Shown: positions 1 to 64,000 of the stretch, one piece after another
Numbering within the stretch: position 1 is the first letter of the stretch
Layout of the letters: the number at the start of each line of letters is the position of its first letter
From: an uncultured Sporosarcina sp.
GTDB taxonomy: Bacteria; Bacillota; Bacilli; Bacillales_A; Planococcaceae
Length of the DNA: 64,000 nucleotides
Direction of reading: 5' to 3'
Assembly: GCA_948469885.1 (NCBI GenBank)
Contig: CAOKMT010000003.1
Location: forward strand, 1 to 64,000
Position numbers and translations under genes: made by a program
Notes under the pieces: model-generated
Database searches by the model: none
What the model saw: only the letters and a program-made list of their open reading frames with translations
What the model was told of the DNA's origin: nothing

Positions 1-485
1 GTCCGTTTGAAGGTGAAGTTTCAACGGAGCGAATACTGTCGATCGTCAAACAAGCGACGGCATTGGAAATTGGCATGTTGACATTGGCGGATACGACGGG
101 GATGGCGAACCCAAAGCAAGTATTCGACTTGCTTACCGCTGTTCGCACTACCATTCCGAATCAAAAGCTAGGACTTCATTTCCACAATACGAGAGGAATG
201 GGACTAGCCAATATTTTAGCCGGGATCGAAGCAGGAGTTACTTGTTTCGACACGGCGCTCGGTGGACTGGGTGGATGTCCTTTCGCGCCCGGAGCGACAG
301 GGAATGTGTGTACGGAAGATGTCGTCCATATGTTACATAACATGGGGATGAAAACGAATATCGATCTGGCACAATTGGTGGAAGCATCCGCCGTTTTGGA
401 AGAAGTCGTTGGACACGAAAACGTGAGTTATTTGTTAAAAGCGGGACCGTCAGATAAAAAATACCCGGTCCCTGTTTCACCATAA
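1..485 (+). CDS. Hydroxymethylglutaryl-CoA lyase, C-terminal part (5' end outside window)
   Basis: An open frame runs from the first bases, read in the frame of codons starting at position 3, to a TAA at 483-485. The gene therefore begins upstream, and the internal TTG at 63 is not its start. The family cleaves HMG-CoA to acetyl-CoA and acetoacetate, the last step of leucine and isovalerate breakdown, using a TIM barrel and a divalent metal. Visible here are a PFEGEV stretch near the beginning, the metal-binding pair in LHFHNTRG, and the glycine-rich loop GLGGCPFAPGATGN that carries the family's active-site cysteine. A crotonase follows after 29 nt, as in the Bacillus yngG-yngF arrangement. 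The family is clear, but physiological substrate specificity is inferred. Confidence 0.9.
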   Translation, partial: PFEGEVSTERILSIVKQATALEIGMLTLADTTGMANPKQVFDLLTAVRTTIPNQKLGLHFHNTRGMGLANILAGIEAGVTCFDTALGGLGGCPFAPGATGNVCTEDVVHMLHNMGMKTNIDLAQLVEASAVLEEVVGHENVSYLLKAGPSDKKYPVPVSP

Positions 486-514
486 TATTACTTAACCGAT
501 GGGGAGGATTTTGA

Positions 515-1318
515 ATGACTGTGACGACGAGTTGGCAAACGATTAACGTGGACGATTCACACAAAGAAGATGCGGTCTATATTTTGGAACTAAACCGCCC
601 GGAAGCGATGAACTCTTTTACGACATTAATGACGGAAGAAATCATCGGATGTCTTGCTGAACTGAAAGAAAAAAAGGATTTACGGGTGTTGATCATTACA
701 GGTAGCGGGACGCGAAGCTTTTGTACGGGCGCGGATTTGAAGGAAAGAAAGACATTGGATCAAGATGGCTGGAAAAAACAGCATGATATTTTTGAACAGG
801 CTTTCCAAGCGATCCGGGATTTTCCGTTCCCGGTCATTACTGCGGTGAATGGCTATGCGCTTGGTGGTGGGATGGAGATGCTATTAAGCACTGATCTTCG
901 TTACGTTGCAGCACATGCAAAACTCGGTTTGCCTGAGGTGACATTAGGTATCATGCCGGGCGTCGGCGGTACGCAACTGTTGGCGCGAGCCATTCCGATC
1001 GCAGTAGCGAAAGAGATTTTATTGAGCGGCAGGCATATTACCGCGGAAGAAGCCTTGTCATACGGTCTCATCAATGATGTTTTCCCGATTGAAGCGCTAA
1101 TGGAGAAGACGATTGAAGTCGCCAAAGGGATAGCGGCGAATGCACCTCTATCCTTGAAAGCGATTAAACATTCCGTCGATAGAGGATTGCAGACAGATAT
1201 GCATACCGCAGTGTCGATTGAATTGGATCAATATTATAAATGTGCTTTTTCAGAAGACCGCGTTGAAGGTGTGCTGGCATTCAATGAAAAAAGAAAGCCG
1301 GTTTGGAAAGGGAAGTAA
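515..1318 (+). CDS. Enoyl-CoA hydratase/isomerase family, methylglutaconyl-CoA hydratase-like
   Basis: This 267-residue crotonase-fold protein starts at ATG 515 behind GGGGAGG. Both catalytic glutamates of a true hydratase are present: one in GGGMEM after the oxyanion loop, the other in the LPEV segment before PGVGGT. The oxyanion motif GADLKERK closely resembles 3-methylglutaconyl-CoA hydratases (AUH/YngF type). Together with the HMG-CoA lyase 29 nt upstream, the likely reaction is hydration of 3-methylglutaconyl-CoA to HMG-CoA in leucine/isovalerate catabolism. No biotin-dependent methylcrotonyl-CoA carboxylase is in the window, so if the pathway is complete that enzyme lies upstream. The family call is certain; the substrate is inferred from motif and neighbour. 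Confidence 0.88.
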   Translation: MTVTTSWQTINVDDSHKEDAVYILELNRPEAMNSFTTLMTEEIIGCLAELKEKKDLRVLIITGSGTRSFCTGADLKERKTLDQDGWKKQHDIFEQAFQAIRDFPFPVITAVNGYALGGGMEMLLSTDLRYVAAHAKLGLPEVTLGIMPGVGGTQLLARAIPIAVAKEILLSGRHITAEEALSYGLINDVFPIEALMEKTIEVAKGIAANAPLSLKAIKHSVDRGLQTDMHTAVSIELDQYYKCAFSEDRVEGVLAFNEKRKPVWKGK

Positions 1319-1419
1319 TCTAGGATTAGAATTCAACATTGCCAAGCTATCAATACTTGTTTCTTAATTGTGAAAATGAATATCTCAATAATTATAAACC
1401 ACTAGGAGGAATGATTTAT

Positions 1420-2586
1420 ATGGTACAGACTAAAAATTCAGCTGAAGAAATAGAGTTAATTCGTCAAAGTGTTCGATCGCTATGTAAGAAGTTTCCGGAA
1501 GACTACTGGGCGAAACTGGATAAAAACATGGATTATCCTGAAGAATTCATTCAAGCGCTGACAGATGAAGGATGGCTTTCGATCTTGATTCCGGAAGAGT
1601 ATGGGGGTGCAGGACTTGGCATGGCAGAGGCGTGTGCCGTTTTGGAAGAGATTAACCGTTCCGGTGGAAATGCGGGTGCGGGGCATGCGCAAATGTATAC
1701 GATGGGTGCGTTGTTGAACCACGGAAATGAAGACCAAAAACAGCGATACCTCCCGAAAATCGCTTCTGGGGAATTACGACTGCAAGCATTTGGCGTGACT
1801 GAGCCGACTGCGGGGAGTGACACGACGAGCATTTCGACGACAGCGGTGAAAAAGGGCGATAAGTATATCGTTAATGGCCAGAAGATTTGGATTTCCCGTA
1901 CGAAGTATTCAGATTTGATGCTTTTATTGGCGAGAACGACACCGAAAGAGCAAGTGACGAAGAAGACGGATGGATTAAGCCTGTTTCTCCTTGATATGAA
2001 TGACCAAAAAGACAATATTACAATTCGTGAAATCGATACGATGATTAACCACGCGACGACTGAAGTCTTTTTGGAAAATGTTGAAATCCCGGAGGAAAAC
2101 TTAATCGGTGAAGAAGGAAAAGGCTTCCGTTACATTTTAAGCGGTATGAATGCGGAACGCATTTTGATCGCCTCTGAAAGTATCGGAGATGGCTATTATT
2201 TTGTCGACAAAGCAACACAGTATGCGAGCGAACGGGTCGTCTTCGATCGACCGATTGGCCAAAATCAGGGGGTTCAATTTCCGATTGCCAAAGCGTATAT
2301 GGATATCGAAGCTGCCAAATTGATGCGAGACAAAGCAGCGGCTATGTTCGACGCGGGCGAAAAAGGCGGAGCCGAAGCAAATATGTCGAAATATTTAGCA
2401 TCGGAGGCAGCGTGGAAAGCGGCCAATGCGGCAATGGACACGTACGGCGGTTATGGGTTTGCCACCGAGTATAATATTGAACGGAAATTTAGAGAGGCAC
2501 GACTCTTTATGGTCGCACCGATTGCCAATAATTTAGTCGTCAGTTTTGTCGGTCAACACGTCCTTGGCATGCCGAGATCGTTTTGA
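1420..2586 (+). CDS. Acyl-CoA dehydrogenase (atypical active site)
   Basis: A 388-residue FAD-dependent acyl-CoA dehydrogenase. I place the start at ATG 1420 because AGGAGG lies at 1404-1409; in-frame codons further upstream lack a usable site. The FAD/substrate signature FGVTEPTAGSD is present, as is the C-terminal dehydrogenase domain with YGGYGFATEY. Where most family members have the catalytic glutamate in IYEGT, this protein reads FMVAPIANN. A glutamate does occur in the segment MNAERIL, the helix position used by isovaleryl- and long-chain-type dehydrogenases. A branched short-chain acyl-CoA such as isovaleryl-CoA is therefore a plausible substrate, in line with the two genes before it. 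A terminator follows directly, so this closes the first operon. Confidence 0.87.
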   Translation: MVQTKNSAEEIELIRQSVRSLCKKFPEDYWAKLDKNMDYPEEFIQALTDEGWLSILIPEEYGGAGLGMAEACAVLEEINRSGGNAGAGHAQMYTMGALLNHGNEDQKQRYLPKIASGELRLQAFGVTEPTAGSDTTSISTTAVKKGDKYIVNGQKIWISRTKYSDLMLLLARTTPKEQVTKKTDGLSLFLLDMNDQKDNITIREIDTMINHATTEVFLENVEIPEENLIGEEGKGFRYILSGMNAERILIASESIGDGYYFVDKATQYASERVVFDRPIGQNQGVQFPIAKAYMDIEAAKLMRDKAAAMFDAGEKGGAEANMSKYLASEAAWKAANAAMDTYGGYGFATEYNIERKFREARLFMVAPIANNLVVSFVGQHVLGMPRSF

Positions 2587-2594
2587 TGCATGTT

Positions 2595-2629
2595 GAAAAA
2601 GGTCTTTGTTAATCGCAAAGACCTTTTTC
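2595..2629 (+). terminator. Strong, probably bidirectional intrinsic terminator
   Basis: A perfect 14-bp inverted repeat (GAAAAAGGTCTTTG, 7-nt loop, CAAAGACCTTTTTC) starts 8 nt after the stop of the acyl-CoA dehydrogenase. A-rich and T-rich flanks make it workable in both directions. It separates the leucine-type genes from the repeat region and the MmgE/PrpD operon. Confidence 0.88.
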
Positions 2630-2680
2630 ATTCTAAGGAATGAAAATATGTATTGTGCTGCGCTGTACTACGCTCAAGCT

Positions 2681-2930
2681 TCAATCTTGCGCCTAAAGCA
2701 GGCTGTTCCGCGCCCAAAACTTCAATCGTGCGCCCAAAGAAGGCTGTTCCGCGCCCAAAGCATCAATCGTGCGCCTAAAGAGAGCTGTTCCGCGCCCAAA
2801 GTTTCAATCTTGCGCCCGAAGAAGACTGTTTCGCGCCCAAAGCATCAATCGTGCGCCTAAAGAGAGCTGTTTCGCGCCCAAAGTTTCAATCGCGCGCCTA
2901 AAGTGAGCTGCAGTGCGCCTAAAACGGCTC
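2681..2930 (+). repeat. 41-bp tandem repeat, six units, intergenic
   Basis: The anchor TCAATC recurs at 2681, 2722, 2763, 2804, 2845 and 2886, exactly 41 bp apart each time. Each unit holds two related half-units built on GCGCC(T/C)AAAG, spaced alternately 20 and 21 bp, so the array is really a dimeric repeat. The last unit degenerates into GTGCGCCTAAAACGG just before the next gene's ribosome binding site. It fills nearly all of the 375-nt gap between 2587 and 2961. An 84-codon open frame crosses it, but it encodes only the repeat and has no ribosome binding site of note. There are no unique spacers, so it is not a CRISPR array. Function unknown. Confidence 0.9.
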
Positions 2931-2961
2931 GCATCATGCTCAAATTTATAAGGAGGAGAAA

Positions 2962-4326
2962 ATGATGGATTTAAGCAAGAAATTAGCGACGTATCATGCC
3001 GAATTGACCTATGAAGATTTACCGGAAGAGGTCATTTCATTTGCGAAGTTATGTATCCTTGATTATTTTGGTTCAGCACTGGCAGGTGTCGATAAACCAC
3101 CGATCCAAATGATCAGTGAAACAATTAACGAAATGGGTGGGAATCCGCAAGCGACGCTTCTCACTGGTGGGAAATCATCCGTTCTTAACGCAGCGCTTGT
3201 AAACGGCGCCGCAAGCCATATCGTTGAATTGGATGATATTCATAAAGGATCCATCATTCATGCGGCGACTGTCGTTGTACCGGCAGCCCTTGCCGTTGCA
3301 GAATGGAAGCAGTTAAGTGGGAAGGATCTCATTTTAGCGGTCGTCCTTGGGTATGAAATTTGCTTCCGCGTCGGTGAGGCAGTGTCTCCTTCGCATTATT
3401 ATTATTGGCATAATACGGCAACATGCGGCACTTTCGGTTCGGTGGCAGCCGCTGCCAAATTGCTGCAATTGGATGAAGCAGCATTCATCAACGCGTTAGG
3501 GAATGCGGGAACGCAAGCTGCCGGTTTATGGGAATTTATCGAAGACGGGGCAATGTCTAAACAGTTACACCCTGGGAAAGCGGCGATGAATGGCTTATTG
3601 GCAAGTTTACTCGCACAAAAAGGGTTTACAGGTGCTCAGAAAATTTTGGAAGGTAAAAGGGGTTTCTTCAATGCGATGAGCGATGAATACGACGCGGAGA
3701 AAATTACGCTGAACCTTGGAGAAGAATTCAAAATACTGGAGAATTCATTCAAAGTCCATGCTTCTTGCCGCCACACACATGCAGCGATCGATCTGGCCAT
3801 TGAAATTGTAAAAGAGAACAACTTCAAAAGTGAGGATATAGACAGGGTGGAAGTGGGCGCTTATAAATCGACAATGGATATTACGGACAATGCCGATCCA
3901 CAGACACAATATGAATCGAAATTCAGTATCCAATATTGTACAGCGCTTGCGTTAGTGAAAGGCAGTGCGAATTTGGACGACTTTAATGAAAAAGCTTTAT
4001 GGGATTCTGAAATTCGAGGAGTCGTCCATAAGGTGGACGCTTCATTAGACCCTGAAGTGGATGGCGCGTATCCGGAAAAATGGGGAGCTAAAGTGAAAGT
4101 CATTTTGAAAAATGGCAACGTGATTGAAAAACGATCGGAATATCCAAAGGGTGATCCGGAGAACCAAGTATCTTCGGAACAGCTACAACAGAAATTTTCC
4201 AATCTGGCGACAATTTTACCGGAACATCAGCGGAAACAATTTGCGGAGAAGCTATTGGCACTCGATACGGTTGAAAACGTTGCGGAGCTGATGGAAGAGT
4301 TGAGCGAAAACGTGCTATACGTATAA
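2962..4326 (+). CDS. MmgE/PrpD family protein
   Basis: A 454-residue member of the MmgE/PrpD family (2-methylcitrate dehydratase, cis-aconitate decarboxylase, iminodisuccinate epimerase). Start ATG 2962 lies 5 nt behind AGGAGG, and ATG 2965 is equally possible. Family hallmarks are the N-terminal helical segment with DYFGSALAG, then NGAASHIVELDD, HPGKAAMNG in the middle, and KVHASCRHTHAAID in the lid domain. It opens a group with a thioesterase, a two-subunit fumarase/tartrate-dehydratase-like enzyme and a GntR regulator, which suggests a hydroxy- or unsaturated dicarboxylate substrate rather than classic methylcitrate; prpB and prpC homologues are absent here. Family certain, reaction not assignable from sequence. 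Confidence 0.86.
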   Translation: MMDLSKKLATYHAELTYEDLPEEVISFAKLCILDYFGSALAGVDKPPIQMISETINEMGGNPQATLLTGGKSSVLNAALVNGAASHIVELDDIHKGSIIHAATVVVPAALAVAEWKQLSGKDLILAVVLGYEICFRVGEAVSPSHYYYWHNTATCGTFGSVAAAAKLLQLDEAAFINALGNAGTQAAGLWEFIEDGAMSKQLHPGKAAMNGLLASLLAQKGFTGAQKILEGKRGFFNAMSDEYDAEKITLNLGEEFKILENSFKVHASCRHTHAAIDLAIEIVKENNFKSEDIDRVEVGAYKSTMDITDNADPQTQYESKFSIQYCTALALVKGSANLDDFNEKALWDSEIRGVVHKVDASLDPEVDGAYPEKWGAKVKVILKNGNVIEKRSEYPKGDPENQVSSEQLQQKFSNLATILPEHQRKQFAEKLLALDTVENVAELMEELSENVLYV

Positions 4327-4341
4327 GAAAGGATTTTTGCG

Positions 4342-4854
4342 ATGATGACAGAAGAAGTGAGTGTGGAAGTTCAGGAGAAGCGGAAATCGATCGCGGAAAG
4401 ATTGGATAGATTTTCATTCAAACAGTTGGAAGAAGTCGAATATCTTCTTTCGACGTATGAAAAAACAGAAACGACTGGGCGGAACGGTGAACTGCCGATG
4501 CACTTTTATGGCCGGTTAACAGGCTTGAAGCGTTTGGATACGGACCAAGTTGAAATGGGTCTTGGTATACAAAACTTGAATACGTACGGCGTGGCACAAG
4601 GTGGCGCATTGTATACATTGGCAGATGTCACGATCGGCTTCATGGTTTTAGATCGTTTAGCGGAAGGGCAAAAAGTGCTCACTTTGGAGATGAAAGTAAA
4701 TTTCATTAAAAAAGGTTCGGGTGCGCGCTTGATCGCAACGCCTGTCGTGCTCAGTTGGGGGAAAACGATTGTCGTGGCGGAATGTGCAATCACGGATGAA
4801 GCAGGCGAGATTGTTGCAAAAGCTTTTGGCACATTTTTTGTGACGCAACCATAA
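4342..4854 (+). CDS. PaaI-type hotdog thioesterase
   Basis: A 170-residue protein starting at ATG 4342, 15 nt after the previous stop (ATG 4345 is an alternative). The C-terminal 120 residues are a 4HBT/PaaI hotdog domain: the segment NTYGVAQGGALYTLADV holds the active-site loop, with GG-A-hydrophobic-D spacing typical of acyl-CoA thioesterases. The first roughly 45 residues are charged and helical and precede the hotdog core. It probably hydrolyses an acyl-CoA intermediate to recycle CoA in this operon. The exact thioester cannot be read from the sequence. Confidence 0.82.
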   Translation: MMTEEVSVEVQEKRKSIAERLDRFSFKQLEEVEYLLSTYEKTETTGRNGELPMHFYGRLTGLKRLDTDQVEMGLGIQNLNTYGVAQGGALYTLADVTIGFMVLDRLAEGQKVLTLEMKVNFIKKGSGARLIATPVVLSWGKTIVVAECAITDEAGEIVAKAFGTFFVTQP

Positions 4855-4880
4855 ATGTGCAAACAGATAGAGGTGATTTT

Positions 4881-5726
4881 GTGAATGAAGTGACATACGA
4901 AGAAATCGTTCGAAACGTTCAAGAAATGTGTCAAAAAGCGAACTTTGACTTAGGTGAAGATGTGTACGCTGCTTTTCAGGAAGCTTTATCGACGGAAACA
5001 TCGGATACAGGAAAAGAGATTCTAAATCAATTGGTGGAAAATGCGGATATCGCAACGCAAGACCGAGTTCCGATGTGCCAAGATACCGGGACCGCTGTCT
5101 TTATTGTAGAGCTTGGTCAAGATTGTCGGATTGTTGGGGGCAACTTGATCGATGCCATCAATGAAGGAGTGGCAAAAGGATATCAGGAAGGGTATTTAAG
5201 AAATTCGATGATTTACGATCCATTGAATCGGAAAAATACTGGAGATAATACACCTGCTGTCGTTCATATTGAGCTTGTAGAAGGGAATTCAGTGACATTG
5301 CATATGACGGCAAAAGGGGGCGGCGCAGAAAATATGAGTCGCATGAAAATGTTGAAACCATCGGATGGACTGGAAGGGATCAAAAAGTATGTCCTGCACG
5401 TTGTAGAAGAGGCTGGTCCCAATGCTTGTCCACCGCTCGTCGTCGGCATCGGTGTCGGGGGCAATTTTGAACGTTGTACTTATTTGGCGAAAAAGTCGTT
5501 ATTCAGACCGATAGGCGAACGTCATGCAGACGAAACGATCGCTCAATTGGAATTCGAACTAATGGAAGATATTAATCGTTTAGGGATTGGTCCGCAAGGG
5601 ATGGGGGGCAGTACAACGGCGCTCGATGTGAAAATAGAATCTGCGGCTTGTCATATTGCTGCGCTTCCCGTGGCAGTCAATCTAAATTGCCATGCAAGTC
5701 GACATCAAACTGTGACGTTGGGATAG
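4881..5726 (+). CDS. Class I fumarase / L-tartrate dehydratase family, alpha subunit
   Basis: A 281-residue subunit. I choose GTG 4881, which follows AGAGGTGA at 4869-4876; the GTG at 4857 has no ribosome binding site. The family uses an oxygen-sensitive [4Fe-4S] cluster to add or remove water from dicarboxylates such as fumarate, L-tartrate or mesaconate. Three candidate cluster cysteines are visible: in CQDTG, in NACPP, and near the end in NLNCHASRH. The motif GGSTTALDVK is also family-typical. The beta subunit follows after 12 nt. Fumarate, tartrate and mesaconate activities cannot be told apart here; proximity to MmgE/PrpD and a dedicated GntR regulator argues for a catabolic, not central, role. 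Confidence 0.87.
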   Translation: MNEVTYEEIVRNVQEMCQKANFDLGEDVYAAFQEALSTETSDTGKEILNQLVENADIATQDRVPMCQDTGTAVFIVELGQDCRIVGGNLIDAINEGVAKGYQEGYLRNSMIYDPLNRKNTGDNTPAVVHIELVEGNSVTLHMTAKGGGAENMSRMKMLKPSDGLEGIKKYVLHVVEEAGPNACPPLVVGIGVGGNFERCTYLAKKSLFRPIGERHADETIAQLEFELMEDINRLGIGPQGMGGSTTALDVKIESAACHIAALPVAVNLNCHASRHQTVTLG

Positions 5727-5738
5727 GGAGGGGATTAT

Positions 5739-6308
5739 ATGCAAAAATCAATTCAGCTCCCTTTAACTAAAAAGGATGTTCAATCTTTAAAAGCGGGAGA
5801 CCGCGTCTTATTGTCGGGGACTGTTTACACCGCAAGGGATGCCGCGCATAAAAGAATGATTGAGCAAGATCAAGCAGGAGAGCCTTTGCCGATCGAGTTG
5901 ACCGATCAAGTGATTTACTATGTTGGACCAACGCCCGCTAAGCCTGGCCAAGTGATTGGTTCCGCAGGTCCGACAACGAGTGAAAGAATGGACTTATACA
6001 CACCAAGATTACTTGAAAAAGGCTTAAAAGGAATGATTGGGAAGGGACATCGGAATGACGCAGTGAAAAAGGCGATTGTAGAAAACGGCGCGGTTTATTT
6101 CGGTGCCGTGGGCGGTGCGGCTGCACTCATCTCCCGATCCATCAAATCATCGGAAGTGATGGCATACGCGGACTTGGGAACAGAGGCGATCAGGCGATTA
6201 GAAATCGAAAACTTTCCCGTTGTGGTCATTAATGACATGTATGGCGGGGATGTCTACGAAGAAGGTGTTTCTACATTCAAAAAAGAAGCGGCGGAAGATC
6301 AGGGCTAA
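5739..6308 (+). CDS. Class I fumarase / L-tartrate dehydratase family, beta subunit
   Basis: A 189-residue C-terminal-domain subunit starting at ATG 5739 behind GGGAGGGG. It contains the swivelling-domain motifs YYVGPTPAKPG, GPTTSERMD, GKGH and the glycine-rich VYFGAVGGAAAL loop. In single-chain class I fumarases this part is fused behind the alpha domain; here it is a separate gene translated right after the alpha subunit, so the two should form the alpha2/beta2 type complex. The closely packed GntR regulator (11 nt downstream) is probably co-transcribed. Confidence 0.87.
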   Translation: MQKSIQLPLTKKDVQSLKAGDRVLLSGTVYTARDAAHKRMIEQDQAGEPLPIELTDQVIYYVGPTPAKPGQVIGSAGPTTSERMDLYTPRLLEKGLKGMIGKGHRNDAVKKAIVENGAVYFGAVGGAAALISRSIKSSEVMAYADLGTEAIRRLEIENFPVVVINDMYGGDVYEEGVSTFKKEAAEDQG

Positions 6309-6319
6309 CGAGGTGACTT

Positions 6320-6985
6320 ATGAGCAAGTTTATTTTATCGGAGCATGACCGGGCTACATTACAATTCAAAGTAACAACGAAATTAAGAGAACTTATTTTA
6401 AAGGGACAATTCAGCATGGGCGAGCGGCTTATGCAGGAAGAGTGGGCAAGTAAACTAGGTGTCAGCCGTATGCCGATCCGAGAAGCGCTTCGTCAGTTGG
6501 AAGTAGAGGGGCTAGTCGTAATTGAGCCGCGGAAAGGTGCCATTGTTACCCCCATTTCTACGGAAGATATAGAAGAGATTTATCAACTGCGAGCGTTATT
6601 GGAAGGCCAAGCCGCTGAAATGGCGGTCAATTATTTAGATGTAGAAGACTTTGAAGAATTGGAAACGTTATACGACAAGATGATCGGACTGAATGGGAGC
6701 GAACAAGAGATTGAAATGTATATGTCGCTAAATGAAAGATTCCACGGGATACTAATAGAAGCTTGCCCATGGAGAAGAACGAAAGGGTTTATCGAAACAT
6801 TGTGGAAAGGGATTCCTTCTTATACACCAAGTTTACTGCCAGATCATTTTCAAGCATCGCAAAAAGAACATGAATTGATGGTGGCCTTCGCAAAGCAGCG
6901 CGATGGAGAGAAACTGAGAGACATCACAGAAAAACATATATTACGCACAAAAGAGAATTTAGTGAACATGATTTTAGGAAACTAA
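6320..6985 (+). CDS. GntR family (FadR/FCD subgroup) transcriptional regulator
   Basis: A 221-residue regulator starting at ATG 6320 behind GAGGTGA. The N-terminal winged helix-turn-helix covers about residues 10-80, with the recognition segment KLGVSRMPIREALRQLEVEG. The rest is an all-helical FCD domain that binds small acids, with likely metal-ligand residues around NERFH and the C-terminal KHI. FCD regulators usually repress the neighbouring catabolic operon and are released by a pathway acid or acyl-CoA. Its position at the end of the MmgE/PrpD-dehydratase operon, and directly before the promoter region of the acyl-CoA synthetase/TRAP cluster, makes both groups candidate targets. Confidence 0.87.
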   Translation: MSKFILSEHDRATLQFKVTTKLRELILKGQFSMGERLMQEEWASKLGVSRMPIREALRQLEVEGLVVIEPRKGAIVTPISTEDIEEIYQLRALLEGQAAEMAVNYLDVEDFEELETLYDKMIGLNGSEQEIEMYMSLNERFHGILIEACPWRRTKGFIETLWKGIPSYTPSLLPDHFQASQKEHELMVAFAKQRDGEKLRDITEKHILRTKENLVNMILGN

Positions 6986-7036
6986 TTTTACTTGTCAGGA
7001 AAACAAGTTGAATCATGCTATGAAGCGTAACAAGAG

Positions 7037-7075
7037 AAAAGTCTTTTCCAATGAATTTGTTTGGAAAAGGCTTTT
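7037..7075 (+). terminator. Intrinsic terminator after the GntR gene
   Basis: Inverted repeat AAAAGTCTTTTCCAA / TTGGAAAAGGCTTTT with a 9-nt loop and one G-T pair, ending in a T-run. It ends the operon that began at 2962. Confidence 0.82.
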
Positions 7076-7127
7076 TAACATCATTATTGTTATCTATCAG
7101 GCCTCGACCAATTAATAGACTACCTTA

Positions 7128-7171
7128 AATATTCGAAATATTATTGACATTGGGTTTTTTATGTGTAAAAT
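7128..7171 (+). promoter_or_regulatory. Promoter with conserved upstream box (copy 1 of 3)
   Basis: The block reads AATATTCGAAATATT (7128-7142), then TTGACA (7144-7149), a 16-nt T-rich spacer and TAAAAT (7166-7171). The same arrangement recurs near 26159 and 57487 with identical spacing. The upstream box contains the symmetric core TTCGAA and sits against the -35 element, a usual place for a repressor or activator. The remainder of the 382-nt gap 6986-7367 holds the terminator above, a small hairpin at 7229-7247 (GATTTT/AAAATC around TCTATAC), a 13-bp dyad at 7307-7319, and an AAGGAG site for the next gene. Confidence 0.75.
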
Positions 7172-7306
7172 TAACGTAAATCTAAGTAGGTATTTTTTAT
7201 TTTGAAGGTTGGTTTGAAGAGGTTTTTCGATTTTTCTATACAAAATCTATGTCGAATGATCTTGCTAGAATAATAGGAAGGGGAGGTTCTAAAAAAGTCG
7301 CTTCAT

Positions 7307-7319
7307 TCAATAAGATTGA
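7307..7319. promoter_or_regulatory. Dyad TCAATAAGATTGA, possible operator (copy 1)
   Basis: A 13-bp inverted repeat, TCAAT-AAG-ATTGA, lies about 50 nt upstream of the acyl-CoA synthetase start. The identical sequence occurs at 27217-27229 before the SDR gene. Both copies are intergenic and upstream of fatty-acyl metabolism genes. Operator function is a guess from symmetry and location. Confidence 0.35.
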
Positions 7320-7367
7320 TGGTATCTAAATATATGCGTGAAGTCGTAAATAAGGAGCGGGGTTACC

Positions 7368-8963
7368 ATGGAAAGACCTTGGCATAAATTTTATCCGGAA
7401 GCAGTCCCTTACAAAATACAAGTTGACGCTTTTATGTCAGTGTTTGAAGTGCTTGAACGTGCAGAGATGGAACAATCCTCCAGTCTAGCAATTATTGATG
7501 GAGAACGAGAATTCACCTTTTTTGAGTTGAAGCAAGCATCTGAATGTCTCGCCGCAGCACTTTTTCAGCGCGGCTTCAAAAAAGGAGATCGACTAGCTTT
7601 AATGGTACCGAATTGCGTAGAATACGTAATAACATTTTTTGCAGTACAGCGACTGGGTGGGACGATTGTACAAGTGAATCCGATGTACCAGCCGTATGAG
7701 TTAGATCATATTTTAAAAGATTCCGAGGCCAGTTGGTTTGTTGGTTTTTCAACGGAAAAAGAAAAACTGGATCAACTTCAACTGAATGATCGACTGCAAG
7801 CCTTTTATATCGGGACAGAGAGTGGACAGGCCTTTCAAACATTGCTGGAAGAAAAAAGGACTGAGCTTCCCGATCTGTTGATCGATCCAGTTGAAGATAT
7901 TGCCGTACTTCAATATACGGGTGGAACGACAGGCAGACCGAAAGGCGTGATGCTTACACATTTTAATGTGATCGCAAATATTACGCAAGCTTATACGTAC
8001 GGTCAGAATGTCTATAAAGAAGAAAATCATCGGTTTTTAGGTTTGGCACCAATGTTCCACGCAATGGGGGTAACGAACATGCTCCTCTGTATATTATATC
8101 GTGGAACCTATATCGCATTGAAAAGATTTAAGGTCGAGCCAGTGATCGACTTGATCCGGAAACACCGACCGACACTTTTTACAGGGTCCCCGACGGTTTA
8201 TATCGCTTTGTTAAATTATCCTGACTTGCGAGAAGACGATTTTAGTAGTTTTAAACTTTTTGTAGCAGGATCTTCTCCTGTGCCGATGGAAGTGATTAAG
8301 AAGTTTAAAAAATTGTCCAATGCTTTGTTCATAGAAGGGTATGGACAGTCGGAGGCGACGACTTCGATCCATCGAAGTCCGATTCCAGGGAAAATGAAGA
8401 TTGGTAGCATTGGCATTCCGATTTCGGGTACGGACGCAAAAATTGTCGATATGGACAATGGAGAAGCTGAAATGCCCATAGGAGAACCGGGGGAACTGGT
8501 CGTGAAAGGACCACAAGTGATGAAAGGTTACTGGAAAAATGAAGCAGAGACTGAAAAGACCATTCGGGATGGTTGGCTCTATACGGGCGATATCGCTACA
8601 CAAGACGAAGATGGCTATTTTTATATCGTGGGCCGTAAAAAAGAGATGATTATCGCAAGCGGTTATAATATTTACCCGGCGGAAATCGAAGATGTTCTTT
8701 ATGAGCATCCACTCGTACGGGAAGCTTGTGTGTTCGGTGTCGCGGATCCATACCGTGGGGAAACGGTTAAAGCTACCATCGTGACGAACGGTCCTGTCAG
8801 CGAAACTGAAATCGATGAATGGTGTACGGCAAGGTTGGCAAGGTATAAAGTGCCGCGCATCATCGAATTCAGAGAAGAACTTCCCAAAACGGCAGTAGGG
8901 AAAATTTTAAGACGTCAATTAGTAGAAGAAGAACAAGAAAAAAGTCCAGTGAAAGCAGAATGA
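7368..8963 (+). CDS. AMP-forming acyl-CoA synthetase (long-chain fatty acid-CoA ligase type), copy 1
   Basis: A 531-residue ANL-superfamily ligase, ATG 7368 behind AAGGAG. It activates a carboxylic acid with ATP to an acyl-adenylate and then to the CoA thioester. Visible motifs are the P-loop YTGGTTGRPKG at about residue 180, the adenylate-binding EGYGQSE, YTGDIA, the hinge region GRKKEMIIASGYNIYP, and the C-terminal catalytic lysine in KTAVGKILRR. The N-terminus begins ERPWHKFYPEAVP, shared with the other two synthetases in the window (20136 and 23057), so the three form one paralogous set. A gap of only 32 nt to the TRAP receptor array suggests it activates an acid brought in by that transporter. 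Confidence 0.9.
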   Translation: MERPWHKFYPEAVPYKIQVDAFMSVFEVLERAEMEQSSSLAIIDGEREFTFFELKQASECLAAALFQRGFKKGDRLALMVPNCVEYVITFFAVQRLGGTIVQVNPMYQPYELDHILKDSEASWFVGFSTEKEKLDQLQLNDRLQAFYIGTESGQAFQTLLEEKRTELPDLLIDPVEDIAVLQYTGGTTGRPKGVMLTHFNVIANITQAYTYGQNVYKEENHRFLGLAPMFHAMGVTNMLLCILYRGTYIALKRFKVEPVIDLIRKHRPTLFTGSPTVYIALLNYPDLREDDFSSFKLFVAGSSPVPMEVIKKFKKLSNALFIEGYGQSEATTSIHRSPIPGKMKIGSIGIPISGTDAKIVDMDNGEAEMPIGEPGELVVKGPQVMKGYWKNEAETEKTIRDGWLYTGDIATQDEDGYFYIVGRKKEMIIASGYNIYPAEIEDVLYEHPLVREACVFGVADPYRGETVKATIVTNGPVSETEIDEWCTARLARYKVPRIIEFREELPKTAVGKILRRQLVEEEQEKSPVKAE

Positions 8964-8995
8964 GTGAATACAAATAGTAAAGGTGGAAGTGAAAT

Positions 8996-10048
8996 ATGAA
9001 GAAACGCTTTACATTGGCTTGTGTGTGTGCTTTTCTGTTGATTATTGTAACCGCTTGCAATGGCGCTGGTGCTGAAGGAAGCGATAGTACATCACAAGAA
9101 CAGATTACCTTGAAATTTGCGGTATCCCAACCCGAGACACATACGATGCATACCGAAACATTTAAACCGTTTATGGATAAAGTGACGGAAATGACAGACG
9201 GGCAAGTGACATTCGAATATTATCCCGCAGAACAACTTGGAAAAGCAGCAGACTTGCTTGAATTGACAAGTGATGGCGTGACAGATATCGGCATTTATTA
9301 CGCTTCCTATTACCCAAGTAAAATGCCGATCACGGATGGCCTTTTAGGACTTCCGGGAATTTATTCGTCAGCTTATGAAGGGTCCATGACGTACCATGAA
9401 TTGAGTAAACAAAGCTCGGTGTTGGAATCAGATTATCTGAACAATGGGGTAAGGCCTCTGTTTATATTGGCACCTCCACCTTCTGAACTTTGGACAATTG
9501 GAAAAGAAATTAAAGTGCCGGAAGATTTGAAAGGCATGAAGGTTCGAGTGACAGGAGATTTGTTAAATAAGGCAGTCACCTCGCTAGGCGCATCACCGAT
9601 AAACATTGCTTTACCTGAGTTATACGAAGGACTGGAGAGAGGGGTTTTTGATTCTATTAATCAGAATCCCGTGTCAATAAGCGACTATGGTTTAGGAGAA
9701 TTGATTAAATATGGAACAGACGGTGTATCTTTTGGTGGCGTAAGTGCGGGTTTTGTCATTAATGAGAAAGTGTTTAAAGGGTTGCCTGAAAATGTTCAAG
9801 AGATCCTTGTACAAGTAGGCGATGAAGTAACAGAAAGTACGGCTAAGTTTTATGATGATGATAGTCAACGTGTCGTTCAAGGTTTCAGAGAGGACGGCAT
9901 CAATGTGTATGAGCTGTCGGAAGATGAAAAAGCGGAATGGCATAAGTTTTACGGAGAAATTGAAGAGAATTGGGTCAAGAAACAAAATAACCCTGATCTA
10001 GAATCTACGATTGATACATTTAGAAAAGAAGCTGAAAAGTATAAGTGA
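8996..10048 (+). CDS. TRAP transporter DctP-family solute-binding lipoprotein, paralogue 1 of 6
   Basis: A 350-residue lipoprotein with a signal peptide ending in the lipobox VTAC (Cys21), to be anchored on the outer face of the membrane. The mature part is a DctP fold: FAVSQPETHTMH at the start, YPAEQLGK, then the segment KGMKVRV carrying the conserved arginine that pairs with a ligand carboxylate in this family. Pocket-lining stretches differ from paralogues 2-4: it has PSELWTIGKE and NQNPVSISDYG where those have VYEYWTTGKE and GLYAASM-DYG. It should therefore bind a different acid. It is the first of six consecutive copies sharing one DctQM permease. Confidence 0.92.
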   Translation: MKKRFTLACVCAFLLIIVTACNGAGAEGSDSTSQEQITLKFAVSQPETHTMHTETFKPFMDKVTEMTDGQVTFEYYPAEQLGKAADLLELTSDGVTDIGIYYASYYPSKMPITDGLLGLPGIYSSAYEGSMTYHELSKQSSVLESDYLNNGVRPLFILAPPPSELWTIGKEIKVPEDLKGMKVRVTGDLLNKAVTSLGASPINIALPELYEGLERGVFDSINQNPVSISDYGLGELIKYGTDGVSFGGVSAGFVINEKVFKGLPENVQEILVQVGDEVTESTAKFYDDDSQRVVQGFREDGINVYELSEDEKAEWHKFYGEIEENWVKKQNNPDLESTIDTFRKEAEKYK

Positions 10049-10059
10049 TCAAAAGGAAG

Positions 10060-10089
10060 ACTCTTTATTCAGGTGATCATTTAAAGAGT
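10060..10089 (+). other. Hairpin between TRAP receptor genes 1 and 2
   Basis: ACTCTTTA (10060-10067) pairs with TAAAGAGT (10082-10089) across a 14-nt loop, 12 nt after the stop of paralogue 1. There is no T-run, so it reads more like an mRNA 3'-end stabiliser or processing site than a terminator. A second, weaker ATTCC/GGAAT hairpin follows near 10113-10126 in the same 158-nt gap. Confidence 0.45.
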
Positions 10090-10206
10090 GAAAAGAGATA
10101 AGCAGATTGGGTAATTCCTCAAGGAATCCATTCGTTGAATCCAGTAAGTACGTCGGATTTACGAGCAAGTCTCACCCTAGATAAAAAACTTGGAGGAATG
10201 GGAAAA

Positions 10207-11256
10207 GTGAAAAAGAATTATATTTTGGTTTTAATGTTCGCTGTTTTTTCAATAATTGTATCTGCATGCGGTGATGCCAATGCAGAAGGAAACGATGGAG
10301 ATTCAAAGAAAATCACATTGAAATTGGCAGTATCCCAGCCTGTTACGCACTCTTTGAGCACAGAAACTTTTGAACCGTTCATGGAAAGAGTGACAGAGCT
10401 AACGGATGGACAAGTTGAATTTGATTATTATCCAGCAGAACAATTAGGAAAGCTTTCCGATACGTTCGATTTAACAGGCACTGGTGTAGCAGACATCGGC
10501 ATATACATGTCCACTTATTATCCAAGCAAAATGCCACTGACAAATGGAGTATTAACAATGCCTGGAATGTATTCCAATTCCTATGAGGGAACAATGGCTT
10601 ACCATGAGCTTAGTAAGCAAAGTCCTGTTTTAGAAACAGACTTTTTAAACCATGGTGTCAGACCGTTGCTAAGCTATGCAATTCCTGTCTATGAATATTG
10701 GACAACAGGAAAAGAAATTAAAGTACCAAGCGATCTGAAGGGATTGAAGGCAAGGGTTTCCGGAGATATTGCCACACAAGCAATGTCAACATTGGGCGCT
10801 TCAGCAATTAATATTACTGTTGCCGAAATGTATGAAGCACTTGAAAGAGGCGTTGTCGATTCTGTTGGTTTGTATGCTGCATCTATGAAGGATTATGGGA
10901 TGGGAGAATTGATTAAATACGGAACAAGTGGTGTTGCATTTGGAGGGTCAGGTATCGGTTTAGTTGTGAATGAAAAAACGTTCCAAGGATTGCCAGAAGA
11001 TGTGCAAAAGGCGCTCGTGCAAGCGGGCGATGAATTTTCAGAAAGCAATGCGAAGTTTTTTGATGAACATAATGTGAGTGTTCTTGAGGGATTAAAGGGC
11101 GATGGAATTGAAGTGTATGAATTAACAGAAGATGAAATAGCACAGTGGCAAGAATTCTATACTGAAATCGGAGAAAAGTGGTTGAAAGAACAAAACAATC
11201 CTGATCTCGAAGCAACGATCAAAGCATTCCAGGAAGGTGTTAAGAAATACAATTAA
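10207..11256 (+). CDS. TRAP transporter DctP-family solute-binding lipoprotein, paralogue 2 of 6
   Basis: A 349-residue DctP lipoprotein. GTG 10207 follows GGAGG at 10192-10196 and puts the lipobox cysteine (VSAC) at residue 21, exactly as in the neighbours; longer open-frame starts would bury the signal peptide. The carboxylate-binding arginine is kept in LKARVSGD. The pocket signature (VYEYWTTGKE, TVAEMYEALERGVVDSVGLYAASM) is nearly identical to paralogues 3 and 4, making these three a young subgroup probably with related ligands. The gap before it (158 nt) is the longest in the array and carries hairpins. Confidence 0.92.
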   Translation: MKKNYILVLMFAVFSIIVSACGDANAEGNDGDSKKITLKLAVSQPVTHSLSTETFEPFMERVTELTDGQVEFDYYPAEQLGKLSDTFDLTGTGVADIGIYMSTYYPSKMPLTNGVLTMPGMYSNSYEGTMAYHELSKQSPVLETDFLNHGVRPLLSYAIPVYEYWTTGKEIKVPSDLKGLKARVSGDIATQAMSTLGASAINITVAEMYEALERGVVDSVGLYAASMKDYGMGELIKYGTSGVAFGGSGIGLVVNEKTFQGLPEDVQKALVQAGDEFSESNAKFFDEHNVSVLEGLKGDGIEVYELTEDEIAQWQEFYTEIGEKWLKEQNNPDLEATIKAFQEGVKKYN

Positions 11257-11382
11257 GTAAAAGTCGGTTGAAATAAGGGGAATCCCTCGTGGATGCTATG
11301 TACCGCAGTAACAATTGGTTCAACAAACAGTTTGTGAGCACAGAGAATCTTCATCCCCATTACAAGTTGAGGAGGAAAACGC

Positions 11383-12435
11383 ATGAAGAGAAATTCTATG
11401 ACGGTTTTACTGTTTGCTTTGTTATTAATTATTATGGCTGCTTGTAGCGGTGCAGAGGCAGAAGGCAAAGACGAGGGATCCAAAAAGAAGATTACGTTGA
11501 AATTAGCAGTGTCGCAACCTGTAACGCACTCTTTGAACACAGAAACGGTTGTCCCGTTCATGGAAAAGGTAGAAGAAATGACGGACGGACAAGTTGAATT
11601 TGACTTTTATCCTGCTGAGCAATTAGGGAAAGTGTCGGATATTTTTGATTTGACAAGTACAGGGGTGGCTGACATCGGGCTATACATGTCACCGTATTAC
11701 CCTAGTAAAATGCCAATGACAAACGGGATCATGACGATGCCAGGAGCCTATGAAACGGCCTATGAAGGGACGATGGCTTATCACGAATTGAGTAAACAAA
11801 GTCCTATTTTGGAGAGGGATTATTTAGACCACGGGGTCCGACCTCTTTTTAACTATGCAGTGCCGGTCTATGAATACTGGACAACTGGAAAAGAGATTAA
11901 AGTTCCGGAAGATTTCAAAGGGATGAAAGTGAGGGTCTCCGGGGACATTACAACGAAAGCAATGTCCGATTTAGGTGCTTCGCCAATCAATATTACGGTT
12001 GCAGAAATGTATGAAGCGCTTGAAAGAGGTGTGATCGATTCTGTCGGATTGTACGCAGCATCGATGAGAGATTATGGAATGGGAGAATTGGTGAAATACG
12101 GAACAAGTGGTATCGCGTTCGGGGGCACCGGTATAGGTCTCGTCATCAATGAAAAAGTGTTCCAAGGATTGCCCGAAGATATACAAGAAGCGCTCGTCCA
12201 GGCAGGTGACGAATTTACAGAAAGCAATGCCAAGTTTTTCGATGAATTCAATGTGAGTGTAATCGAGGAATTTAAAGATGCTGGCATTGAAGTGTACGAA
12301 TTATCGGATGCTGAAAAAGCGGAATGGCAGAAGTTTTATGAGAAAGTGGCAGCAGAATGGTTGAAAGAGAAAAATGACCCTGATTTGGAAAAGACGATTG
12401 AAGCATTCAAGGAGAAAGTGGAAATGTATAAATGA
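11383..12435 (+). CDS. TRAP transporter DctP-family solute-binding lipoprotein, paralogue 3 of 6
   Basis: A 350-residue lipoprotein with ATG 11383 behind GAGGAGG and lipobox MAAC at Cys21. DctP landmarks are LAVSQPVTHSLN, FYPAEQLGKVSD, the arginine in GMKVRVSGD and INEKVFQGLPED near the hinge. It is closest to paralogue 4: the stretch from YYPSKMP through MTMPGAYET is almost the same, and long segments agree at the DNA level apart from third positions. This points to a recent tandem duplication followed by purifying selection. The likely ligand is a monocarboxylate or hydroxycarboxylate, not further definable. Confidence 0.92.
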   Translation: MKRNSMTVLLFALLLIIMAACSGAEAEGKDEGSKKKITLKLAVSQPVTHSLNTETVVPFMEKVEEMTDGQVEFDFYPAEQLGKVSDIFDLTSTGVADIGLYMSPYYPSKMPMTNGIMTMPGAYETAYEGTMAYHELSKQSPILERDYLDHGVRPLFNYAVPVYEYWTTGKEIKVPEDFKGMKVRVSGDITTKAMSDLGASPINITVAEMYEALERGVIDSVGLYAASMRDYGMGELVKYGTSGIAFGGTGIGLVINEKVFQGLPEDIQEALVQAGDEFTESNAKFFDEFNVSVIEEFKDAGIEVYELSDAEKAEWQKFYEKVAAEWLKEKNDPDLEKTIEAFKEKVEMYK

Positions 12436-12503
12436 TGAAACGTAACTGATGAAAGCAAAAGTGTATAAATCACTTGGAAACTATTGTACTGGGGGGCGAA
12501 ATT

Positions 12504-13562
12504 GTGAAAAGAAATTGGATCCTTGTTTTCCTTCTAGCGTCTGTGCTTATCGTTGCGTCTGCTTGTGGTGATGCCGACGCAGAAGGAGATGCTGATGGAG
12601 GAGATTCAGAAAAGAAAGTCACTTTAAAGCTTGCCGTGTCACAGCCGACCACACACACTTTGAATACAGAAGCCTATCAGCCTTTTATGGAAAGAGTGGA
12701 AGAGTTAACTGATGGTCAGGTCAAATTTGATTATTACCCAGCAGAACAATTAGGGAAAGTATCAGACATTTTCGATTTGACAAGTACAGGGGTTGCTGAC
12801 ATCGGCTTGTATATGTCCCCTTATTATCCAAGTAAAATGCCCTTAACAAACGGGATTATGACAATGCCGGGAGCCTATGAAACTTCCTATGAAGGGACGA
12901 TGGCTTACCACGAGCTGACGAAACAAGAACCCATGTTAGAAAGAGATTTTTTGAGCCATGGCGTTCGCTCTTTAGTTAGTTTAGCTGTCCCTGTTTACGA
13001 ATACTGGACTACCGGCAAAGAAATAAAAGTTCCTCAGGACTTTAAAGGTTTGAAAGTGAGAGTTTCGGGAGATTTAGCGACTCAAGCAATGTCTGATTTA
13101 GGAGCATCTCCAATTAATATCACAGTGGCCGAAATGTATGAAGCACTTGAAAGAGGCGTAATCGACTCCGTTGGTCTATATGCCGCATCTATGAATGATT
13201 ATGGGATGGGTGAATTAGTTAAATATGGAACAAGTGGGATTGCTTTTGGAGGTACGGGAATTGGCTTAGTCGTAAATGAAAAAGTATTCCAGGGATTACC
13301 TGAAAATGTGCAAGAAGCGCTTGTTCAAGCGGGGGATGAGGTTTCAGAAAGTTATGCGAAGTTTTTTGACGAGTATAACTTGACTGTCATCGATGACTTT
13401 AAAGATCTAGGCATTGAAGTGCATGAATTGACAGATGATGAAAGAGCGGAATGGCAAAAGTTTTATGAGGAACTGGGCGAAAAATGGCTGAAAGAAAAAA
13501 ATGACCCTGATCTGAATGAAACAATTGAAGCATTCAAGGAGAAAGTAGAGCAATATAAATGA
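12504..13562 (+). CDS. TRAP transporter DctP-family solute-binding lipoprotein, paralogue 4 of 6
   Basis: A 352-residue lipoprotein. GTG 12504 behind GGGGGG gives a signal peptide with lipobox ASAC at Cys21. The mature N-terminus is longer and very acidic (DADAEGDADGGDSE). The binding arginine is in LKVRVSGD, and the pocket signature VYEYWTTGKE with SVGLYAASMNDYG groups it with paralogues 2 and 3. Its leader and first codons (12476-12518) are nearly repeated before paralogue 5 (13603-13645), evidence that the unit of duplication included the ribosome binding site. Confidence 0.92.
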   Translation: MKRNWILVFLLASVLIVASACGDADAEGDADGGDSEKKVTLKLAVSQPTTHTLNTEAYQPFMERVEELTDGQVKFDYYPAEQLGKVSDIFDLTSTGVADIGLYMSPYYPSKMPLTNGIMTMPGAYETSYEGTMAYHELTKQEPMLERDFLSHGVRSLVSLAVPVYEYWTTGKEIKVPQDFKGLKVRVSGDLATQAMSDLGASPINITVAEMYEALERGVIDSVGLYAASMNDYGMGELVKYGTSGIAFGGTGIGLVVNEKVFQGLPENVQEALVQAGDEVSESYAKFFDEYNLTVIDDFKDLGIEVHELTDDERAEWQKFYEELGEKWLKEKNDPDLNETIEAFKEKVEQYK

Positions 13563-13630
13563 CAAAGGGAAGCTAACATTAGCCATGAATGTATGGTTTT
13601 CATGGAAATTGTTGTACTGGGGGAGAAGTC

Positions 13631-14683
13631 ATGAAAAGAAATTGGGTATTCGTTTTCCTTTTGGCGTGTGTGCTCACCGTTGTGGCCGCCTGTAGTGAAG
13701 CGGACGCGGAAGGTGATGGCAAAGAAACGCAGAAGAAAGTGACATTAAAATTCGCAGTGCCGCAACCGGAAACACATAATATGAACCGAGAAGTTTTTCA
13801 ACCGTTCATGGAGAAAGTGAAAGAATTGACGGATGGACAGGTTGATTTTGAGTTTTATCCGGCAGAACAGTTAGGAAAGATTGACGATCTATTCATATTG
13901 GCTGGAGACGGTGTCACAGATATTGCATTTTACTATCCGACCTACCATACGAGCCAAATGCCGATCAACAGTGCATTAATTCAAATGCCAGGATTGTATG
14001 CTTCTTCATATGAAGGATCGATGGCGATGCATAGCTTGATGAAGGAAGATCCGATTTTAGAAACGGATTTTCTAAACAACAACGTGCGCCCGATTTTCTA
14101 CTATGCTGCACAATCGAGTGAGCTATTTACAAAAGAAAAAGAAGTGAGAGTTCCAGAGGACTTGAAAAACAAAAAAATGAGAGTGAGTGGTAAAGTCGGT
14201 AATAAAATGACTGCTGAACTTGGTGCGACACCGATTAACATCACACTCGCTGAAATGTACGAAGGTTTTGAAAGAGGCGTCTTCGACATCGTCAATTTGA
14301 ATACCGCTTCGATGAATGATTACGGGATGTCCGAATTGATTGGTTATGGGACAGCTGGTGTCATGACGGGTGGGAATGGCGGCGGGTTAGTTATTAATGA
14401 AAAAACATTCCAAAGCTTACCTGAAAATGTTCAAGAAGCGATCATTCAAGTAGGCGATGAGCTCGTTGAAAGTAATGCTAAGTTTTACGATGAATATGCC
14501 GCCAGCCTGGCAGCAGAGTGGAAAGAGGCGGGCATTGTTTTACATGAATTGACGGAAGAAGAACAAGCAAAATGGCAACAGTTTTACGATGAAATCGAAG
14601 CCGATTTATTGAAAGAAGTGAACCATGCTGACGTGGAACCGGCAATCGAGGCATTTAGGGCAGAAGTTCAAAAATATAATTGA
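13631..14683 (+). CDS. TRAP transporter DctP-family solute-binding lipoprotein, paralogue 5 of 6
   Basis: A 350-residue lipoprotein, ATG 13631 behind GGGGGAG, lipobox VAAC at Cys21. Although its signal peptide and leader resemble paralogue 4, the mature protein is diverged: the pocket segments read SSELFTKEKE and FDIVNLNTASMNDYG, the post-arginine loop is MRVSGKVGNK, and the helix after YYPTYHTSQMP is changed. The key arginine remains. The mix of a copy-4-like 5' end and a diverged body could mean gene conversion or recombination between neighbours. Ligand class: carboxylate, presumably different from that of 2-4. Confidence 0.92.
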   Translation: MKRNWVFVFLLACVLTVVAACSEADAEGDGKETQKKVTLKFAVPQPETHNMNREVFQPFMEKVKELTDGQVDFEFYPAEQLGKIDDLFILAGDGVTDIAFYYPTYHTSQMPINSALIQMPGLYASSYEGSMAMHSLMKEDPILETDFLNNNVRPIFYYAAQSSELFTKEKEVRVPEDLKNKKMRVSGKVGNKMTAELGATPINITLAEMYEGFERGVFDIVNLNTASMNDYGMSELIGYGTAGVMTGGNGGGLVINEKTFQSLPENVQEAIIQVGDELVESNAKFYDEYAASLAAEWKEAGIVLHELTEEEQAKWQQFYDEIEADLLKEVNHADVEPAIEAFRAEVQKYN

Positions 14684-14722
14684 ATCATCGCTTCACACTA
14701 TATGTAGGGGAGAATGATTTGA

Positions 14723-15793
14723 ATGAAAAAGGGAATGTATGGGTTTCTGCTGCTTTTGTTGTTGGTGATTGTCACGGCTTGTAGCAATGTGGAGGCAGAA
14801 GGCGACAATGCTGGAGCTAAGAGTGATGACTCCAAAGAGAAAATTACCTTGAAGTTTGCAGTATCCCAGCCGACAACGCACACAATGAATAAAGTTATGT
14901 ATACGCCTTTCATGGAAGAGGTAACGAAGCGTACAGATGGTCAAGTAGAATTTGAATTTTATCCATCTGAACAGTTAGGAAAAATTGATGACTTATTAGA
15001 TTTAACTGGCAATGGTGTTGCGGATATCGGGATGTATATACCGAACTATTACTCTAGTAAAATGCCAATTACGAGTAACTTGATGAACATGCCTGGGTTG
15101 TTTGAAAGCTCTTATGAAGGATCCGTTATTTATCACGAAATCATTAAGGAAAATGAATCCTTAATTAAATCTGACTACGCCAATAACGGAATTATTCCTT
15201 TGTTTAGTCTGGCTTCTCCATTAGCAGAGTTTTGGACGAATGGAAAAGAAATTAAAGTGCCGAACGATATCCAAGGAATGAAAATTCGGATCTCGAGTGA
15301 GTTAACGAATAAAGCGATGAAAGATTTAAAAGCATCTCCTATTAACATTACGATGGCTGAAATGTATGAAGGAATGGAAAGAGGCGTATTTAATGGCATG
15401 CTTTTAAATGGTGCGTCGACAAAAGACTATGGAATGGAAGATTTAGTTAAGTATGGAACAGTTGGAGCAGGCTTTGGAGGCGGTCTTCTAGGAGTTGGTA
15501 TCAATGAAAAAGTTTTTAATGGGTTACCAGAACAAATCCAAGATGTACTTATTGAAGTAGGCGATGAGTTAACAGAAAGTGTTGCGCAACATTACGATGA
15601 TTATACGAACGAGGTGATCAGCCAATTCGAAGATGCGGGAGTTAAGATGCACCGTATAACAGAGGAAGAATATGCAGTGTGGAAAAAGTTTTATGAAGAT
15701 TTTGAAGAAGCGTGGACAAAATCCCAAGACAGTCCTGACTTGGATGCTGTCTTGCAATCTTTCAAAAAGAAAGTCATTGAACATCGAGAATAA
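14723..15793 (+). CDS. TRAP transporter DctP-family solute-binding lipoprotein, paralogue 6 of 6
   Basis: A 356-residue lipoprotein, ATG 14723, lipobox VTAC with Cys20. It is the most diverged copy: LAEFWTNGKE, the arginine in GMKIRISSE, and a pocket segment FNGMLLNGASTKDYG replace the residues of the other copies, and the pre-hinge loop is GGGLLGVGINEKVF. It directly precedes the permease genes (83 nt), so it may be the ancestral receptor of this transporter. The C-terminus ends EHRE rather than the KY(N/K) of the others. Confidence 0.92.
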   Translation: MKKGMYGFLLLLLLVIVTACSNVEAEGDNAGAKSDDSKEKITLKFAVSQPTTHTMNKVMYTPFMEEVTKRTDGQVEFEFYPSEQLGKIDDLLDLTGNGVADIGMYIPNYYSSKMPITSNLMNMPGLFESSYEGSVIYHEIIKENESLIKSDYANNGIIPLFSLASPLAEFWTNGKEIKVPNDIQGMKIRISSELTNKAMKDLKASPINITMAEMYEGMERGVFNGMLLNGASTKDYGMEDLVKYGTVGAGFGGGLLGVGINEKVFNGLPEQIQDVLIEVGDELTESVAQHYDDYTNEVISQFEDAGVKMHRITEEEYAVWKKFYEDFEEAWTKSQDSPDLDAVLQSFKKKVIEHRE

Positions 15794-15876
15794 ATAATAT
15801 CAAAAGATTGTAGGTTCTTTCAGCCTTAAGGAAATAAGTGCTTGTCATTTCATTTTTTTAGATAGGAGGTAACACT

Positions 15877-16371
15877 TTGACATACTTAACGAAATTGCTG
15901 ACGAAAGTAGATAAAATCATAACGAATATATCGGCAATTACGATATTTATTATGATGCTATGGATTGTTGCGGATGTGCTGTTAAGGTCTATTTTTCATG
16001 CACCTATTTCGGGGACGATTGAAATTACGGGAGAGTACTTGCTTGTCATCATTGTCTACTTTGCCATTAGTTACACGTATAAAGAAGGCGGTCACGTCTC
16101 GGTTGAGTTATTCGAGGATAAATTTCCACAATTGTTTAAGAGAATAGTGAGAGTCGTCACAAATTTACTTGCTATTGCGGCGTTTACTCTTTTAGGTATC
16201 GCGAACTATCAAAAAGGATTAGATTATTTTGCTACGGATATTCGTACGACGAGCTTGCTAGATTACCCGTTGGCACCTGCGCTAATGATCATAACACTAG
16301 GCGTATTTTTACTTGTTATTAACTTAATATTAGAAACAGTTGCTGTTTTGAGAGGAAAAAAGGAACTGTAA
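15877..16371 (+). CDS. TRAP transporter small permease subunit (DctQ family)
   Basis: A 164-residue protein with TTG 15877, 8 nt behind AGGAGG at 15863-15868. Four hydrophobic segments are visible at about residues 17-37, 53-70, 92-110 and 131-153, as expected for the four-helix DctQ subunit. The segment GTIEITGEYLL at the start of helix 2 is the usual DctQ signature. It pairs with the large subunit encoded next and serves all six upstream receptors unless other permeases exist elsewhere. Confidence 0.9.
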   Translation: MTYLTKLLTKVDKIITNISAITIFIMMLWIVADVLLRSIFHAPISGTIEITGEYLLVIIVYFAISYTYKEGGHVSVELFEDKFPQLFKRIVRVVTNLLAIAAFTLLGIANYQKGLDYFATDIRTTSLLDYPLAPALMIITLGVFLLVINLILETVAVLRGKKEL

Positions 16372-16401
16372 TTACCGTCTAGGCGCTTGGAGAAATCTTC
16401 T

Positions 16402-16436
16402 GCTAGAAGTCAGGCTACTTCTACCTGACTTCTGGC
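16402..16436 (+). other. Strong hairpin between dctQ-like and dctM-like genes
   Basis: GCTAGAAGTCAGG (16402-16414) and CCTGACTTCTGGC (16424-16436) form a 13-bp stem with a G-U pair and a 9-nt loop. No T-run follows. TRAP permease genes usually overlap or touch; here they are separated by 134 nt containing this stem. It may modulate translation or mRNA processing between the subunits. Confidence 0.6.
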
Positions 16437-16505
16437 TTCGTCTATCCATGTAAGACGTCTATGCTACATGCGGTTGCTATTTACAGAGGCAAAAGGGGTG
16501 TTGAG

Positions 16506-17783
16506 ATGGTTATTAGTGTATTACTGATAGCATTGCTTGTTTTATTATTGATCGGTATGCCGATTGCATTCGTCCTGCTAACGATAGGGTCGATTGGGAT
16601 TGTATGGATTCAAGGGTTCGATACATTGCAAGGAATTTTATCGACGACGGCATATCGCAGTGTCAACAGTTTTACTTTTAGTGCGATTCCACTATTTATT
16701 TTGATGGCGCATTTTATTTCAAAAAGTAAAATTGCAGATGAGTTGTTTGATAGTGTCATTAAATGGATTGGACATTTTCCTGGGGGGACTGGAGTCGCGA
16801 CGGTATTGGCAAGTGCGGGTTTTGGAACCCTTTCAGGGTCAAGTGTGGCGGCAACAGCAGCGATGTCCCAAATTGCGGTACCGCAAATGATAAAAGCGAA
16901 ATATTCAGATTCCTTTTCAGCTGGATTAGTGGCGACGGCGACAGGTATATTAGCGGCGATGATTCCACCGAGCATTCCACTCATTTTATATGGAATTCAA
17001 ACGGAGAACTCAATCGGAAAACTACTGATTGCCGGCGTTCTCCCAGGACTTTTGATCGCTTTCCTTCTATGTGTCTATATCATTCTCGTTTCATTGAAAA
17101 ATAAAACGTCAAGTGTCAAGGCTTCTTGGAGCGAAAGATGGGGATCGCTAAAACATATATGGCCTGTTATCTTGTTAGTCTTGGTCGTTATTACAATCAT
17201 TTACTTAGGTATTGGAACTGCAACAGAAGCGGCTGCCTTTGGAGCTTTTGGGGCGTTCCTCATCGGTGTCCTCATGAGACGCTTGGATTGGAAGGCGATT
17301 TATGAGGCACTTATGATTACAACAAAGCAATCCGCGATGATTTTCACGATTATTATTGGTGCCCATGTGTTTGCTTATTTCGTCGCATTAACACGGGTTG
17401 GAAACGATATTATTAATGCAATTGAAGCGAGTGGATTCCCGGCTTGGGTAATCATGTTGATGCTTGTCATTATGTATCTTGTAATGGGGATGTTCATGGA
17501 CTTGATCGGTACGATGTTGTTGACGATTCCGTTAGTGTATCCGCTCGTCATTGGACTTGGATATGATCCGATTTGGTTTGGTATTGTGCTTGTTCTGTTA
17601 TTGGAAATTGGACTTGTCACGCCACCAGTTGGGATTAACCTATTCATTGTAAGTGAGAATTCGGGCGTTCATTCAAATCGGGTCCTCGTCGGCGCAATCC
17701 CTTTTATAGTGGTAATGTTGCTCGCATTACTTTTAATTATGGCGTTTCCGCAAATTGCTTTGTATTTACCGTCGAAGATGTGA
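16506..17783 (+). CDS. TRAP transporter large permease subunit (DctM family)
   Basis: A 425-residue polytopic protein. ATG 16506 follows AAGGGGTG, and earlier in-frame codons would add a hydrophilic extension untypical of the family. About twelve hydrophobic helices are visible. DctM landmarks include IPLFILMAHFISKSKIADELF, GSSVAATAAMSQIAVPQM, the IPPSIPLILYGI loop and the C-terminal GLVTPPVGINLFIVS. It is a sodium-coupled elevator-type transporter that accepts acid-loaded binding proteins. It is the only DctP-type permease in the window. Confidence 0.92.
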   Translation: MVISVLLIALLVLLLIGMPIAFVLLTIGSIGIVWIQGFDTLQGILSTTAYRSVNSFTFSAIPLFILMAHFISKSKIADELFDSVIKWIGHFPGGTGVATVLASAGFGTLSGSSVAATAAMSQIAVPQMIKAKYSDSFSAGLVATATGILAAMIPPSIPLILYGIQTENSIGKLLIAGVLPGLLIAFLLCVYIILVSLKNKTSSVKASWSERWGSLKHIWPVILLVLVVITIIYLGIGTATEAAAFGAFGAFLIGVLMRRLDWKAIYEALMITTKQSAMIFTIIIGAHVFAYFVALTRVGNDIINAIEASGFPAWVIMLMLVIMYLVMGMFMDLIGTMLLTIPLVYPLVIGLGYDPIWFGIVLVLLLEIGLVTPPVGINLFIVSENSGVHSNRVLVGAIPFIVVMLLALLLIMAFPQIALYLPSKM

Positions 17784-17809
17784 TAGTAACTTAACTTTAC
17801 ACTTGTAAA

Positions 17810-17860
17810 CACCAGGTGCCAACACAATTTATGTACTTCGAATTGTGAAGGCATCTGGTA
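17810..17860 (+). other. 20-bp imperfect inverted repeat downstream of the TRAP permease
   Basis: Arms 17810-17829 and 17841-17860 pair over 16 of 20 positions around an 11-nt loop (core ACCAG-TGCC and CACAATT). There is no T-run, so terminator activity is uncertain. It occupies the gap between the permease and the flavoprotein gene and could be an mRNA 3'-end structure or the remnant of a small mobile repeat. Confidence 0.5.
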
Positions 17861-17899
17861 TTCGCAGGTTTGTAACTTAAATCGAAAGGGGTTTTTACG

Positions 17900-18883
17900 A
17901 TGAAAACGAGAATTACGGAACTGTTAGGAATTGAATATCCAATCATTTGCGGAGGAATGTTCCAAGTCGGGCGGGCGGAACTTGCCGCCGCGGTATCTGA
18001 AGCGGGAGGGCTTGGCATCATCACGTCCAAGACGCAAGGCACATCGGAGAAATTACGTGAAGAAATCCGGAAAGTGAAAGCGTTGACGAAAAAACCTTTC
18101 GCTGTGAATTTGAACCTTTTTCCGAGTCAAACGGCGACGCCGAATGAAGATTTCATCCAAGTGATGATCGAAGAAGATGTCCGAATTGTCGAGACAAGCG
18201 GACGTAGTCCAAAAGCGCTTATGCCATTATTGAAAGAAAATGGTTTTACAGTTTTGCATAAAGTGGTCGGTGCGAAATATGCGATGACAGCCGAAAGATT
18301 GGGCGTCGATGCAGTGATCGTCGTCGGCAATGAAACAGGTGGGCATCCCGGGATGAGTGATGTCGGGACGATGGTTGCATTGCCACGTGTAATTGATTCG
18401 GTTCGTATTCCAGTCATCGCGGGAGGTGGCTTCGCAGATGGAAGAGGGCTTGTCAGTGCTTTGGCATTCGGAGCGGAAGGTGTTTTGATGGGAACGCGGT
18501 TTATGGCAACGAAAGAAGCACCGATTCATGACAACGTGAAGCAATGGATGCTCTCAGCGGATGAAACGGAAACGGTTATCGTGCAAAAGAATCTTGGCAG
18601 TCCTTCCAGAGTGGCATTGAATGAAGTGAGCCAAGAGGTTGAGCGATTGGAAAAGGAAGGGGCGACAATCGAACAGCTTCTCCCGCTTATTACGGGGCAA
18701 AGGGCGAAACATGTTTATTTTGAAGGGGATCTCGATGGTGGTATTTGGTCATGCGGACAATCTGTCGGTTTAGTGAAGGAGATTTTATCCGCTGAGGAAC
18801 TCATCCAACAAATCGTCTCTGAGGCGGAGCAATCATTAGCATTTATCCGTAAAAGTGTGGAACATCGCGAAAGTGTCAAATAA
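17900..18883 (+). CDS. Nitronate monooxygenase / FabK-like FMN flavoprotein
   Basis: A 327-residue TIM-barrel FMN enzyme of the 2-nitropropane-dioxygenase family, ATG 17900 behind GAAAGGGG. Visible are the N-terminal substrate loop IICGGMFQVGRAELAAAVSEAGGLG, ETGGHPG with the histidine usually implicated in catalysis, and the phosphate-binding IAGGGFADGRG and GAEGVLMGTRF. Family members oxidise nitronates or act as enoyl-thioester reductases (FabK). Sitting 21 nt before a CaiB CoA-transferase and near CoA ligases, an enoyl-CoA or related CoA-thioester redox role is at least as likely as nitronate detoxification; this is inference from context. Confidence 0.85.
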   Translation: MKTRITELLGIEYPIICGGMFQVGRAELAAAVSEAGGLGIITSKTQGTSEKLREEIRKVKALTKKPFAVNLNLFPSQTATPNEDFIQVMIEEDVRIVETSGRSPKALMPLLKENGFTVLHKVVGAKYAMTAERLGVDAVIVVGNETGGHPGMSDVGTMVALPRVIDSVRIPVIAGGGFADGRGLVSALAFGAEGVLMGTRFMATKEAPIHDNVKQWMLSADETETVIVQKNLGSPSRVALNEVSQEVERLEKEGATIEQLLPLITGQRAKHVYFEGDLDGGIWSCGQSVGLVKEILSAEELIQQIVSEAEQSLAFIRKSVEHRESVK

Positions 18884-18904
18884 AAGTGGCGGAGAAATGG
18901 GGGA

Positions 18905-20020
18905 ATGGCTATGTTGACAGGTATTCGAGTCATTGACTTTTCACAATATTTACCGGGCCCTTACACGACATTGCGTTTGGCGGATTTGGGCGCTGATATT
19001 ATTAAAATCGAATCGCCGAATGGGGATCCCGCACGCTTCCCGCCTGAACAAGATGGCGGAGAGCGATATGTATTTCGTGCCCAAAACAGAGATAAAAAAA
19101 GTGTTACGTTGAATTTGAAAGAACGGACAGAGCAATTGATTGCACTTGACCTAATAAAGGGAGCGGACGTTGTCCTCGAAAGTTTCCGTCCAGGAGTCGC
19201 TAACCGTTTAGGCATCGGCTACGAAGACGTGACGAAAGTGAAACCTGACATCGTTTACTGTTCGCTGTCAGGTTACGGACAAGAAGGAGAAATGAGCCAT
19301 TTAGGAAGCCATGATTTGAACTATATGGCACTGAGCGGTGTGCTTTCCCAATTGAAAGATGACAATGAAAAGCCAATCCACCCGAGTACGACGTTGGCTG
19401 ATTTGGTCGGCGGAGTTGCGGCGAGTGAATCGATTGTCGCTGCACTTTTACAAAAGGAGCGATCGGGCAAAGGAGCCTATCTTGATATTGCGCTCGCCGA
19501 CGTCATGGCCACTTTAATGACGAATCACGTCCTTATCGAGTCGGCGACCGGTAAGGCGAACGGCATTGAACGGTTGGACAGACAACTCATTTGTTACGGG
19601 CTTTACGAAACGAAAGACGGTCGGTTTATGAGCCTCGCTGCTTTGGAACCGAAGTTTTGGGAGAATTTTTGTATGGCCGTGGAGAAAAAAGAATGGCTCG
19701 AAGCGCATCTCACAGCGCCGGTGGATTCGAATCCGGTTTACGGGGAAATTAAAAAATTGTTTGCGGATCGGACTTTCGACCAATGGTTGCAATTTTCCCA
19801 GCAAGTGGATTGCTGTATGGCACCTGTATTGAAATCGGGTGAGTTGGCAGATCATCCTTATTATAAAACTAGAAAGCTTATACAAGAACGATGGGGTCAT
19901 CATTATGTCGCAACACGTTTCAATGAGGGGCAATCATTGCTTGAGGATTCGACTACGGCGCCGAAACACGGAGAGCATACGAAAGAGCTGTTAGAGAAAT
20001 TGGCGCATGTGACAAAGTAA
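18905..20020 (+). CDS. CaiB/BaiF family (type III) CoA-transferase, copy 1
   Basis: A 371-residue protein starting at ATG 18905 (ATG 18911 possible). Family III CoA-transferases move CoA between acids through an aspartyl-CoA thioester. The catalytic aspartate is kept in LADLVGG, near residue 165, and the N-terminal IDFSQYLPGPYTTLRLADLGADIIKIE segment is diagnostic; VVLESFRPG and YCSLSGYG follow. At 371 residues it is slightly short for the family but complete. Operon with the flavoprotein gene before it; the CoA donor and acceptor are unknown. Confidence 0.87.
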   Translation: MAMLTGIRVIDFSQYLPGPYTTLRLADLGADIIKIESPNGDPARFPPEQDGGERYVFRAQNRDKKSVTLNLKERTEQLIALDLIKGADVVLESFRPGVANRLGIGYEDVTKVKPDIVYCSLSGYGQEGEMSHLGSHDLNYMALSGVLSQLKDDNEKPIHPSTTLADLVGGVAASESIVAALLQKERSGKGAYLDIALADVMATLMTNHVLIESATGKANGIERLDRQLICYGLYETKDGRFMSLAALEPKFWENFCMAVEKKEWLEAHLTAPVDSNPVYGEIKKLFADRTFDQWLQFSQQVDCCMAPVLKSGELADHPYYKTRKLIQERWGHHYVATRFNEGQSLLEDSTTAPKHGEHTKELLEKLAHVTK

Positions 20021-20135
20021 TATAGCGTAAATATACAGAACGAATTGATGAATCGTGCACGGGTCGCTAAGTATCGTTTTACATCATAGGAAGTCACGAT
20101 TGGTATCTTATGATTAAGAGGAGGACTAAATTAAG

Positions 20136-21740
20136 ATGTCGAGACCTTGGTATTCTTCTTATCCAAAAAGTGTTCCACATGAAATTGCAATCCCTCATTA
20201 TTCACTGTATGAGTTGCTCGCAAAAACGGCGGAGAAGTATCCAGAACAAAAAGCAGTAATTGATGGCACACGTGAAATCACGTATGCGGAACTGCAAGAT
20301 AAAGTGGATCGTTTGGCGACGTCGCTTAAAAAACGAGGATTCCGTAAAGGGGATCGAATGGCGATCATGCTACCGAACAGTATAGAGTACATCATGACTT
20401 ATTTTACAATCCACCGTTTAGGGGGCACAGTTTGCCAAGTGAATCCAATGTATCAGCCACGTGAATTGGATTATATTTTACAAAACTCGGGAGCTAAATG
20501 GTTTGTAAGTTTTGAGGAACAATGGGCGAAATTAAATGAAATTGAGCAACGAGAAGACTTGATTGTCATTTCGGCTGATCTGAAAAGCGGCTATCCTAAC
20601 CATTTATATAAGTGGTTAGATGAAGAAGATGAAATCGTGCAACCTGAAGCGATTGATCCGCAAGAAGATGTAGCACTGTTACAGTATACGGGTGGAACGA
20701 CTGGCAGATCCAAAGGTGTGGTCCTAACTCATACGAACTTAATCATGAATGTAACGCAGTCTGTCACATTCCAACAAGATGTGCTACAAATCCCAGGGGA
20801 AGTGATGGTCGGCTCTTCACCGTTATTTCATATAGCGGGCATTGTCAACTTAAACCAGGCGGTGCTAACGGGAGCGGTTTATCTCGCAGTCCGTCGTGTT
20901 CAGATCGACGACATGATGTCGCTGATCCGAAAGTATCGCCCGACCATTTTTTCTGGGGTCCCTACACTTTATATTGCTCTTTTAAATCACCCTGAACTTA
21001 AAAGTGATGACTTGAAAAGTTTTAAAGTTTGCGCAAGCGGAACTGCCGCTTTACCGATGGAGGTCATAAGCGGAATGGAAGAGAAAACAGGCGCCCAAGT
21101 TATTTCTTCATTCGGCATGTCGGAAGCGCTTATCACTCATCGCACACCTCCGGGAAGAGTCCACAAGCTGGGTAGTATCGGTGTTCCATTACCGGGGACG
21201 GACGCCAAAATCGTTGATATTGCCACAGGGAAGAAAGAATTGCCAATTGGTGAATCGGGCGAAATGGTTTTGAAAGGCCCTCAAGTGACGAGTCAATACT
21301 GGAATAATGCCGAAGAGACGAACCATGCGCTGCGGGATGGTTGGTTATATACAGGTGATTTAGCGAGGATGGATGAAGATGGTTACTTTTTTATCGTCGG
21401 TAGAAAAAAAGATATGATCATCGCAAGTGGCTATAATATTTACCCAGATGAGGTGGAGGAAGTGCTTTATCAGCATCCTGCGGTGGCAGAAGCATGTGCT
21501 TTCGGTGTCCCTCATCCGTATCGGGGGGAAACGGTTAAAACAATCATTATCCCGAAAAATGGTGCTCAAGTGACGAAGGAAGAAATTGTGGATTGGTGCA
21601 ATGAACGGTTGGCGAGATATAAAGTGCCTACCCTCATTGAATTCAGAGATGAATTGCCTAAATCCGCGGTCGGAAAAGTGTTAAGGCGTGTATTAGTGGA
21701 AGAAGAGAGAACAAAGAATCCGACGGTTCATAGCCGATAA
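20136..21740 (+). CDS. AMP-forming acyl-CoA synthetase, copy 2
   Basis: A 534-residue ANL ligase, ATG 20136 behind AGAGGAGG. Motifs: YTGGTTGRSKG (serine in place of the proline seen in the other two copies), SSFGMSE, YTGDLA, GRKKDMIIASGYNIYP and the C-terminal lysine in KSAVGKVLRR. N-terminus SRPWYSSYPKSVPHEI marks it as a paralogue of 7368 and 23057. An acyl-CoA dehydrogenase follows 24 nt later, so it probably supplies that enzyme with its acyl-CoA. Confidence 0.9.
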   Translation: MSRPWYSSYPKSVPHEIAIPHYSLYELLAKTAEKYPEQKAVIDGTREITYAELQDKVDRLATSLKKRGFRKGDRMAIMLPNSIEYIMTYFTIHRLGGTVCQVNPMYQPRELDYILQNSGAKWFVSFEEQWAKLNEIEQREDLIVISADLKSGYPNHLYKWLDEEDEIVQPEAIDPQEDVALLQYTGGTTGRSKGVVLTHTNLIMNVTQSVTFQQDVLQIPGEVMVGSSPLFHIAGIVNLNQAVLTGAVYLAVRRVQIDDMMSLIRKYRPTIFSGVPTLYIALLNHPELKSDDLKSFKVCASGTAALPMEVISGMEEKTGAQVISSFGMSEALITHRTPPGRVHKLGSIGVPLPGTDAKIVDIATGKKELPIGESGEMVLKGPQVTSQYWNNAEETNHALRDGWLYTGDLARMDEDGYFFIVGRKKDMIIASGYNIYPDEVEEVLYQHPAVAEACAFGVPHPYRGETVKTIIIPKNGAQVTKEEIVDWCNERLARYKVPTLIEFRDELPKSAVGKVLRRVLVEEERTKNPTVHSR

Positions 21741-21764
21741 AATGACGTACTGGGAGGTACAAAA

Positions 21765-22943
21765 ATGACAATGACAACAGTAGCAGAGCCGAAAAATGCA
21801 AAGCGTTCCTATTTCACTGAGCAACATATTATGTTCCGAGATTCACTTCGGAAGTTTCTTGAAAAGGAAGCCGTCCCTCATTTCGAGCAGTGGGAAAAAG
21901 ATCGTCTCGTTCCTCGCTCTTTCTGGAAAAAGATGGGGGAGCAAGGGTTCATTTGTCCTTCAGTCGACGAAAAGTATGGGGGGCTCGGAGCCGATTTCGT
22001 TTTCACCGTCATTTTAAGTGAGGAACTCGGACGCGTCGGTGCTGGACTTGGTGGCATTGGTATTCATAGTAGTATTGTTGTCCCGTATATTGAGAGACTT
22101 GGCACAGAAGCGCAAAAAGAAAAGTATTTACCGGAGTGTATCCGAGGAGAGACCATCACTGCTATTGCGATGACCGAACCGGGAGCGGGATCTGATTTGG
22201 CTTCCATTCGGACGACCGCGGTAAAAGATGGCGACAGCTATATCATTAATGGACAAAAAACATTCATTTCCAATGGGATGTTGTCGGATCTCATTGTTGT
22301 TGTCTGTAAGACTGACACGGAAGTGAAGCCCGCGCATAAGGGCATTAGTCTTTTCTTAGTCGATAGTAATACACCAGGTTTTTCACGGGGCAGAAAACTC
22401 GATAAAGTTGGTTTGCATAGTCAAGATACGTCCGAGTTGATTTTTGAGGACGTTCGCGTACCTGCATCTCAACTGCTTGGAGAAGAAGGAAAAGGTTTCT
22501 ATCATTTAATGCAAGAGTTACAACAAGAAAGAATTATTTCAGCAGCGGGTTCACAAGTGGCGGCAGAAGATATGCTTAGTTTGACGCTTGATTACGTAAA
22601 AGAGCGAAAAGCATTCGGAAAGTCGATCAGTGATTTTCAGAATACTCAATTTAAACTTGCTGAAATGGCCACCCAAGTCCAATTAGGGCGTACATTCATT
22701 GATGATTTGATCGTGAAACATATGGATGGACAGGACATTTACACTCAAGTGTCCATGGCGAAATGGTGGATTTCGGATAATGCGAGGAAGATGGCACCGG
22801 AATGTATGCAGCTTCACGGCGGTTATGGATTTATGGAGGAATATAAAATAGCCCGTCGTTATCGGGACATTGCAGTTGCACCGATTTATGCCGGGTCGAA
22901 TGAAATTATGAAAGTCATTATTGCGAAAGATCTCGGCCTGTAG
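21765..22943 (+). CDS. Acyl-CoA dehydrogenase, long-chain-type active site
   Basis: A 392-residue acyl-CoA dehydrogenase, ATG 21765 behind GGGAGGT. FAD-binding signature AMTEPGAGSD, C-terminal LHGGYGFMEEY. The usual catalytic IYEGT is IYAGS here, and the glutamate is instead found in QQERI, as in mitochondrial LCAD where the base sits on the other helix. That predicts activity on longer or branched acyl chains. It lies between two acyl-CoA synthetases, and all three read in one direction with short gaps. Confidence 0.88.
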   Translation: MTMTTVAEPKNAKRSYFTEQHIMFRDSLRKFLEKEAVPHFEQWEKDRLVPRSFWKKMGEQGFICPSVDEKYGGLGADFVFTVILSEELGRVGAGLGGIGIHSSIVVPYIERLGTEAQKEKYLPECIRGETITAIAMTEPGAGSDLASIRTTAVKDGDSYIINGQKTFISNGMLSDLIVVVCKTDTEVKPAHKGISLFLVDSNTPGFSRGRKLDKVGLHSQDTSELIFEDVRVPASQLLGEEGKGFYHLMQELQQERIISAAGSQVAAEDMLSLTLDYVKERKAFGKSISDFQNTQFKLAEMATQVQLGRTFIDDLIVKHMDGQDIYTQVSMAKWWISDNARKMAPECMQLHGGYGFMEEYKIARRYRDIAVAPIYAGSNEIMKVIIAKDLGL

Positions 22944-22968
22944 AATCCGGGATACTAGGCACTGCCAT

Positions 22969-22990
22969 AAATTGCGGAAAGACGCAATTT
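22969..22990 (+). other. Perfect 8-bp hairpin in the gap after the acyl-CoA dehydrogenase
   Basis: AAATTGCG (22969-22976), loop GAAAGA, CGCAATTT (22983-22990). There is no T-run. Possible transcript-processing or stabilising element, or a regulator site, between the dehydrogenase and the third acyl-CoA synthetase. Confidence 0.4.
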
Positions 22991-23056
22991 GGAGCAATGA
23001 CCTGATACTTTACTGATGTGGACGATGAACAGGATAAAGAATAGGGAGGAAAAAAC

Positions 23057-24655
23057 TTGAAAAGACCGTGGTATCCTTTTTATCCAGAAACTGTTCCTTA
23101 TGAAATTGACGTGCTTGACTGTTCGATTTATGACCTTTTTGAACGTGCGGTGCAGAAGTATCCTAACAATCAGGCAATCATTGACGGGGAAGATGTATTG
23201 ACCTATACAGAGTTGAAGGACGCGGTCGACTATTTTGCGGCTGCCCTTCACCATCGGGGATTCCAAAAGGGCGAGCGGATTGCCATTATGCTACCGAATT
23301 GTAAGGAGTATGCCATTGCGACTTATGCAATCCATCGTTTAGGCGGAATTTTAGTCCAAGTGAATCCATTGTATACGGCGGAAGAATTGAAACATATTTT
23401 GAAAGACTCGGAGTCGAAATGGTTGATCAGTCGGGGAAATCAGCACGTCAAAGTGCGAGCCATCGGGTTGGAAGAGAAGGTGACCCTTATTTCCACTGAT
23501 GGGCCGGTCGAAGAGGAGAAAAGCCTTTATGGATGGATCGATGAAAAAAGAGGACGATTGCCTACTTTGACGATCCGTTCGAAAGAAGACATTGCAGTGC
23601 TTCAATATACAGGCGGGACGACGGGACGGCCGAAAGGGGGGATGCTGACACATGCCAATATCGTCAGTAACTTCCAGCAAAATATTGCTTCTTACGGCGG
23701 GGTTTATGAAGAAGGGAAAGAAATTGCATTAGGCATCACACCTGTTTTCCATGCGATGGGTATGACCAATTTGAATATAACGATCTTTATGGGCTCGACT
23801 TATGTTCCAATAGAACGGTTTGAAATAAACGAGTTGCTTCAAGTGATCCGGAAGCATCGGCCGACAAGTTTTGGGGGCTCTCCTACAATTTATATCGCCT
23901 TGTTGCGCCACCCTAATTTGCAAGCCGATGATTTAACCTCATTCAAGATATGCAGTTGTGGATCAGCACCAATGCCAGTAGAAGTCATCAAGGAATTCGA
24001 AGAGAAATCAAGCGCGCGAATTATAGAAGCGTACGGTTTAACAGAAGGGACGACCGCAGTAACGCGCAACCCGATGGATGGGACACGAAAAGTGGGGAGC
24101 ATTGGCATCCCGCTTCCGAGCACTGATGTTAAAATCGTCGATCTTGCAACGGGGAAGACGGAATTGCCTTTTGACGAGCCGGGAGAGTTGATCGTGAAAG
24201 GCCCACAAGTGATGAAAGGGTATTGGAAAAATCCCGAGGAGACAGAATTGACACTTCGAGATGGTTGGTTGTACACGGGAGATATTGCCACGATGGATGA
24301 AGACGGATACTTATACATCGTTGGCCGGAAAAAAGATATGATCATCGCCAGTGGGTATAATATTTATCCTTCCGAAATCGAGGAAGTGTTGTACGCGCAT
24401 CCTGCTATATCAGAAGCTGTCGTTTACGGTATCCCGCACACTTATCGCGGGGAGACGGTGAAAGCGGCAATTGTTTTGAAACAGGGAAAGCATGCGACGG
24501 AAGAAGAAATTACCGAATGGTGTGCTGAGCGGCTAGCGAAATATAAGTATCCGCGGGTTATCGAATTTCGGGAAGCGCTCCCGAAAACGGCCGTCGGAAA
24601 AATTTTACGACGTGCGCTTATTGAAGAAGACCGATTGAAGCTGGCGAATCAATAA
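23057..24655 (+). CDS. AMP-forming acyl-CoA synthetase, copy 3
   Basis: A 532-residue ANL ligase beginning at TTG 23057 behind GGGAGGA; the next in-frame starts would remove the conserved KRPWYPFYPETVPYEI N-terminus. Motifs: YTGGTTGRPKGGMLTH, EAYGLTEGTT, YTGDIA, GRKKDMIIASGYNIYP and PKTAVGKILRR with the catalytic lysine. Paralogue of 7368 and 20136 over the full length. A thiolase lies 97 nt downstream. The acid specificity cannot be deduced. Confidence 0.9.
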   Translation: MKRPWYPFYPETVPYEIDVLDCSIYDLFERAVQKYPNNQAIIDGEDVLTYTELKDAVDYFAAALHHRGFQKGERIAIMLPNCKEYAIATYAIHRLGGILVQVNPLYTAEELKHILKDSESKWLISRGNQHVKVRAIGLEEKVTLISTDGPVEEEKSLYGWIDEKRGRLPTLTIRSKEDIAVLQYTGGTTGRPKGGMLTHANIVSNFQQNIASYGGVYEEGKEIALGITPVFHAMGMTNLNITIFMGSTYVPIERFEINELLQVIRKHRPTSFGGSPTIYIALLRHPNLQADDLTSFKICSCGSAPMPVEVIKEFEEKSSARIIEAYGLTEGTTAVTRNPMDGTRKVGSIGIPLPSTDVKIVDLATGKTELPFDEPGELIVKGPQVMKGYWKNPEETELTLRDGWLYTGDIATMDEDGYLYIVGRKKDMIIASGYNIYPSEIEEVLYAHPAISEAVVYGIPHTYRGETVKAAIVLKQGKHATEEEITEWCAERLAKYKYPRVIEFREALPKTAVGKILRRALIEEDRLKLANQ

Positions 24656-24752
24656 CGTACGAGCCAAAGAATAGAACGAAAGTTAATTTCATAATTGCTT
24701 ATTCCAATTAAATACACGGATGACGATTCGAATTAAAAGGGAGGAAAATGAA

Positions 24753-25934
24753 ATGAGTGCAAAAGCAAAAGTGATTGGCGTGAATATGGTGAAATTTAGA
24801 AAGCCTGGGACGCAAGAACCTTATGAAGTGATGGCATCCCAAGCGATCCAAGGAGCGTTGGAAGATGCGGGGATCGATTACAAAGAAGTGCAGCAAGCAT
24901 ATGCCAGTTATGTATATGGAGATAGCACATGTGGACAAACAGCGCTTTATAAAGTCGGGATGACGGGGATTCCTGTCATTAATGTGAACAATAACTGTTC
25001 TTCTGGTTCAACAGCATTGTTTCTTGCACGTCAAGCTGTGGAATCAGGTGCGTTGGATTGTGCGCTTGCTTTCGGATTTGAAGAGATGCGACCGGGTGCG
25101 TTGAAAAGTAATTGGGATGATCGCACGACACCATTCGGCTGGGCGGTGGATCGGTTGGATGAATTGAAGCCGGATTTGCCTGAAACGCCGTCAAGAGCCA
25201 TTAAAATGTTCGGGTCTGCTGGCATAGCCTATTTGGAGAAATACGGAGCGAACCCGGATATCTTTGCGAAAGTTTCCGTGAAATCAAGAAACCATGCGAT
25301 TCAAAATCCATATTCCCTTTTCGACAAAGCGTTGACGGTTGAAGAAGTGATGAATGCACCGGTCCTCTTTCCGAATTTAACTCGTTTCATGGCATGTCCA
25401 CCAACTTGCGGAGCGGCGGCCGCGATCATCTGTTCAGAGGAATTTGCACGAAAACATGGCATTACAGATGCAGTGGAAATTGTCGCACAATCCATGACGA
25501 CCGATACGCAGGAAACATACGAAGATCCGATAAACTTGGCAGGTGCGGAAATGACAAGCCGTGCTGCACAGCAAGTGTATGAACGTGCAGGAATCGGTCC
25601 GGAAGATGTGGACGTCGTCGAACTCCATGATTGCTTCACGCCGAATGAAGTCATCACGTATGAAGGTCTCGCTCTTTGCGGTCGCGGAGAAGCCGAAAAG
25701 CTAATCAATGACAAAGATAATACGTACGGAGGAAAATATGTCATCAATCCTTCCGGTGGTTTAATGTCGAAAGGGCACCCGCTCGGAGCGACCGGTTTAG
25801 CCCAATGTACGGAGCTCGTCTGGCAACTACGTGGGCAAGCAGAGAAGCGACAAGTCGAAGGCGCCCAGATCGCTTTGCAACACAACTTAGGGCTTGGCGG
25901 CGCTGGGGTCGTAACGATGTATAAAAAAGGTTAA
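24753..25934 (+). CDS. Thiolase, SCP-x/lipid-transfer type
   Basis: A 393-residue thiolase-fold protein. ATG 24753 follows GGGAGG; the longer open frame to 24720 lacks a site. The nucleophilic cysteine is in NNNCSSGS (about residue 85), one active-site histidine in ELHDCF and another in SKGHPLGATG. The C-terminus reads LQHNLGLGGAG instead of the CxG loop of bacterial FadA, which is typical for the SCP-x branch that cleaves branched or steroid-like 3-ketoacyl-CoAs. All three catalytic residues are kept, in contrast to the thiolase-like protein at 43948. Confidence 0.88.
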   Translation: MSAKAKVIGVNMVKFRKPGTQEPYEVMASQAIQGALEDAGIDYKEVQQAYASYVYGDSTCGQTALYKVGMTGIPVINVNNNCSSGSTALFLARQAVESGALDCALAFGFEEMRPGALKSNWDDRTTPFGWAVDRLDELKPDLPETPSRAIKMFGSAGIAYLEKYGANPDIFAKVSVKSRNHAIQNPYSLFDKALTVEEVMNAPVLFPNLTRFMACPPTCGAAAAIICSEEFARKHGITDAVEIVAQSMTTDTQETYEDPINLAGAEMTSRAAQQVYERAGIGPEDVDVVELHDCFTPNEVITYEGLALCGRGEAEKLINDKDNTYGGKYVINPSGGLMSKGHPLGATGLAQCTELVWQLRGQAEKRQVEGAQIALQHNLGLGGAGVVTMYKKG

Positions 25935-25948
25935 CTTGACCCAGCGGA

Positions 25949-26010
25949 AGTTCCCCACTTCTATAAGTGGCAGAATGAATATTAAAATGTACTTCGAATC
26001 AGAGGGAACT
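25949..26010. other. Nested palindromic intergenic element
   Basis: AGTTCC (25949-25954) and GGAACT (26005-26010) enclose an internal hairpin CCACTT-CTAT-AAGTGG (25955-25970) and a TTCGAA core. The arrangement looks like a folded remnant of a small repeat rather than coding sequence. The gap 25935-26296 (362 nt) also holds the terminator at 26044, promoter copy 2 and a leader hairpin. Confidence 0.4.
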
Positions 26011-26043
26011 CAGGCTAAGGCCGAGGCGTAATTGATTAAGAAG

Positions 26044-26080
26044 ACGTCAAAGGAAGAATAAATTTCCTTTGACGTTTTTT
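26044..26080 (+). terminator. Intrinsic terminator ending the TRAP/CoA-ligase cluster
   Basis: ACGTCAAAGGAA (26044-26055), 8-nt loop, TTCCTTTGACGT (26064-26075) followed directly by T residues. A perfect 12-bp stem. It separates the thiolase gene from the next promoter. Confidence 0.9.
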
Positions 26081-26158
26081 ATAGTTAGCAAGGGAAGAAT
26101 TGGAGAGCAAAAGGTTGAATAAAAAAGATCCGATAATGAACCAAAGTAAACAATAATT

Positions 26159-26202
26159 AATATTCCGAAAATTATTGACAATTGTTTTTTTATATGTAAA
26201 AT
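26159..26202 (+). promoter_or_regulatory. Promoter with conserved upstream box (copy 2 of 3)
   Basis: AATATTCCGAAAATTA leads directly into TTGACA (26175-26180), a 16-nt T-rich spacer and TAAAAT (26197-26202). Box-to-promoter distance and spacer equal those of the copies at 7128 and 57487. It lies after a terminator and drives the crotonase gene at 26297 and probably the genes behind it. Confidence 0.75.
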
Positions 26203-26255
26203 TAAAAGCAGAAGTAGAAAGAATTGCAGTGATATTTTCATAGAGTTAAAGGATT

Positions 26256-26279
26256 TTACTTTTCCTATATGAAAAGTAA
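26256..26279 (+). other. Leader hairpin next to the ribosome binding site
   Basis: TTACTTTTC, loop CTATAT, GAAAAGTAA: a perfect 9-bp stem ending 2-3 nt before the GGGGG ribosome binding site of the crotonase gene. The related leader at 7229-7247 also has a TTTT-CTATA-AAAA hairpin at a similar distance (about 55 nt) from its -10 element. Could be a translational control element or an operator. Confidence 0.5.
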
Positions 26280-26296
26280 GCAGGGGGTTAAGAGAA

Positions 26297-27073
26297 ATGG
26301 AAGCGTGTATCAAGTATGAAGTGAATAACAATATTGCACAATTAACAGTGCATAATCCAAAGCAATTGAATGCCATCACGGTGGAAATGCGGGATCAGTT
26401 ATTGGAGGTACTCCAAGAATGCGAGCAGTCACCAGATGTCAAGGTCGTCGTATTAAAAGGGGCGGAAGGAAATTTCAGTACGGGTAGCAGTGTCAAAGGA
26501 ATGGGCAGCCGAACAGTGCTAGAAACATACGACCATATGGATAAGTTTGGAAGTGTCGTGAAGGCAATCCATAATATGGAGAAAATCGTCATCGCTGAAG
26601 TCGATGGATATGCAGTCGGGGCTGGATTCAGTTTGGCATTAGCGGCAGATATCGTCTATGCGTCGACGAAGGCAAAATTTGGTCTTGCGTTCAATAAGAT
26701 CGGACTTGTCCCAGACTGCGGTTTACATTATTTCCTTACGCAACTTGTAGGTCCCTATAAAGCGAAAGAATGGATTGTCACCGCTGCGACCATTCCCGCG
26801 GAAGAAGCAAAAGAATACCGGATCGTCAATGACATACTGCCGAGCGAAACGCTTCATGACACAGTCATGAAAAAAGCAGAACAGATTGCTTCCGGTCCTT
26901 TCTATGCGAATATCATGTCAAAATCTATTGTCAACAGTGCGGGTCAATTAACATTGGAACAAACATTGCAGGAAGAACGGTTTGCCCAAACAATCTTGCA
27001 ACAGACGCAAGATCATCAAGAAGGTGTGAATGCGTTCCGCAATAAGAAAAAACCTGTTTTCGTCGGACAATGA
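26297..27073 (+). CDS. Enoyl-CoA hydratase/isomerase family, PaaG-like isomerase
   Basis: A 258-residue crotonase-fold protein, ATG 26297. Neither hydratase glutamate is present: the first site reads VGAGFSLAL and the second FGLAFNKIG. Instead there is the aspartate of LVPDCG, as in PaaG-type isomerases (1,2-epoxyphenylacetyl-CoA or delta3-delta2 enoyl-CoA isomerases). So it likely shifts a double bond or ring rather than adding water. The C-terminal HQEGVNAFRNKKKPVF is family-typical. First gene of its transcription unit, behind promoter copy 2. No other phenylacetate genes are present. Confidence 0.83.
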   Translation: MEACIKYEVNNNIAQLTVHNPKQLNAITVEMRDQLLEVLQECEQSPDVKVVVLKGAEGNFSTGSSVKGMGSRTVLETYDHMDKFGSVVKAIHNMEKIVIAEVDGYAVGAGFSLALAADIVYASTKAKFGLAFNKIGLVPDCGLHYFLTQLVGPYKAKEWIVTAATIPAEEAKEYRIVNDILPSETLHDTVMKKAEQIASGPFYANIMSKSIVNSAGQLTLEQTLQEERFAQTILQQTQDHQEGVNAFRNKKKPVFVGQ

Positions 27074-27108
27074 GCACGTGCTAAGCCTTAGCATATGATT
27101 CGGAAAAA

Positions 27109-27190
27109 AATGGGACGCGCTTTCCGGAGGGCTGGCTCAAGTGAGAGTCCGCCCCCAAGCGCTGAAATGATTTAGCTTGAAGACGTTATG
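27109..27190. repeat. Possible degenerate intergenic repeat
   Basis: A GC-richer stretch with short complementary pieces (GACGCGCTTTCCGGAGG, CTCAAGTGAGAG, AAGCGCT, GACG) reminiscent of dispersed palindromic repeats common between Bacillaceae genes. No clean boundaries can be drawn, so the call is weak. It lies in the 230-nt gap before the SDR gene. Confidence 0.3.
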
Positions 27191-27216
27191 AAGTGAGCGA
27201 ATGACCGTAGTGCGTC

Positions 27217-27229
27217 TCAATAAGATTGA
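27217..27229. promoter_or_regulatory. Dyad TCAATAAGATTGA, possible operator (copy 2)
   Basis: Identical to 7307-7319: TCAAT-AAG-ATTGA, about 75 nt upstream of the SDR start. Followed by TATTCCG and a T-rich segment that faintly resembles the shared promoter block but lacks a good TTGACA. Confidence 0.35.
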
Positions 27230-27303
27230 TAATTCGACGTATTCCGTAGATTGTGTATTTTTTGTAAGTTTTTGAGAAAAAACAGAAAGAAGGTCTTGAG
27301 GAA

Positions 27304-28044
27304 ATGGACATATCAAACAAAGTAGCGATTGTCACGGGAAGTGGAAAAGGAATTGGGAAAGAGACTGCATTAGTGCTCGCCAAACACGGCGCGGATGTCG
27401 TTGTGGCGGATATGGATTTGGAAGCTGCCCAAAGTGTAGCGCATGAAATTGAAGCATTGGGAAGAAAAGCGATTGCTTGTCAAGTGAACGTTGCCAAAAA
27501 GGAAGATGTCGACAAAATGGTTGAAGAAGCAATTAACACATTCGGTGATTTGGATATTCTCGTCAACAACGCAGGCATTACGCGCGACGCAATGATGCAT
27601 AAAATGACGGAAGAACAGTTTGATCAAGTCGTCCAAGTCCATATGAAAGGAACGTTCTTATGTATGCAAGCGGCTTCCCTTCATATGCGAAAACAAAAGA
27701 AAGGGAAGATCGTCAATATCTCTTCCATTTCGGCAAAAGTTGGGAATATGGGACAAGTCAACTATTCGGGCGCCAAAGCGGCAATCGTAGCGATGACAAA
27801 AGTTGCAGCTAGAGAATCGGCCCGTTATCAAATTAACGTCAACGCAATCCAACCCGGTTTCATCGATTCAGATATGACGAGAGCGATGCCTGAAGAAGCG
27901 CGGCAAGCCGCAATCAATGGAATTCCGATGCAAAGACCGGGTCAACCGAAAGACATTGCGAACGCAGTTTTATTTTTATGTTCCGACTACGCAGATTACA
28001 TTACAGGAACGGTCACAGAAGTGACAGGCGGGCGACATATGTAA
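27304..28044 (+). CDS. Short-chain dehydrogenase/reductase, FabG/3-hydroxyacyl-CoA dehydrogenase type
   Basis: A 246-residue classical SDR, ATG 27304. Cofactor motif TGSGKGIG, NNAG, the catalytic serine in NISSISAKVG and tyrosine/lysine in YSGAK, and the C-terminal TGTVTEVTGGRHM. The aspartate after the second strand (VVADMDLE) suggests NAD(H) preference, fitting an oxidative 3-hydroxyacyl-CoA dehydrogenase rather than fatty acid synthesis. It sits between a PaaG-like crotonase and a CaiB CoA-transferase. Confidence 0.87.
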   Translation: MDISNKVAIVTGSGKGIGKETALVLAKHGADVVVADMDLEAAQSVAHEIEALGRKAIACQVNVAKKEDVDKMVEEAINTFGDLDILVNNAGITRDAMMHKMTEEQFDQVVQVHMKGTFLCMQAASLHMRKQKKGKIVNISSISAKVGNMGQVNYSGAKAAIVAMTKVAARESARYQINVNAIQPGFIDSDMTRAMPEEARQAAINGIPMQRPGQPKDIANAVLFLCSDYADYITGTVTEVTGGRHM

Positions 28045-28053
28045 GCGTTAACA
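28039..28053 (+). promoter_or_regulatory. cre site (CcpA) overlapping the SDR stop codon
   Basis: ATGTAAGCGTTAACA matches the consensus WTGNAANCGNWWNCW at every fixed position. It spans the end of the SDR gene and lies 40 nt before the CaiB gene, a position where CcpA could block read-through transcription when preferred sugars are present. Confidence 0.7.
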
Positions 28054-28092
28054 GCGGAGGAATGTAGCAGTTTGTAAGAAGGGGGATTTTTA

Positions 28093-29316
28093 ATGCAAAC
28101 GCAAGCATTAGAAGGAATTAAAGTTCTTGACTTGTCTCGAACACTTGCCGGGCCTTATTGCAGTATGTTACTTGGAGATATGGGGGCAGATATTGTAAAG
28201 GTTGAAATGCCCGGAAAAGGCGATGAATCTAGAAGGTTCACCCCGCCGACATGGGAAGGTGAAAGTTGTTATTATCTATCGACTAACCGAAACAAGAGAA
28301 GTATTGCCTTAGACTTAAAAACAGAAGAAGGGCTAGAAATTGTTTATAAGTTGGCAAAGGAATCGGATGTGCTTATTGAAAACTTCCGTACAGGTGCATT
28401 GGACAAGCTAGGGTTAGGTTATGAAAAGATGAAAGAACTCAACCCTCGCCTCGTGTACTGTTCAGTTTCGGGTTTTGGACGTACCGGACCCGAAAAATAT
28501 AAAGCAGGATATGATTTACTGTTGCAAGGTTTTGGCGGCTTGATGAGTATTACTGGGGAACCGGATCGACCGCCCGCCAAAGCAGGTATGTCTATCGTGG
28601 ACTTAACAACAGGAATGTTTGCAGCTTACGGTGTTTTAACAGCTCTTTTTGCGAGAGAAAAGTCCAATAAAGGACAATTCGTAGACGTTAGTCTACTAGA
28701 TGGACAAGTATCGCTCTTGAATCATATGGCAACAGGATATTTCGCGACAGGAAAAGCGGCGGGACGTATGGGATCTGCACATCCATCTATCGTTCCTTAT
28801 CAGTCTTTCCCAGCAAAAGATATGGACATTATTCTTGCTGTTGGAAATGACTTGCTGTGGGAAAAATGCTGTCAGGCTTTAGAGTGGAGTGACTTATTGG
28901 AAGACGCTACATACAAAACAAATGATTTAAGAGTAGCCAACCGAGCTCAATTAATCCCAATTATTACTGAAAGAATTTCCAGTTTGGAAAGTGAAGAGAT
29001 ATTCGCAAAGTTAGATTCAGCCGGTGTGCCTTGTGGGCCGATTCATACGATCGATCAAGTTGTCAATCATCCACAGGTTCAAGCAAGGGAAATGATTTTG
29101 GATGTAGAACATCCAATCGTAAAAGATTTAAAAATACCAGGATTTCCTGTGAAGTTGTCAGATACACCAGCGGCCTTGGATAAACACCCTCCATTGTTAG
29201 GGGAACATACGGAGGAAGTTTTGAAAGAACTAGGTTTTCAAGGCAGTGAAATTCAAACATTGAAAGAAAAGGGAATCGTGGGAGAGGCACAGGACATTGT
29301 TAAACTGACCGACTAG
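28093..29316 (+). CDS. CaiB/BaiF family (type III) CoA-transferase, copy 2
   Basis: A 407-residue family III CoA-transferase, ATG 28093 behind GAAGGGGG. N-terminal LDLSRTLAGPYCSMLLGDMGADIVKVE, then IENFRTGALDKLGLGYE, SGFGRTGP and the catalytic aspartate in SIVDLTTG at about residue 170. Length is normal. It is followed by a TAXI-TRAP transporter, so it may activate the imported acid by CoA transfer. Only moderately similar to the copy at 18905, indicating a different substrate. Confidence 0.88.
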   Translation: MQTQALEGIKVLDLSRTLAGPYCSMLLGDMGADIVKVEMPGKGDESRRFTPPTWEGESCYYLSTNRNKRSIALDLKTEEGLEIVYKLAKESDVLIENFRTGALDKLGLGYEKMKELNPRLVYCSVSGFGRTGPEKYKAGYDLLLQGFGGLMSITGEPDRPPAKAGMSIVDLTTGMFAAYGVLTALFAREKSNKGQFVDVSLLDGQVSLLNHMATGYFATGKAAGRMGSAHPSIVPYQSFPAKDMDIILAVGNDLLWEKCCQALEWSDLLEDATYKTNDLRVANRAQLIPIITERISSLESEEIFAKLDSAGVPCGPIHTIDQVVNHPQVQAREMILDVEHPIVKDLKIPGFPVKLSDTPAALDKHPPLLGEHTEEVLKELGFQGSEIQTLKEKGIVGEAQDIVKLTD

Positions 29317-29383
29317 TGATTGGTCTGATGAAAAGCGAATATGTTCACGTTCAAGATCAAAATGAGATAGGGGGGCGTTTCAA

Positions 29384-30544
29384 GTGAAAAGTAAGTTGCT
29401 ACTTTTTTTATTGCTGACATTGACTCTCCTACTGACCGCTTGCAGTGGCGAAGAAGGGAACGCTAAAACGACAGGGGGAACGGGCGGCCAGACGATAGAA
29501 AATTTACCTGGCGACATGGTTTGGAGTGTGTATGATGTAGGTGCCGCCGGATATGTTGAAGTGACGGCAGTTGTCAATGAGTTGACGAAAGAATACGGCG
29601 TTCAATCACGGCTTCTTCCATCTTCAAGTGGAGTGGGACGGATGCAACCAATGAAAAATGGTGTTGCTGAGTACGGTAGGTTAGGAGACGAATCCCAATT
29701 CGCTTTCGAAGGGAGTTTTGAATTTGCTTCCAAAGAATGGGGACCGCAAGATTTAAGACTCATTTGGACGCCATACACTTCATATGGCGTGGCAACGCAT
29801 GAAAAATCCGACATCAATTCCTTGGAAGACTTAAAAGGAAAAAAGGTGCCATTCATCGTCGGTAACCACTCTGTCAATATAAAGACCGAATCGATCCTTG
29901 CTTTTGCCGATTTGACGTGGGGGGACGTCGAGAAAATCGAGTTGTCTGCATACGGTGCACAAACGGACGCATTGAAACAAGGACAAATCGATGTCGTGTC
30001 CATGATTCCTTCGGCACCGGGTCTATATGAAGTGGAAAGTATGGACGGGCTAAAATGGCTGGAAATGGATGCTGAAGATGAAAAAGGTTGGGAGAGGCTA
30101 CAAGCTGTCGCTCCTTGGCTCGTTCCGGGAGAGGTCGCGGAAGGGGCAGGCATTACTGAAGAGAAACCAGCCGATCTAATCGGATATGGATACGCTTTAG
30201 TTGTTTACGAGGAACAGGATCCAGAAGAAGTTTATGCATTGCTGAAAGCAATCGATGGGACGTTCGACAAATGGAAAGATTCTTCGTCAGGTCTCAAAGG
30301 GTGGCATAAAGACCGAATTATCGCAGAACCGCTCGGCGTGCCGATGCATGAAGGAACGGTCAAGTTCTTGGAAGAGGAAGGATTATGGACGGAAGAATTC
30401 CAACAGAAAAATGATGCGCTCATCGAACGCTCCCAAAAATTGAAAGCGCTTTGGGAAGAAACGTTGAAAAACGCAGACGAGGAAGGCATCAATGAAAAAG
30501 ACTTCCCGGAGTATTGGTTGGAAAAGAAAGTTGAATTGAATTGA
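29384..30544 (+). CDS. TAXI-family TRAP solute-binding lipoprotein, copy 1
   Basis: A 386-residue lipoprotein, GTG 29384 behind GGGGGG, lipobox LTAC with the cysteine near residue 20. The mature protein is a TAXI (TRAP-associated extracytoplasmic immunogenic) receptor: WSVYDVGAAGYVE, LPSSSGVGRMQPMK, then KGKKVPFIVGNHSVN and EPLGVPMHEGTVKFLEEEGLW. It precedes the matching fused permease. TAXI ligands are poorly known; glutamate and 2-oxoglutarate are among those reported for the family. A close paralogue is encoded at 38281. Confidence 0.9.
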   Translation: MKSKLLLFLLLTLTLLLTACSGEEGNAKTTGGTGGQTIENLPGDMVWSVYDVGAAGYVEVTAVVNELTKEYGVQSRLLPSSSGVGRMQPMKNGVAEYGRLGDESQFAFEGSFEFASKEWGPQDLRLIWTPYTSYGVATHEKSDINSLEDLKGKKVPFIVGNHSVNIKTESILAFADLTWGDVEKIELSAYGAQTDALKQGQIDVVSMIPSAPGLYEVESMDGLKWLEMDAEDEKGWERLQAVAPWLVPGEVAEGAGITEEKPADLIGYGYALVVYEEQDPEEVYALLKAIDGTFDKWKDSSSGLKGWHKDRIIAEPLGVPMHEGTVKFLEEEGLWTEEFQQKNDALIERSQKLKALWEETLKNADEEGINEKDFPEYWLEKKVELN

Positions 30545-30617
30545 TTCACTGAGCAACTGAAGTGAAAGAATATTACCCATCGTTTCGTCATGGATATACA
30601 AAAAAGGGGTGAAAAGT

Positions 30618-32528
30618 ATGATACCACGGGTGAACAGATTTTGGGGAATCGTCGTCATTGTCTTGACTTTGCTAGGAATCCTGTTGTCAGTGAATCAATT
30701 GTTTTACTTGAAGCTTTTCGGCTTTAACCCGATCAAACCAGCATATCTATACTTACTGATTTCTGCTTTTATGCCATTGGCGTTCATTTTCCATCCGTTC
30801 AAAAAGAAATCGGAACCACAGAAAGTTCAATGGTACGATGTCGTTTTGATCGTCATATCCTTTTCCATACCGCTCTATATGGCGATCAATAGTCAAAAAA
30901 TTATTTATGAAGGTTGGGAATATGCATCTCCGACCATTGCCACGATCTTGAGTATTGTATTCTGGGTTGTTTTACTGGAAGCGCTCCGGCGAGTGGCCGG
31001 TTTGCCAATTATGCTCATTAGCGGGACGTTTTCTTTGTACCCGTTATTAGCAGGTGCTGTACCGATTGGTTTTTTATCGGGGCAAAGCTTTGATTTTGTA
31101 ACAACTGCAAGAAAGCACGTCATGAGTGAGAGCAGTATTATCGGTATTCCTTTTGACACGGTCGGTGCATTGCTCATTGGGTTCATGCTCTTTGGTGTTG
31201 TCTTGACAGCTTCAGGTGCCGGCGACTTTTTCTTTAATCTTGCCCAATCGATTTTTGGCCGTTTTCGTGGGGGACCGGCAAAAGTCGCAATCATTAGTAG
31301 TGCATTTTTCGGCATGTTGAGCGGTAGTGCGATTTCGAACACGATCACCACAGGTGCAATGACGATTCCGTCCATGAAAAAAGCAGGTTACCCACCTCAT
31401 TACGCAGGCGCGATTGAGGCGACTGCTTCAACGGGCGGCACGATCACACCACCGATTATGGGATCTGCTGCGTTCATCATGGCATCGTTTATCGGTGTCC
31501 CATACTTTGAAATTGCTTTGGCAGCAGCAATTCCGGCAGTTCTTTATTTCTTTGCATTGATGATTCAAGCGGATGGTTATGCAGCAAAGAACAATTTACA
31601 AGGCATTCCGAAAGCACAGTTGCCATCTTTGAAAAATACGTTAAAAAGTGGATGGCTTTACCTTTTTGCGCTCGTGTTACTCACTTATCTACTTGTTGTC
31701 ATGCGCAATGAAGGACAAGCACCATTTTATGTGAGTTTATTGCTTTTAGTGCTTGCGATGTTTAAAAAGGAAACACGTTTCAATAAAGAAAAACTTTATA
31801 ATCTTGCTGTAGAATCCGGCCGCATTTTAGCTGACTTGACGTGTTTAATTGCAGGGATCGGCTTTATCGTCGGTGCGTTATCGATCACGGGGGTATCCTT
31901 CTCTTTTGCAAGAGAATTGGTAACAGTGGCGGGAGATAATATGTTCCTTATTTTAGTTGCAGGTGCGATTACGAGTTTCATTTTAGGAATGGGAATGACC
32001 GTATCGGCAGTTTACATTTTCTTGGCGGTCGTCATGGCACCGGCATTGGTTCAAATTGGAATTGATCCGGTTGCTGCACATCTATTCGTCTTATACTGGG
32101 CGACGGTTTCTTATATTACACCACCTGTTGCATTGGCTTCGTTCGCGGCTGCGGGTATTGCGAAGGCGAATGCGATGAAAACCGGTTTCACTTCAGTACG
32201 GCTCGGAATCGTGACATTTGTCGTTCCATTCATCATTGTCTATGAGCCGGCTTTGATTGGTAGAGGTAGTGCCTTTGACATACTATGGGTCGTCGGGACG
32301 GCAATCATCGGCGTATTCGTATTATCCTCCGCTTTGGAAGGTTATCTCATAGGGGCAGGGGAAGTCAGAAGTACAGCCATCCGAATGGTTTTAATCCTTA
32401 CATCTTTAGCTGTCATCGCGCCATTTCTCATCTCGAGTTTAATCGGCATCGGCGTGTTGGCCGTCCTGTTTTTTGTCATTCGTTTAGCGAATAAAAATAC
32501 GATTTCATCGGAAAAGTTAGTCGTTTAA
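30618..32528 (+). CDS. TAXI-type TRAP transporter fused permease (DctQM fusion)
   Basis: A 636-residue membrane protein. ATG 30618 lies 7 nt behind AAAGGGG; GTG 30609 is an alternative. The N-terminal part (to about residue 150) holds four helices corresponding to DctQ; the rest is DctM-like with GRFRGGPAKVAIISSAFFGMLSGSAIS split over two helices, STGGTITPPIMGSAAFIM and the C-terminal SYITPPVALASFAAAGIA. Fused permeases are normal for TAXI systems. It is the only one in the window and could serve both TAXI receptors (29384 and 38281). Confidence 0.92.
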   Translation: MIPRVNRFWGIVVIVLTLLGILLSVNQLFYLKLFGFNPIKPAYLYLLISAFMPLAFIFHPFKKKSEPQKVQWYDVVLIVISFSIPLYMAINSQKIIYEGWEYASPTIATILSIVFWVVLLEALRRVAGLPIMLISGTFSLYPLLAGAVPIGFLSGQSFDFVTTARKHVMSESSIIGIPFDTVGALLIGFMLFGVVLTASGAGDFFFNLAQSIFGRFRGGPAKVAIISSAFFGMLSGSAISNTITTGAMTIPSMKKAGYPPHYAGAIEATASTGGTITPPIMGSAAFIMASFIGVPYFEIALAAAIPAVLYFFALMIQADGYAAKNNLQGIPKAQLPSLKNTLKSGWLYLFALVLLTYLLVVMRNEGQAPFYVSLLLLVLAMFKKETRFNKEKLYNLAVESGRILADLTCLIAGIGFIVGALSITGVSFSFARELVTVAGDNMFLILVAGAITSFILGMGMTVSAVYIFLAVVMAPALVQIGIDPVAAHLFVLYWATVSYITPPVALASFAAAGIAKANAMKTGFTSVRLGIVTFVVPFIIVYEPALIGRGSAFDILWVVGTAIIGVFVLSSALEGYLIGAGEVRSTAIRMVLILTSLAVIAPFLISSLIGIGVLAVLFFVIRLANKNTISSEKLVV

Positions 32529-32583
32529 GACGCGTTAGATGAAAATCTTATTTCAATATGTAAGCGAAGGGAGACGAGCAAGA

Positions 32584-34725
32584 ATGCCAATGAAAGACTT
32601 AAAGAAGTTTTTTCATCCTGAATCAATCGCGATCATAGGCGCTTCTGCCAATTTTTCGTCGATTAGTGGAAAGCCGGTTAAAATACTTTTACAACATAAT
32701 TTCCCGGGAGATATTTATCCTGTGAATCCTCGATATGAGGAGATTGGCGGACTGAAATGTTATCCATCCGTATTGGATGTGCCAGGACAGATAGACTTGG
32801 CAATTGTCGCTGTGTCAGCATCTCGTTTAATGTCCATTGTAAAGGATTGTATCGCGAAAAAGGTTCGGAATCTTCTGTTGTTTAGTTCTGGTTTTGCGGA
32901 AATTGGTGAAAGCGGCAGGAAAATTCAAGACGAAGTGGCGCAACTTGCAAAAGCGAATAACATCCGAATTATCGGTCCGAATAGCGCGGGATGCTTAAAT
33001 GTTAAAGATAGTATCCCGATGAGCTTCGCGACGACACTTGAATCTGCCGAACGTTTTCAATCGGGAAATGTCGGGTTTGTTTCACAAAGTGGTGCACTTG
33101 GATTTTCTGTCTTCGGCTTAGCGCAGGAGAGAGATCTCGGTTTCACTTATATTATTAATACTGGAAATGAAATGGATATTACAACATTGGATTCGATGGA
33201 ATTCATGTTGGAAGATAAGGATACGACTGTCATTGCGGGGTATATGGAAGGTGTTCCAGACGGTAAACAACTCATTCGTGTGGCAAAGCGGGCAAAAGCG
33301 TTGAAAAAACCGTTAATCATTTTGAAGTCGGGAACTTCTGCGCTTGGTAAAGAAGCAGCATTATCCCATACGGCTTCCTTGGCAGGATCCGAAGAAACTT
33401 TCCAAGTGATTGCGAAACAGTATGGTCTCATCATGGTGAAAGATATTGATGAAATGATTGATGCGATGCAAATTTTCTCTGGAGGAAAAGTGGCAAAAGG
33501 CAATCGATTGGCAACGATATCGAATTCCGGTGCGGAAGGGATCAAAATGGCTGACTTCAGCGAGCAATTCAATATTCAATTGAAACCGCTGCAAGGCGAA
33601 ACGAAAAAGAAAGTCGAAGCGATCATACCAGCATACGGGTCGGCGTTAAACCCGATCGATGTGACAGCGCAAGCGTTGACAGAACAACATATTATTCCTG
33701 ATACGGTGGAAGCATTGGCGAAGAGTGACGAAGTCGATGTTATCGTAGTCCAAACAACTTTCGGTGGAGAACTGGGTGTACAAATTTGTCAGCAGATTGT
33801 CGAGCTGGATAAAAAAGTGGACAAGCCAATCGTTGTGGCTGTTACAGGGACAGAACAGCATTGCGGAAAAGGAAGACGGGTGTTACGTCAAAATGGTGTC
33901 CCGGCATACGTGACAACCTATGACACGATGGTGGCAGTCAAGCATTTAATGGACGCAGGCGAGTTTCACGATTTACCGATAGTCGCAGAAGAACGATTGT
34001 CGGAGGATCCTATCCAACTTGTACAAGATGAATATAAAACGCATATATGGACTGAAGAGAAGGTGAAGGAAATTCTTGCACAATTGAAGGTGAAAGTACC
34101 GAAAAGTATCGTTATTCGGTCCATCGACGATATTGAAAAACATACTGGTGACCTTCAATTTCCGTTAGTCGCAAAAGTCCTTTCCGATGAAATTTTGCAT
34201 AAGACAGATGCGGGCGGCGTTAAGCTAGACATTCAAAATGTGGAAGAGGCGAAACGGGCGTTTCATGCAATCATCGAATCTGGTAAAAAATATAAAGCGG
34301 ATGCACAGATTGAAGGTGTGTTGCTAGAAGAGATGCTCCAAGAACAAGGCGTTGAAATGTTCATCGGTATTAAAAATGATTCACAGTTTGGTAGTTTCAT
34401 CGTTTGTGGATTGGGCGGCATTTTTATCGAAGTGTTGAAAGATGTTTCCATACGTCATATCCCGATCCAAAAAGAAGACGCCTATTCCATGCTTGAAGAA
34501 TTACAAGGATACCCGATGCTGTTAGGTACGCGTGGTCAGGAGAAGTTGGATATTGATGCGCTTGCAGAAGCGCTCGTTAGCATTTCCGATTTTGTCCAAG
34601 CACAAAACGGGACATTGCAAGAAATGGACATTAACCCTGTCGTCGTCTTGAAAGAAGGTGATGGCATCATCGCTTTGGACGGCTTGATGATTTGGGACGA
34701 AGTGAAATCTACCACTCTTGTATGA
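32584..34725 (+). CDS. NDP-forming acyl-CoA synthetase (acetate-CoA ligase, ADP-forming type)
   Basis: A 713-residue protein with fused alpha and beta parts; ATG 32584 behind GAAGGGAG is preferred over ATG 32539. Domain order: CoA-binding Rossmann domain (FFHPESIAIIGAS), succinyl-CoA-ligase-like domain (GPNSAGCLN, SQSGALGFS), LSHTASLAG, and a C-terminal ATP-grasp part with FPLVAKVLSDEILHKTDAGGV and GGIFIEVLKDVSIRH. Such enzymes reversibly interconvert acyl-CoA with acid plus ATP or GTP via a phosphohistidine. In a catabolic operon it may either activate the TAXI-imported acid or recover ATP from an acyl-CoA. Confidence 0.88.
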   Translation: MPMKDLKKFFHPESIAIIGASANFSSISGKPVKILLQHNFPGDIYPVNPRYEEIGGLKCYPSVLDVPGQIDLAIVAVSASRLMSIVKDCIAKKVRNLLLFSSGFAEIGESGRKIQDEVAQLAKANNIRIIGPNSAGCLNVKDSIPMSFATTLESAERFQSGNVGFVSQSGALGFSVFGLAQERDLGFTYIINTGNEMDITTLDSMEFMLEDKDTTVIAGYMEGVPDGKQLIRVAKRAKALKKPLIILKSGTSALGKEAALSHTASLAGSEETFQVIAKQYGLIMVKDIDEMIDAMQIFSGGKVAKGNRLATISNSGAEGIKMADFSEQFNIQLKPLQGETKKKVEAIIPAYGSALNPIDVTAQALTEQHIIPDTVEALAKSDEVDVIVVQTTFGGELGVQICQQIVELDKKVDKPIVVAVTGTEQHCGKGRRVLRQNGVPAYVTTYDTMVAVKHLMDAGEFHDLPIVAEERLSEDPIQLVQDEYKTHIWTEEKVKEILAQLKVKVPKSIVIRSIDDIEKHTGDLQFPLVAKVLSDEILHKTDAGGVKLDIQNVEEAKRAFHAIIESGKKYKADAQIEGVLLEEMLQEQGVEMFIGIKNDSQFGSFIVCGLGGIFIEVLKDVSIRHIPIQKEDAYSMLEELQGYPMLLGTRGQEKLDIDALAEALVSISDFVQAQNGTLQEMDINPVVVLKEGDGIIALDGLMIWDEVKSTTLV

Positions 34726-34745
34726 AGATGAGAAGGGGGAGGCCT

Positions 34746-35174
34746 GTGATATCAACTGATACGGATTATTTGGAATGGTTGAGAGATCGTTTTGAGAGCT
34801 CAAATTATTGGAAGAATCTTGGTATCTCTTTCGATCGTTTGGAAAAAGGCGATGTACGCGTGAAGTTGACCGTTGATGATGATGTTTTAAATAACAATGA
34901 TACATTGCACGGCGGTGCCATCGCATCGCTCATCGACGTAGCTATCTCATCGACATTACGTTCCATCATTCCGGAACTCGTAACGACGGTTTCATTGACA
35001 ACGAACTTCATCAATCCAGCAGCTTACGGTAAAACCGTCTATGCAACAGCTTCTGTCGTCAGTTCGAAAAGTAGGATTCAATACGTCGATGCGAAAGTCG
35101 TCGACGAAGATGGGTTGTTAATAGCAAATGGTGTTGGTGTCTTTTCTAAAATTAAGAAAAAAGACGGAAAATAA
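34746..35174 (+). CDS. PaaI-type hotdog thioesterase, copy 2
   Basis: A 142-residue hotdog protein. GTG 34746 follows GGGGGAGG; the longer open frame overlaps the previous gene. The active-site segment is NDTLHGGAIASLIDVA, with the HGG-x3-D pattern of PaaI/acyl-CoA thioesterase 13-like proteins. It probably removes CoA from a dead-end or product thioester of this operon. Not a close copy of the protein at 4342, which carries an N-terminal extension. Confidence 0.84.
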   Translation: MISTDTDYLEWLRDRFESSNYWKNLGISFDRLEKGDVRVKLTVDDDVLNNNDTLHGGAIASLIDVAISSTLRSIIPELVTTVSLTTNFINPAAYGKTVYATASVVSSKSRIQYVDAKVVDEDGLLIANGVGVFSKIKKKDGK

Positions 35175-35203
35175 ATTGAAATTAAAACTTAGGGGGAATA
35201 AAG

Positions 35204-36376
35204 ATGAGCTATGAACTAACTGAAGAACTACAACTAATTACGAAAAATGTGCGTGACTTTGTTTACAGTGAGGTCGATCCACTGGCTGGGGAAATCGATA
35301 GAACAAATAAGATCCCTGAAAAGATTATTCAACAAAGCCGGGAAATGGGATTGTTCGGTTTAAGTATCCCAGAAGAATACGGCGGACTTGGTCTTGATAC
35401 AGTTGGGAAATTTGCAGTGCTTGAAGAACTTGGAAAGACTTCGAATGCTTTCACAACACTTATCGGTGGCCATACAGGAATCGGGACAGTCGGAATCGTT
35501 GAAATGGGGAACGAGGAACAGAAGAGAAAGTATTTGCCTAAACTAGCTTCCGGAGAACATATCGGCGTATTCGCACTGACAGAACCGAGCGCAGGATCGG
35601 ATGCTTCCAATATTAAAACGACAGCTGTCAAAAAAGGGGATAAATATGTACTGAATGGCTCTAAAGTTTATATTACCAATGCAGATATTGCAGATGTCTT
35701 TACGGTGATGGCCGTGACAGATCCGAGCAAAGGAGCGAAAGGTATTACATCTTTCATCCTTGAGAAGGGCACGCCTGGGTTAACGGTCGGTAAATATGAG
35801 CCGAAAATGGGTCTACATGGTGTCCAATCGGTTCAACTCTTCTTTGAAAACTGTGAAGTCCCAGTTGAAAACATGCTTGGAGAATTGGGGCAAGGCTATG
35901 TGAATGCATTGAAGATCCTTGCAAACGGGAGAGCTGGATTGGCTGCACGGAATTTGGGCTCTTGTGTGAAGTTGCTTGAACTTTCATTGGATTTCGCGAT
36001 GGAAAGAAAGCAATTTGGGAAGCCGATCTTCGAACAACAAATCATCCAGCACTACTTGGCTGAAATGGACCTTGAAATTGAAACGTTACGCAGTATGACG
36101 TACCGAGTCGCTAAAATGGTGGACCAAGGAGAGAAAGTGATCCGGGAAGCTGCGATGGCAAAATTGTATGGTTCGGAAGTGTACGGCCGCATTGCGGATA
36201 AGGCGGTGCAAATCCACGGAGGCATTGGTTATATGATGGATTATCCAATTGAGCGTTATTACCGCGATGCGCGAATCACAAGAATTTACGAAGGGACTTC
36301 CGAAATCCAGAAAAACATTATTGCCGCTCAGTTAAGGAAGAAATTCAACGCGAAAAGAGAAACAGTGACGGTTTAA
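35204..36376 (+). CDS. Acyl-CoA dehydrogenase, short-chain type
   Basis: A 390-residue enzyme, ATG 35204 behind AGGGGG. All usual landmarks are present: ALTEPSAGSD, QIHGGIGYMMDYPIERYYRDARITRIYEGTSEIQ (split over the C-terminal helices) with the catalytic glutamate in IYEGT. This is a classic short/medium-chain acyl-CoA dehydrogenase, unlike the variants at 1420 and 21765. It lies between the thioesterase and the citryl-CoA-lyase-like gene in one transcription unit. Confidence 0.9.
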   Translation: MSYELTEELQLITKNVRDFVYSEVDPLAGEIDRTNKIPEKIIQQSREMGLFGLSIPEEYGGLGLDTVGKFAVLEELGKTSNAFTTLIGGHTGIGTVGIVEMGNEEQKRKYLPKLASGEHIGVFALTEPSAGSDASNIKTTAVKKGDKYVLNGSKVYITNADIADVFTVMAVTDPSKGAKGITSFILEKGTPGLTVGKYEPKMGLHGVQSVQLFFENCEVPVENMLGELGQGYVNALKILANGRAGLAARNLGSCVKLLELSLDFAMERKQFGKPIFEQQIIQHYLAEMDLEIETLRSMTYRVAKMVDQGEKVIREAAMAKLYGSEVYGRIADKAVQIHGGIGYMMDYPIERYYRDARITRIYEGTSEIQKNIIAAQLRKKFNAKRETVTV

Positions 36377-36382
36377 TTAACA

Positions 36383-36446
36383 AGGATGCTAGGTTGCTGA
36401 CATTCATTTGCATCTTACTGCGAAATGGAGGCGTATCTAGCATCCT
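36383..36446. other. 10-bp inverted repeat flanking the gap before the citryl-CoA-lyase-like gene
   Basis: AGGATGCTAG (36383-36392) and CTAGCATCCT (36437-36446) are perfect inverted copies 44 nt apart. No T-run. They could fold the leader of the next gene or be paired regulator half-sites. Confidence 0.4.
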
Positions 36447-36480
36447 GTATTACGATCGCCAATGAAAGGGAGAGATGGAT

Positions 36481-37269
36481 ATGCAATTTGAAACAAAAGT
36501 TGGGATGTCGGAAACCGATAAGATTTTTGTGCATGGATACGATCTAGTTGACGATTTAATCGGCAATATTACACTGGCTGATATGGCATTTCTAGGTGCA
36601 AAGCATAGAAAGCCGACGGAGAACGAATCGAAAATGTTGAATGCTGTTTTAGTGGCGATTTGCGAACACGGCTTTACACCGAGTTCCATTTCCACACGAC
36701 TCACTTATTTAGGAGCGCCGGAAGCTGTTCAAGCGGCAGTGGCCGCAGGATTGCTCGGTGCAGGTACGGTCTATCTCGGTGCGATGGAACAAGTGGCGGA
36801 AATGTTGGAAAAAGGGATGAAGAAACATGGTTCCGATAAAAGTGCAGCGGAACTTGCAACTTCCATATTGGATGATTTAGAGGCGGAAGGACAGCATTTG
36901 CCGGGATTCGGTCATCCAATTCATAGGCCGGTCGATCCAAGAACGGTGAAGTTGTTTGAAATCGCAAAAGAACTCGGTTTTTATAGGCAAAACTCTGAGA
37001 TCATCAATGAAATTAGTGCACAATTTAATGAAAGAAAAGGCAAGCCAATCACTTTGAATGCAGTCGGGGCCATTGGCGCCATTTTGGCGGATATGGACTT
37101 TGATCACCGTGTCATGAAGTCATTTGCGGTTGCATCGAGAGCAGTCGGGCTCGTGGCACATATTGTCGAAGAGATTGAAGTAGGCCGGAAAGAGAGTGTT
37201 GGCCAGAAACTCTTTGATTATGTCGAAAATAATACGGACTATACAGCGGAACCCGTTGCCAAAGTCTAA
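36481..37269 (+). CDS. Citryl-CoA lyase-like / short citrate-synthase-fold protein
   Basis: A 262-residue protein; ATG 36481 has better spacing to AAAGGGAG than ATG 36475. It covers only the small and core parts of citrate synthase, the form annotated as citryl-CoA lyase or the C-terminal part of ATP-citrate lyase. Two active-site histidines are recognisable, in CEHGFTPSS and GFGHPIHRPVDPR. Aligning by eye, the catalytic aspartate of ATP-citrate lyase (LNVDG) corresponds to LNAVG here, a valine. SRAVGLVAHIVEE matches the C-terminal helix. It may cleave or form another 3-hydroxy-3-carboxyacyl-CoA; the true reaction is unknown. Confidence 0.8.
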   Translation: MQFETKVGMSETDKIFVHGYDLVDDLIGNITLADMAFLGAKHRKPTENESKMLNAVLVAICEHGFTPSSISTRLTYLGAPEAVQAAVAAGLLGAGTVYLGAMEQVAEMLEKGMKKHGSDKSAAELATSILDDLEAEGQHLPGFGHPIHRPVDPRTVKLFEIAKELGFYRQNSEIINEISAQFNERKGKPITLNAVGAIGAILADMDFDHRVMKSFAVASRAVGLVAHIVEEIEVGRKESVGQKLFDYVENNTDYTAEPVAKV

Positions 37270-37285
37270 TAGGAAATAAAGTGAG

Positions 37286-37319
37286 GGGTCTGCTTGTCGC
37301 AAGTAGGCCCGTATTTTTT
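37286..37319 (+). terminator. Intrinsic terminator after the citryl-CoA-lyase-like gene
   Basis: GGGTCTGCTTG (37286-37296), loop TCG, CAAGTAGGCCC (37300-37310), then a T-run at 37314-37319. Eleven base pairs including two G-U pairs. Ends the 26297-37269 transcription unit. Confidence 0.78.
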
Positions 37320-37333
37320 CTTCGATGATATGG

Positions 37334-37378
37334 AGGATGTCCGTAGAAAGTGTTCTGTTTCTATACTTTCTGCATCCT
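37334..37378. other. Interrupted inverted repeat upstream of the IclR gene
   Basis: AGGATG (37334-37339) and AGAAAG (37345-37350) pair with CTTTCT (37366-37371) and CATCCT (37373-37378). The symmetric element lies about 60-100 nt before the regulator start and is a candidate autoregulatory site. Confidence 0.4.
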
Positions 37379-37439
37379 TTCGAGGACACTCACAAATGTG
37401 AATGGCAGGCACCGCTTGTAGTTTAGGAGGGGAAGGAAA

Positions 37440-38228
37440 GTGAAGAGAAAGGAAAATGAAAAGAAATATTCTGTGCCGGCCGTGGATACTGCATTTAAAA
37501 TCATCACTTTATTGAGTCGGAAAAAATACCAAAAAAGTACACTAACAGAAATCGCCAATGCCTTGACGTTAAGTCCGACGACATGTTTTCGTATTTTATA
37601 TGAATTACAGCAATTGTTCATCGTCAATTATGATTCCCGTACGAAGCGTTATACATTGGGATCATACCTCGTAGTATTGGGGGAAAGGGCGAAAGAACAT
37701 ATGCATGATTTGTCGATCATCAACGCGTATCTTGAAAAAATGACAGCCGAGACCGGACTTACTTCTTATCTCGTCTCTAAAGTGGGAAGAAATCGATCCA
37801 CTATCGTATCGAAAGTTGAAGGGGAGAATTATGGTGTGAAAGTTTCGATTGGTCGGCATTTTGACTTGGTGGATGGTTCTTATGGCAAGTCTATCATCGC
37901 TTATGCCAATGAAACTGATTTGACGTATTGTTTGAAATCGAGCAAGCGTATCCAAAGTTTCACCGAACAGGAAATAGCCGATTTAAAAAACGAACTACTT
38001 GAAGTGAAGAGAAATGGTTATGCCATTTCTTATGATGAAGCGATTAAAGGCATCTTTGGTGTCGGTGCCCCGATTATCAATTTTAACAATCAAGTCGAAA
38101 TGTCCATTACATTTGTTGGCATGTGCGCGCAATATAAACGCGATGAACTTCAGCCGCTCATTGATATCGTAAAAACAGCAGCGCAAGAAATATCTGAAAA
38201 GTTAAATAGAGAGTTTGTAGAGGTTTGA
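37440..38228 (+). CDS. IclR family transcriptional regulator
   Basis: A 262-residue regulator, GTG 37440 behind AGGAGGGG. N-terminal winged helix-turn-helix at about residues 12-75 (TLTEIANALTLSPTTCFRIL), followed by the GAF-like IclR effector domain with GRHFDLVDGSYGKSIIAY and GISYDEAIKGIFGVGAPI-type segments. IclR proteins typically sense aromatic or aliphatic acids and control adjacent catabolic operons. Located between the CaiB/TAXI operon and the second TAXI receptor with its beta-oxidation genes, it may control either or both. Confidence 0.88.
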   Translation: MKRKENEKKYSVPAVDTAFKIITLLSRKKYQKSTLTEIANALTLSPTTCFRILYELQQLFIVNYDSRTKRYTLGSYLVVLGERAKEHMHDLSIINAYLEKMTAETGLTSYLVSKVGRNRSTIVSKVEGENYGVKVSIGRHFDLVDGSYGKSIIAYANETDLTYCLKSSKRIQSFTEQEIADLKNELLEVKRNGYAISYDEAIKGIFGVGAPIINFNNQVEMSITFVGMCAQYKRDELQPLIDIVKTAAQEISEKLNREFVEV

Positions 38229-38280
38229 GTAAACAAGGCCAAGTTCGATATACATCTATCGGATGAAAGGATGAAAAAAC

Positions 38281-39453
38281 ATGCGGAAAAGGAAAATTGG
38301 CATAGCGATCCTTCTCATTTCCATTTTAATATTAGCAGCTTGTGGAGAAAGTAATGGAAACGATAACACAAATAGTGGAAGTACTGCAAATGGTGAAGCG
38401 ATTGAAGGTTTACCCAATAAAATGGTATGGAGCGTTTATGACGTCGGATCGGGTGGTTATATAGAAGCGACGGCAATCGCCAATGAATTGTCGAAGGCAT
38501 ATAAGTCGCAAATCCGTTTACTGCCTTCATCCAGTGGAGTAGGGCGGATGCAACCGATGAAACAAGGGACGGCAGATATCGGTCGGCTTGGCGATGAATA
38601 TCAATTTGCGTTTGAAGGAGATTATGAATTCGCTACGAAAGCATGGGGGCCTCAAGATTTGAGAGTTGTTTGGTCTCCTTTTAGTTATCTAGGATTTGTT
38701 GGGTTAGAAAAGGCTGGGATTGAAACAGTTGCTGACTTGAAAGGAAAGAAAGTACCTTTTATTGTAGGGAACCATTCCGTTAATCTTAAAACGGAAGCTG
38801 CTTTGGCTTTCGCTGATTTGACATGGGACGATGTGGAGCGTATAGAGCTATCGGATTATGGTGGACAAGCGGATGCCTTGAAGAATGGCCAAATAGATAT
38901 TATTTTCATGAATCCGACTGCTTCAGTGTTGTACGAATTAGAAAGCATGGACAAAATCAAATGGATTGAAATGGATGCTGACGATGAGGAGAGCTGGGCG
39001 CGTGTTCAAGAAATTGCACCATGGGTCGTGCCAAGTGAGATGGACAATGGAGCTGGGATGTCCGAAGAAAATACGGCAGTTATCATGGGGTACGGTTACC
39101 CGGCAGCTGCCTATGCAGAGCAAAATGCAGAGCATATTTACGGTTATGTAAAAGCAATGGATGAAACATACGACAAATGGAAGGATGCTGCCGCGAATCT
39201 GCATAATTGGTATAAGGAAAACGTTCTCGTTGAACCGCTCGGTGTTCCTTTTCATGAAGGCACAATCCGATTTTTAGAAGAAGAGGGACTGTGGACGGAA
39301 GAATATCAAGCGAAAAATGATGAACTAGTGGAGCGCGGTAAAAAATTACAAGAAGCATGGGAAGAAACTGTGAAAAGTGCTGATGCTGAAGGAATTAGTG
39401 AGGATGCCTTTCCGGAATATTGGATGAACAAGAAAGAAGAACTTGTTCAATAA
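38281..39453 (+). CDS. TAXI-family TRAP solute-binding lipoprotein, copy 2 (no permease beside it)
   Basis: A 390-residue lipoprotein, ATG 38281, lipobox LAAC with cysteine near residue 21. It follows the same plan as 29384: WSVYDVGSGGYIE, LPSSSGVGRMQPMK, KGKKVPFIVGNHSVN, EPLGVPFHEGTIRFLEEEGLW. The two are close paralogues over the full length, but SYLGFVGLEK and FMNPTASVLYE replace the corresponding segments of copy 1, so ligand preference may differ. No permease adjoins it; it probably shares the fused permease at 30618. Confidence 0.9.
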   Translation: MRKRKIGIAILLISILILAACGESNGNDNTNSGSTANGEAIEGLPNKMVWSVYDVGSGGYIEATAIANELSKAYKSQIRLLPSSSGVGRMQPMKQGTADIGRLGDEYQFAFEGDYEFATKAWGPQDLRVVWSPFSYLGFVGLEKAGIETVADLKGKKVPFIVGNHSVNLKTEAALAFADLTWDDVERIELSDYGGQADALKNGQIDIIFMNPTASVLYELESMDKIKWIEMDADDEESWARVQEIAPWVVPSEMDNGAGMSEENTAVIMGYGYPAAAYAEQNAEHIYGYVKAMDETYDKWKDAAANLHNWYKENVLVEPLGVPFHEGTIRFLEEEGLWTEEYQAKNDELVERGKKLQEAWEETVKSADAEGISEDAFPEYWMNKKEELVQ

Positions 39454-39480
39454 TTAAGTAAAGAATGGAGTGGAAGGAAG

Positions 39481-41271
39481 ATGAATACGACAACGCTCGT
39501 TAAAAACAATCAAGCAGGGGAATTACGCGACACGACAGGGTTGAACTTTTTCGAGGAAGACCAAAACTTTAATTCCTTATTGAAGCATTATTTATCGGAA
39601 GAAGACTTTGAACGTGCAAAGCCGCTCCTTGCTGAGTTAGGGAAAATTGCTGGAGATGAACTCGACCAATTATCACGGGTTTCTGAAAAAAATCCGCCTG
39701 AACTCGTACACTACAATGCAAAAGGGGAGCGGATAGATCGGATCGACTACCATCCATCCTATAAGGAAATGGAACGTCTAGGGTACAGCAAATTCGGCAT
39801 GGTCGCAATGTCGCACCAAAAAAACGTTCTCGGTTTTCCAGGTGACTTCCCTTATGTTTTGAAGTATGCGTTCTGGTATTTATTCGCTCAATCCGAATTT
39901 AGTCTGCTTTGTCCAATGAGTATGACCGACTCAGCGGCACGCGTGATAGGCAAGTACGCTAGCGAAGAAATGAAAGAGAAATATATTCCGAAACTAACGA
40001 GCATGGATATGGACGAGCTGTGGACAGGGGCGCAGTTCATGACCGAAATACAGGGCGGTTCGGATGTAGCCGCGAATACGATGACAGCCAAAAAAGTGGG
40101 TGACCATTGGGAACTGACAGGAGATAAATGGTTCTGTTCTAACGCGTCTGCCGATGTGGCACTTGCGTTGGCACGTCCAGAAAATGCACCAGCGGGAACG
40201 AAAGGGTTAGGGCTATTTCTTATCCCGAAAAAGTTGGAAGATGGCACGCTGAACCATTACCGGATCAATCGGTTGAAAGATAAATTCGGGACACGCAATA
40301 TGGCGTCGGGAGAAATTACTTTTGAGGGCACGATCGCATATGAAGTCGGAGATATTAAAAATGGCTTCAAACAAATGATGGCGATGGTCAGTTCCGCCCG
40401 TCTATCCAACTCGGTACGATCAGCGGGAATCATCCGACGCAGCTATTTGGAAGCGCTTGAATATGCCCGTGGTCGGGAAGCTTTCGGAAAGAAGTTAGCT
40501 GAACTTCCTTTAATGACAGAAACGCTTTTTGAATTGTTGCTAGATAGCGAAACAGCTACTGCTTCCGTGTTGCATACAGCGCAAATCTATTCGGAGGCCG
40601 ACAAAGGTTCCGCGAAAGATCAAGCACTTTTGCGAATTTTAACGCCGATGCTGAAAGGCTATATTTGTAAAAGAGCAAGATATTCAACGGCCGAATCAAT
40701 GGAAGCGCGCGGTGGAAACGGGTATATCGAAGATTGGGTGAATGCTAAACTTGTCCGGGAAGCGCATCTAGGGTCCATTTGGGAAGGAACGACAAATATA
40801 TTGGCGCTTGATATATTACGTGCTTTCACAAAGGATAAAGTAGGGGATGCTTTCTTCGATGATATCGCCCACCGGTTGAAAGCTACCGAAGATCCGCTTT
40901 CAAAACGAACGGCAAAGTTACTAAGTGCGGTTCATAAGAAAATCCAGAAGCAAGCGGAACGGGTGATCAGCTTGGAAGGTCAAGCACGGGAACTGCCTGC
41001 AAAACAACTAATGAATCGCCTTTACCATTTGTACGCTGTCAGTTTACTGTTCGAACAAGCGAATGTGGAAATCAATGAACAAAATAGTTACCGGAAACTT
41101 TATTTGACTGCTCAGTATATCCATCGTTACTTCTTGTCGAACGGACTGGATGATGTGTTAATAGCGGATCAGTCATTGTTGGATGTGTTCGAAAAGCTCG
41201 TCAATTGGGAGCCGGTACAAGCCGACGCGGTTGGAAAGTTCTTGGATGAAGTAGAACTATTGTCCCTGTGA
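39481..41271 (+). CDS. Large acyl-CoA dehydrogenase (about 600 residues)
   Basis: A 596-residue acyl-CoA dehydrogenase with an extended N-terminus and a C-terminal helical extension, similar in plan to AidB/FadE-type proteins. Visible: TGAQFMTEIQGGSDV (FAD loop), TGDKWFCSNASAD, RGGNGYIEDW, and IWEGTTNI with the catalytic glutamate. The last roughly 150 residues after the dehydrogenase core are helical and probably mediate assembly. It starts at ATG 39481 behind GGAAGGA, 27 nt after the TAXI receptor, and is followed by a terminator. Confidence 0.87.
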   Translation: MNTTTLVKNNQAGELRDTTGLNFFEEDQNFNSLLKHYLSEEDFERAKPLLAELGKIAGDELDQLSRVSEKNPPELVHYNAKGERIDRIDYHPSYKEMERLGYSKFGMVAMSHQKNVLGFPGDFPYVLKYAFWYLFAQSEFSLLCPMSMTDSAARVIGKYASEEMKEKYIPKLTSMDMDELWTGAQFMTEIQGGSDVAANTMTAKKVGDHWELTGDKWFCSNASADVALALARPENAPAGTKGLGLFLIPKKLEDGTLNHYRINRLKDKFGTRNMASGEITFEGTIAYEVGDIKNGFKQMMAMVSSARLSNSVRSAGIIRRSYLEALEYARGREAFGKKLAELPLMTETLFELLLDSETATASVLHTAQIYSEADKGSAKDQALLRILTPMLKGYICKRARYSTAESMEARGGNGYIEDWVNAKLVREAHLGSIWEGTTNILALDILRAFTKDKVGDAFFDDIAHRLKATEDPLSKRTAKLLSAVHKKIQKQAERVISLEGQARELPAKQLMNRLYHLYAVSLLFEQANVEINEQNSYRKLYLTAQYIHRYFLSNGLDDVLIADQSLLDVFEKLVNWEPVQADAVGKFLDEVELLSL

Positions 41272-41302
41272 AAACATAAATAGTCAGACATCATGTAGAA
41301 AT

Positions 41303-41345
41303 AAACCCTCGATGAAAAAGCTTTATTTGTCGAGGGTTTTTGTCT
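41303..41345 (+). terminator. Intrinsic terminator after the large acyl-CoA dehydrogenase
   Basis: AAACCCTCGA (41303-41312) pairs with TCGAGGGTTT (41330-41339), followed by TTTGTCTTTTTT. The loop is about 17 nt and contains further A/T pairing. Confidence 0.82.
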
Positions 41346-41481
41346 TTTTTAGCGGAGGACGTCCACAACAACTATAAAAGCTTCGGCCGTACTTATGAAG
41401 TGAAAGGGCGTTCATAGCCATTTCAGATATGAAACGATATTAATGACGAAATATTACTACAATAAGAGGGGGAATAGGGAA

Positions 41482-42648
41482 ATGAAAGAAATCACAACTG
41501 TCACGGTTATTGGAGCAGGCGATATGGGGCATGGAATCGCGCAGGCGGCCCTACTAGGAGGTCTTACTGTTCATTTGTATGATACTGCCGATGAGTCGCT
41601 TCAGCGGGGAGTCGGGAAAATAAATGACAGCTTAGAAATCTTGCATAGAAAAGGCAAAATCCAAGACGAGGAAATGAAACGTTGTAAAGCGAATCTGCAT
41701 CCAACATTGGATTTCCGAGAAGCAGTCACGAGGTCTCCTTTCATTTTCGAGGCCGTACCGGAAATTTTGGAACTGAAACAGCGCCTATATAGAGATATGG
41801 AAGCAATCGTTTCAAAGGATACGATTTTTGCATCGAACACTTCGAATATGAGGATTACGGAAATTGCGAAGAATCTCCAACATAAAGACCGTGTAGTCGG
41901 CGCTCATTTTTTCAACCCTGTCGTACTTATGAAACTTGTAGAAGTGATACGTGGTGATGAAACGAGCGATGAAACGATGCAAGTCGCCTACGATTTATGT
42001 TTGAAAATGAAGAAGACACCAGTCCGTGTAGAAAAAGATAGCCCCTCTTTCATTGTGAACCGGGTGAACGCACCGGTACGCGTCTTATTGGGCGGGATTG
42101 TAGATAAGGAAATTGCCAAACCTGAAGAGATTGATGCGCTGATGAAATTCAATGGTGAACCGATGGGGCATTTTGAACTGTCGGATTATGTAGGATTGGA
42201 TGTGCTATACGATTCAGGTCAATACCGTCAACAAGTACTTCACGCAGATTATGCGCCTTATGAAAAGTTGGCTGAGAAAGTAAAGCGTGGTGATTTGGGC
42301 AAGAAAACTGGAAAAGGCTTCTATGATTGGGCGGATGGCAGACCGACTATCGACGTGAATAAGAGAACCGATAAATTGAAGATGAGTGATATAGACCTCG
42401 TTAAGTTAAATGAAGCGGCAAAATTGATTGAAGAAGGGGTGGCGACTCCGGCAGATATCGATTTGGCAATGATATCGGGAACCGGCGACAAGGTTGGACC
42501 GATAGAGAAACACCAAGGAATCAATGTGGACGATGCAATCCGCAGGTTGGAATTGTTAGCGGAAAGGCTGGATAAAGAAGTGTTGCAGCCGGCAAACATA
42601 TTAACGGACAAACCTGAAGCCGTCTTTGTATTGGAGGGACAACGATGA
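41482..42648 (+). CDS. 3-hydroxyacyl-CoA dehydrogenase with duplicated C-terminal domain
   Basis: A 388-residue enzyme; ATG 41482 is chosen because the purine-rich sites at 41466-41480 precede it. N-terminal NAD domain with VIGAGDMGHGIAQAA, the catalytic histidine in GAHFFNPV, SFIVNRVNAPV starting the C-terminal domain, and KKTGKGFYDW. The segment after about residue 285 (DIDLAMISGTGDKVGP) is a second copy of the 3HCDH C-terminal domain, giving a longer-than-usual protein. It oxidises 3-hydroxyacyl-CoA with NAD+. It overlaps the next gene by 4 nt (ATGA), indicating translational coupling. Confidence 0.9.
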   Translation: MKEITTVTVIGAGDMGHGIAQAALLGGLTVHLYDTADESLQRGVGKINDSLEILHRKGKIQDEEMKRCKANLHPTLDFREAVTRSPFIFEAVPEILELKQRLYRDMEAIVSKDTIFASNTSNMRITEIAKNLQHKDRVVGAHFFNPVVLMKLVEVIRGDETSDETMQVAYDLCLKMKKTPVRVEKDSPSFIVNRVNAPVRVLLGGIVDKEIAKPEEIDALMKFNGEPMGHFELSDYVGLDVLYDSGQYRQQVLHADYAPYEKLAEKVKRGDLGKKTGKGFYDWADGRPTIDVNKRTDKLKMSDIDLVKLNEAAKLIEEGVATPADIDLAMISGTGDKVGPIEKHQGINVDDAIRRLELLAERLDKEVLQPANILTDKPEAVFVLEGQR

Positions 42649-43421
42649 CTTATCAAAATCTTTTAATGGAAATCGAGAATAAGATCGCAGTCATCACAAT
42701 AAATCGACCGGATGTGAGAAATGCGCTTGATAATGAAACTGTGACAGAAATCAGGGCTTGTTTGAAAAGCTTGGAAACTGATCCGGATATAATGGCTGTC
42801 ATCTTCACAGGTGCAGGCGAGAAGGCTTTTATCGCCGGAGCCGATATCCGAGGGGTCCAACAGAAAACGTTTTTGGATGGATTGGTATCTGATATGCAAG
42901 CATTATATACAGAATTGGAGAATTTGGGGAAACCGACTATCGCAGCAGTGAATGGTTTTGCGCTGGGCGGCGGTTGTGAACTTGCGATGGCATGCGATAT
43001 CCGAATCGCCTCGGAAAAAGCGAAATTCGGGTTGCCCGAGCTGAATTTAGCGATTCTCCCAGGGGCGGGCGGAACACAACGGATGACTCGCCTCGTTGGG
43101 AAAGGGAAAACGAAAGAATTGATTTTCACGGGAGATATTATCAGAGCGGACGAAGCGGAAAAAATCGGGTTAGCGAATAAAGTGGTGCCAGCCGATCAAT
43201 TGCTGGCAGCCTCGATGGAAATGGCCGAAAAGATGATCACTAAAGGACCATTAGCTTTGAGGCTTGCAAAGATGGCCATAAACGCGTCTTCGGAAACAGA
43301 CATTCACACAGGCTTGTTAATAGAAAAGTTAGCCCAAAGCATCTTATATACGACGGAAGACAAGCATGAAGGGACATCCGCATTTTTAGAGAAAAGAGAG
43401 GCTAGTTTCCAAGGACGATAA
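42645..43421 (+). CDS. Enoyl-CoA hydratase (canonical)
   Basis: A 258-residue crotonase with both catalytic glutamates: GGGCELAMACD and FGLPELNL before PGAGGTQR; oxyanion loop FIAGADIRG. This is the canonical hydratase of a beta-oxidation pair, coupled to the 3-hydroxyacyl-CoA dehydrogenase by a 4-nt overlap. Both differ from the two atypical crotonases in the window. Hydration here could also supply the hydroxyacyl-CoA for the downstream aldolase-like pair. Confidence 0.9.
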   Translation: MTYQNLLMEIENKIAVITINRPDVRNALDNETVTEIRACLKSLETDPDIMAVIFTGAGEKAFIAGADIRGVQQKTFLDGLVSDMQALYTELENLGKPTIAAVNGFALGGGCELAMACDIRIASEKAKFGLPELNLAILPGAGGTQRMTRLVGKGKTKELIFTGDIIRADEAEKIGLANKVVPADQLLAASMEMAEKMITKGPLALRLAKMAINASSETDIHTGLLIEKLAQSILYTTEDKHEGTSAFLEKREASFQGR

Positions 43422-43516
43422 AGTTGCAGTTCCGGTTGGTTGGATTGAGTGGGATCGGAAGAGTTTTCATTTTTAGACAGTTTTATAAAGGGCCTAAAGA
43501 AAAAGGGGGAGTATTT

Positions 43517-43951
43517 ATGAGTGTGTATAACAAACCGTTGCCGGCGCAAGTGAAAGGGACGGTGACTAAAGAATACTGGGAAGCGTTGAAAGAGGGGAAG
43601 TTCAAATTTCAAAAGTGTGATAATTGCAATACATCCATATTTTATCCGAGGGTCGTCTGTCCAAGTTGCATGTCCGAAAAACTATCTTGGAAAGAAGCAT
43701 CGGGAAAAGGGGAAATCTACTCTTATACAGTAGTATATAAGGCGATCAACCCGGCGTTTAAAGAAGATTTGCCATATACGGTCGGGTTGATTGATTTGGC
43801 TGAGGGCATTCGCGTTATGGGGAATATAATAGGAACCGATGATCCGGAAAGTCTCAAAGTTGGACAAGCCGTGAAGATCGAGTTTTCAAAGGTGACGGAT
43901 GATTTCACATTCCCGGTATTCCGGGTCGTAGAGGAGGCGAATCAATCATGA
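43517..43951 (+). CDS. DUF35 OB-fold/zinc-ribbon CoA-binding protein
   Basis: A 144-residue protein, ATG 43517 behind GGGGGAG; the open frame to 43424 has no site. An N-terminal rubredoxin-like zinc ribbon with CDNC and CPSC (about residues 36-53) is followed by an OB-fold. DUF35 proteins act as partners of thiolase-like enzymes and hydratases; in actinobacterial steroid side-chain degradation the DUF35 part of ChsH2 is needed by the Ltp2 aldolase. The 4-nt overlap (ATGA) with the thiolase-like gene strongly supports such a complex. Confidence 0.88.
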   Translation: MSVYNKPLPAQVKGTVTKEYWEALKEGKFKFQKCDNCNTSIFYPRVVCPSCMSEKLSWKEASGKGEIYSYTVVYKAINPAFKEDLPYTVGLIDLAEGIRVMGNIIGTDDPESLKVGQAVKIEFSKVTDDFTFPVFRVVEEANQS

Positions 43952-45090
43952 GTATAAAAGGAAAAGCAGCGATTGTCGGTGTTGCCGAAACGGATAGTTG
44001 GTATACGCCGGAATTATCACCGATGGACATGATGGCAATCACTGCCAAAAGAGCGTTGGACGAAGCAGGTATCGATAAGTCGGAAGTGGATGGGCTGTTT
44101 TCAGCGTCAGCGTACTATTATATGTCCACGCTTTCTTTGGGAGAGTATTTAGGGATTGTCCCGCGTTATACAGATTCCACGACAATCGGGGGTTCTTCAT
44201 TTGTATCTCATCTATTGCACGCGGCAGCGGCAATCTCCGCAGGATTATGCAATGTCGCTTTAATTTGCTATGGAAGCTCTCAGCGAAGCGATGCGGGAAA
44301 ATTGGTCAGTATGTCCGAGCAGAACCCTTTTGAAGATCCTTTCGGTTCCTTATATCCGATCAGCTCCTATGCTTTGGCGACACGGAGGCATATGGCACAG
44401 TATGGTACGACGAGTGAACAACTTGCCGAAGTCGCAGTGGCTGCGAGAAAGTGGGCGATGAAAAATCCGAAGGCGTGGAAACGGGAGCCGCTTACCGTCC
44501 AAGATGTCTTGAATTCACCTTTGATCAGTTCGCCACTTCGGAAATTGGATTGCTGCCTTGTGACAGACGGCGGCGGTGCCGTTGTGTTAACTTCTGCGGA
44601 ACGGGCACGCACATTAAAACAGAAGCCTGTTTATTTGAACGGCGCGGGCGAGTCCCATTTCCATAGAGGAATCAGCATGATGCCAGACCTTACGGAAACG
44701 GCTGCTAAAGTATCAGGTGAAAGTGCTTTTAAAATGGCTGGCGTTGATAGGTCAGATATTGACTTGTTGATGCTATACGATGCATTCACGATAAATGTCA
44801 TTTTATTCTTGGAGGACTTGGGCTTCTGTGCAAAGGGGGAGGGAGGACCGTTTGTCTCCGAAGGCAGAATCGCCCCAGGTGGTCAACTTGCAGTAAATAC
44901 AAATGGTGGGGGCCTATCCAATAGTCATCCCGGTATGCTAGGGATCTTTTTAATCGTTGAAGCTGTAAGACAATTACGTGGGGAGGCGGGAGAGCGTCAA
45001 CTGTCAAAATGCGATGTCGCCCTCGTCCATGGAAATGGCGGTACGCTGTCGAGCCAAGTGACAGCAATCTTGTCCAAGGAGCCATCGTGA
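43948..45090 (+). CDS. Thiolase-like protein without the catalytic cysteine (probable Ltp-type aldolase)
   Basis: A 380-residue thiolase-fold protein translated in overlap with the DUF35 gene. By-eye alignment with the thiolase at 24753 puts a glycine (TIGGSSF) where the nucleophilic cysteine (NNNCSSG) should be, and a tyrosine (LYDAF) where the HDCF histidine should be; the GHP histidine remains in NSHPG. This pattern fits the Ltp2-like group, which performs retro-aldol cleavage of 3-hydroxyacyl-CoAs with a DUF35 partner, rather than a ketothiolase. Substrate unknown; a branched hydroxyacyl-CoA made by the hydratase at 42645 is plausible. Confidence 0.83.
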   Translation: MSIKGKAAIVGVAETDSWYTPELSPMDMMAITAKRALDEAGIDKSEVDGLFSASAYYYMSTLSLGEYLGIVPRYTDSTTIGGSSFVSHLLHAAAAISAGLCNVALICYGSSQRSDAGKLVSMSEQNPFEDPFGSLYPISSYALATRRHMAQYGTTSEQLAEVAVAARKWAMKNPKAWKREPLTVQDVLNSPLISSPLRKLDCCLVTDGGGAVVLTSAERARTLKQKPVYLNGAGESHFHRGISMMPDLTETAAKVSGESAFKMAGVDRSDIDLLMLYDAFTINVILFLEDLGFCAKGEGGPFVSEGRIAPGGQLAVNTNGGGLSNSHPGMLGIFLIVEAVRQLRGEAGERQLSKCDVALVHGNGGTLSSQVTAILSKEPS

Positions 45091-45113
45091 AGGAGTAGTT
45101 ATTCGGTTGTGTG

Positions 45114-45152
45114 ATAAGACGAAGGGAAGTATAGTACATTCCTTCGTCTTAT
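45114..45152 (+). terminator. Probable terminator after the aldolase-like gene
   Basis: ATAAGACGAAGGGAA pairs with TTCCTTCGTCTTAT with one bulged G and a 10-nt loop, 23 nt after the stop codon. The following T-run is weak (GCTTGTTTGG), so termination efficiency is uncertain. The rest of the gap to 45328 shows no other clear element. Confidence 0.65.
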
Positions 45153-45328
45153 GCTTGTTTGGCTACGGTTATCTTGCAAGTTCACAATGAATACGGGCGT
45201 GGGGGTTGATGGGAAGCCTTTTCCCGCCCTTACCTGTAAATGGGCTTTGACATTCTTTCGCCCAGCTGAAGTTGGCACATGAAATGGGTTCAAAGTAAGA
45301 AAAGTTTACAGAAAAGAAGGTGGCGTCG

Positions 45329-46774
45329 ATGTATACCGATCAAGAACGTTTGATTTTAGGTGTTCTCGTTATCACTTATTTCATCTTTCTCTTTGTTGTC
45401 TCATTGTTTATTAACAGAAATATTAATACCTATGATGACTATAATGTTGCGGGAAGGTCGGTTTCGATATTTCCTTTGATATTGACTTTCGTGGGCACCG
45501 CAATAGGCGGGGCGACTTTACTCGGGTATATGACGAATGGGTACAGTTTTGGAATGGGGGAGCAGTGGTTAAATTTAGGGAGTCTGTTTACGGGAGTTTT
45601 ACTTGCATTTTTCTTAGTTAAGCGGATAAGGAAATTAGGTGAAAAGTATAATATGGTCACCATCGGGGATTTTACTGCGCTCCGCTACGGAGAAAGTGCC
45701 CGTATCCCGACCGTCATCAGCATACTCGTTGCCTATTGCGCGATCACAGGTATGCAATTTGTTGCCATAGCGACCATTTTGAATCTAACGATAGGTATAA
45801 GTATAACGACAGGGATACTTATTAGTTGGGTGCTGCTGACATTAAAAACATACTTTGGTGGCATGAAGTCGGTTATTTGGCAAGATGCTTTTCACGGAAC
45901 CCTCCAAACAATAGGGATTCTTATTCTGTTTATTGTCGTCATTGTGGCTTCGGGTGGATGGAGCAATATCATGGCACAGGCCAATTCATTCAATGCTGGA
46001 AACCATTTAAGCGTCTTCAATATATCGAAGACTGAAGTTTTCATTTACCTCTTTACGATCGGCGCCTATCAATTTGTTAGACAAGATTTGTGGCAACGGT
46101 TTTGGGCGGCCAAAAATGTGGAGACAGCAGTTCGGGGGTATTGGGTTTCCATTCTAGTTGCCTTTTTAACTGGAGCGGTCGTCATTATCATTGGTGTAGC
46201 CGGCTTATACGGCCTTAATTTGAATGGTATAAATCCTACGTTGGTTTACTACGAAGTGATCGGGAATGTATTTCCTTTTTCCATGATCATTGTCATGGTG
46301 ATCGCCCTTTTGGCGACGGTTATTTCGACAGCGGACTCTTTCTTTATGGCGGGGGCATCGTCAATTGTCAATGATGTGATCAAACCTAGAATGAAAGACG
46401 CCGATGATGCGAAATTACTTTCTTATAGCCGCCTTTCAGTAGTGATTGTTTCGTTTTTGGCCCTTCTGCTCGCGCTATATATTCCCGAATTGGTCAATCT
46501 CTGGGTAACAGGGACAGCGATGCTCGTGTCGGGATTATTGGCGCCAGTATTAATCGGTTTGTTTTGGAAAAAGGCGACACCTAAAGCCGGCGTTGTTTCA
46601 ATGTGGATCGGCCTTATAGTGGCAGTTACATGGCAAATCCTAGGTCATCCTTTTGGGATACACCCCGTTTTCCTTGGATTGCCTATATCTATCATAACTC
46701 TTGTTCTTGGTTCCTTAATGACGACACAAGAAGAGAAAAACAGTTTAACAATATTGAACTACAATGAAAAATAA
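45329..46774 (+). CDS. Sodium:solute symporter (SSS family)
   Basis: A 481-residue membrane protein with about 13 hydrophobic helices; ATG 45329 behind AGAAGGTGG is preferred over GTG 45320. SSS landmarks: the first helix, NTYDDYNVAGRS, GTAIGGATLLGY in the helix-2 unwound region, ISTADSFFMAGAS near the sodium site and SRLSVVIVSFLALL. It lies 18 nt before the M20 carbamoylase gene, so it likely imports that enzyme's substrate (an N-carbamoyl or ureido compound, hydantoin-like or similar). Substrate not identifiable from sequence. Confidence 0.88.
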   Translation: MYTDQERLILGVLVITYFIFLFVVSLFINRNINTYDDYNVAGRSVSIFPLILTFVGTAIGGATLLGYMTNGYSFGMGEQWLNLGSLFTGVLLAFFLVKRIRKLGEKYNMVTIGDFTALRYGESARIPTVISILVAYCAITGMQFVAIATILNLTIGISITTGILISWVLLTLKTYFGGMKSVIWQDAFHGTLQTIGILILFIVVIVASGGWSNIMAQANSFNAGNHLSVFNISKTEVFIYLFTIGAYQFVRQDLWQRFWAAKNVETAVRGYWVSILVAFLTGAVVIIIGVAGLYGLNLNGINPTLVYYEVIGNVFPFSMIIVMVIALLATVISTADSFFMAGASSIVNDVIKPRMKDADDAKLLSYSRLSVVIVSFLALLLALYIPELVNLWVTGTAMLVSGLLAPVLIGLFWKKATPKAGVVSMWIGLIVAVTWQILGHPFGIHPVFLGLPISIITLVLGSLMTTQEEKNSLTILNYNEK

Positions 46775-46792
46775 AAGGGTGGGGTGATTGAT

Positions 46793-48064
46793 ATGGGGGA
46801 AATGAATCTATGTGTGAACATTGCCAGGTTGAAAGAAACGATTGGGAAGAGTGCTGAAATCGGTACGATCCCTGGAAACGGTTTACGTCGTCTGGCGCTC
46901 TCGGATGAAGATAAACGGATGCGGGATCTCTTTTTGGAATGGATGAAACAGGCAGGTTTGGAAACAAGAATTGATGATTTCGGCAATATGTATGGGAGAA
47001 GAAAAGGACAAGCCGATTTACCGCCAATCGTTGTCGGCTCCCATTTGGATACACAGCCGAATGGCGGGAGGTTTGATGGCATTTTAGGTGTGTTGGCGGC
47101 ACTCGAAGTGATCCGGACGCTAAATGATCATCAAATAGAAACGTTGAGACCGATTGAAATTGTCAATTTTACGAATGAAGAAGGTGCACGTTTCGAACCT
47201 CCATTACTCGGTTCAGGTGGAGCAACGGGAATTTTTGATGAGGAATTCGTTTATAGCCGGACGGATTGTGATGAGAAAACATTTAAAGATGAACTGAACC
47301 GCATCGGTTATCAAGGCGAAAAGAGCAACCGGCTCGGCGAAATCCATTCCTTTATAGAATTGCATATTGAGCAAGGGCCTGTGTTAGAAAATGAACAAGT
47401 CGCGATCGGGGCAGTTCAAGGGATTAAAGGAATGACTTGGTTGGAAATCAAAGTAACGGGAGAATCGGGTCACGCGGGTCCAACGCCGATGGCTTTGAGA
47501 CGGGACGCGTTGTTGGCCGTATCCAAATTGATCGTTCATATTGAAAACAAAGCGAAGCGATCCGATTCGGATATGAGCATTACGGTCGGGCGCATGGCAC
47601 TAAGTCCAAACGTTGTCAATTGTATCCCGAAAGAAGTTGTGTTTTCTTTGGATGTCAGGCATAGCGATGATGAGGTTAAAGGAAAGTTCATTGAAGAGTT
47701 AAGAAGAGAGTTGCAGCAAATCGCCGTGGAAGAGGAAGTCCAATTGGAAATAACAGACTTATGGGAAGCGGAGGCGGCTTCTTTCAGCGAAGAATTGGTG
47801 CAGCAAGTAATGGAAAGTGCAAACACTTTAGGATATTCAGCGAAAAAGATGATGAGCGGTGCGGGGCATGACGCGAAATATATGAATGAGATCGCGCCAA
47901 CTTGTATGATCTTCATCCCAAGCGTTGGTGGGATCAGTCATGTTGAAGCCGAATTATCTTATGACGAAGATATTGAAAAAGGTGCTAATGTGTTGCTTCA
48001 TACTGTCTTGGAAGTCGCAAATGACAAATCTGCATATGTGCAAAAAAGTGCCGTGAAAAATTAG
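46793..48064 (+). CDS. M20-family Zn-dependent hydantoinase/carbamoylase (N-carbamoyl-amino-acid hydrolase type)
   Basis: A 423-residue amidohydrolase, ATG 46793 behind GGGTGGGG (GTG 46784 possible). Metal-ligand motifs of the allantoate amidohydrolase/carbamoylase branch are complete: GSHLDTQPNGGRFDG, TNEEGARF, ELHIEQGPVLE and SGAGHDAKYM, with a histidine in ISHVEAE. GESGHAGPTPM marks the dimerisation lid. It removes a carbamoyl group from an N-carbamoyl amino acid or ureido acid. Operon with the SSS symporter and the YtcJ amidohydrolase. Confidence 0.9.
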   Translation: MGEMNLCVNIARLKETIGKSAEIGTIPGNGLRRLALSDEDKRMRDLFLEWMKQAGLETRIDDFGNMYGRRKGQADLPPIVVGSHLDTQPNGGRFDGILGVLAALEVIRTLNDHQIETLRPIEIVNFTNEEGARFEPPLLGSGGATGIFDEEFVYSRTDCDEKTFKDELNRIGYQGEKSNRLGEIHSFIELHIEQGPVLENEQVAIGAVQGIKGMTWLEIKVTGESGHAGPTPMALRRDALLAVSKLIVHIENKAKRSDSDMSITVGRMALSPNVVNCIPKEVVFSLDVRHSDDEVKGKFIEELRRELQQIAVEEEVQLEITDLWEAEAASFSEELVQQVMESANTLGYSAKKMMSGAGHDAKYMNEIAPTCMIFIPSVGGISHVEAELSYDEDIEKGANVLLHTVLEVANDKSAYVQKSAVKN

Positions 48065-48115
48065 TTGATTTATGGATGAAGCATTTTTAAATCGATGATA
48101 ACGGAGGGGATTGGT

Positions 48116-49786
48116 ATGGGGAATAAAGATCAAGCTGATCTGATTTTTATCAACGGGAACATTCTTACGATGGATGAAGAAATGTCTCAGGCAAATTCGG
48201 TTGTCGTGAGAAACGGGACCGTTCAATTTGTCGGCGATCAAAATGAAGCATTGGCATTTGAAGGTGAACAAACGGAAATCATTGATTTACAAGGGAAAAC
48301 GATGATGCCCGGTTTCATTGAAAGTCATATCCATCCTACTTTATATGGACTGAATTTATTGAAGCTGGATTGCCGTCCCGAGAACACGCCATCGATCGAT
48401 GCGCTGTTGAAGAAGATTGAGGAAGCGGTTCAAGAGACACCGGATGGTGAATGGGTAATCGGTTGGGGCTGGGACGATAGTAAGCTGTTGGAAAAGCGGG
48501 CGCCGACACGATGGGAGTTAGATAGAGTGGCACCGGATCATCCGGTTTTTCTGACGAGGACGTGTGCCCATATGGCGGTTGTCAATACGAAGGCATTGAA
48601 GTTGAGCGGTGTTTCTGCGGAAACGGAAGATCCTGATGGCGGGCACATCGAACGGGATCCGCAGTCGGGGGAAATCACTGGCTTACTTCAGGAAAAAGCA
48701 CAAGGTTTGATCGCTCTCCCAAAAGAGGGGGTTGAAAATCTTGTGGCTGGGATGAAACTCGCCCAAAAAGACTTTGCGAAATGGGGAATCACCACAATCC
48801 ATGATATGTCGACCCAAACAGCTGAGATGCAAGTGTATCAACATTTATTAAATGAGGATGCGTTAACGGTTAGAGTAAGGCCTTGGATTTGGGCAATCGC
48901 TCAAAATGATTGGACAGGCCACTTGGATGAAGTCTTGTCTTTAGGGATTAGAAGCGGATTTGGCAATGACATGATCAAAATTCAAGGGATGAAATTCATG
49001 TTGGATGGTAGTGTGGGCGGGCGAACTGCTGCGGTGGCGGAACCTTATGAGAATGATAGTTCAAAAGGGATTCTTTATAGTGAAGTAGATGACGTCGCGC
49101 CTGCAATGGAGAAATCGTTATCGGCGGGGTTAAGAGTCGCTATTCATGGGATCGGTGAAAGGGCGATCGAGGTGGCCATCCAAGCATTTGAAAAAGCGAA
49201 TGAAAAAGTGGATATCACTTCGATGCGCAACCGGATTGAGCATTGTGCGCTGCCGACAGAGAACCATTTAAAGAGAATGAAAAAGTTGGAGCTGATTGCG
49301 GCTTCCTCCATTGGTTTTCTCTATCATATCGGAGATAGTTATATGAATAATTTAGGGCCGGAAAGAATGAAGCGGGTTTATCCCCATAAATCATTCAAAG
49401 AATATGGCTTGGTCGCCCCAGGTAATTCGGATTTACCTGTCACAGGGGGCAACCCGTGGACAGGCATCTATGCAGCGGTTACGCGAAAAACGGTTTCGGG
49501 ACAAGTATTGGATACGACCCAAAACATTTCCGTAGAAGATGCTTTGAAGGCTTATACAAACGACGCGGCTTATAGCTCTTGTGAAGAAAAAACTATCGGG
49601 GTCATTAAGCCTTTCGCGAAAGCGGATTTGATTGTCATAGCGGAAGATCCTTTTAAAGTTGACGCGGAACAGTTAAAAGAGATTGAGGTCGAACAGACAT
49701 ATATGGATGGAAACTTAGTCTATGCAAAGGAAGAAAACAAACCTGATCTCGATAGAAATAAGAAGTTGGAGAGAGTAGAAAGTTGA
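48116..49786 (+). CDS. YtcJ-like amidohydrolase (amidohydrolase_3), copy 1
   Basis: A 556-residue metal-dependent amidohydrolase; ATG 48116 follows GGAGGGG. N-terminal composite sandwich domain (DLIFINGNILTMDEE), then the TIM barrel with GFIESHIHPT providing the HxH metal ligands, AIHGIGERAI with the third histidine region, RIEHCAL, and PGNSDLPVT containing the catalytic aspartate. YtcJ-type enzymes hydrolyse amide or imide bonds; natural substrates are mostly unknown. A second member is at 59381, also next to family 5 binding proteins. Confidence 0.88.
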   Translation: MGNKDQADLIFINGNILTMDEEMSQANSVVVRNGTVQFVGDQNEALAFEGEQTEIIDLQGKTMMPGFIESHIHPTLYGLNLLKLDCRPENTPSIDALLKKIEEAVQETPDGEWVIGWGWDDSKLLEKRAPTRWELDRVAPDHPVFLTRTCAHMAVVNTKALKLSGVSAETEDPDGGHIERDPQSGEITGLLQEKAQGLIALPKEGVENLVAGMKLAQKDFAKWGITTIHDMSTQTAEMQVYQHLLNEDALTVRVRPWIWAIAQNDWTGHLDEVLSLGIRSGFGNDMIKIQGMKFMLDGSVGGRTAAVAEPYENDSSKGILYSEVDDVAPAMEKSLSAGLRVAIHGIGERAIEVAIQAFEKANEKVDITSMRNRIEHCALPTENHLKRMKKLELIAASSIGFLYHIGDSYMNNLGPERMKRVYPHKSFKEYGLVAPGNSDLPVTGGNPWTGIYAAVTRKTVSGQVLDTTQNISVEDALKAYTNDAAYSSCEEKTIGVIKPFAKADLIVIAEDPFKVDAEQLKEIEVEQTYMDGNLVYAKEENKPDLDRNKKLERVES

Positions 49787-49839
49787 GTATAAAAGTCTTA
49801 TTTAAAATGGGCTAGTAAACTTCTAGGGGGAGTGATTGT

Positions 49840-51426
49840 ATGAAGTTAAAGGGCTTGGGGTATGGATTCTTTTTATTAACGTTAAGTCTTATGCTGAGTG
49901 GTTGTAGTTCCACAACGGAGGCCCCTGAAATATCTACGGGGAGTAACGAGGAAAACGCTGAAGAAGGAGCATACGGGGGGACGCTAAATTTTGCCTTCAA
50001 TGTCCAGCCGACAACACTAGATCCTTACTTCACAACAGATACTGCAACGAGAGACCTTGCCCAACATATTTTCGAGCCATTATTGACGTTGAACACGAGC
50101 TTGGAAGTGGAGCCGATGCTAGCTGAAACGTATGATGTGAGTGAGGACGGGAAAACAATCACATTTCATCTCCGCCAAGGGATTAAATTTCATAATGGAA
50201 AAGATATGAAGGCTGATGATGTCATTGCTTCGATGGAGAGGTGGCAAGAAATGTCGGCGCAAGCAAAACAATATTTAGAAGGGACAGTATACGAAGCGGA
50301 AGATGACTATACCGTCGTTGCGCATATTGCGGATCCGACGACATTAGATCTATTCATCTTTGCGGACATGACGCAGTTTGCCGGAATCATGCCGAAGGAA
50401 ATTGCGGAAGCGGGAAGCACAGAAGCTATCACAGATTATATTGGGACAGGTCCCTATCATTTGGAAGAATGGCGGAAAGATCAGTTTATTCATTTAAAAC
50501 GGTTCGACGACTATTCATCCCGGCCGGAGCCAGCTAATGGACTGGCTGGAGAAAAGAAAGCATTCCTTGATGAAATCTATATCCATATCGTGACAGAATC
50601 ATCTACTCGGACGGCAGGAATCCAATCTGGCGAGTATGATATGGCAAACGCGATTCCCCAAGACAGTATTGAGTTATTAGCAATGGATCCGATGATTAAA
50701 AATGAAGTTTATGCAAATTCATTTCCAAGTATTATTTTTAATAAAAAGGCGCGCTTTCTTTCCAATGAGAAAGCGAGACAGGCTGTCAATGCGGCACTTA
50801 ATATGGAAGATTTGCTCACTTCGGCGTACGGAGACAGCAAGTACTATGAAGCGGATCACGCATTGGTGAAAGAAGATCAAAAGGATTGGTATACAGATGC
50901 TGGTCGTGATGTCTATAATACGTATGATCCCGAACTCGCGAAACAATTATTGAAAGAGGCAGGGTATAATGGAGAAGAAATCATCATTTTAACTTCCCGT
51001 GATCGCGAAGAATACTATAATATGTCTGTCGTCATCCAACAACAACTGGAAGCGGTTGGCATGAATATTTCATTGGAAGTGAGCGATTGGGGAACTGTTC
51101 TCGAACGGGCGGGTGACGAACAAGCATATGATATTTTCTTCACGGCTTTCGCGTTCCGGCCGATGCCAGTCCAATATTTATTTTTTAATCATGAATGGCT
51201 CGGTTGGACAGATAGTGAAGAATTAGAAGAATTGAAAGAACAGATTTTAGGCGCGGCATCCCAAGAAGAAGCCCAAAAGTTTTCGGCTCAACTTCATGAA
51301 GCTTTCTACTCGTATTTACCGATCATTAAAACGGGGAATTCCACTGCGGTCATTTCGATGAGAGAAAACGTGGAAGGCCTTCAATTTATCACGGGTCCTA
51401 TTTTGTGGAATGTTTCAGTTAAATAA
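49840..51426 (+). CDS. Family 5 extracellular solute-binding lipoprotein (oligopeptide/nickel ABC type), copy 1
   Basis: A 528-residue lipoprotein, ATG 49840 behind GGGGGAG, lipobox LSGC. SBP family 5 features: NVQPTTLDPYFTTDTATRDLAQHIFEPL (split) near the N-terminus, KTITFHLRQGIKFHNGK, DDVIASMERW, YIGTGPYHLEEW and ARQAVNAALN. No matching permease or ATPase genes are adjacent. It follows the YtcJ amidohydrolase after 53 nt, so its ligand may be the amide substrate of that enzyme. Copies at 55719, 57729 and 62449 share the plan; this one is the most distant. Confidence 0.9.
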   Translation: MKLKGLGYGFFLLTLSLMLSGCSSTTEAPEISTGSNEENAEEGAYGGTLNFAFNVQPTTLDPYFTTDTATRDLAQHIFEPLLTLNTSLEVEPMLAETYDVSEDGKTITFHLRQGIKFHNGKDMKADDVIASMERWQEMSAQAKQYLEGTVYEAEDDYTVVAHIADPTTLDLFIFADMTQFAGIMPKEIAEAGSTEAITDYIGTGPYHLEEWRKDQFIHLKRFDDYSSRPEPANGLAGEKKAFLDEIYIHIVTESSTRTAGIQSGEYDMANAIPQDSIELLAMDPMIKNEVYANSFPSIIFNKKARFLSNEKARQAVNAALNMEDLLTSAYGDSKYYEADHALVKEDQKDWYTDAGRDVYNTYDPELAKQLLKEAGYNGEEIIILTSRDREEYYNMSVVIQQQLEAVGMNISLEVSDWGTVLERAGDEQAYDIFFTAFAFRPMPVQYLFFNHEWLGWTDSEELEELKEQILGAASQEEAQKFSAQLHEAFYSYLPIIKTGNSTAVISMRENVEGLQFITGPILWNVSVK

Positions 51427-51431
51427 TGAAC

Positions 51432-51468
51432 AACAGGGAATGAACCTTTACAAAGGGCATTCCCTGTT
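51432..51468. terminator. Bidirectional terminator between convergent genes
   Basis: AACAGGGAATG (51432-51442) pairs with CATTCCCTGTT (51458-51468), followed by TTGTTTG. It lies between the plus-strand binding-protein gene and the minus-strand LytTR gene and can serve both. A related stem occurs at 57381. Confidence 0.8.
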
Positions 51469-51482
51469 TTGTTTGCATTCCT

Positions 51483-52127
51483 TCAAAAACCAAGTGTGCT
51501 GCGCACGTGGTTCATATAAGTTTGGCTAACAGGTAAGGAAACTCCATTTTTCAACGTAAGTAATAGATTGGCGGTTATATCCCGTGACAAGTGATGAATG
51601 TAAGGGATATTCACGATATAGGAGCGGTGAACGCGCAAGAAAGTTTTAGGCAATTCATACTCCAATTTTTTTAATGTATGTGTAGAATGATAACCGTCTT
51701 CCTCGGTATAAAACCACGTTTTCTTTTGCAAACTTTCTAAATAAATGACATCTTCAATTGGAATTGGAAACCAAACTTCTTCCTTCCGGCCTGTCAGAAA
51801 ACGAGAGGGATCGCTTTTTATCACTCGATAGTCAGGTGGAAGAATGACAATGAATGCACCGGGCTTATCATCTATTTGAACAGGATAACCGATGCCATAA
51901 TAAGGGATGCCCGATGATGACTGTTCCATTAAAGCGCTTATTTTTCTTTTTTGAAGAAGGATTTTTTCCGCTACACTCCCATTTTCTATCTTCTGCCCTT
52001 TTTTTAATTGGATATCGTGCATGCCCGCCGTGTAATACATATAACGCCCATCTATGGCAATTGCGATAGATGCATCCTTTGGTATCCAATCTTCCATAAT
52101 CCCGATAATTTGATCCACATTTACCAA
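51483..52127 (-). CDS. LytTR-domain transcriptional regulator with unidentified N-terminal sensor domain
   Basis: The only minus-strand gene, 214 residues. The start is TTG at 52127, preceded on its own strand by AAGGGGGCAGG. The C-terminal about 95 residues are a LytTR DNA-binding domain: IEDVIYLESLQKKTWFYT, FLRVHRSYIVNIPYI and PVSQTYMNHVR are characteristic. The first about 110 residues are not a response-regulator receiver; they contain AIAIDGRYMYYTAG and PYYGIGYPV and look like a PAS/GAF-type small-molecule sensor, though I do not recognise the family. It diverges from isocitrate lyase, so control of the glyoxylate shunt is the natural hypothesis. Confidence 0.83.
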   Translation of the reverse strand: MVNVDQIIGIMEDWIPKDASIAIAIDGRYMYYTAGMHDIQLKKGQKIENGSVAEKILLQKRKISALMEQSSSGIPYYGIGYPVQIDDKPGAFIVILPPDYRVIKSDPSRFLTGRKEEVWFPIPIEDVIYLESLQKKTWFYTEEDGYHSTHTLKKLEYELPKTFLRVHRSYIVNIPYIHHLSRDITANLLLTLKNGVSLPVSQTYMNHVRSTLGF

Positions 52128-52213
52128 TCGTCCTGCCCCCTTAGTTTAAAAACTTTGCTTTTATCGCCTTATAAACATGTTTGTCTTAAAATAAGCTATT
52201 TCGTCACAATTCT

Positions 52214-52242
52214 ATGACAATCTGAATAGTCTGTTATATATT
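52214..52242 (+). promoter_or_regulatory. Predicted promoter of the glyoxylate-shunt operon
   Basis: ATGACA (52214-52219), a 17-nt spacer and TATATT (52237-52242). Around it are two direct TCTGTT(A/G)TA motifs 30 bp apart (from 52229 and near 52259), the second inside the inverted repeat CTGTT-GTAA-AACAG; these GTT-containing repeats are candidate sites for the divergently encoded LytTR protein. Confidence 0.6.
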
Positions 52243-52325
52243 ACTATACAACAACTACATCTGTTGTAAAACAGTTTTAGCGATTTTACTTTAATTATTT
52301 TAAAATTGAAAGGGTGACTGTCAGG

Positions 52326-53603
52326 ATGAACAGAAAAGAACAAGCGGCACAATTGGAGAAACAGTGGTCGGAGGAGAGTAGATGGAAAGGGATTGAACGT
52401 CCTTATTCAGGAGAAGATGTCGTGAAGTTGAGAGGCTCTATCCAAATTGAACATACGTTGGCGGCAAGAGGGGCGGAAAGGTTGTTCAAGTCACTTCATG
52501 AAGAGGATTTTGTGAATGCGCTTGGTGCATTGACAGGAAACCAAGCAGTCCAGCAAGTGAAAGCGGGACTGCAAGCGATTTATTTAAGTGGGTGGCAAGT
52601 TGCTGCGGATGCGAATCAGGCGGGGCAAATGTATCCCGATCAAAGTTTGTACCCGGTGAATAGTGTTCCTTCTGTCGTGAAGCGGATCAATCAGGCGCTA
52701 CAACGGGCAGACCAAATCGATCATGTGGAAGATACAGATGGTTTTGATTGGTTTGCACCAATTGTGGCGGATGCAGAAGCTGGGTTCGGAGGGCCGCTAA
52801 ACGTATTTGAATTGATGAAAGCGATGATTGAAGCAGGCGCGGCGGGTGTTCATTTTGAAGACCAACTCGCTTCTGAAAAGAAATGCGGTCACTTAGGTGG
52901 AAAAGTTCTTCTGCCGACGCAAAATGCAGTGAGGAACTTGATTTCGGCAAGGTTAGCGGCGGATGTCATGGGCGTTCCGACAATCCTCATTGCACGGACG
53001 GACGCAGATGCAGCAGATTTGATTACAAGTGATATAGATCCGGCCGATCATCCGTTCATTACTGGAGGGCGCACACCGGAAGGGTTTTACCGGACGAAAG
53101 CTGGCATCGATCAAGCGATTGCCCGGGGGCTTGCCTATGCACCTTATGCGGATTTGGTTTGGTGCGAAACTTCTCATCCGAGCTTGGAGGAAGCGCAACA
53201 ATTCGCAGATGCAATCCATGCAAAATTCCCTGGTAAAATGCTAGCTTATAATTGTTCTCCTTCATTTAATTGGAAAGCGAATCTGGATGATGAAACGATT
53301 CAGAAGTATCAAGTAGAACTCGGGAAAATGGGCTATAAATTCCAATTCGTCACACTTGCGGGCTTCCACTCATTGAACAACGGCATGTTCGAGCTTGCCC
53401 ATGATTATAAAGATAACGGAATGGCAGCCTATTCCAAATTACAACAAGCTGAATTTGCAAATGAAGCAAAAGGCTATACAGCAACAAGGCATCAACGTGA
53501 AGTCGGTACCGGATATTTTGATGAAGTGTCTCAAGTCATTTCCGGTGGAACATCATCCACCACAGCGATGAAAGGTTCGACAGAAGAAGCACAATTTGCT
53601 TAA
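52326..53603 (+). CDS. aceA: Isocitrate lyase
   Basis: A 425-residue isocitrate lyase of the usual bacterial length. ATG 52326 lies 9 nt behind AAAGGGTG; GTG 52314 is less likely. The catalytic signature KKCGH is in [13 protein letters not shown], and metal/substrate residues are visible in [23 protein letters not shown] and [16 protein letters not shown]. It cleaves isocitrate to glyoxylate and succinate, the first step of the glyoxylate shunt needed for growth on acetyl-CoA-yielding substrates, consistent with the many CoA-degradation genes around it. Malate synthase follows after 34 nt. Confidence 0.95.
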
Positions 53604-53637
53604 GGGAGAGAGTCTGAATGCGGAGAGGGTGAGTCCA

Positions 53638-55242
53638 TTGGTAACGAAACATACGATTCCAGAAAAAATGGAAATTATAGGCGACATGATCGAGGAAAGT
53701 GGAGAAATCTTAACACCGGAAGCACTTCAATTTATTTATTCCTTGCATGAAAAGTTCAATGATCGGAGAAAGGCAATCCTTGCCGAACGCCAAGCGCGTC
53801 AAAGGCGATTAAGCGGTGGAATGAAACTGGACTTTTTAAAGGAGACAGCCCATATTCGGGAAGGGAAGTGGACGATTGCGCCACTTCCGCATGATTTACA
53901 AGACCGCCGTGTAGAAATTACAGGTCCCGTCGATCGGAAAATGGTCATTAACGCATTAAATTCAGGCGCCAAAACGTTTATGGCGGATTTTGAGGATGCA
54001 ACATCTCCTCTTTGGTCCAATATGATCGAAGGGCAAAAGAATTTGAAAGACGCGGTCCGAAAGACGATTGAATTCAAGCAAGCATACAATGGCAAGACGT
54101 ATAAGCTGAACGATGAAACGGCCGTGTTAATCGTAAGAACACGGGGATGGCATTTAGATGAAAAGCATGTCTTAATTGACGGCTTGCCAATATCGGGGAG
54201 TTTGTTCGATTTTGGCTTATACTTTTTCCATAATGCAAAGGCGTTAATGGCGAGAGGAACAGGTCCTTACTTTTATTTACCTAAAATCGAAAGCCATAAG
54301 GAAGCAAAGTTATGGAATGACGTCTTTGTTTATGCGCAACAAATGTTAGGGATTCCAAAGGGCACAATCAAAGCGACAGTGCTCATTGAAACGATTGTTG
54401 CTGCATTTGAAATGGATGAAATCCTTTATGAGTTGAAGGATCATTCATCAGGGCTGAATTGCGGCAGATGGGATTATATTTTCAGTTTCTTGAAACGGTT
54501 CCGCGATCAAGCGGATGTCATTTTACCCGATCGGGGTCAAGTGACGATGACTGCTCCTTTCATGCGGGCATATACACAGTTATGTGTGCAAACCTGTCAT
54601 AAAAGAAATGCACCGGCAATCGGTGGAATGGCTGCTCAAATTCCGATTAAAAATGATCCGGAAGCGAATGACATCGCATTTCAAAAGGTGCGTGAAGATA
54701 AGCGCCGCGAAGCGATGGATGGGCATGACGGTACATGGGTCGCGCATCCGGGGCTTGTTCAAGTGGCGATGGAACAATTTGATGAGCATATGTCGACACC
54801 GAACCAAATTGACCGTAAGCGTGAAGATGTAAAAGTGACTGCTGACAACCTGTTGGAAGTCCCAGAAGGCACAATTACGGAAGATGGATTGCGACTGAAT
54901 GTTAATGTAGGGATTCAGTATATCGCGTCTTGGCTTAGAGGGAACGGGGCGGCTCCCATCAACAACTTAATGGAAGATGCAGCGACTGCGGAAATATCTA
55001 GATCGCAAGTGTGGCAATGGATACGCCATCCGGAAGGAAAGTTGGAAGATGGCCGTGAAATTACAGTCCATTTATTTAAGCAAATTTTAATAGAGGAAAT
55101 GGAAAAGATTAAAGTGATTGTTGGGAATGATTTTTTCCGTACGGGACGTTTTGAGGAAGCAAGAGAATTGTTTTCCTCTCTTACCCTACGAGATGATTTC
55201 GTGGAATTTCTTACGTTGCCGGGTTATGAAATGATCCAATAA
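53638..55242 (+). CDS. aceB: Malate synthase A
   Basis: A 534-residue malate synthase A. I choose TTG 53638, 9 nt behind GCGGAGAGG, which gives the usual family length; the open frame to 53596 would overlap isocitrate lyase. Recognisable are [22 protein letters not shown] with the active-site arginine, [20 protein letters not shown] with a magnesium-binding region, and [10 protein letters not shown]. It condenses glyoxylate with acetyl-CoA. Same operon as aceA and the small zinc-ribbon gene. Confidence 0.95.
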
Positions 55243-55260
55243 AAATGGAGGTGATCCATA

Positions 55261-55380
55261 ATGCAAAAACGGAAAGAACAACCTAGAAAGATTTGTCGTG
55301 AATGTGGCTGTGAAATTGTTGAAGAAGTCGAATCTTGCTTATATGAATGTGACCGATGCATCGGTCGGCACGAAGAATAA
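55261..55380 (+). CDS. YhfH-like mini zinc-ribbon protein (39 residues)
   Basis: A 39-residue gene with a near-perfect ribosome binding site (GGAGGTGATCC, ending 3 nt before ATG 55261), located 18 nt after malate synthase and before a terminator. The protein has two CxxC knuckles (CREC and CDRC) plus two further cysteines and basic/acidic flanks, closely resembling the small YhfH-type proteins of Bacillales. It probably binds zinc; its function is unknown. The strong ribosome binding site and position within the aceAB operon argue that it is real. Confidence 0.72.
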   Translation: MQKRKEQPRKICRECGCEIVEEVESCLYECDRCIGRHEE

Positions 55381-55383
55381 TGG

Positions 55384-55425
55384 GAAAACAGCTTTATTCC
55401 AAATCGAAGGAGTAAAGCTGTTTTC
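55384..55425 (+). terminator. Intrinsic terminator of the aceA-aceB-zinc-ribbon operon
   Basis: GAAAACAGCTTTA (55384-55396) pairs with TAAAGCTGTTTTC (55413-55425), a perfect 13-bp stem 3 nt after the stop codon of the small gene. A-rich and T-rich arms make it functional in either direction. Confidence 0.82.
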
Positions 55426-55487
55426 ATGTGTAAAGTGACAGCATTTACGATATCCGAATAAAATGAAGTTAAAATTTCTGGACGCTG

Positions 55488-55604
55488 TTGACATTCATCT
55501 TCGTATTGTTACAATATATTTAACTGAAAATTTAATATATTAATAATCCAACTTGATGAACTCTGCTGCTTTAACTAAGAGAAGAAAACAAGTTGGATTT
55601 TTTT
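55488..55604 (+). promoter_or_regulatory. Promoter and terminator-like leader, copy A (possible attenuator or small RNA)
   Basis: TTGACA (55488-55493), 16-nt spacer, and extended -10 TGTTACAAT (hexamer 55510-55515) predict transcription from about 55522. The transcript begins ATTTAACTGAAAATT, then folds AATCCAACTTG (55545-55555) with CAAGTTGGATT (55589-55599) followed by a seven-T run to 55604, giving an RNA of about 83 nt. The same plan is found before the paralogous gene at 57729. A cre site and the receptor gene follow. The gap 55381-55718 contains nothing else recognisable. Confidence 0.65.
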
Positions 55605-55664
55605 ATAAACGAATAGAAATCGCCTAGTACAAAAAAGGGGGGATAAGACCGTCTCACTTGTAAG

Positions 55665-55679
55665 TTGAAAGCGATTACA
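55665..55679 (+). promoter_or_regulatory. cre site (CcpA) upstream of family 5 binding protein copy 2
   Basis: TTGAAAGCGATTACA matches WTGNAANCGNWWNCW at all fixed positions. It lies 40 nt before the start codon and downstream of the predicted promoter, a roadblock-type position for carbon catabolite repression. Confidence 0.78.
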
Positions 55680-55718
55680 TTTATTTCAGGCAAATAAATT
55701 CCAGTAAGGAGGAATGTC

Positions 55719-57269
55719 ATGTTTAAGCGGTTATTAAGTGTTGTTTTAATCTTTGGATTAGTTGGTTGTTCAGCAAACACTGAGGGTGCGGGCAATGGAG
55801 CGAATGTATTGGAAGTCGGATTCAATGTTCAACCGGAGACATTAGATCCACATCTTTCAAACACTTCGGCGACCAACGATATCGCCCGGCATATTTTTGA
55901 ACACCTTGTCGCTTTTGATGAAAACAATGAAGTAGCCCCATTGCTCGCCGAGTCTTATGAAGAAGCGGAAGATGGTAAAAGCATCACTTTCCATTTGCGC
56001 AAAGGGGTGAAGTTCCATAACGGCAAAGAAATGACAGCCGATGATGTAGTGGCTTCAATGGAACGATGGAGAAGTCTATCAGGGAAAGCAATTGCTTTTC
56101 TATCTGACTCGGAGTTCGTGAAAGAGGATGAGTACACGGTTGTCTTAAAGATGGACAAACCAATGACAATCGCAAAATATATTGTCGCCATGAGCATGAC
56201 ATTCGCTGCCATTATGCCTGATGAAGTAATTGAAGAATCGAAAGAAGGGACGACGGTGAACGAATTTATCGGGACAGGGCCATTTGAGTTTGTAGAATGG
56301 AAACAAGATCAACATGTTAAATTAGTGAAGTTCGAAGATTACCAATCTCCATCAGGTGAAACGAGTGGATTGGTAGGGAAAAGAGAAGCGCTTGTGGATG
56401 AGCTCACTTTCCATTTTGTACAGGATCCGTCTACACGAACAGCAGGAATTCAATCCGGAGAATACGATATTGCCATGTCTGTTCCTAATGACAATGTAGA
56501 ACAGTTGAAAAAAGACCCAAACGTAAAAGTAAACGTTGAAACGATTGGATCACTAGGCTTTTTAACGAGCATATTCAATAAGAAGAAAGGTCTGTTCGCG
56601 GAGCAAAAGGCTAGACAAGCAGTCAATCTGGCTGTGAATAAAGAAGATGTCATGTTATCTGCGTATTCAGGGGAAGACTTTTTTATATTGAATCATGGGT
56701 TAGTGCCAGAGACGTCAAAGAATTGGTACAGCGATGCGGGGATTGAAGAATATAATGATTATGATCCTGAACGTGCTAAACAGTTGTTGCAAGAAGTAGG
56801 CTATAACGGTGAGCCTATTCGAATCATTGCGACGAGAGATTATGAGGATCATTATAATAGCGGTATCGTTTTACAAGAGCAACTTCAAAAGATCGGGATG
56901 AATGTTGAACTAGAGGTATACGATTGGCCTACATTACTCGAAAAACGTACAGATGAAAATGCGTATGATATTTATATGATGTCGTTTCTTAATCCAACCG
57001 ATCCTACGCAAATCCAATACCTTGATTCCAGATATAATTTTCCGGGGTGGACAGATCATCCAGTATTCGACGAGTTGCTAGATGAACTTGCAGCCGCACC
57101 GACACAAGAAGAGGCTAAAGAAATTTTTGATGCTATACAAGCAGAGAGTTGGGAATACTTACCGATTATCAAGTATGGAGAATATATAAGAGGGCAAGCG
57201 ATGAGGAAAAACATTTCAAATTTCCGTTTTTTCCATAGCCCAATTTTTTGGAACGTAGAGAAAGAATGA
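55719..57269 (+). CDS. Family 5 extracellular solute-binding lipoprotein, copy 2
   Basis: A 516-residue lipoprotein, ATG 55719 behind AAGGAGG, lipobox LVGC near residue 17. Family 5 motifs: GFNVQPETLDPHLSNT, GKSITFHLRKGVKFHNGK, DDVVASMERW, FIGTGPFEFVEW, STRTAGIQSGEYDIAMSV and a C-terminal FWNVEKE. Very similar to the copies at 57729 and 62449, forming an expanded subgroup. Like them it lacks adjacent ABC permease or ATPase genes within the window. Controlled by leader copy A and a cre site. Confidence 0.92.
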   Translation: MFKRLLSVVLIFGLVGCSANTEGAGNGANVLEVGFNVQPETLDPHLSNTSATNDIARHIFEHLVAFDENNEVAPLLAESYEEAEDGKSITFHLRKGVKFHNGKEMTADDVVASMERWRSLSGKAIAFLSDSEFVKEDEYTVVLKMDKPMTIAKYIVAMSMTFAAIMPDEVIEESKEGTTVNEFIGTGPFEFVEWKQDQHVKLVKFEDYQSPSGETSGLVGKREALVDELTFHFVQDPSTRTAGIQSGEYDIAMSVPNDNVEQLKKDPNVKVNVETIGSLGFLTSIFNKKKGLFAEQKARQAVNLAVNKEDVMLSAYSGEDFFILNHGLVPETSKNWYSDAGIEEYNDYDPERAKQLLQEVGYNGEPIRIIATRDYEDHYNSGIVLQEQLQKIGMNVELEVYDWPTLLEKRTDENAYDIYMMSFLNPTDPTQIQYLDSRYNFPGWTDHPVFDELLDELAAAPTQEEAKEIFDAIQAESWEYLPIIKYGEYIRGQAMRKNISNFRFFHSPIFWNVEKE

Positions 57270-57380
57270 TCTATTTTGAGATATTGTCATTTCAAAAAAA
57301 GTGGGCTCATAATAAGGTAATACTTATTATTTTATTTTCAGCGAAATGATGAATGTTTCAAGATGAAATAAATCAATCCA

Positions 57381-57416
57381 AAGGGAATGGACCTTAAAAC
57401 AAGGGCATTCCTTTTT
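57381..57416 (+). terminator. Intrinsic terminator after binding protein copy 2
   Basis: AAGGGAATG (57381-57389) pairs, with one bulge, with CATTCC plus the following TTTTT (57406-57416). Sequence and layout resemble the terminator at 51432, suggesting both descend from a duplicated receptor-gene 3' end. Confidence 0.7.
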
Positions 57417-57486
57417 CTTCTTTCAATTTTCTTAGTAAAATTTCTCGAAATAGGGCATCCTATTATACTTACAGTATTGAAAACAC

Positions 57487-57530
57487 AATATTCGAAATAC
57501 CGTTGACATTCTATTTTTTATATGTAAAAT
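57487..57530 (+). promoter_or_regulatory. Promoter with conserved upstream box (copy 3 of 3)
   Basis: AATATTCGAAATA (57487-57499), TTGACA (57503-57508), 16-nt T-rich spacer, TAAAAT (57525-57530). Box start to -35 is 16 nt, as in copies 1 and 2. It drives leader copy B and the binding-protein gene at 57729. The 459-nt gap 57270-57728 holds the terminator at 57381, this promoter, leader B and a cre site. Confidence 0.75.
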
Positions 57531-57536
57531 TAATTT

Positions 57537-57620
57537 AACAGAAAATTGAAACCTATTCGATGAATGATCCAACTTAGCGAAAGTCATAACTTATTAATGA
57601 TGAAGCGAGTTGGATTTTTT
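57537..57620 (+). other. Terminator-like leader, copy B (possible attenuator or small RNA)
   Basis: From the predicted start near 57537 the transcript (ATTTAACAGAAAATT at its beginning, matching copy A) folds ATCCAACT (57567-57574) with AGTTGGAT (57608-57615), ending in a six-T run at 57620, a length of about 84 nt. The stem sequence is the same as in copy A while the loop differs, so the stem and position are under selection or recently duplicated. Confidence 0.6.
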
Positions 57621-57676
57621 ATAAATTAAGAGAACAACCGATTGTAAAGGAAGGTGGTTCGCATCAAAGCTAATAA

Positions 57677-57691
57677 TTGAAAGCGGTTACA
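57677..57691 (+). promoter_or_regulatory. cre site (CcpA) upstream of family 5 binding protein copy 3
   Basis: TTGAAAGCGGTTACA is a perfect match to WTGNAANCGNWWNCW, 37 nt before the start codon, at nearly the same distance as the cre site of the preceding paralogue. Confidence 0.78.
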
Positions 57692-57728
57692 ATTCGTTGG
57701 AATTACTAAAATAGCAAGGAGGAATGTC

Positions 57729-59273
57729 ATGTTTAGACGGTTATTAAGTCTCGTTTTAGTCGTTGGGTTAGTTGGTTGTTCAACAACGAGTAATGAAGGT
57801 GCAGGAAACGATGCAAATACATTGGATGTGGCTTATATGGCACAGCCGGCGACAATTGATCCACACACTTCGAATACTTCCGCAACGAGTGACATCGCCC
57901 GGAATATTTTTGAGCAACTTGTTGCATTTGATGAAAATTACGAAGTGGCACCGCTATTAGCGGAGTCATATGAAGAAGCGGATGACGGCAAAAGCATTAC
58001 ATTCCATTTGCGTGAAGGCGTCACCTTCCATAATGGAAAAGAAATGACAGCTGACGATGTCGTCGCGTCAATGGAACGATGGAGAGGTTTATCTGGCAAG
58101 GCGATCGCTTTTTTATCGGAATCTGAATTTGTGAAGGAAGATGATTATACCGTTGTCTTGAAAATGGACAAGCCATTGACAATTGCGAAATATATCATTG
58201 CCATGAGTACAACTTTTGCTGGCATTATGCCGGAAGAAACGGTTGAAAGTGCCGATGAAGCAACAGGTATAAAAGAATTTATCGGAACGGGGCCTTTTAA
58301 ATTCGTTGATTGGAAACAAGATCAACATATTAAATTGGAGAAATACGAAGACTATCAATCTCCGACAGGTGAGGCGAGCGGTTTGGTCGGCAAAAGGGTA
58401 GCACTTGTCGATCAACTTACTTTTCATTTTGTGCAAGACTCCTCTACGCGAACGGCAGGGATTCAAACAGGAGAGTATGATGTTGTCATGAACATTCCTC
58501 CAGATAATGTTGAACAACTCAAAGGAGACCCCAATTTGCAATTGCATATCGATCCGTTAGGCTATCTGACGAGTATTTTTAATAAAAAACAAGGATTGTT
58601 TACAGATCAAAAAGCAAGACAAGCTGTCAATTTGGCGGTAGATAAGGAAGAAGTCATGTTGTCCGCTTATACAAGTGAAGAAATCTTCACATTGGAACAT
58701 GGTTTATTGTCGGAAGATTACGTCAACTGGCATAATGACGCGGGAATCGAAGAATATAATGCATATGATCCGGAACGTGCGAAACAATTATTGCAGGAGG
58801 CGGGTTATAACGGCGAGCCGATTAGAATTATTACAACGCGAGATTACGAGGATTACTATAATGGTGGTGTCGTCTTACAACAAAAGTTGGAACAAATCGG
58901 GGCGAATGTCGAATTGGAAGTTTACGATTGGCCTTCATTGCTCGAAAAGAGAACAGATGAAAATGCGTATGATCTTTACATGATGGGCTTTCTACACGCA
59001 ACAGATCCTACGCAAATCCAGTATCTCGATTCTCGGTATGACTTCCCCGGATGGACGGATCATGCGGTATTCGATGAATTGCTAGATGAACTGGTCGTGG
59101 CTCCGACACCTGAAGAGGCGAAAGAAATTTTCGCAAAGCTTCAAGCGGAGAATTGGGCGTATTTGCCGGCGATCAAGTATGGGGATTATAAACGGGCGCA
59201 TGCGACACGCCAAAATGTTTCTAATTTCCAATTTTTCCACGGCCCGGTTTTTTGGAACGTGGAGAAAGAGTAA
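57729..59273 (+). CDS. Family 5 extracellular solute-binding lipoprotein, copy 3
   Basis: A 514-residue lipoprotein, ATG 57729 behind AAGGAGG, lipobox LVGC. It is closely similar to the copy at 55719 throughout (for example DDVVASMERWR, FHNGKEMTA, YDPERAKQLLQEAGYNGEP), with differences in the putative pocket such as AYMAQPATIDPHTSN and MNIPPDNVEQ. Recent duplication including the upstream leader and cre site is evident. A YtcJ amidohydrolase gene follows after about 107 nt. Confidence 0.92.
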   Translation: MFRRLLSLVLVVGLVGCSTTSNEGAGNDANTLDVAYMAQPATIDPHTSNTSATSDIARNIFEQLVAFDENYEVAPLLAESYEEADDGKSITFHLREGVTFHNGKEMTADDVVASMERWRGLSGKAIAFLSESEFVKEDDYTVVLKMDKPLTIAKYIIAMSTTFAGIMPEETVESADEATGIKEFIGTGPFKFVDWKQDQHIKLEKYEDYQSPTGEASGLVGKRVALVDQLTFHFVQDSSTRTAGIQTGEYDVVMNIPPDNVEQLKGDPNLQLHIDPLGYLTSIFNKKQGLFTDQKARQAVNLAVDKEEVMLSAYTSEEIFTLEHGLLSEDYVNWHNDAGIEEYNAYDPERAKQLLQEAGYNGEPIRIITTRDYEDYYNGGVVLQQKLEQIGANVELEVYDWPSLLEKRTDENAYDLYMMGFLHATDPTQIQYLDSRYDFPGWTDHAVFDELLDELVVAPTPEEAKEIFAKLQAENWAYLPAIKYGDYKRAHATRQNVSNFQFFHGPVFWNVEKE

Positions 59274-59380
59274 TCGTGTTTCGATCGCGTACATGGACAA
59301 ATACACTTCCACAAATGGATTCGATTATTAGCAATTTCAGTTGAATGAAATAAGGGATAAAAATAAGGGGGACTTAGCGT

Positions 59381-61045
59381 ATGATGAAAGCCGATTTAAT
59401 TATTGTTAATGCTAACATTTTAACACTCGATTCACAAAATCGACGTGCTCGTTCTTTGGCAGTGACAGAGGGGCGGATTAGTGGGATTTGGAACGAGGTA
59501 AAGCCGCCGAAGAGCGATATTGAAATAACGCAACATACGGAAGTAGTCGATTTGAAAGGTGCGACTTTACTTCCTGGCTTCATAGATACGCATAACCATA
59601 TTCTCAGTTATGGACTCATGCAAAAGAAAGTGGATTGCAGTACGCCGCCGAACAAAACGATTGGAGATGTGATGGCACTTATCGGTCAGCGTGCAAAAGA
59701 AACACCAGTCGGCGAATGGGTGGAAGGATACGGTTATGACGATACGTTACTTGCAGAAGGACGTCATCCGACGAAAGCCGATTTGGATAAAGTGGCGCCG
59801 GATCATCCTGTTCACATTCGACATATATCCGGACATTTGGGCGTAGTGAATTCGAAAGCACTCGAATTAGCCAATATAACGGATGCAATTACAGATCCGC
59901 AAGGTGGACATTTTGGCCGAGATGAAGAGGGGAGACTAAACGGTGTCCTTTACGAACCAGCTGCAATGCAACTTGTAACGGAACATATTCCTAAAGCAAC
60001 GAAAGACCAAATGATAGCAGCATTAGGAAGTGCCGCCGACGAATATATAGCACAAGGAATCACAACGAATAGTGATGCAAAAGTAGGGACAACTTACGGT
60101 CCGGAAGAGATTTCTGCCCATATCGAAGCGGCGGAACGACGTGTAAATCCGATGCGTGCACAGCTAATGATTAGTCATCACCATTTAAGAGAAGATGGGA
60201 TTTTTGGTGGCTACTCTTCAGAAAAGTTAAATGAAGAGATTGAAGAACGTTCAGGAGGACGCGCTAAATTAGACAGTGCGAAGTTTTTCCAAGATGGATC
60301 CATTCAAGGATTGACCGGTGCTTTAAGAGAACCTTATTATAATGAACCGGGCGTTTCGGGAAACCTTATTTTCGACCAAGAACCGTTTCAAGAAGAAATC
60401 TTGGAACTACACAAGCGTGGATTTAGAATCACAACGCATGGGAATGGGGATCGTGCCATTGGATCAATATTGGATGCCTATGCATATGCGCTATCAAATC
60501 ATCCAGTTAAAGACCATCGCCATCGAATTGAACATGTGCAGACGGCGACGACAGAAGACTTAGATCGTATGAAAGAACTGCAAGTCGCAGGCTCGTTTTT
60601 TATCAACCATGTGTATTATTGGGGAGACAGGCATGAACGGATTTTCCTTGGACCGGAACGTGCAAGGCGTATTAGTCCATTGAAGGACGCGATTGATCGT
60701 AATCTATTATTCACGTTGCATTCGGATTGCCCGATTACGCCAATCTCACCATTATTTTCGGTGTGGGCAGCAGTCAATCGTATTACGAGAGAAGGTCGAG
60801 TATTGGGGCCCGAACAACGGTGTGATGTCATTACCGCTTTGAAAGCGATGACGATTTACGGTGCTGCGTTAAACTTTGATGAACAAAATTCGGGAACGAT
60901 CGAAGTGGGGAAACGTGCTGATTTTGCGGTACTCGACCAGGACCCGACAGCGATTGATCCACAACTTATAAAAGAAATTTCAGTAACTACGACATTCATC
61001 GATGGCATTCCTGTGTTTGGACAGAAGAAATTAGCAACGGTGTGA
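59381..61045 (+). CDS. YtcJ-like amidohydrolase (amidohydrolase_3), copy 2
   Basis: A 554-residue enzyme, ATG 59381 (or 59384) behind GGGGGAC. DLIIVNANILTLDSQ opens the sandwich domain; GFIDTHNHILS holds the HxH metal pair; GGHFGRDEEGRLNGV, FRITTHGNGDRAI, RIEHVQT and LHSDCPITP (catalytic aspartate) follow. It is a divergent relative of 48116, with HNH in place of HIH at the metal motif. Located between family 5 receptors copies 3 and 4, which suggests linked uptake and hydrolysis of an amide-type compound. Confidence 0.88.
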   Translation: MMKADLIIVNANILTLDSQNRRARSLAVTEGRISGIWNEVKPPKSDIEITQHTEVVDLKGATLLPGFIDTHNHILSYGLMQKKVDCSTPPNKTIGDVMALIGQRAKETPVGEWVEGYGYDDTLLAEGRHPTKADLDKVAPDHPVHIRHISGHLGVVNSKALELANITDAITDPQGGHFGRDEEGRLNGVLYEPAAMQLVTEHIPKATKDQMIAALGSAADEYIAQGITTNSDAKVGTTYGPEEISAHIEAAERRVNPMRAQLMISHHHLREDGIFGGYSSEKLNEEIEERSGGRAKLDSAKFFQDGSIQGLTGALREPYYNEPGVSGNLIFDQEPFQEEILELHKRGFRITTHGNGDRAIGSILDAYAYALSNHPVKDHRHRIEHVQTATTEDLDRMKELQVAGSFFINHVYYWGDRHERIFLGPERARRISPLKDAIDRNLLFTLHSDCPITPISPLFSVWAAVNRITREGRVLGPEQRCDVITALKAMTIYGAALNFDEQNSGTIEVGKRADFAVLDQDPTAIDPQLIKEISVTTTFIDGIPVFGQKKLATV

Positions 61046-61147
61046 ATGGAGTGTAGGTAGGGTAAGGGGACCATACATCAGCATACGGTCGGACTACTCA
61101 TGAAGAAGTTCCTTGCGATGTCTTGTCGCAACGACTACTAATGTGCT

Positions 61148-61215
61148 GCTTGCTACGGTTATGGTTGTATGATCGACATCAGGGATAACATAGTTAGACT
61201 TAGGTCGTAGCAAGC
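61148..61215. other. Long-range inverted repeat upstream of the ornithine-cyclodeaminase-family gene
   Basis: GCTTGCTACG (61148-61157) and CGTAGCAAGC (61206-61215) are perfect 10-bp inverted copies, with inner GTTAT/ATAAC pairing; a second hairpin TTGCGA/TCGCAA lies just before at 61113-61131. The folded leader occupies most of the 236-nt gap 61046-61281. No T-run and no convincing promoter were seen. Confidence 0.45.
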
Positions 61216-61281
61216 GTTTGCATAAGGAACAAGTATAAAAGAAGCGCTCTATTTGGTTAAAATAAAAGGGGGATTTTACGA

Positions 61282-62400
61282 ATGTCACAAACTGATTTAA
61301 CGTGTTTGTTTTTGTCGGAGAGGGATTTGGAGAAGGTCGGGGGATTGGATATGCCTGCCTGTGTAAAAGTGATGGAAGATGCATTTAAATTAGTTGGCAA
61401 AGGAGATTATTTAATGGGGGGACCAAGTCAAAACGAACATGGTCAAAAATTATTTTTCCCATTGGAAACAAACTTTCCGAATATGCCGATTGCGGGACCA
61501 GATCGCCGATTTATGTCATTAATTGCCTATTTAGGCGGAGATTTTAATGTAACGGGTATGAAATGGTACGGATCTAACATAGAAAATGCGAAGCGTGGAT
61601 TACCTCGCTCTATTTTAATGACAGTTTTAAATGATCCAGATACAGGGAAGCCATTAGCAATTATGGCAGCTAATACGATCAGTGCAATGAGGACAGGAGC
61701 TGTCCCAGGACTTGCGAGTAAATACTTAGCGAAGCAAGGTTCAAAGGTTATCGGACTGATTGGTGCGGGAATCATTAGCAAAACTTCATTAATGGGATTG
61801 GCGGCAGCCAATAAGCAGATTAAAGAAGTTAAAGTTTACGATATTATTCAGGACAAGGCAGAAGCATTTGCAAAGGAAATGAGTGAAAAGTTAGGCATAA
61901 CCGTTCGGGCAGTAGATCGTTTTGAAAGTGCTATCATTGACGCAGATATAGTGAACGTTGCAAGTTCTGGAGCGAATAAGCCTTTTATAAAAGCGGAATG
62001 GCTAAAAAAAGGTGTCATGTTGTCATTGCCTGGTGCTGTCCATTTGGAAGACGGCATTATGCAAAATGCAAAATTAGTTGTTGATGAATGGAAAATGCAC
62101 GTCGCCTATTATGAACAAAATCAGAGCGTTCCGAAAGACGATCCGAGACGTTTCTCTACCTCATTTCTATTTGATTTAATCGAGGAAGGGATATTAAAAG
62201 AAAGTGAGATTGAAAGTTTAGGGACAATTGTTTCAGGAATTAGTGGCGGCAGGCAAAATGAAGAGGAAAATATCATATTTTTAACTGGTGGTATGCCAAT
62301 CCAAGATGTTGCTTGGAGTCATTATTTATATGAAAAAGCAAAACAAGCAAGCGTTGGCCAGACACTTGATTTTTGGGATCATTCTCCCGTATTGAGTTAA
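61282..62400 (+). CDS. Ornithine cyclodeaminase / mu-crystallin family protein
   Basis: A 372-residue Rossmann-fold protein, ATG 61282 behind AAGGGGG. Family landmarks: substrate loop VTGMKWYGSNIENAKRGLP, ANTISAMRTGAVPGLASKYL with the typical arginine, the NAD-binding GLIGAGIISKTSLMGL, and IVNVASSGANKPFIK. Members include ornithine cyclodeaminase, alanine and lysine-type imino-acid reductases and proteins annotated as tyramine oxidase subunit B. An NAD(P)-linked imino/amino acid reaction is likely; the substrate is not readable, but an amino acid released by the amidohydrolases would fit. Confidence 0.84.
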   Translation: MSQTDLTCLFLSERDLEKVGGLDMPACVKVMEDAFKLVGKGDYLMGGPSQNEHGQKLFFPLETNFPNMPIAGPDRRFMSLIAYLGGDFNVTGMKWYGSNIENAKRGLPRSILMTVLNDPDTGKPLAIMAANTISAMRTGAVPGLASKYLAKQGSKVIGLIGAGIISKTSLMGLAAANKQIKEVKVYDIIQDKAEAFAKEMSEKLGITVRAVDRFESAIIDADIVNVASSGANKPFIKAEWLKKGVMLSLPGAVHLEDGIMQNAKLVVDEWKMHVAYYEQNQSVPKDDPRRFSTSFLFDLIEEGILKESEIESLGTIVSGISGGRQNEEENIIFLTGGMPIQDVAWSHYLYEKAKQASVGQTLDFWDHSPVLS

Positions 62401-62448
62401 TGAACAAACTATCATTGGACAAGGGAAACAACTGGGGGGGAATATAGG

Positions 62449-64000
62449 GTGCGTAAAATTGGATATTTACTTTTTATCATTCTTTTGTTGGTTGGGTGTG
62501 CAACTGAAGGAAGCAAAACGGAGCAAGAAGGTAGTGAAAAAGAAACTGAAAGTACCTTGAAGGTTGCTTATCATGTGCAACCACCAAGTTTCGACCCTCA
62601 TTTTACAAATGCAACGGCCACGCGTGATCTTTCACGTAATGTGTTCGAGACATTGCTATCATTTGACGAAAATTACGATGTCAAACCAGTACTGGTAGAA
62701 GATTTCGAGGAAAGTGAAGACGGTTTGGAAATGACTTTCCATTTACGTAAAGGGATCAAATTCCACAACGGAGAAGAAATGACTGCGGATGACGTCGTGG
62801 CATCTATGGAAAGATGGAAAAATATCAATACACAAGGGGTTGCTTACTTTTCCAATTCCACATTTGAAAAAGTAGATGATTACACGGTCGTATTAAAAAT
62901 GGACAAGCCGTTAACGATCGCTAAATATATTTTGGCGAATCCTAATCATTTTGCAGGAATTATGCCTAAGGAAATTATCGACAATGTAGATGAGAAAGGG
63001 GTTAGGGAGTTTATAGGTACAGGTCCTTTTAAATACATTGACTGGGTACAAGACCAATATATTCATTTAGTGAAAAATGAAGACTATGAGCCGATCCCTT
63101 CACCAACTAATGGACTGGTAGGAAAAAGAGAGCCTTTGGTTGACAATGTGTATATTTATTTCGTCACCGATTCGACGACTCGTCTGAACGGAATTCAAAC
63201 GGGAGAATATGATATTGCCTTAGCGATTCCAACTGACAATATCGCGAACGTGGAAAACGATGCCAACCTTGAACAGCATTTGTATCCGGGCGGTTTTATG
63301 ACGATTATCCTCAATAAACGTCATGGTATCTTTACACATGAAAAAGCAAGACAAGCGATTAATATGGCTGTTAATAAGGAAGATGCACTGACAGCTGCAT
63401 TTTCAAGTCCTGATTACTTCTCATTAGAGCATGGTTTATTATCTAAAAATTATGCCAATTGGTATAATGACGCAGGAAAAGAAGTGTACGAGCAATACGA
63501 TCCAGAAGCTGCCAAGAAACTCTTAAAAGAAGCAGGATACAATGGAGAAACCTTAAGAATGTTGACGACAAGACATTACGAAGATCAATATCAAGTCGCA
63601 GTAGTAGTCCAACAGCAACTTGAAGAAATTGGCATAAATGTTGATTTACAAGTATATGACTGGCCGACTTTATCTGAACTAAAAGAAGATGACCAGTCAC
63701 ATGAGCTACACATTATGGGATACAGTCCAGTATCTGATCCTACGAAGTTATACTTTTTAGATTCTAGATTGAATACAGCTGGCTGGTCTGACAATTCGAA
63801 GTTGGATAATTTATTGGATGAACTTATTGTCGCCAAAACAGATAAAGAGGCCAAAGAAATTTTCACGGACATTCAAAAAGAACATTGGGATTACTTGCCG
63901 ATCATTAAGCTCGGTGATTATAGCCGAGTGACAGTGACTCGTAAAGGGGTAAACGGTTTCGAGTTTTTTGAAGGACCTACCGTATGGGACGTTTCAAAAA
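62449..64000 (+). CDS. Family 5 extracellular solute-binding lipoprotein, copy 4 (3' end cut by window)
   Basis: An open frame from GTG 62449, 7 nt behind GGGGGGGA, to the window end with no stop. It has a short signal peptide and lipobox LVGC with cysteine 17, then HVQPPSFDPHFTNATATRD, HLRKGIKFHNGEE, DDVVASMERWK, FIGTGPFKYIDW, ARQAINMAVN and a C-terminus VWDVSK that aligns with the last residues (FWNVEKE) of copies 2 and 3. Only the last few codons are therefore missing. Closest to copies 2 and 3. ABC permease genes could lie beyond the window. Confidence 0.9.
   Translation, partial: MRKIGYLLFIILLLVGCATEGSKTEQEGSEKETESTLKVAYHVQPPSFDPHFTNATATRDLSRNVFETLLSFDENYDVKPVLVEDFEESEDGLEMTFHLRKGIKFHNGEEMTADDVVASMERWKNINTQGVAYFSNSTFEKVDDYTVVLKMDKPLTIAKYILANPNHFAGIMPKEIIDNVDEKGVREFIGTGPFKYIDWVQDQYIHLVKNEDYEPIPSPTNGLVGKREPLVDNVYIYFVTDSTTRLNGIQTGEYDIALAIPTDNIANVENDANLEQHLYPGGFMTIILNKRHGIFTHEKARQAINMAVNKEDALTAAFSSPDYFSLEHGLLSKNYANWYNDAGKEVYEQYDPEAAKKLLKEAGYNGETLRMLTTRHYEDQYQVAVVVQQQLEEIGINVDLQVYDWPTLSELKEDDQSHELHIMGYSPVSDPTKLYFLDSRLNTAGWSDNSKLDNLLDELIVAKTDKEAKEIFTDIQKEHWDYLPIIKLGDYSRVTVTRKGVNGFEFFEGPTVWDVSK

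Follow-up and report, generated by a model that had tools for sequence, protein, structure and literature searches.

In TRAP systems, receptor and permease are regarded as a cognate pair, and the annotation of ligand and pathway leans on the pairing. Such pairs are called usually unique in PMC12599236, and the same source holds a proposed departure: in Pseudomonas aeruginosa the non-cognate receptor DctP is suggested to feed the IctQM permease. HiSiaQM works with SiaP from a close relative but not with SiaP from a more distant one (PMC10942642). The conserved arginine of TRAP receptors is assigned a carboxylate role (PMC4646407, PMC3610893), and the operons described in PMC3180692 are ordinary DctPQM operons. 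Large receptor families alongside few permeases, the receptors of one genome numbering from tens to hundreds, occur in the TTT/Bug transporters of Bordetella, Achromobacter and others, for which a review (PMC5812351) offers one permease for more than one receptor as a possibility; according to that review, there is no sequence similarity between TRAP and TTT. For a TRAP receptor array, no precedent was found in the literature searched.

The window (the 64,000-nucleotide stretch of DNA that was analysed) comes from a genome of the genus Sporosarcina, 88.5% complete and in 225 contigs. Between 8996 and 17783, six intact genes for DctP lipoproteins (P1 to P6) stand head to tail on the + strand, followed by one DctQ and one DctM gene (Table). 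The first-pass annotation had reported precisely this, six DctPs with a lipobox and the carboxylate arginine before a single permease, and closer analysis confirms it: PF03480 is matched by 6/6 receptors (113.7-148.2 bits; cut-off 23.4), DctQ and DctM are two separate genes matching PF04290 and PF06808, and the lipobox and the arginine of a K-x-R-[VI] motif are found in all six. This arginine, which by motif would be the equivalent of SiaP Arg147 (numbering from PMC3610893), is kept in 12/12 paralogs of the window genome, as is the Glu of an A-E-M-Y-E motif. At E 0.001 the six receptors and DctQM yield no match to an NMT1-like receptor (PF16868) with fused permease, the TAXI type; nor is any of the six a TctC-type (TTT/Bug) receptor, DctP being the sole family matching them at that threshold. 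Receptors, membrane subunits and arginine together point to TRAP transporter genes of the DctPQM type. The observation was, if anything, understated: six further DctPs of the same subfamily lie elsewhere in the window genome.

Table. Features of the receptor array and its flanks
Feature	Position	Strand	Evidence and remarks
Best sigma-70-like promoter match, upstream of acyl-CoA synthetase gene	7144..7171	+	TTGACA-16-TAAAAT, 11/12, consensus match only
AMP-forming acyl-CoA synthetase, immediately before P1	7368..8963	+	PF00501
P1, DctP receptor 1, lipoprotein	8996..10048	+	PF03480, 137.2 bits; lipobox VTAC
P2, DctP receptor 2	10207..11256	+	PF03480, 141 bits; lipobox VSAC; GTG start after GGAGG
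P3, DctP receptor 3	11383..12435	+	PF03480, 148.2 bits; lipobox MAAC
P4, DctP receptor 4	12504..13562	+	PF03480, 146.8 bits; lipobox ASAC; GTG start
P5, DctP receptor 5	13631..14683	+	PF03480, 113.7 bits; lipobox VAAC
P6, DctP receptor 6	14723..15793	+	PF03480, 133.9 bits; lipobox VTAC
DctQ, small permease subunit	15877..16371	+	PF04290, 83.2 bits; TTG start after AGGAGGT
DctM, large permease subunit	16506..17783	+	PF06808, 322.6 bits; start chosen by the analyst, open frame extends from 16461
Catabolic genes downstream of array	17900..25934	+	Sequence matches: NMO/FabK-like, CaiB-type CoA-transferase, two acyl-CoA synthetases, acyl-CoA dehydrogenase, SCP2-like thiolase

The array is flanked on both sides by genes of acyl-CoA metabolism (the labels MaoC-type and proline-racemase-like, given to neighbours, were read from the sequence by the analyst). 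As regards a possible division of the operon by terminators or promoters, the three terminator-like sites on the + strand within 8996-17783 each lie inside a reading frame, the sigma-70-like sites in the scanned stretch number 20, below the shuffle mean of 26.7, and the terminator total likewise falls below its shuffle mean. A separate TAXI system is located at 29384-32528.

The receptor subfamily has 12 members in the window genome, 43-80% identical, and the array DctQM adjoins six of them. The other six ("orphans") are distributed over four other contigs, where none adjoins a similar DctQM; the second-longest DctP run is one of three, and the orphan on contig C12 adjoins a TAXI fused permease. 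A search of the rest of the genome for DctQM pairs dedicated to several of these receptors, the case that the first-pass annotation had set against itself, returned a single similar DctQM, on contig C4 (DctM 62-63% identical to the array DctM), which adjoins its own receptor, a more distant one (32-39% identical); because the genome is incomplete, the absence of others is not final. The ratio of receptors to DctQM is accordingly 12:1, or 13:2 if the C4 system is counted. The C4 DctM has no firm place in the DctM tree, and its DctQM might serve some of the receptors.

The array receptors are not a recent amplification. P2, P3 and P4 are 74-80% identical in pairs and form one clade (100/99); the remaining pairs among the six are 48-61% identical. 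P1 groups with two orphans, C4:91146 and C35:15246 (99/95), P5 shares 44-57% identity with the 11 remaining paralogs, and P6 has the longest end branch among the six in the receptor tree. Synonymous sites are saturated (pS 0.70-0.82), even for P3 against P4, and dN/dS is 0.07-0.14 in the 7/15 array pairs where it can be computed, which together argue that the copies are old and kept. Saturation also precludes a site-wise dN/dS around the ligand pocket. Gene conversion of the P4/P5 leader was discarded as well: the leader and signal region is 77% identical, the mature stretch 71%, too small a gap.

The first-pass annotation had proposed that copies 2-4 nearly coincide in their pocket segments and that the others diverge exactly there. 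The alignment upholds the first part: P2-P4 are most alike in four pocket-like segments (88% identity; 76% over the remainder of the mature protein). The second part fails, in that P1, P3, P5 and P6 are 55% identical inside these segments and 55% outside; the segments do differ between P1, P2-4, P5 and P6, though not beyond the rest of the protein. (A technical note: eight segments were viewed and four used, picked with the aid of SiaP contacts after the alignment had been seen, so that the 10/330 shifts reaching the observed pocket-segment overlap constitute a biased test.) A different ligand for each receptor is plausible, and each may be specialised for its own organic acid. Ligand prediction stops short of a name: among receptors of known structure even the nearest are remote (best E 2.6e-23), and the synthetase and thiolase matches give a class only.

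Sporosarcina sp. P13, whose genome is 99% complete, provides a comparison. It has four receptors spread over ~34 kb and one similar DctQM: its DctM is 77% identical to the array DctM (the remaining DctMs of P13 reach at most 38%) and its DctQ ortholog 70% identical to the array DctQ. In this near-complete genome, then, receptors outnumber permeases of the same subfamily 4:1. The P13 receptor directly upstream of DctQM is the sister of an orphan of the window genome, C13a (98/96; 98/99), and its reciprocal best hit, at 63%; the P13 island unites orthologs of window genes and of C13-cassette genes with one DctQM of the array kind. A counterweight is that two unlike TRAP systems (DctM 33 and 36%) share the P13 contig, at least 7 kb past the last receptor.

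As to conservation of receptor number in related genomes, a check put forward with the first-pass annotation, DctMs at least 56% identical occur in nine genomes; in six of them each DctQM has 2 to 12 receptors, in three a single one (receptors were counted at 34% identity to P3 or more, any beside another DctQM being credited to that one; genomes in these whole-genome searches were found via their DctM and are uninformative on receptors lacking one). The receptor expansions fall into four separate supported groups in the receptor tree. Six distant genomes have one receptor each among the matches listed, with a DctM 42-47% identical nearby (the class and phylum searches scored the best 4-5 candidates per genome), and 1:1 consequently looks ancestral. 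Across 30 other genomes of the genus, 93 DctPs include three pairs and no longer runs, and seven genomes have no DctP; at most seven of the 93 are without an unfused DctM within 4 kb, among the DctMs listed, and three of these seven are the P13 receptors. Set beside these short runs and the run of three in the window genome, six in a row exceed what chance would give. (Further technical notes: a run was taken as genes whose starts are under 1.6 kb from one another; the genus table was compiled by hand, with two DctM rows added, and its DctM count omits fused DctMs of more than 600 aa and four contig-end fragments of G000. Of 37 loci collected, 17 were used for whole-genome searches, eight for gene neighbourhoods and a subset for trees. 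The receptor tree omits six distant DctPs, three B15-48 rows and one each from Rhodococcus, Brevibacterium 239c and Dietzia, with BrevAlb trimmed to its last 380 residues; the DctM tree uses the last 440 residues and omits the distant B15-48 rows of L082 and L116.) Eight plasmid records, whose genera we take to be all Rhodobacterales, carry DctPs that are 30-34% identical; of two inspected, one has a DctP with its own QM adjoining and the other shows no annotated QM closer than 9 kb. These DctPs are not of the array receptors' clade, and plasmid carriage was dismissed.

Why should one permease be accompanied by so many receptors? We consider it likely that this is a TRAP hub, in which one DctQM is fed by a whole receptor family, six of its genes beside the permease genes and six elsewhere in the genome. 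The notion of many receptors and one channel, put forward earlier for the array, draws its support from comparative genomics: the six extra orphans, the 4:1 ratio in P13, the separate expansions in other genera, and the sister relationship of permease-adjacent and orphan receptors. Pocket-specific divergence, its other half, found none in the alignment. Dosage or redundancy is an unlikely answer: the copies would bind one ligand, or nearly one, and the array would raise the amount of receptor or spread its expression. P2, P3 and P4, by their overall identity and their closeness in the pocket-like segments, speak for it and may well have a common ligand class; the age and retention of the copies speak against it, as do the pocket-like segments of P1, P5 and P6, unlike those of P2-P4 if not more so than the rest of the protein, and the different enzyme genes that adjoin different receptors.

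The orphans invite two other explanations. That the extra receptors, and orphans above all, act in sensing or chemotaxis instead of transport is quite improbable. A dCache chemoreceptor gene lies ~6.5 kb and a sigma-54 activator gene (with PAS and CBS domains) ~2.5 kb from the triplet on contig C13, another sigma-54 activator is ~4 kb from C4:91146, PMC4996985 reports a TTT receptor that signals via a sensor protein, and for a distant DctP on a Celeribacter indicus plasmid (30% identical) the gene table, which is incomplete and covers the plasmid only, lists no QM up to 9 kb away; but neither kind of sensor gene directly adjoins a receptor, in each of the 3/61 relatives carrying a receptor of this sort there is a DctM at least 48% identical, the six distant genomes likewise have theirs, and the P13 sister of C13a sits directly upstream of DctQM. 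It is highly improbable that the orphans' own DctQMs simply reside in the missing part of the genome, leaving nothing shared beyond the window's six. The state of the assembly and five partial DctM matches at contig ends favor this; however, four of the five align to the array DctM at 30-34% identity (one 46% over 39 residues) and the fifth gives no alignment at E 1e-3, contig C13 extends more than 14 kb on both sides of the triplet with no DctM match anywhere along it, P13 retains its excess of receptors in a genome that is 99% complete, and the six-in-a-row array stands regardless.

A shared DctQM, read from these genes, their numbers, arrangement, relationships and conservation, would operate as follows. 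Each receptor would close on its own carboxylate ligand and hand it over to the common DctQM, which, going by its family, would be sodium-driven. Acyl-CoA catabolic genes are the neighbours of most receptor genes (the two of the 12 outside any such cassette are C4:91146 and C35:15246), so that a new substrate could be acquired as a receptor plus enzyme cassette, with no new permease. The receptors would accordingly differ in ligand, their ligands probably being carboxylates activated to CoA thioesters. Docking of all of them on the array DctQM, which we infer, does not follow from kinship, because HiSiaQM rejects a distant SiaP and the receptors here are down to 43% identical. For the fullest version the balance is about even: all 12 receptors, half of them encoded in trans, would deliver their cargo to a single DctQM; receptor genes would shift between permease-adjacent and permease-free sites, mostly with acyl-CoA degradation genes; the carboxylate menu would grow by receptors alone; and the design would have arisen separately in several Bacillus relatives. 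If it is true, permease counts understate a bacterium's TRAP uptake range, and up to 12 natural receptors per DctQM constitute a system for separating the receptor features that the permease reads from those that vary with ligand.

With SiaPQM, DctPQM and TarPQM the array shares the same three gene families, the P-Q-M order and the carboxylate arginine; unlike these, which as a rule have one receptor per permease, it has six adjacent and six elsewhere. The IctPQM/DctPQM case of P. aeruginosa is cross-talk of two complete systems, whereas here a receptor family has grown and the permeases have not grown with it. ABC transporters with several substrate-binding proteins were reportedly treated by Thomas in 2010. 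Those multi-receptor systems likewise join several receptors to one membrane unit, but they are ATP-driven and their membrane proteins are unrelated. TTT/Bug systems resemble the array in their excess of receptors over permeases and differ in being built of TctC/TctAB proteins. Shared membrane parts are thus known for ABC transporters, suspected for TTT and proposed once for TRAP.

The array consists of six DctP receptor genes (P1 to P6) followed by one DctQ and one DctM gene, all eight of whose products exceed the family cut-offs of Pfam, and its intergenic gaps measure 39 to 158 bases. Every one of the six receptors has a lipobox, and in each the arginine known to bind the ligand's carboxylate in TRAP receptors is present (excerpts of PMC4646407 and PMC3610893). 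Gene starts were chosen by the ribosome-binding sites seen upstream and include GTG in P2 and P4. A scan of the array for terminators found no terminator-like site between its genes on the + strand; the genes are probably carried on a single transcript that begins ahead of the acyl-CoA synthetase gene at 7368.

Array genes, further receptors of the array's subfamily in the window genome (G000; C4, C12, C13 and C35 are its other contigs, L051 and L055 stretches taken around the C13 and C12 loci) and one receptor of Bacillus sp. OK048 (G062)
Feature	Location	Strand	Remarks
P1-P6, six DctP genes, head to tail	window 8996-15793	+	Pfam match over cut-off
DctQ	window 15877-16371	+	Pfam match over cut-off; TTG start
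DctM	window 16506-17783	+	Pfam match over cut-off
Orphan receptors, three in a row	G000:C13:14599-17886 (L051:8600-11887)		between acyl-CoA synthetase-like and acyl-CoA dehydrogenase genes
Orphan receptor	G000:C12:35375-36451 (L055:5376-6452)		directly beside TAXI receptor and TAXI fused permease
Orphan receptor	C4:91146 (91 kb)		placed by DctP tree
Orphan receptor	C35		placed by DctP tree
OK048 receptor	G062:C28:279312-280280		internal TGA

The first-pass annotation, which had described six DctP genes and one DctQM in a row, was correct and understated the case: in a tree of the genome's 25 DctPs, six more genes, 43-80% identical, group with the six of the window. These are "orphans", without a similar DctQM beside them. 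The C13 triplet keeps company with genes resembling those of the window (acyl-CoA synthetase, enoyl-CoA hydratase, acyl-CoA dehydrogenase (74%) and SDR) and with two MaoC-hydratase-like genes, labelled from sequence by eye; no DctQM lies beside it, and no DctM match was found anywhere on that contig. Genes for a dCache chemoreceptor and a sigma-54 activator are a few kb away. At the C12 locus, CoA-transferase and hydratase genes lie beyond the TAXI pair, and its DctP could deliver to a permease of this other TRAP class. The remaining two orphans are outside any acyl-CoA cassette, the one on C35 in the vicinity of aldehyde dehydrogenase and SDR genes, the one on C4 near germination, branched-chain amino-acid transport and sigma-54 activator genes. 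A thirteenth receptor (C4, 66 kb), 32-39% identical to the twelve, has its own DctQM beside it; this DctM is 62-63% identical to that of the window, and the DctM tree leaves its place unsettled. The genome thus holds 13 receptors and 2 DctQMs with this system, 12 and 1 without it. Its other DctMs are at most 42% identical to the window DctM (up to 46% over short or partial stretches). Close to the end of one contig (G000:C88:5542-8904, stretch L057) lie two DctPs, about 1.2 kb from each other, that belong to another subfamily; C35:4208 joins them in a supported group (100/100), which represents a second, small expansion of DctPs.

The strongest argument that the orphans may use the window-type DctQM is one of gene order and descent, and comes from Sporosarcina sp. 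P13 (99% complete). Contig NZ_PDYM01000005.1 of that strain carries the one close DctM (77% identity), four subfamily receptors across about 34 kb and, farther along, two unlike TRAP systems. The 16 receptors of both strains form one clade (100/100 and 100/99 in two trees). Within it the permease-adjacent P13 receptor pairs with C13a of the triplet (98/96, 98/99), which is permease-free in the window genome; two others group with C13b and the C12 receptor (100/99 in both trees). When P13 was compared with the window and five stretches of the window genome, a single P13 island proved to contain reciprocal best hits to the following genes of the window: enoyl-CoA hydratase, acyl-CoA dehydrogenase (87%), MmgE/PrpD (80%), thioesterase, DctQ, DctM, CoA-transferase, the citrate-synthase-like gene (82%) and the IclR regulator. 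The same island has such hits to the SDR of C13 (73%) and to its two MaoC-like genes (46 and 40%). Trees and best hits thus place a receptor beside the permease in one species and its sister far from any permease in the other, with some of the enzyme neighbours retained.

The arrangement is real, rare and has evolved repeatedly. The next longest DctP run in the window genome is three, also of the array's subfamily; in 30 other Sporosarcina genomes, each at least 95% complete (7 of them without any DctP), 93 DctPs include three tandem pairs and no longer run. At most 7 of these 93 have no unfused DctM within 4 kb, and array-subfamily receptors of one strain account for three of the 7; the corresponding count in the window genome is 12 of 25. 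Among 398 genomes drawn from the class, none except the window's own matches its DctM at E 1e-130, which makes the system rare. Receptor-to-permease ratios were counted in nine genomes whose DctM shares at least 56% identity with the window's, taking as receptors the DctPs with 34% identity or more to P3 and assigning those beside another DctQM to that DctQM. The window genome has 12 receptors per DctQM (plus 1 for the C4 DctQM), P13 and Bacillus sp. B15-48 have 4 (the latter plus 1 for a second DctQM, 57%), Bacillus sp. OK048 has 3 (the one with an internal TGA is perhaps a decaying copy), Mesobacillus harenae (in tandem) and Neobacillus mesonae have 2, and N. niacini (6.5 kb apart), a Neobacillus MAG and Alteribacillus have 1. 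The receptor tree contains four separate groups of expansion, with B15-48 and N. mesonae partly sharing theirs. Farther afield, P3 finds matches at E 1e-50 in four genomes of the class and two of the phylum besides its own (398 drawn from each). One receptor per permease looks ancestral, and the expansions derived, because all six of these genomes have a DctM (42-47% identity) near the receptor, with starts within about 2.1 kb in five and 6.6 kb apart in one.

Sequence divergence marks the array copies as old and under constraint, with synonymous differences at saturation (pS 0.70-0.82) and dN/dS of 0.07-0.14 in the 7 of 15 pairs for which it is computable. Identity among P2-P4 reaches 88% in four pocket-like segments, versus 76% elsewhere; four further segments were examined, and in the one with the arginine P2-P4 share 81% identity and P1, P3, P5 and P6 share 47%. 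An initial claim that divergence falls exactly at the pocket is not borne out by the alignment: P1, P3, P5 and P6 are 55% identical both inside and outside the four segments. Of 43 columns fixed in P2-P4 and varied in the others, 17 lie within those segments (66 of 330 columns), an overlap equalled or bettered by 10 of 330 circular shifts; the test is weak because the segments were hand-picked with the help of SiaP contacts. Such a pattern would suit at least two ligand classes, P2-P4 lying near one another. The Glu of an A-E-M-Y-E motif is kept in all twelve subfamily receptors of the window genome; by motif and SiaP numbering, we take it to be the equivalent of E172 of HiSiaP. The exchange of HiSiaP E172 for Arg was among the changes that affected growth most strongly (excerpts of PMC9352664).

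What is carried is suggested by the neighbours of the array: acyl-CoA synthetases, CoA-transferases, acyl-CoA dehydrogenases, hydratases and an SCP2-like thiolase make carboxylates broken down as CoA thioesters the likely cargo. Three acyl-CoA synthetase genes surround the array (7368-8963, 20136-21740, 23057-24655). The same catabolic island contains, about 12 kb downstream, a TAXI-type receptor (PF16868) with a fused permease (29384-32528). The protein encoded at 36475-37269 resembles the C-terminal portion of citrate synthase and shares 82% identity with its ortholog in P13; a Paracoccus plasmid has, in comparable surroundings, a gene annotated citryl-CoA lyase. A ChsH2-type OB-fold protein is followed by a thiolase-like protein at 43424-45090, a pairing known from aldolases of steroid side-chain degradation. 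A two-subunit class I fumarase/Fe-S hydro-lyase (4857-6308) is encoded near an MmgE/PrpD-family gene.

Among the literature matches listed, with subscription journals mostly outside their scope, none reports a TRAP receptor array in its title or opening abstract. The arrangement is most likely a TRAP "hub", many receptors feeding one DctQM, with their docking on that permease putative. TRAP receptor-permease pairs are usually unique, according to excerpts of PMC12599236, which also cite multi-receptor ABC systems and put forward one case of non-cognate TRAP delivery. For the TTT family, excerpts of PMC5812351 describe orphan Bug receptors and offer shared permeases as one explanation; in those of PMC10942642, HiSiaQM takes the receptor of a close relative and refuses that of a more distant system.
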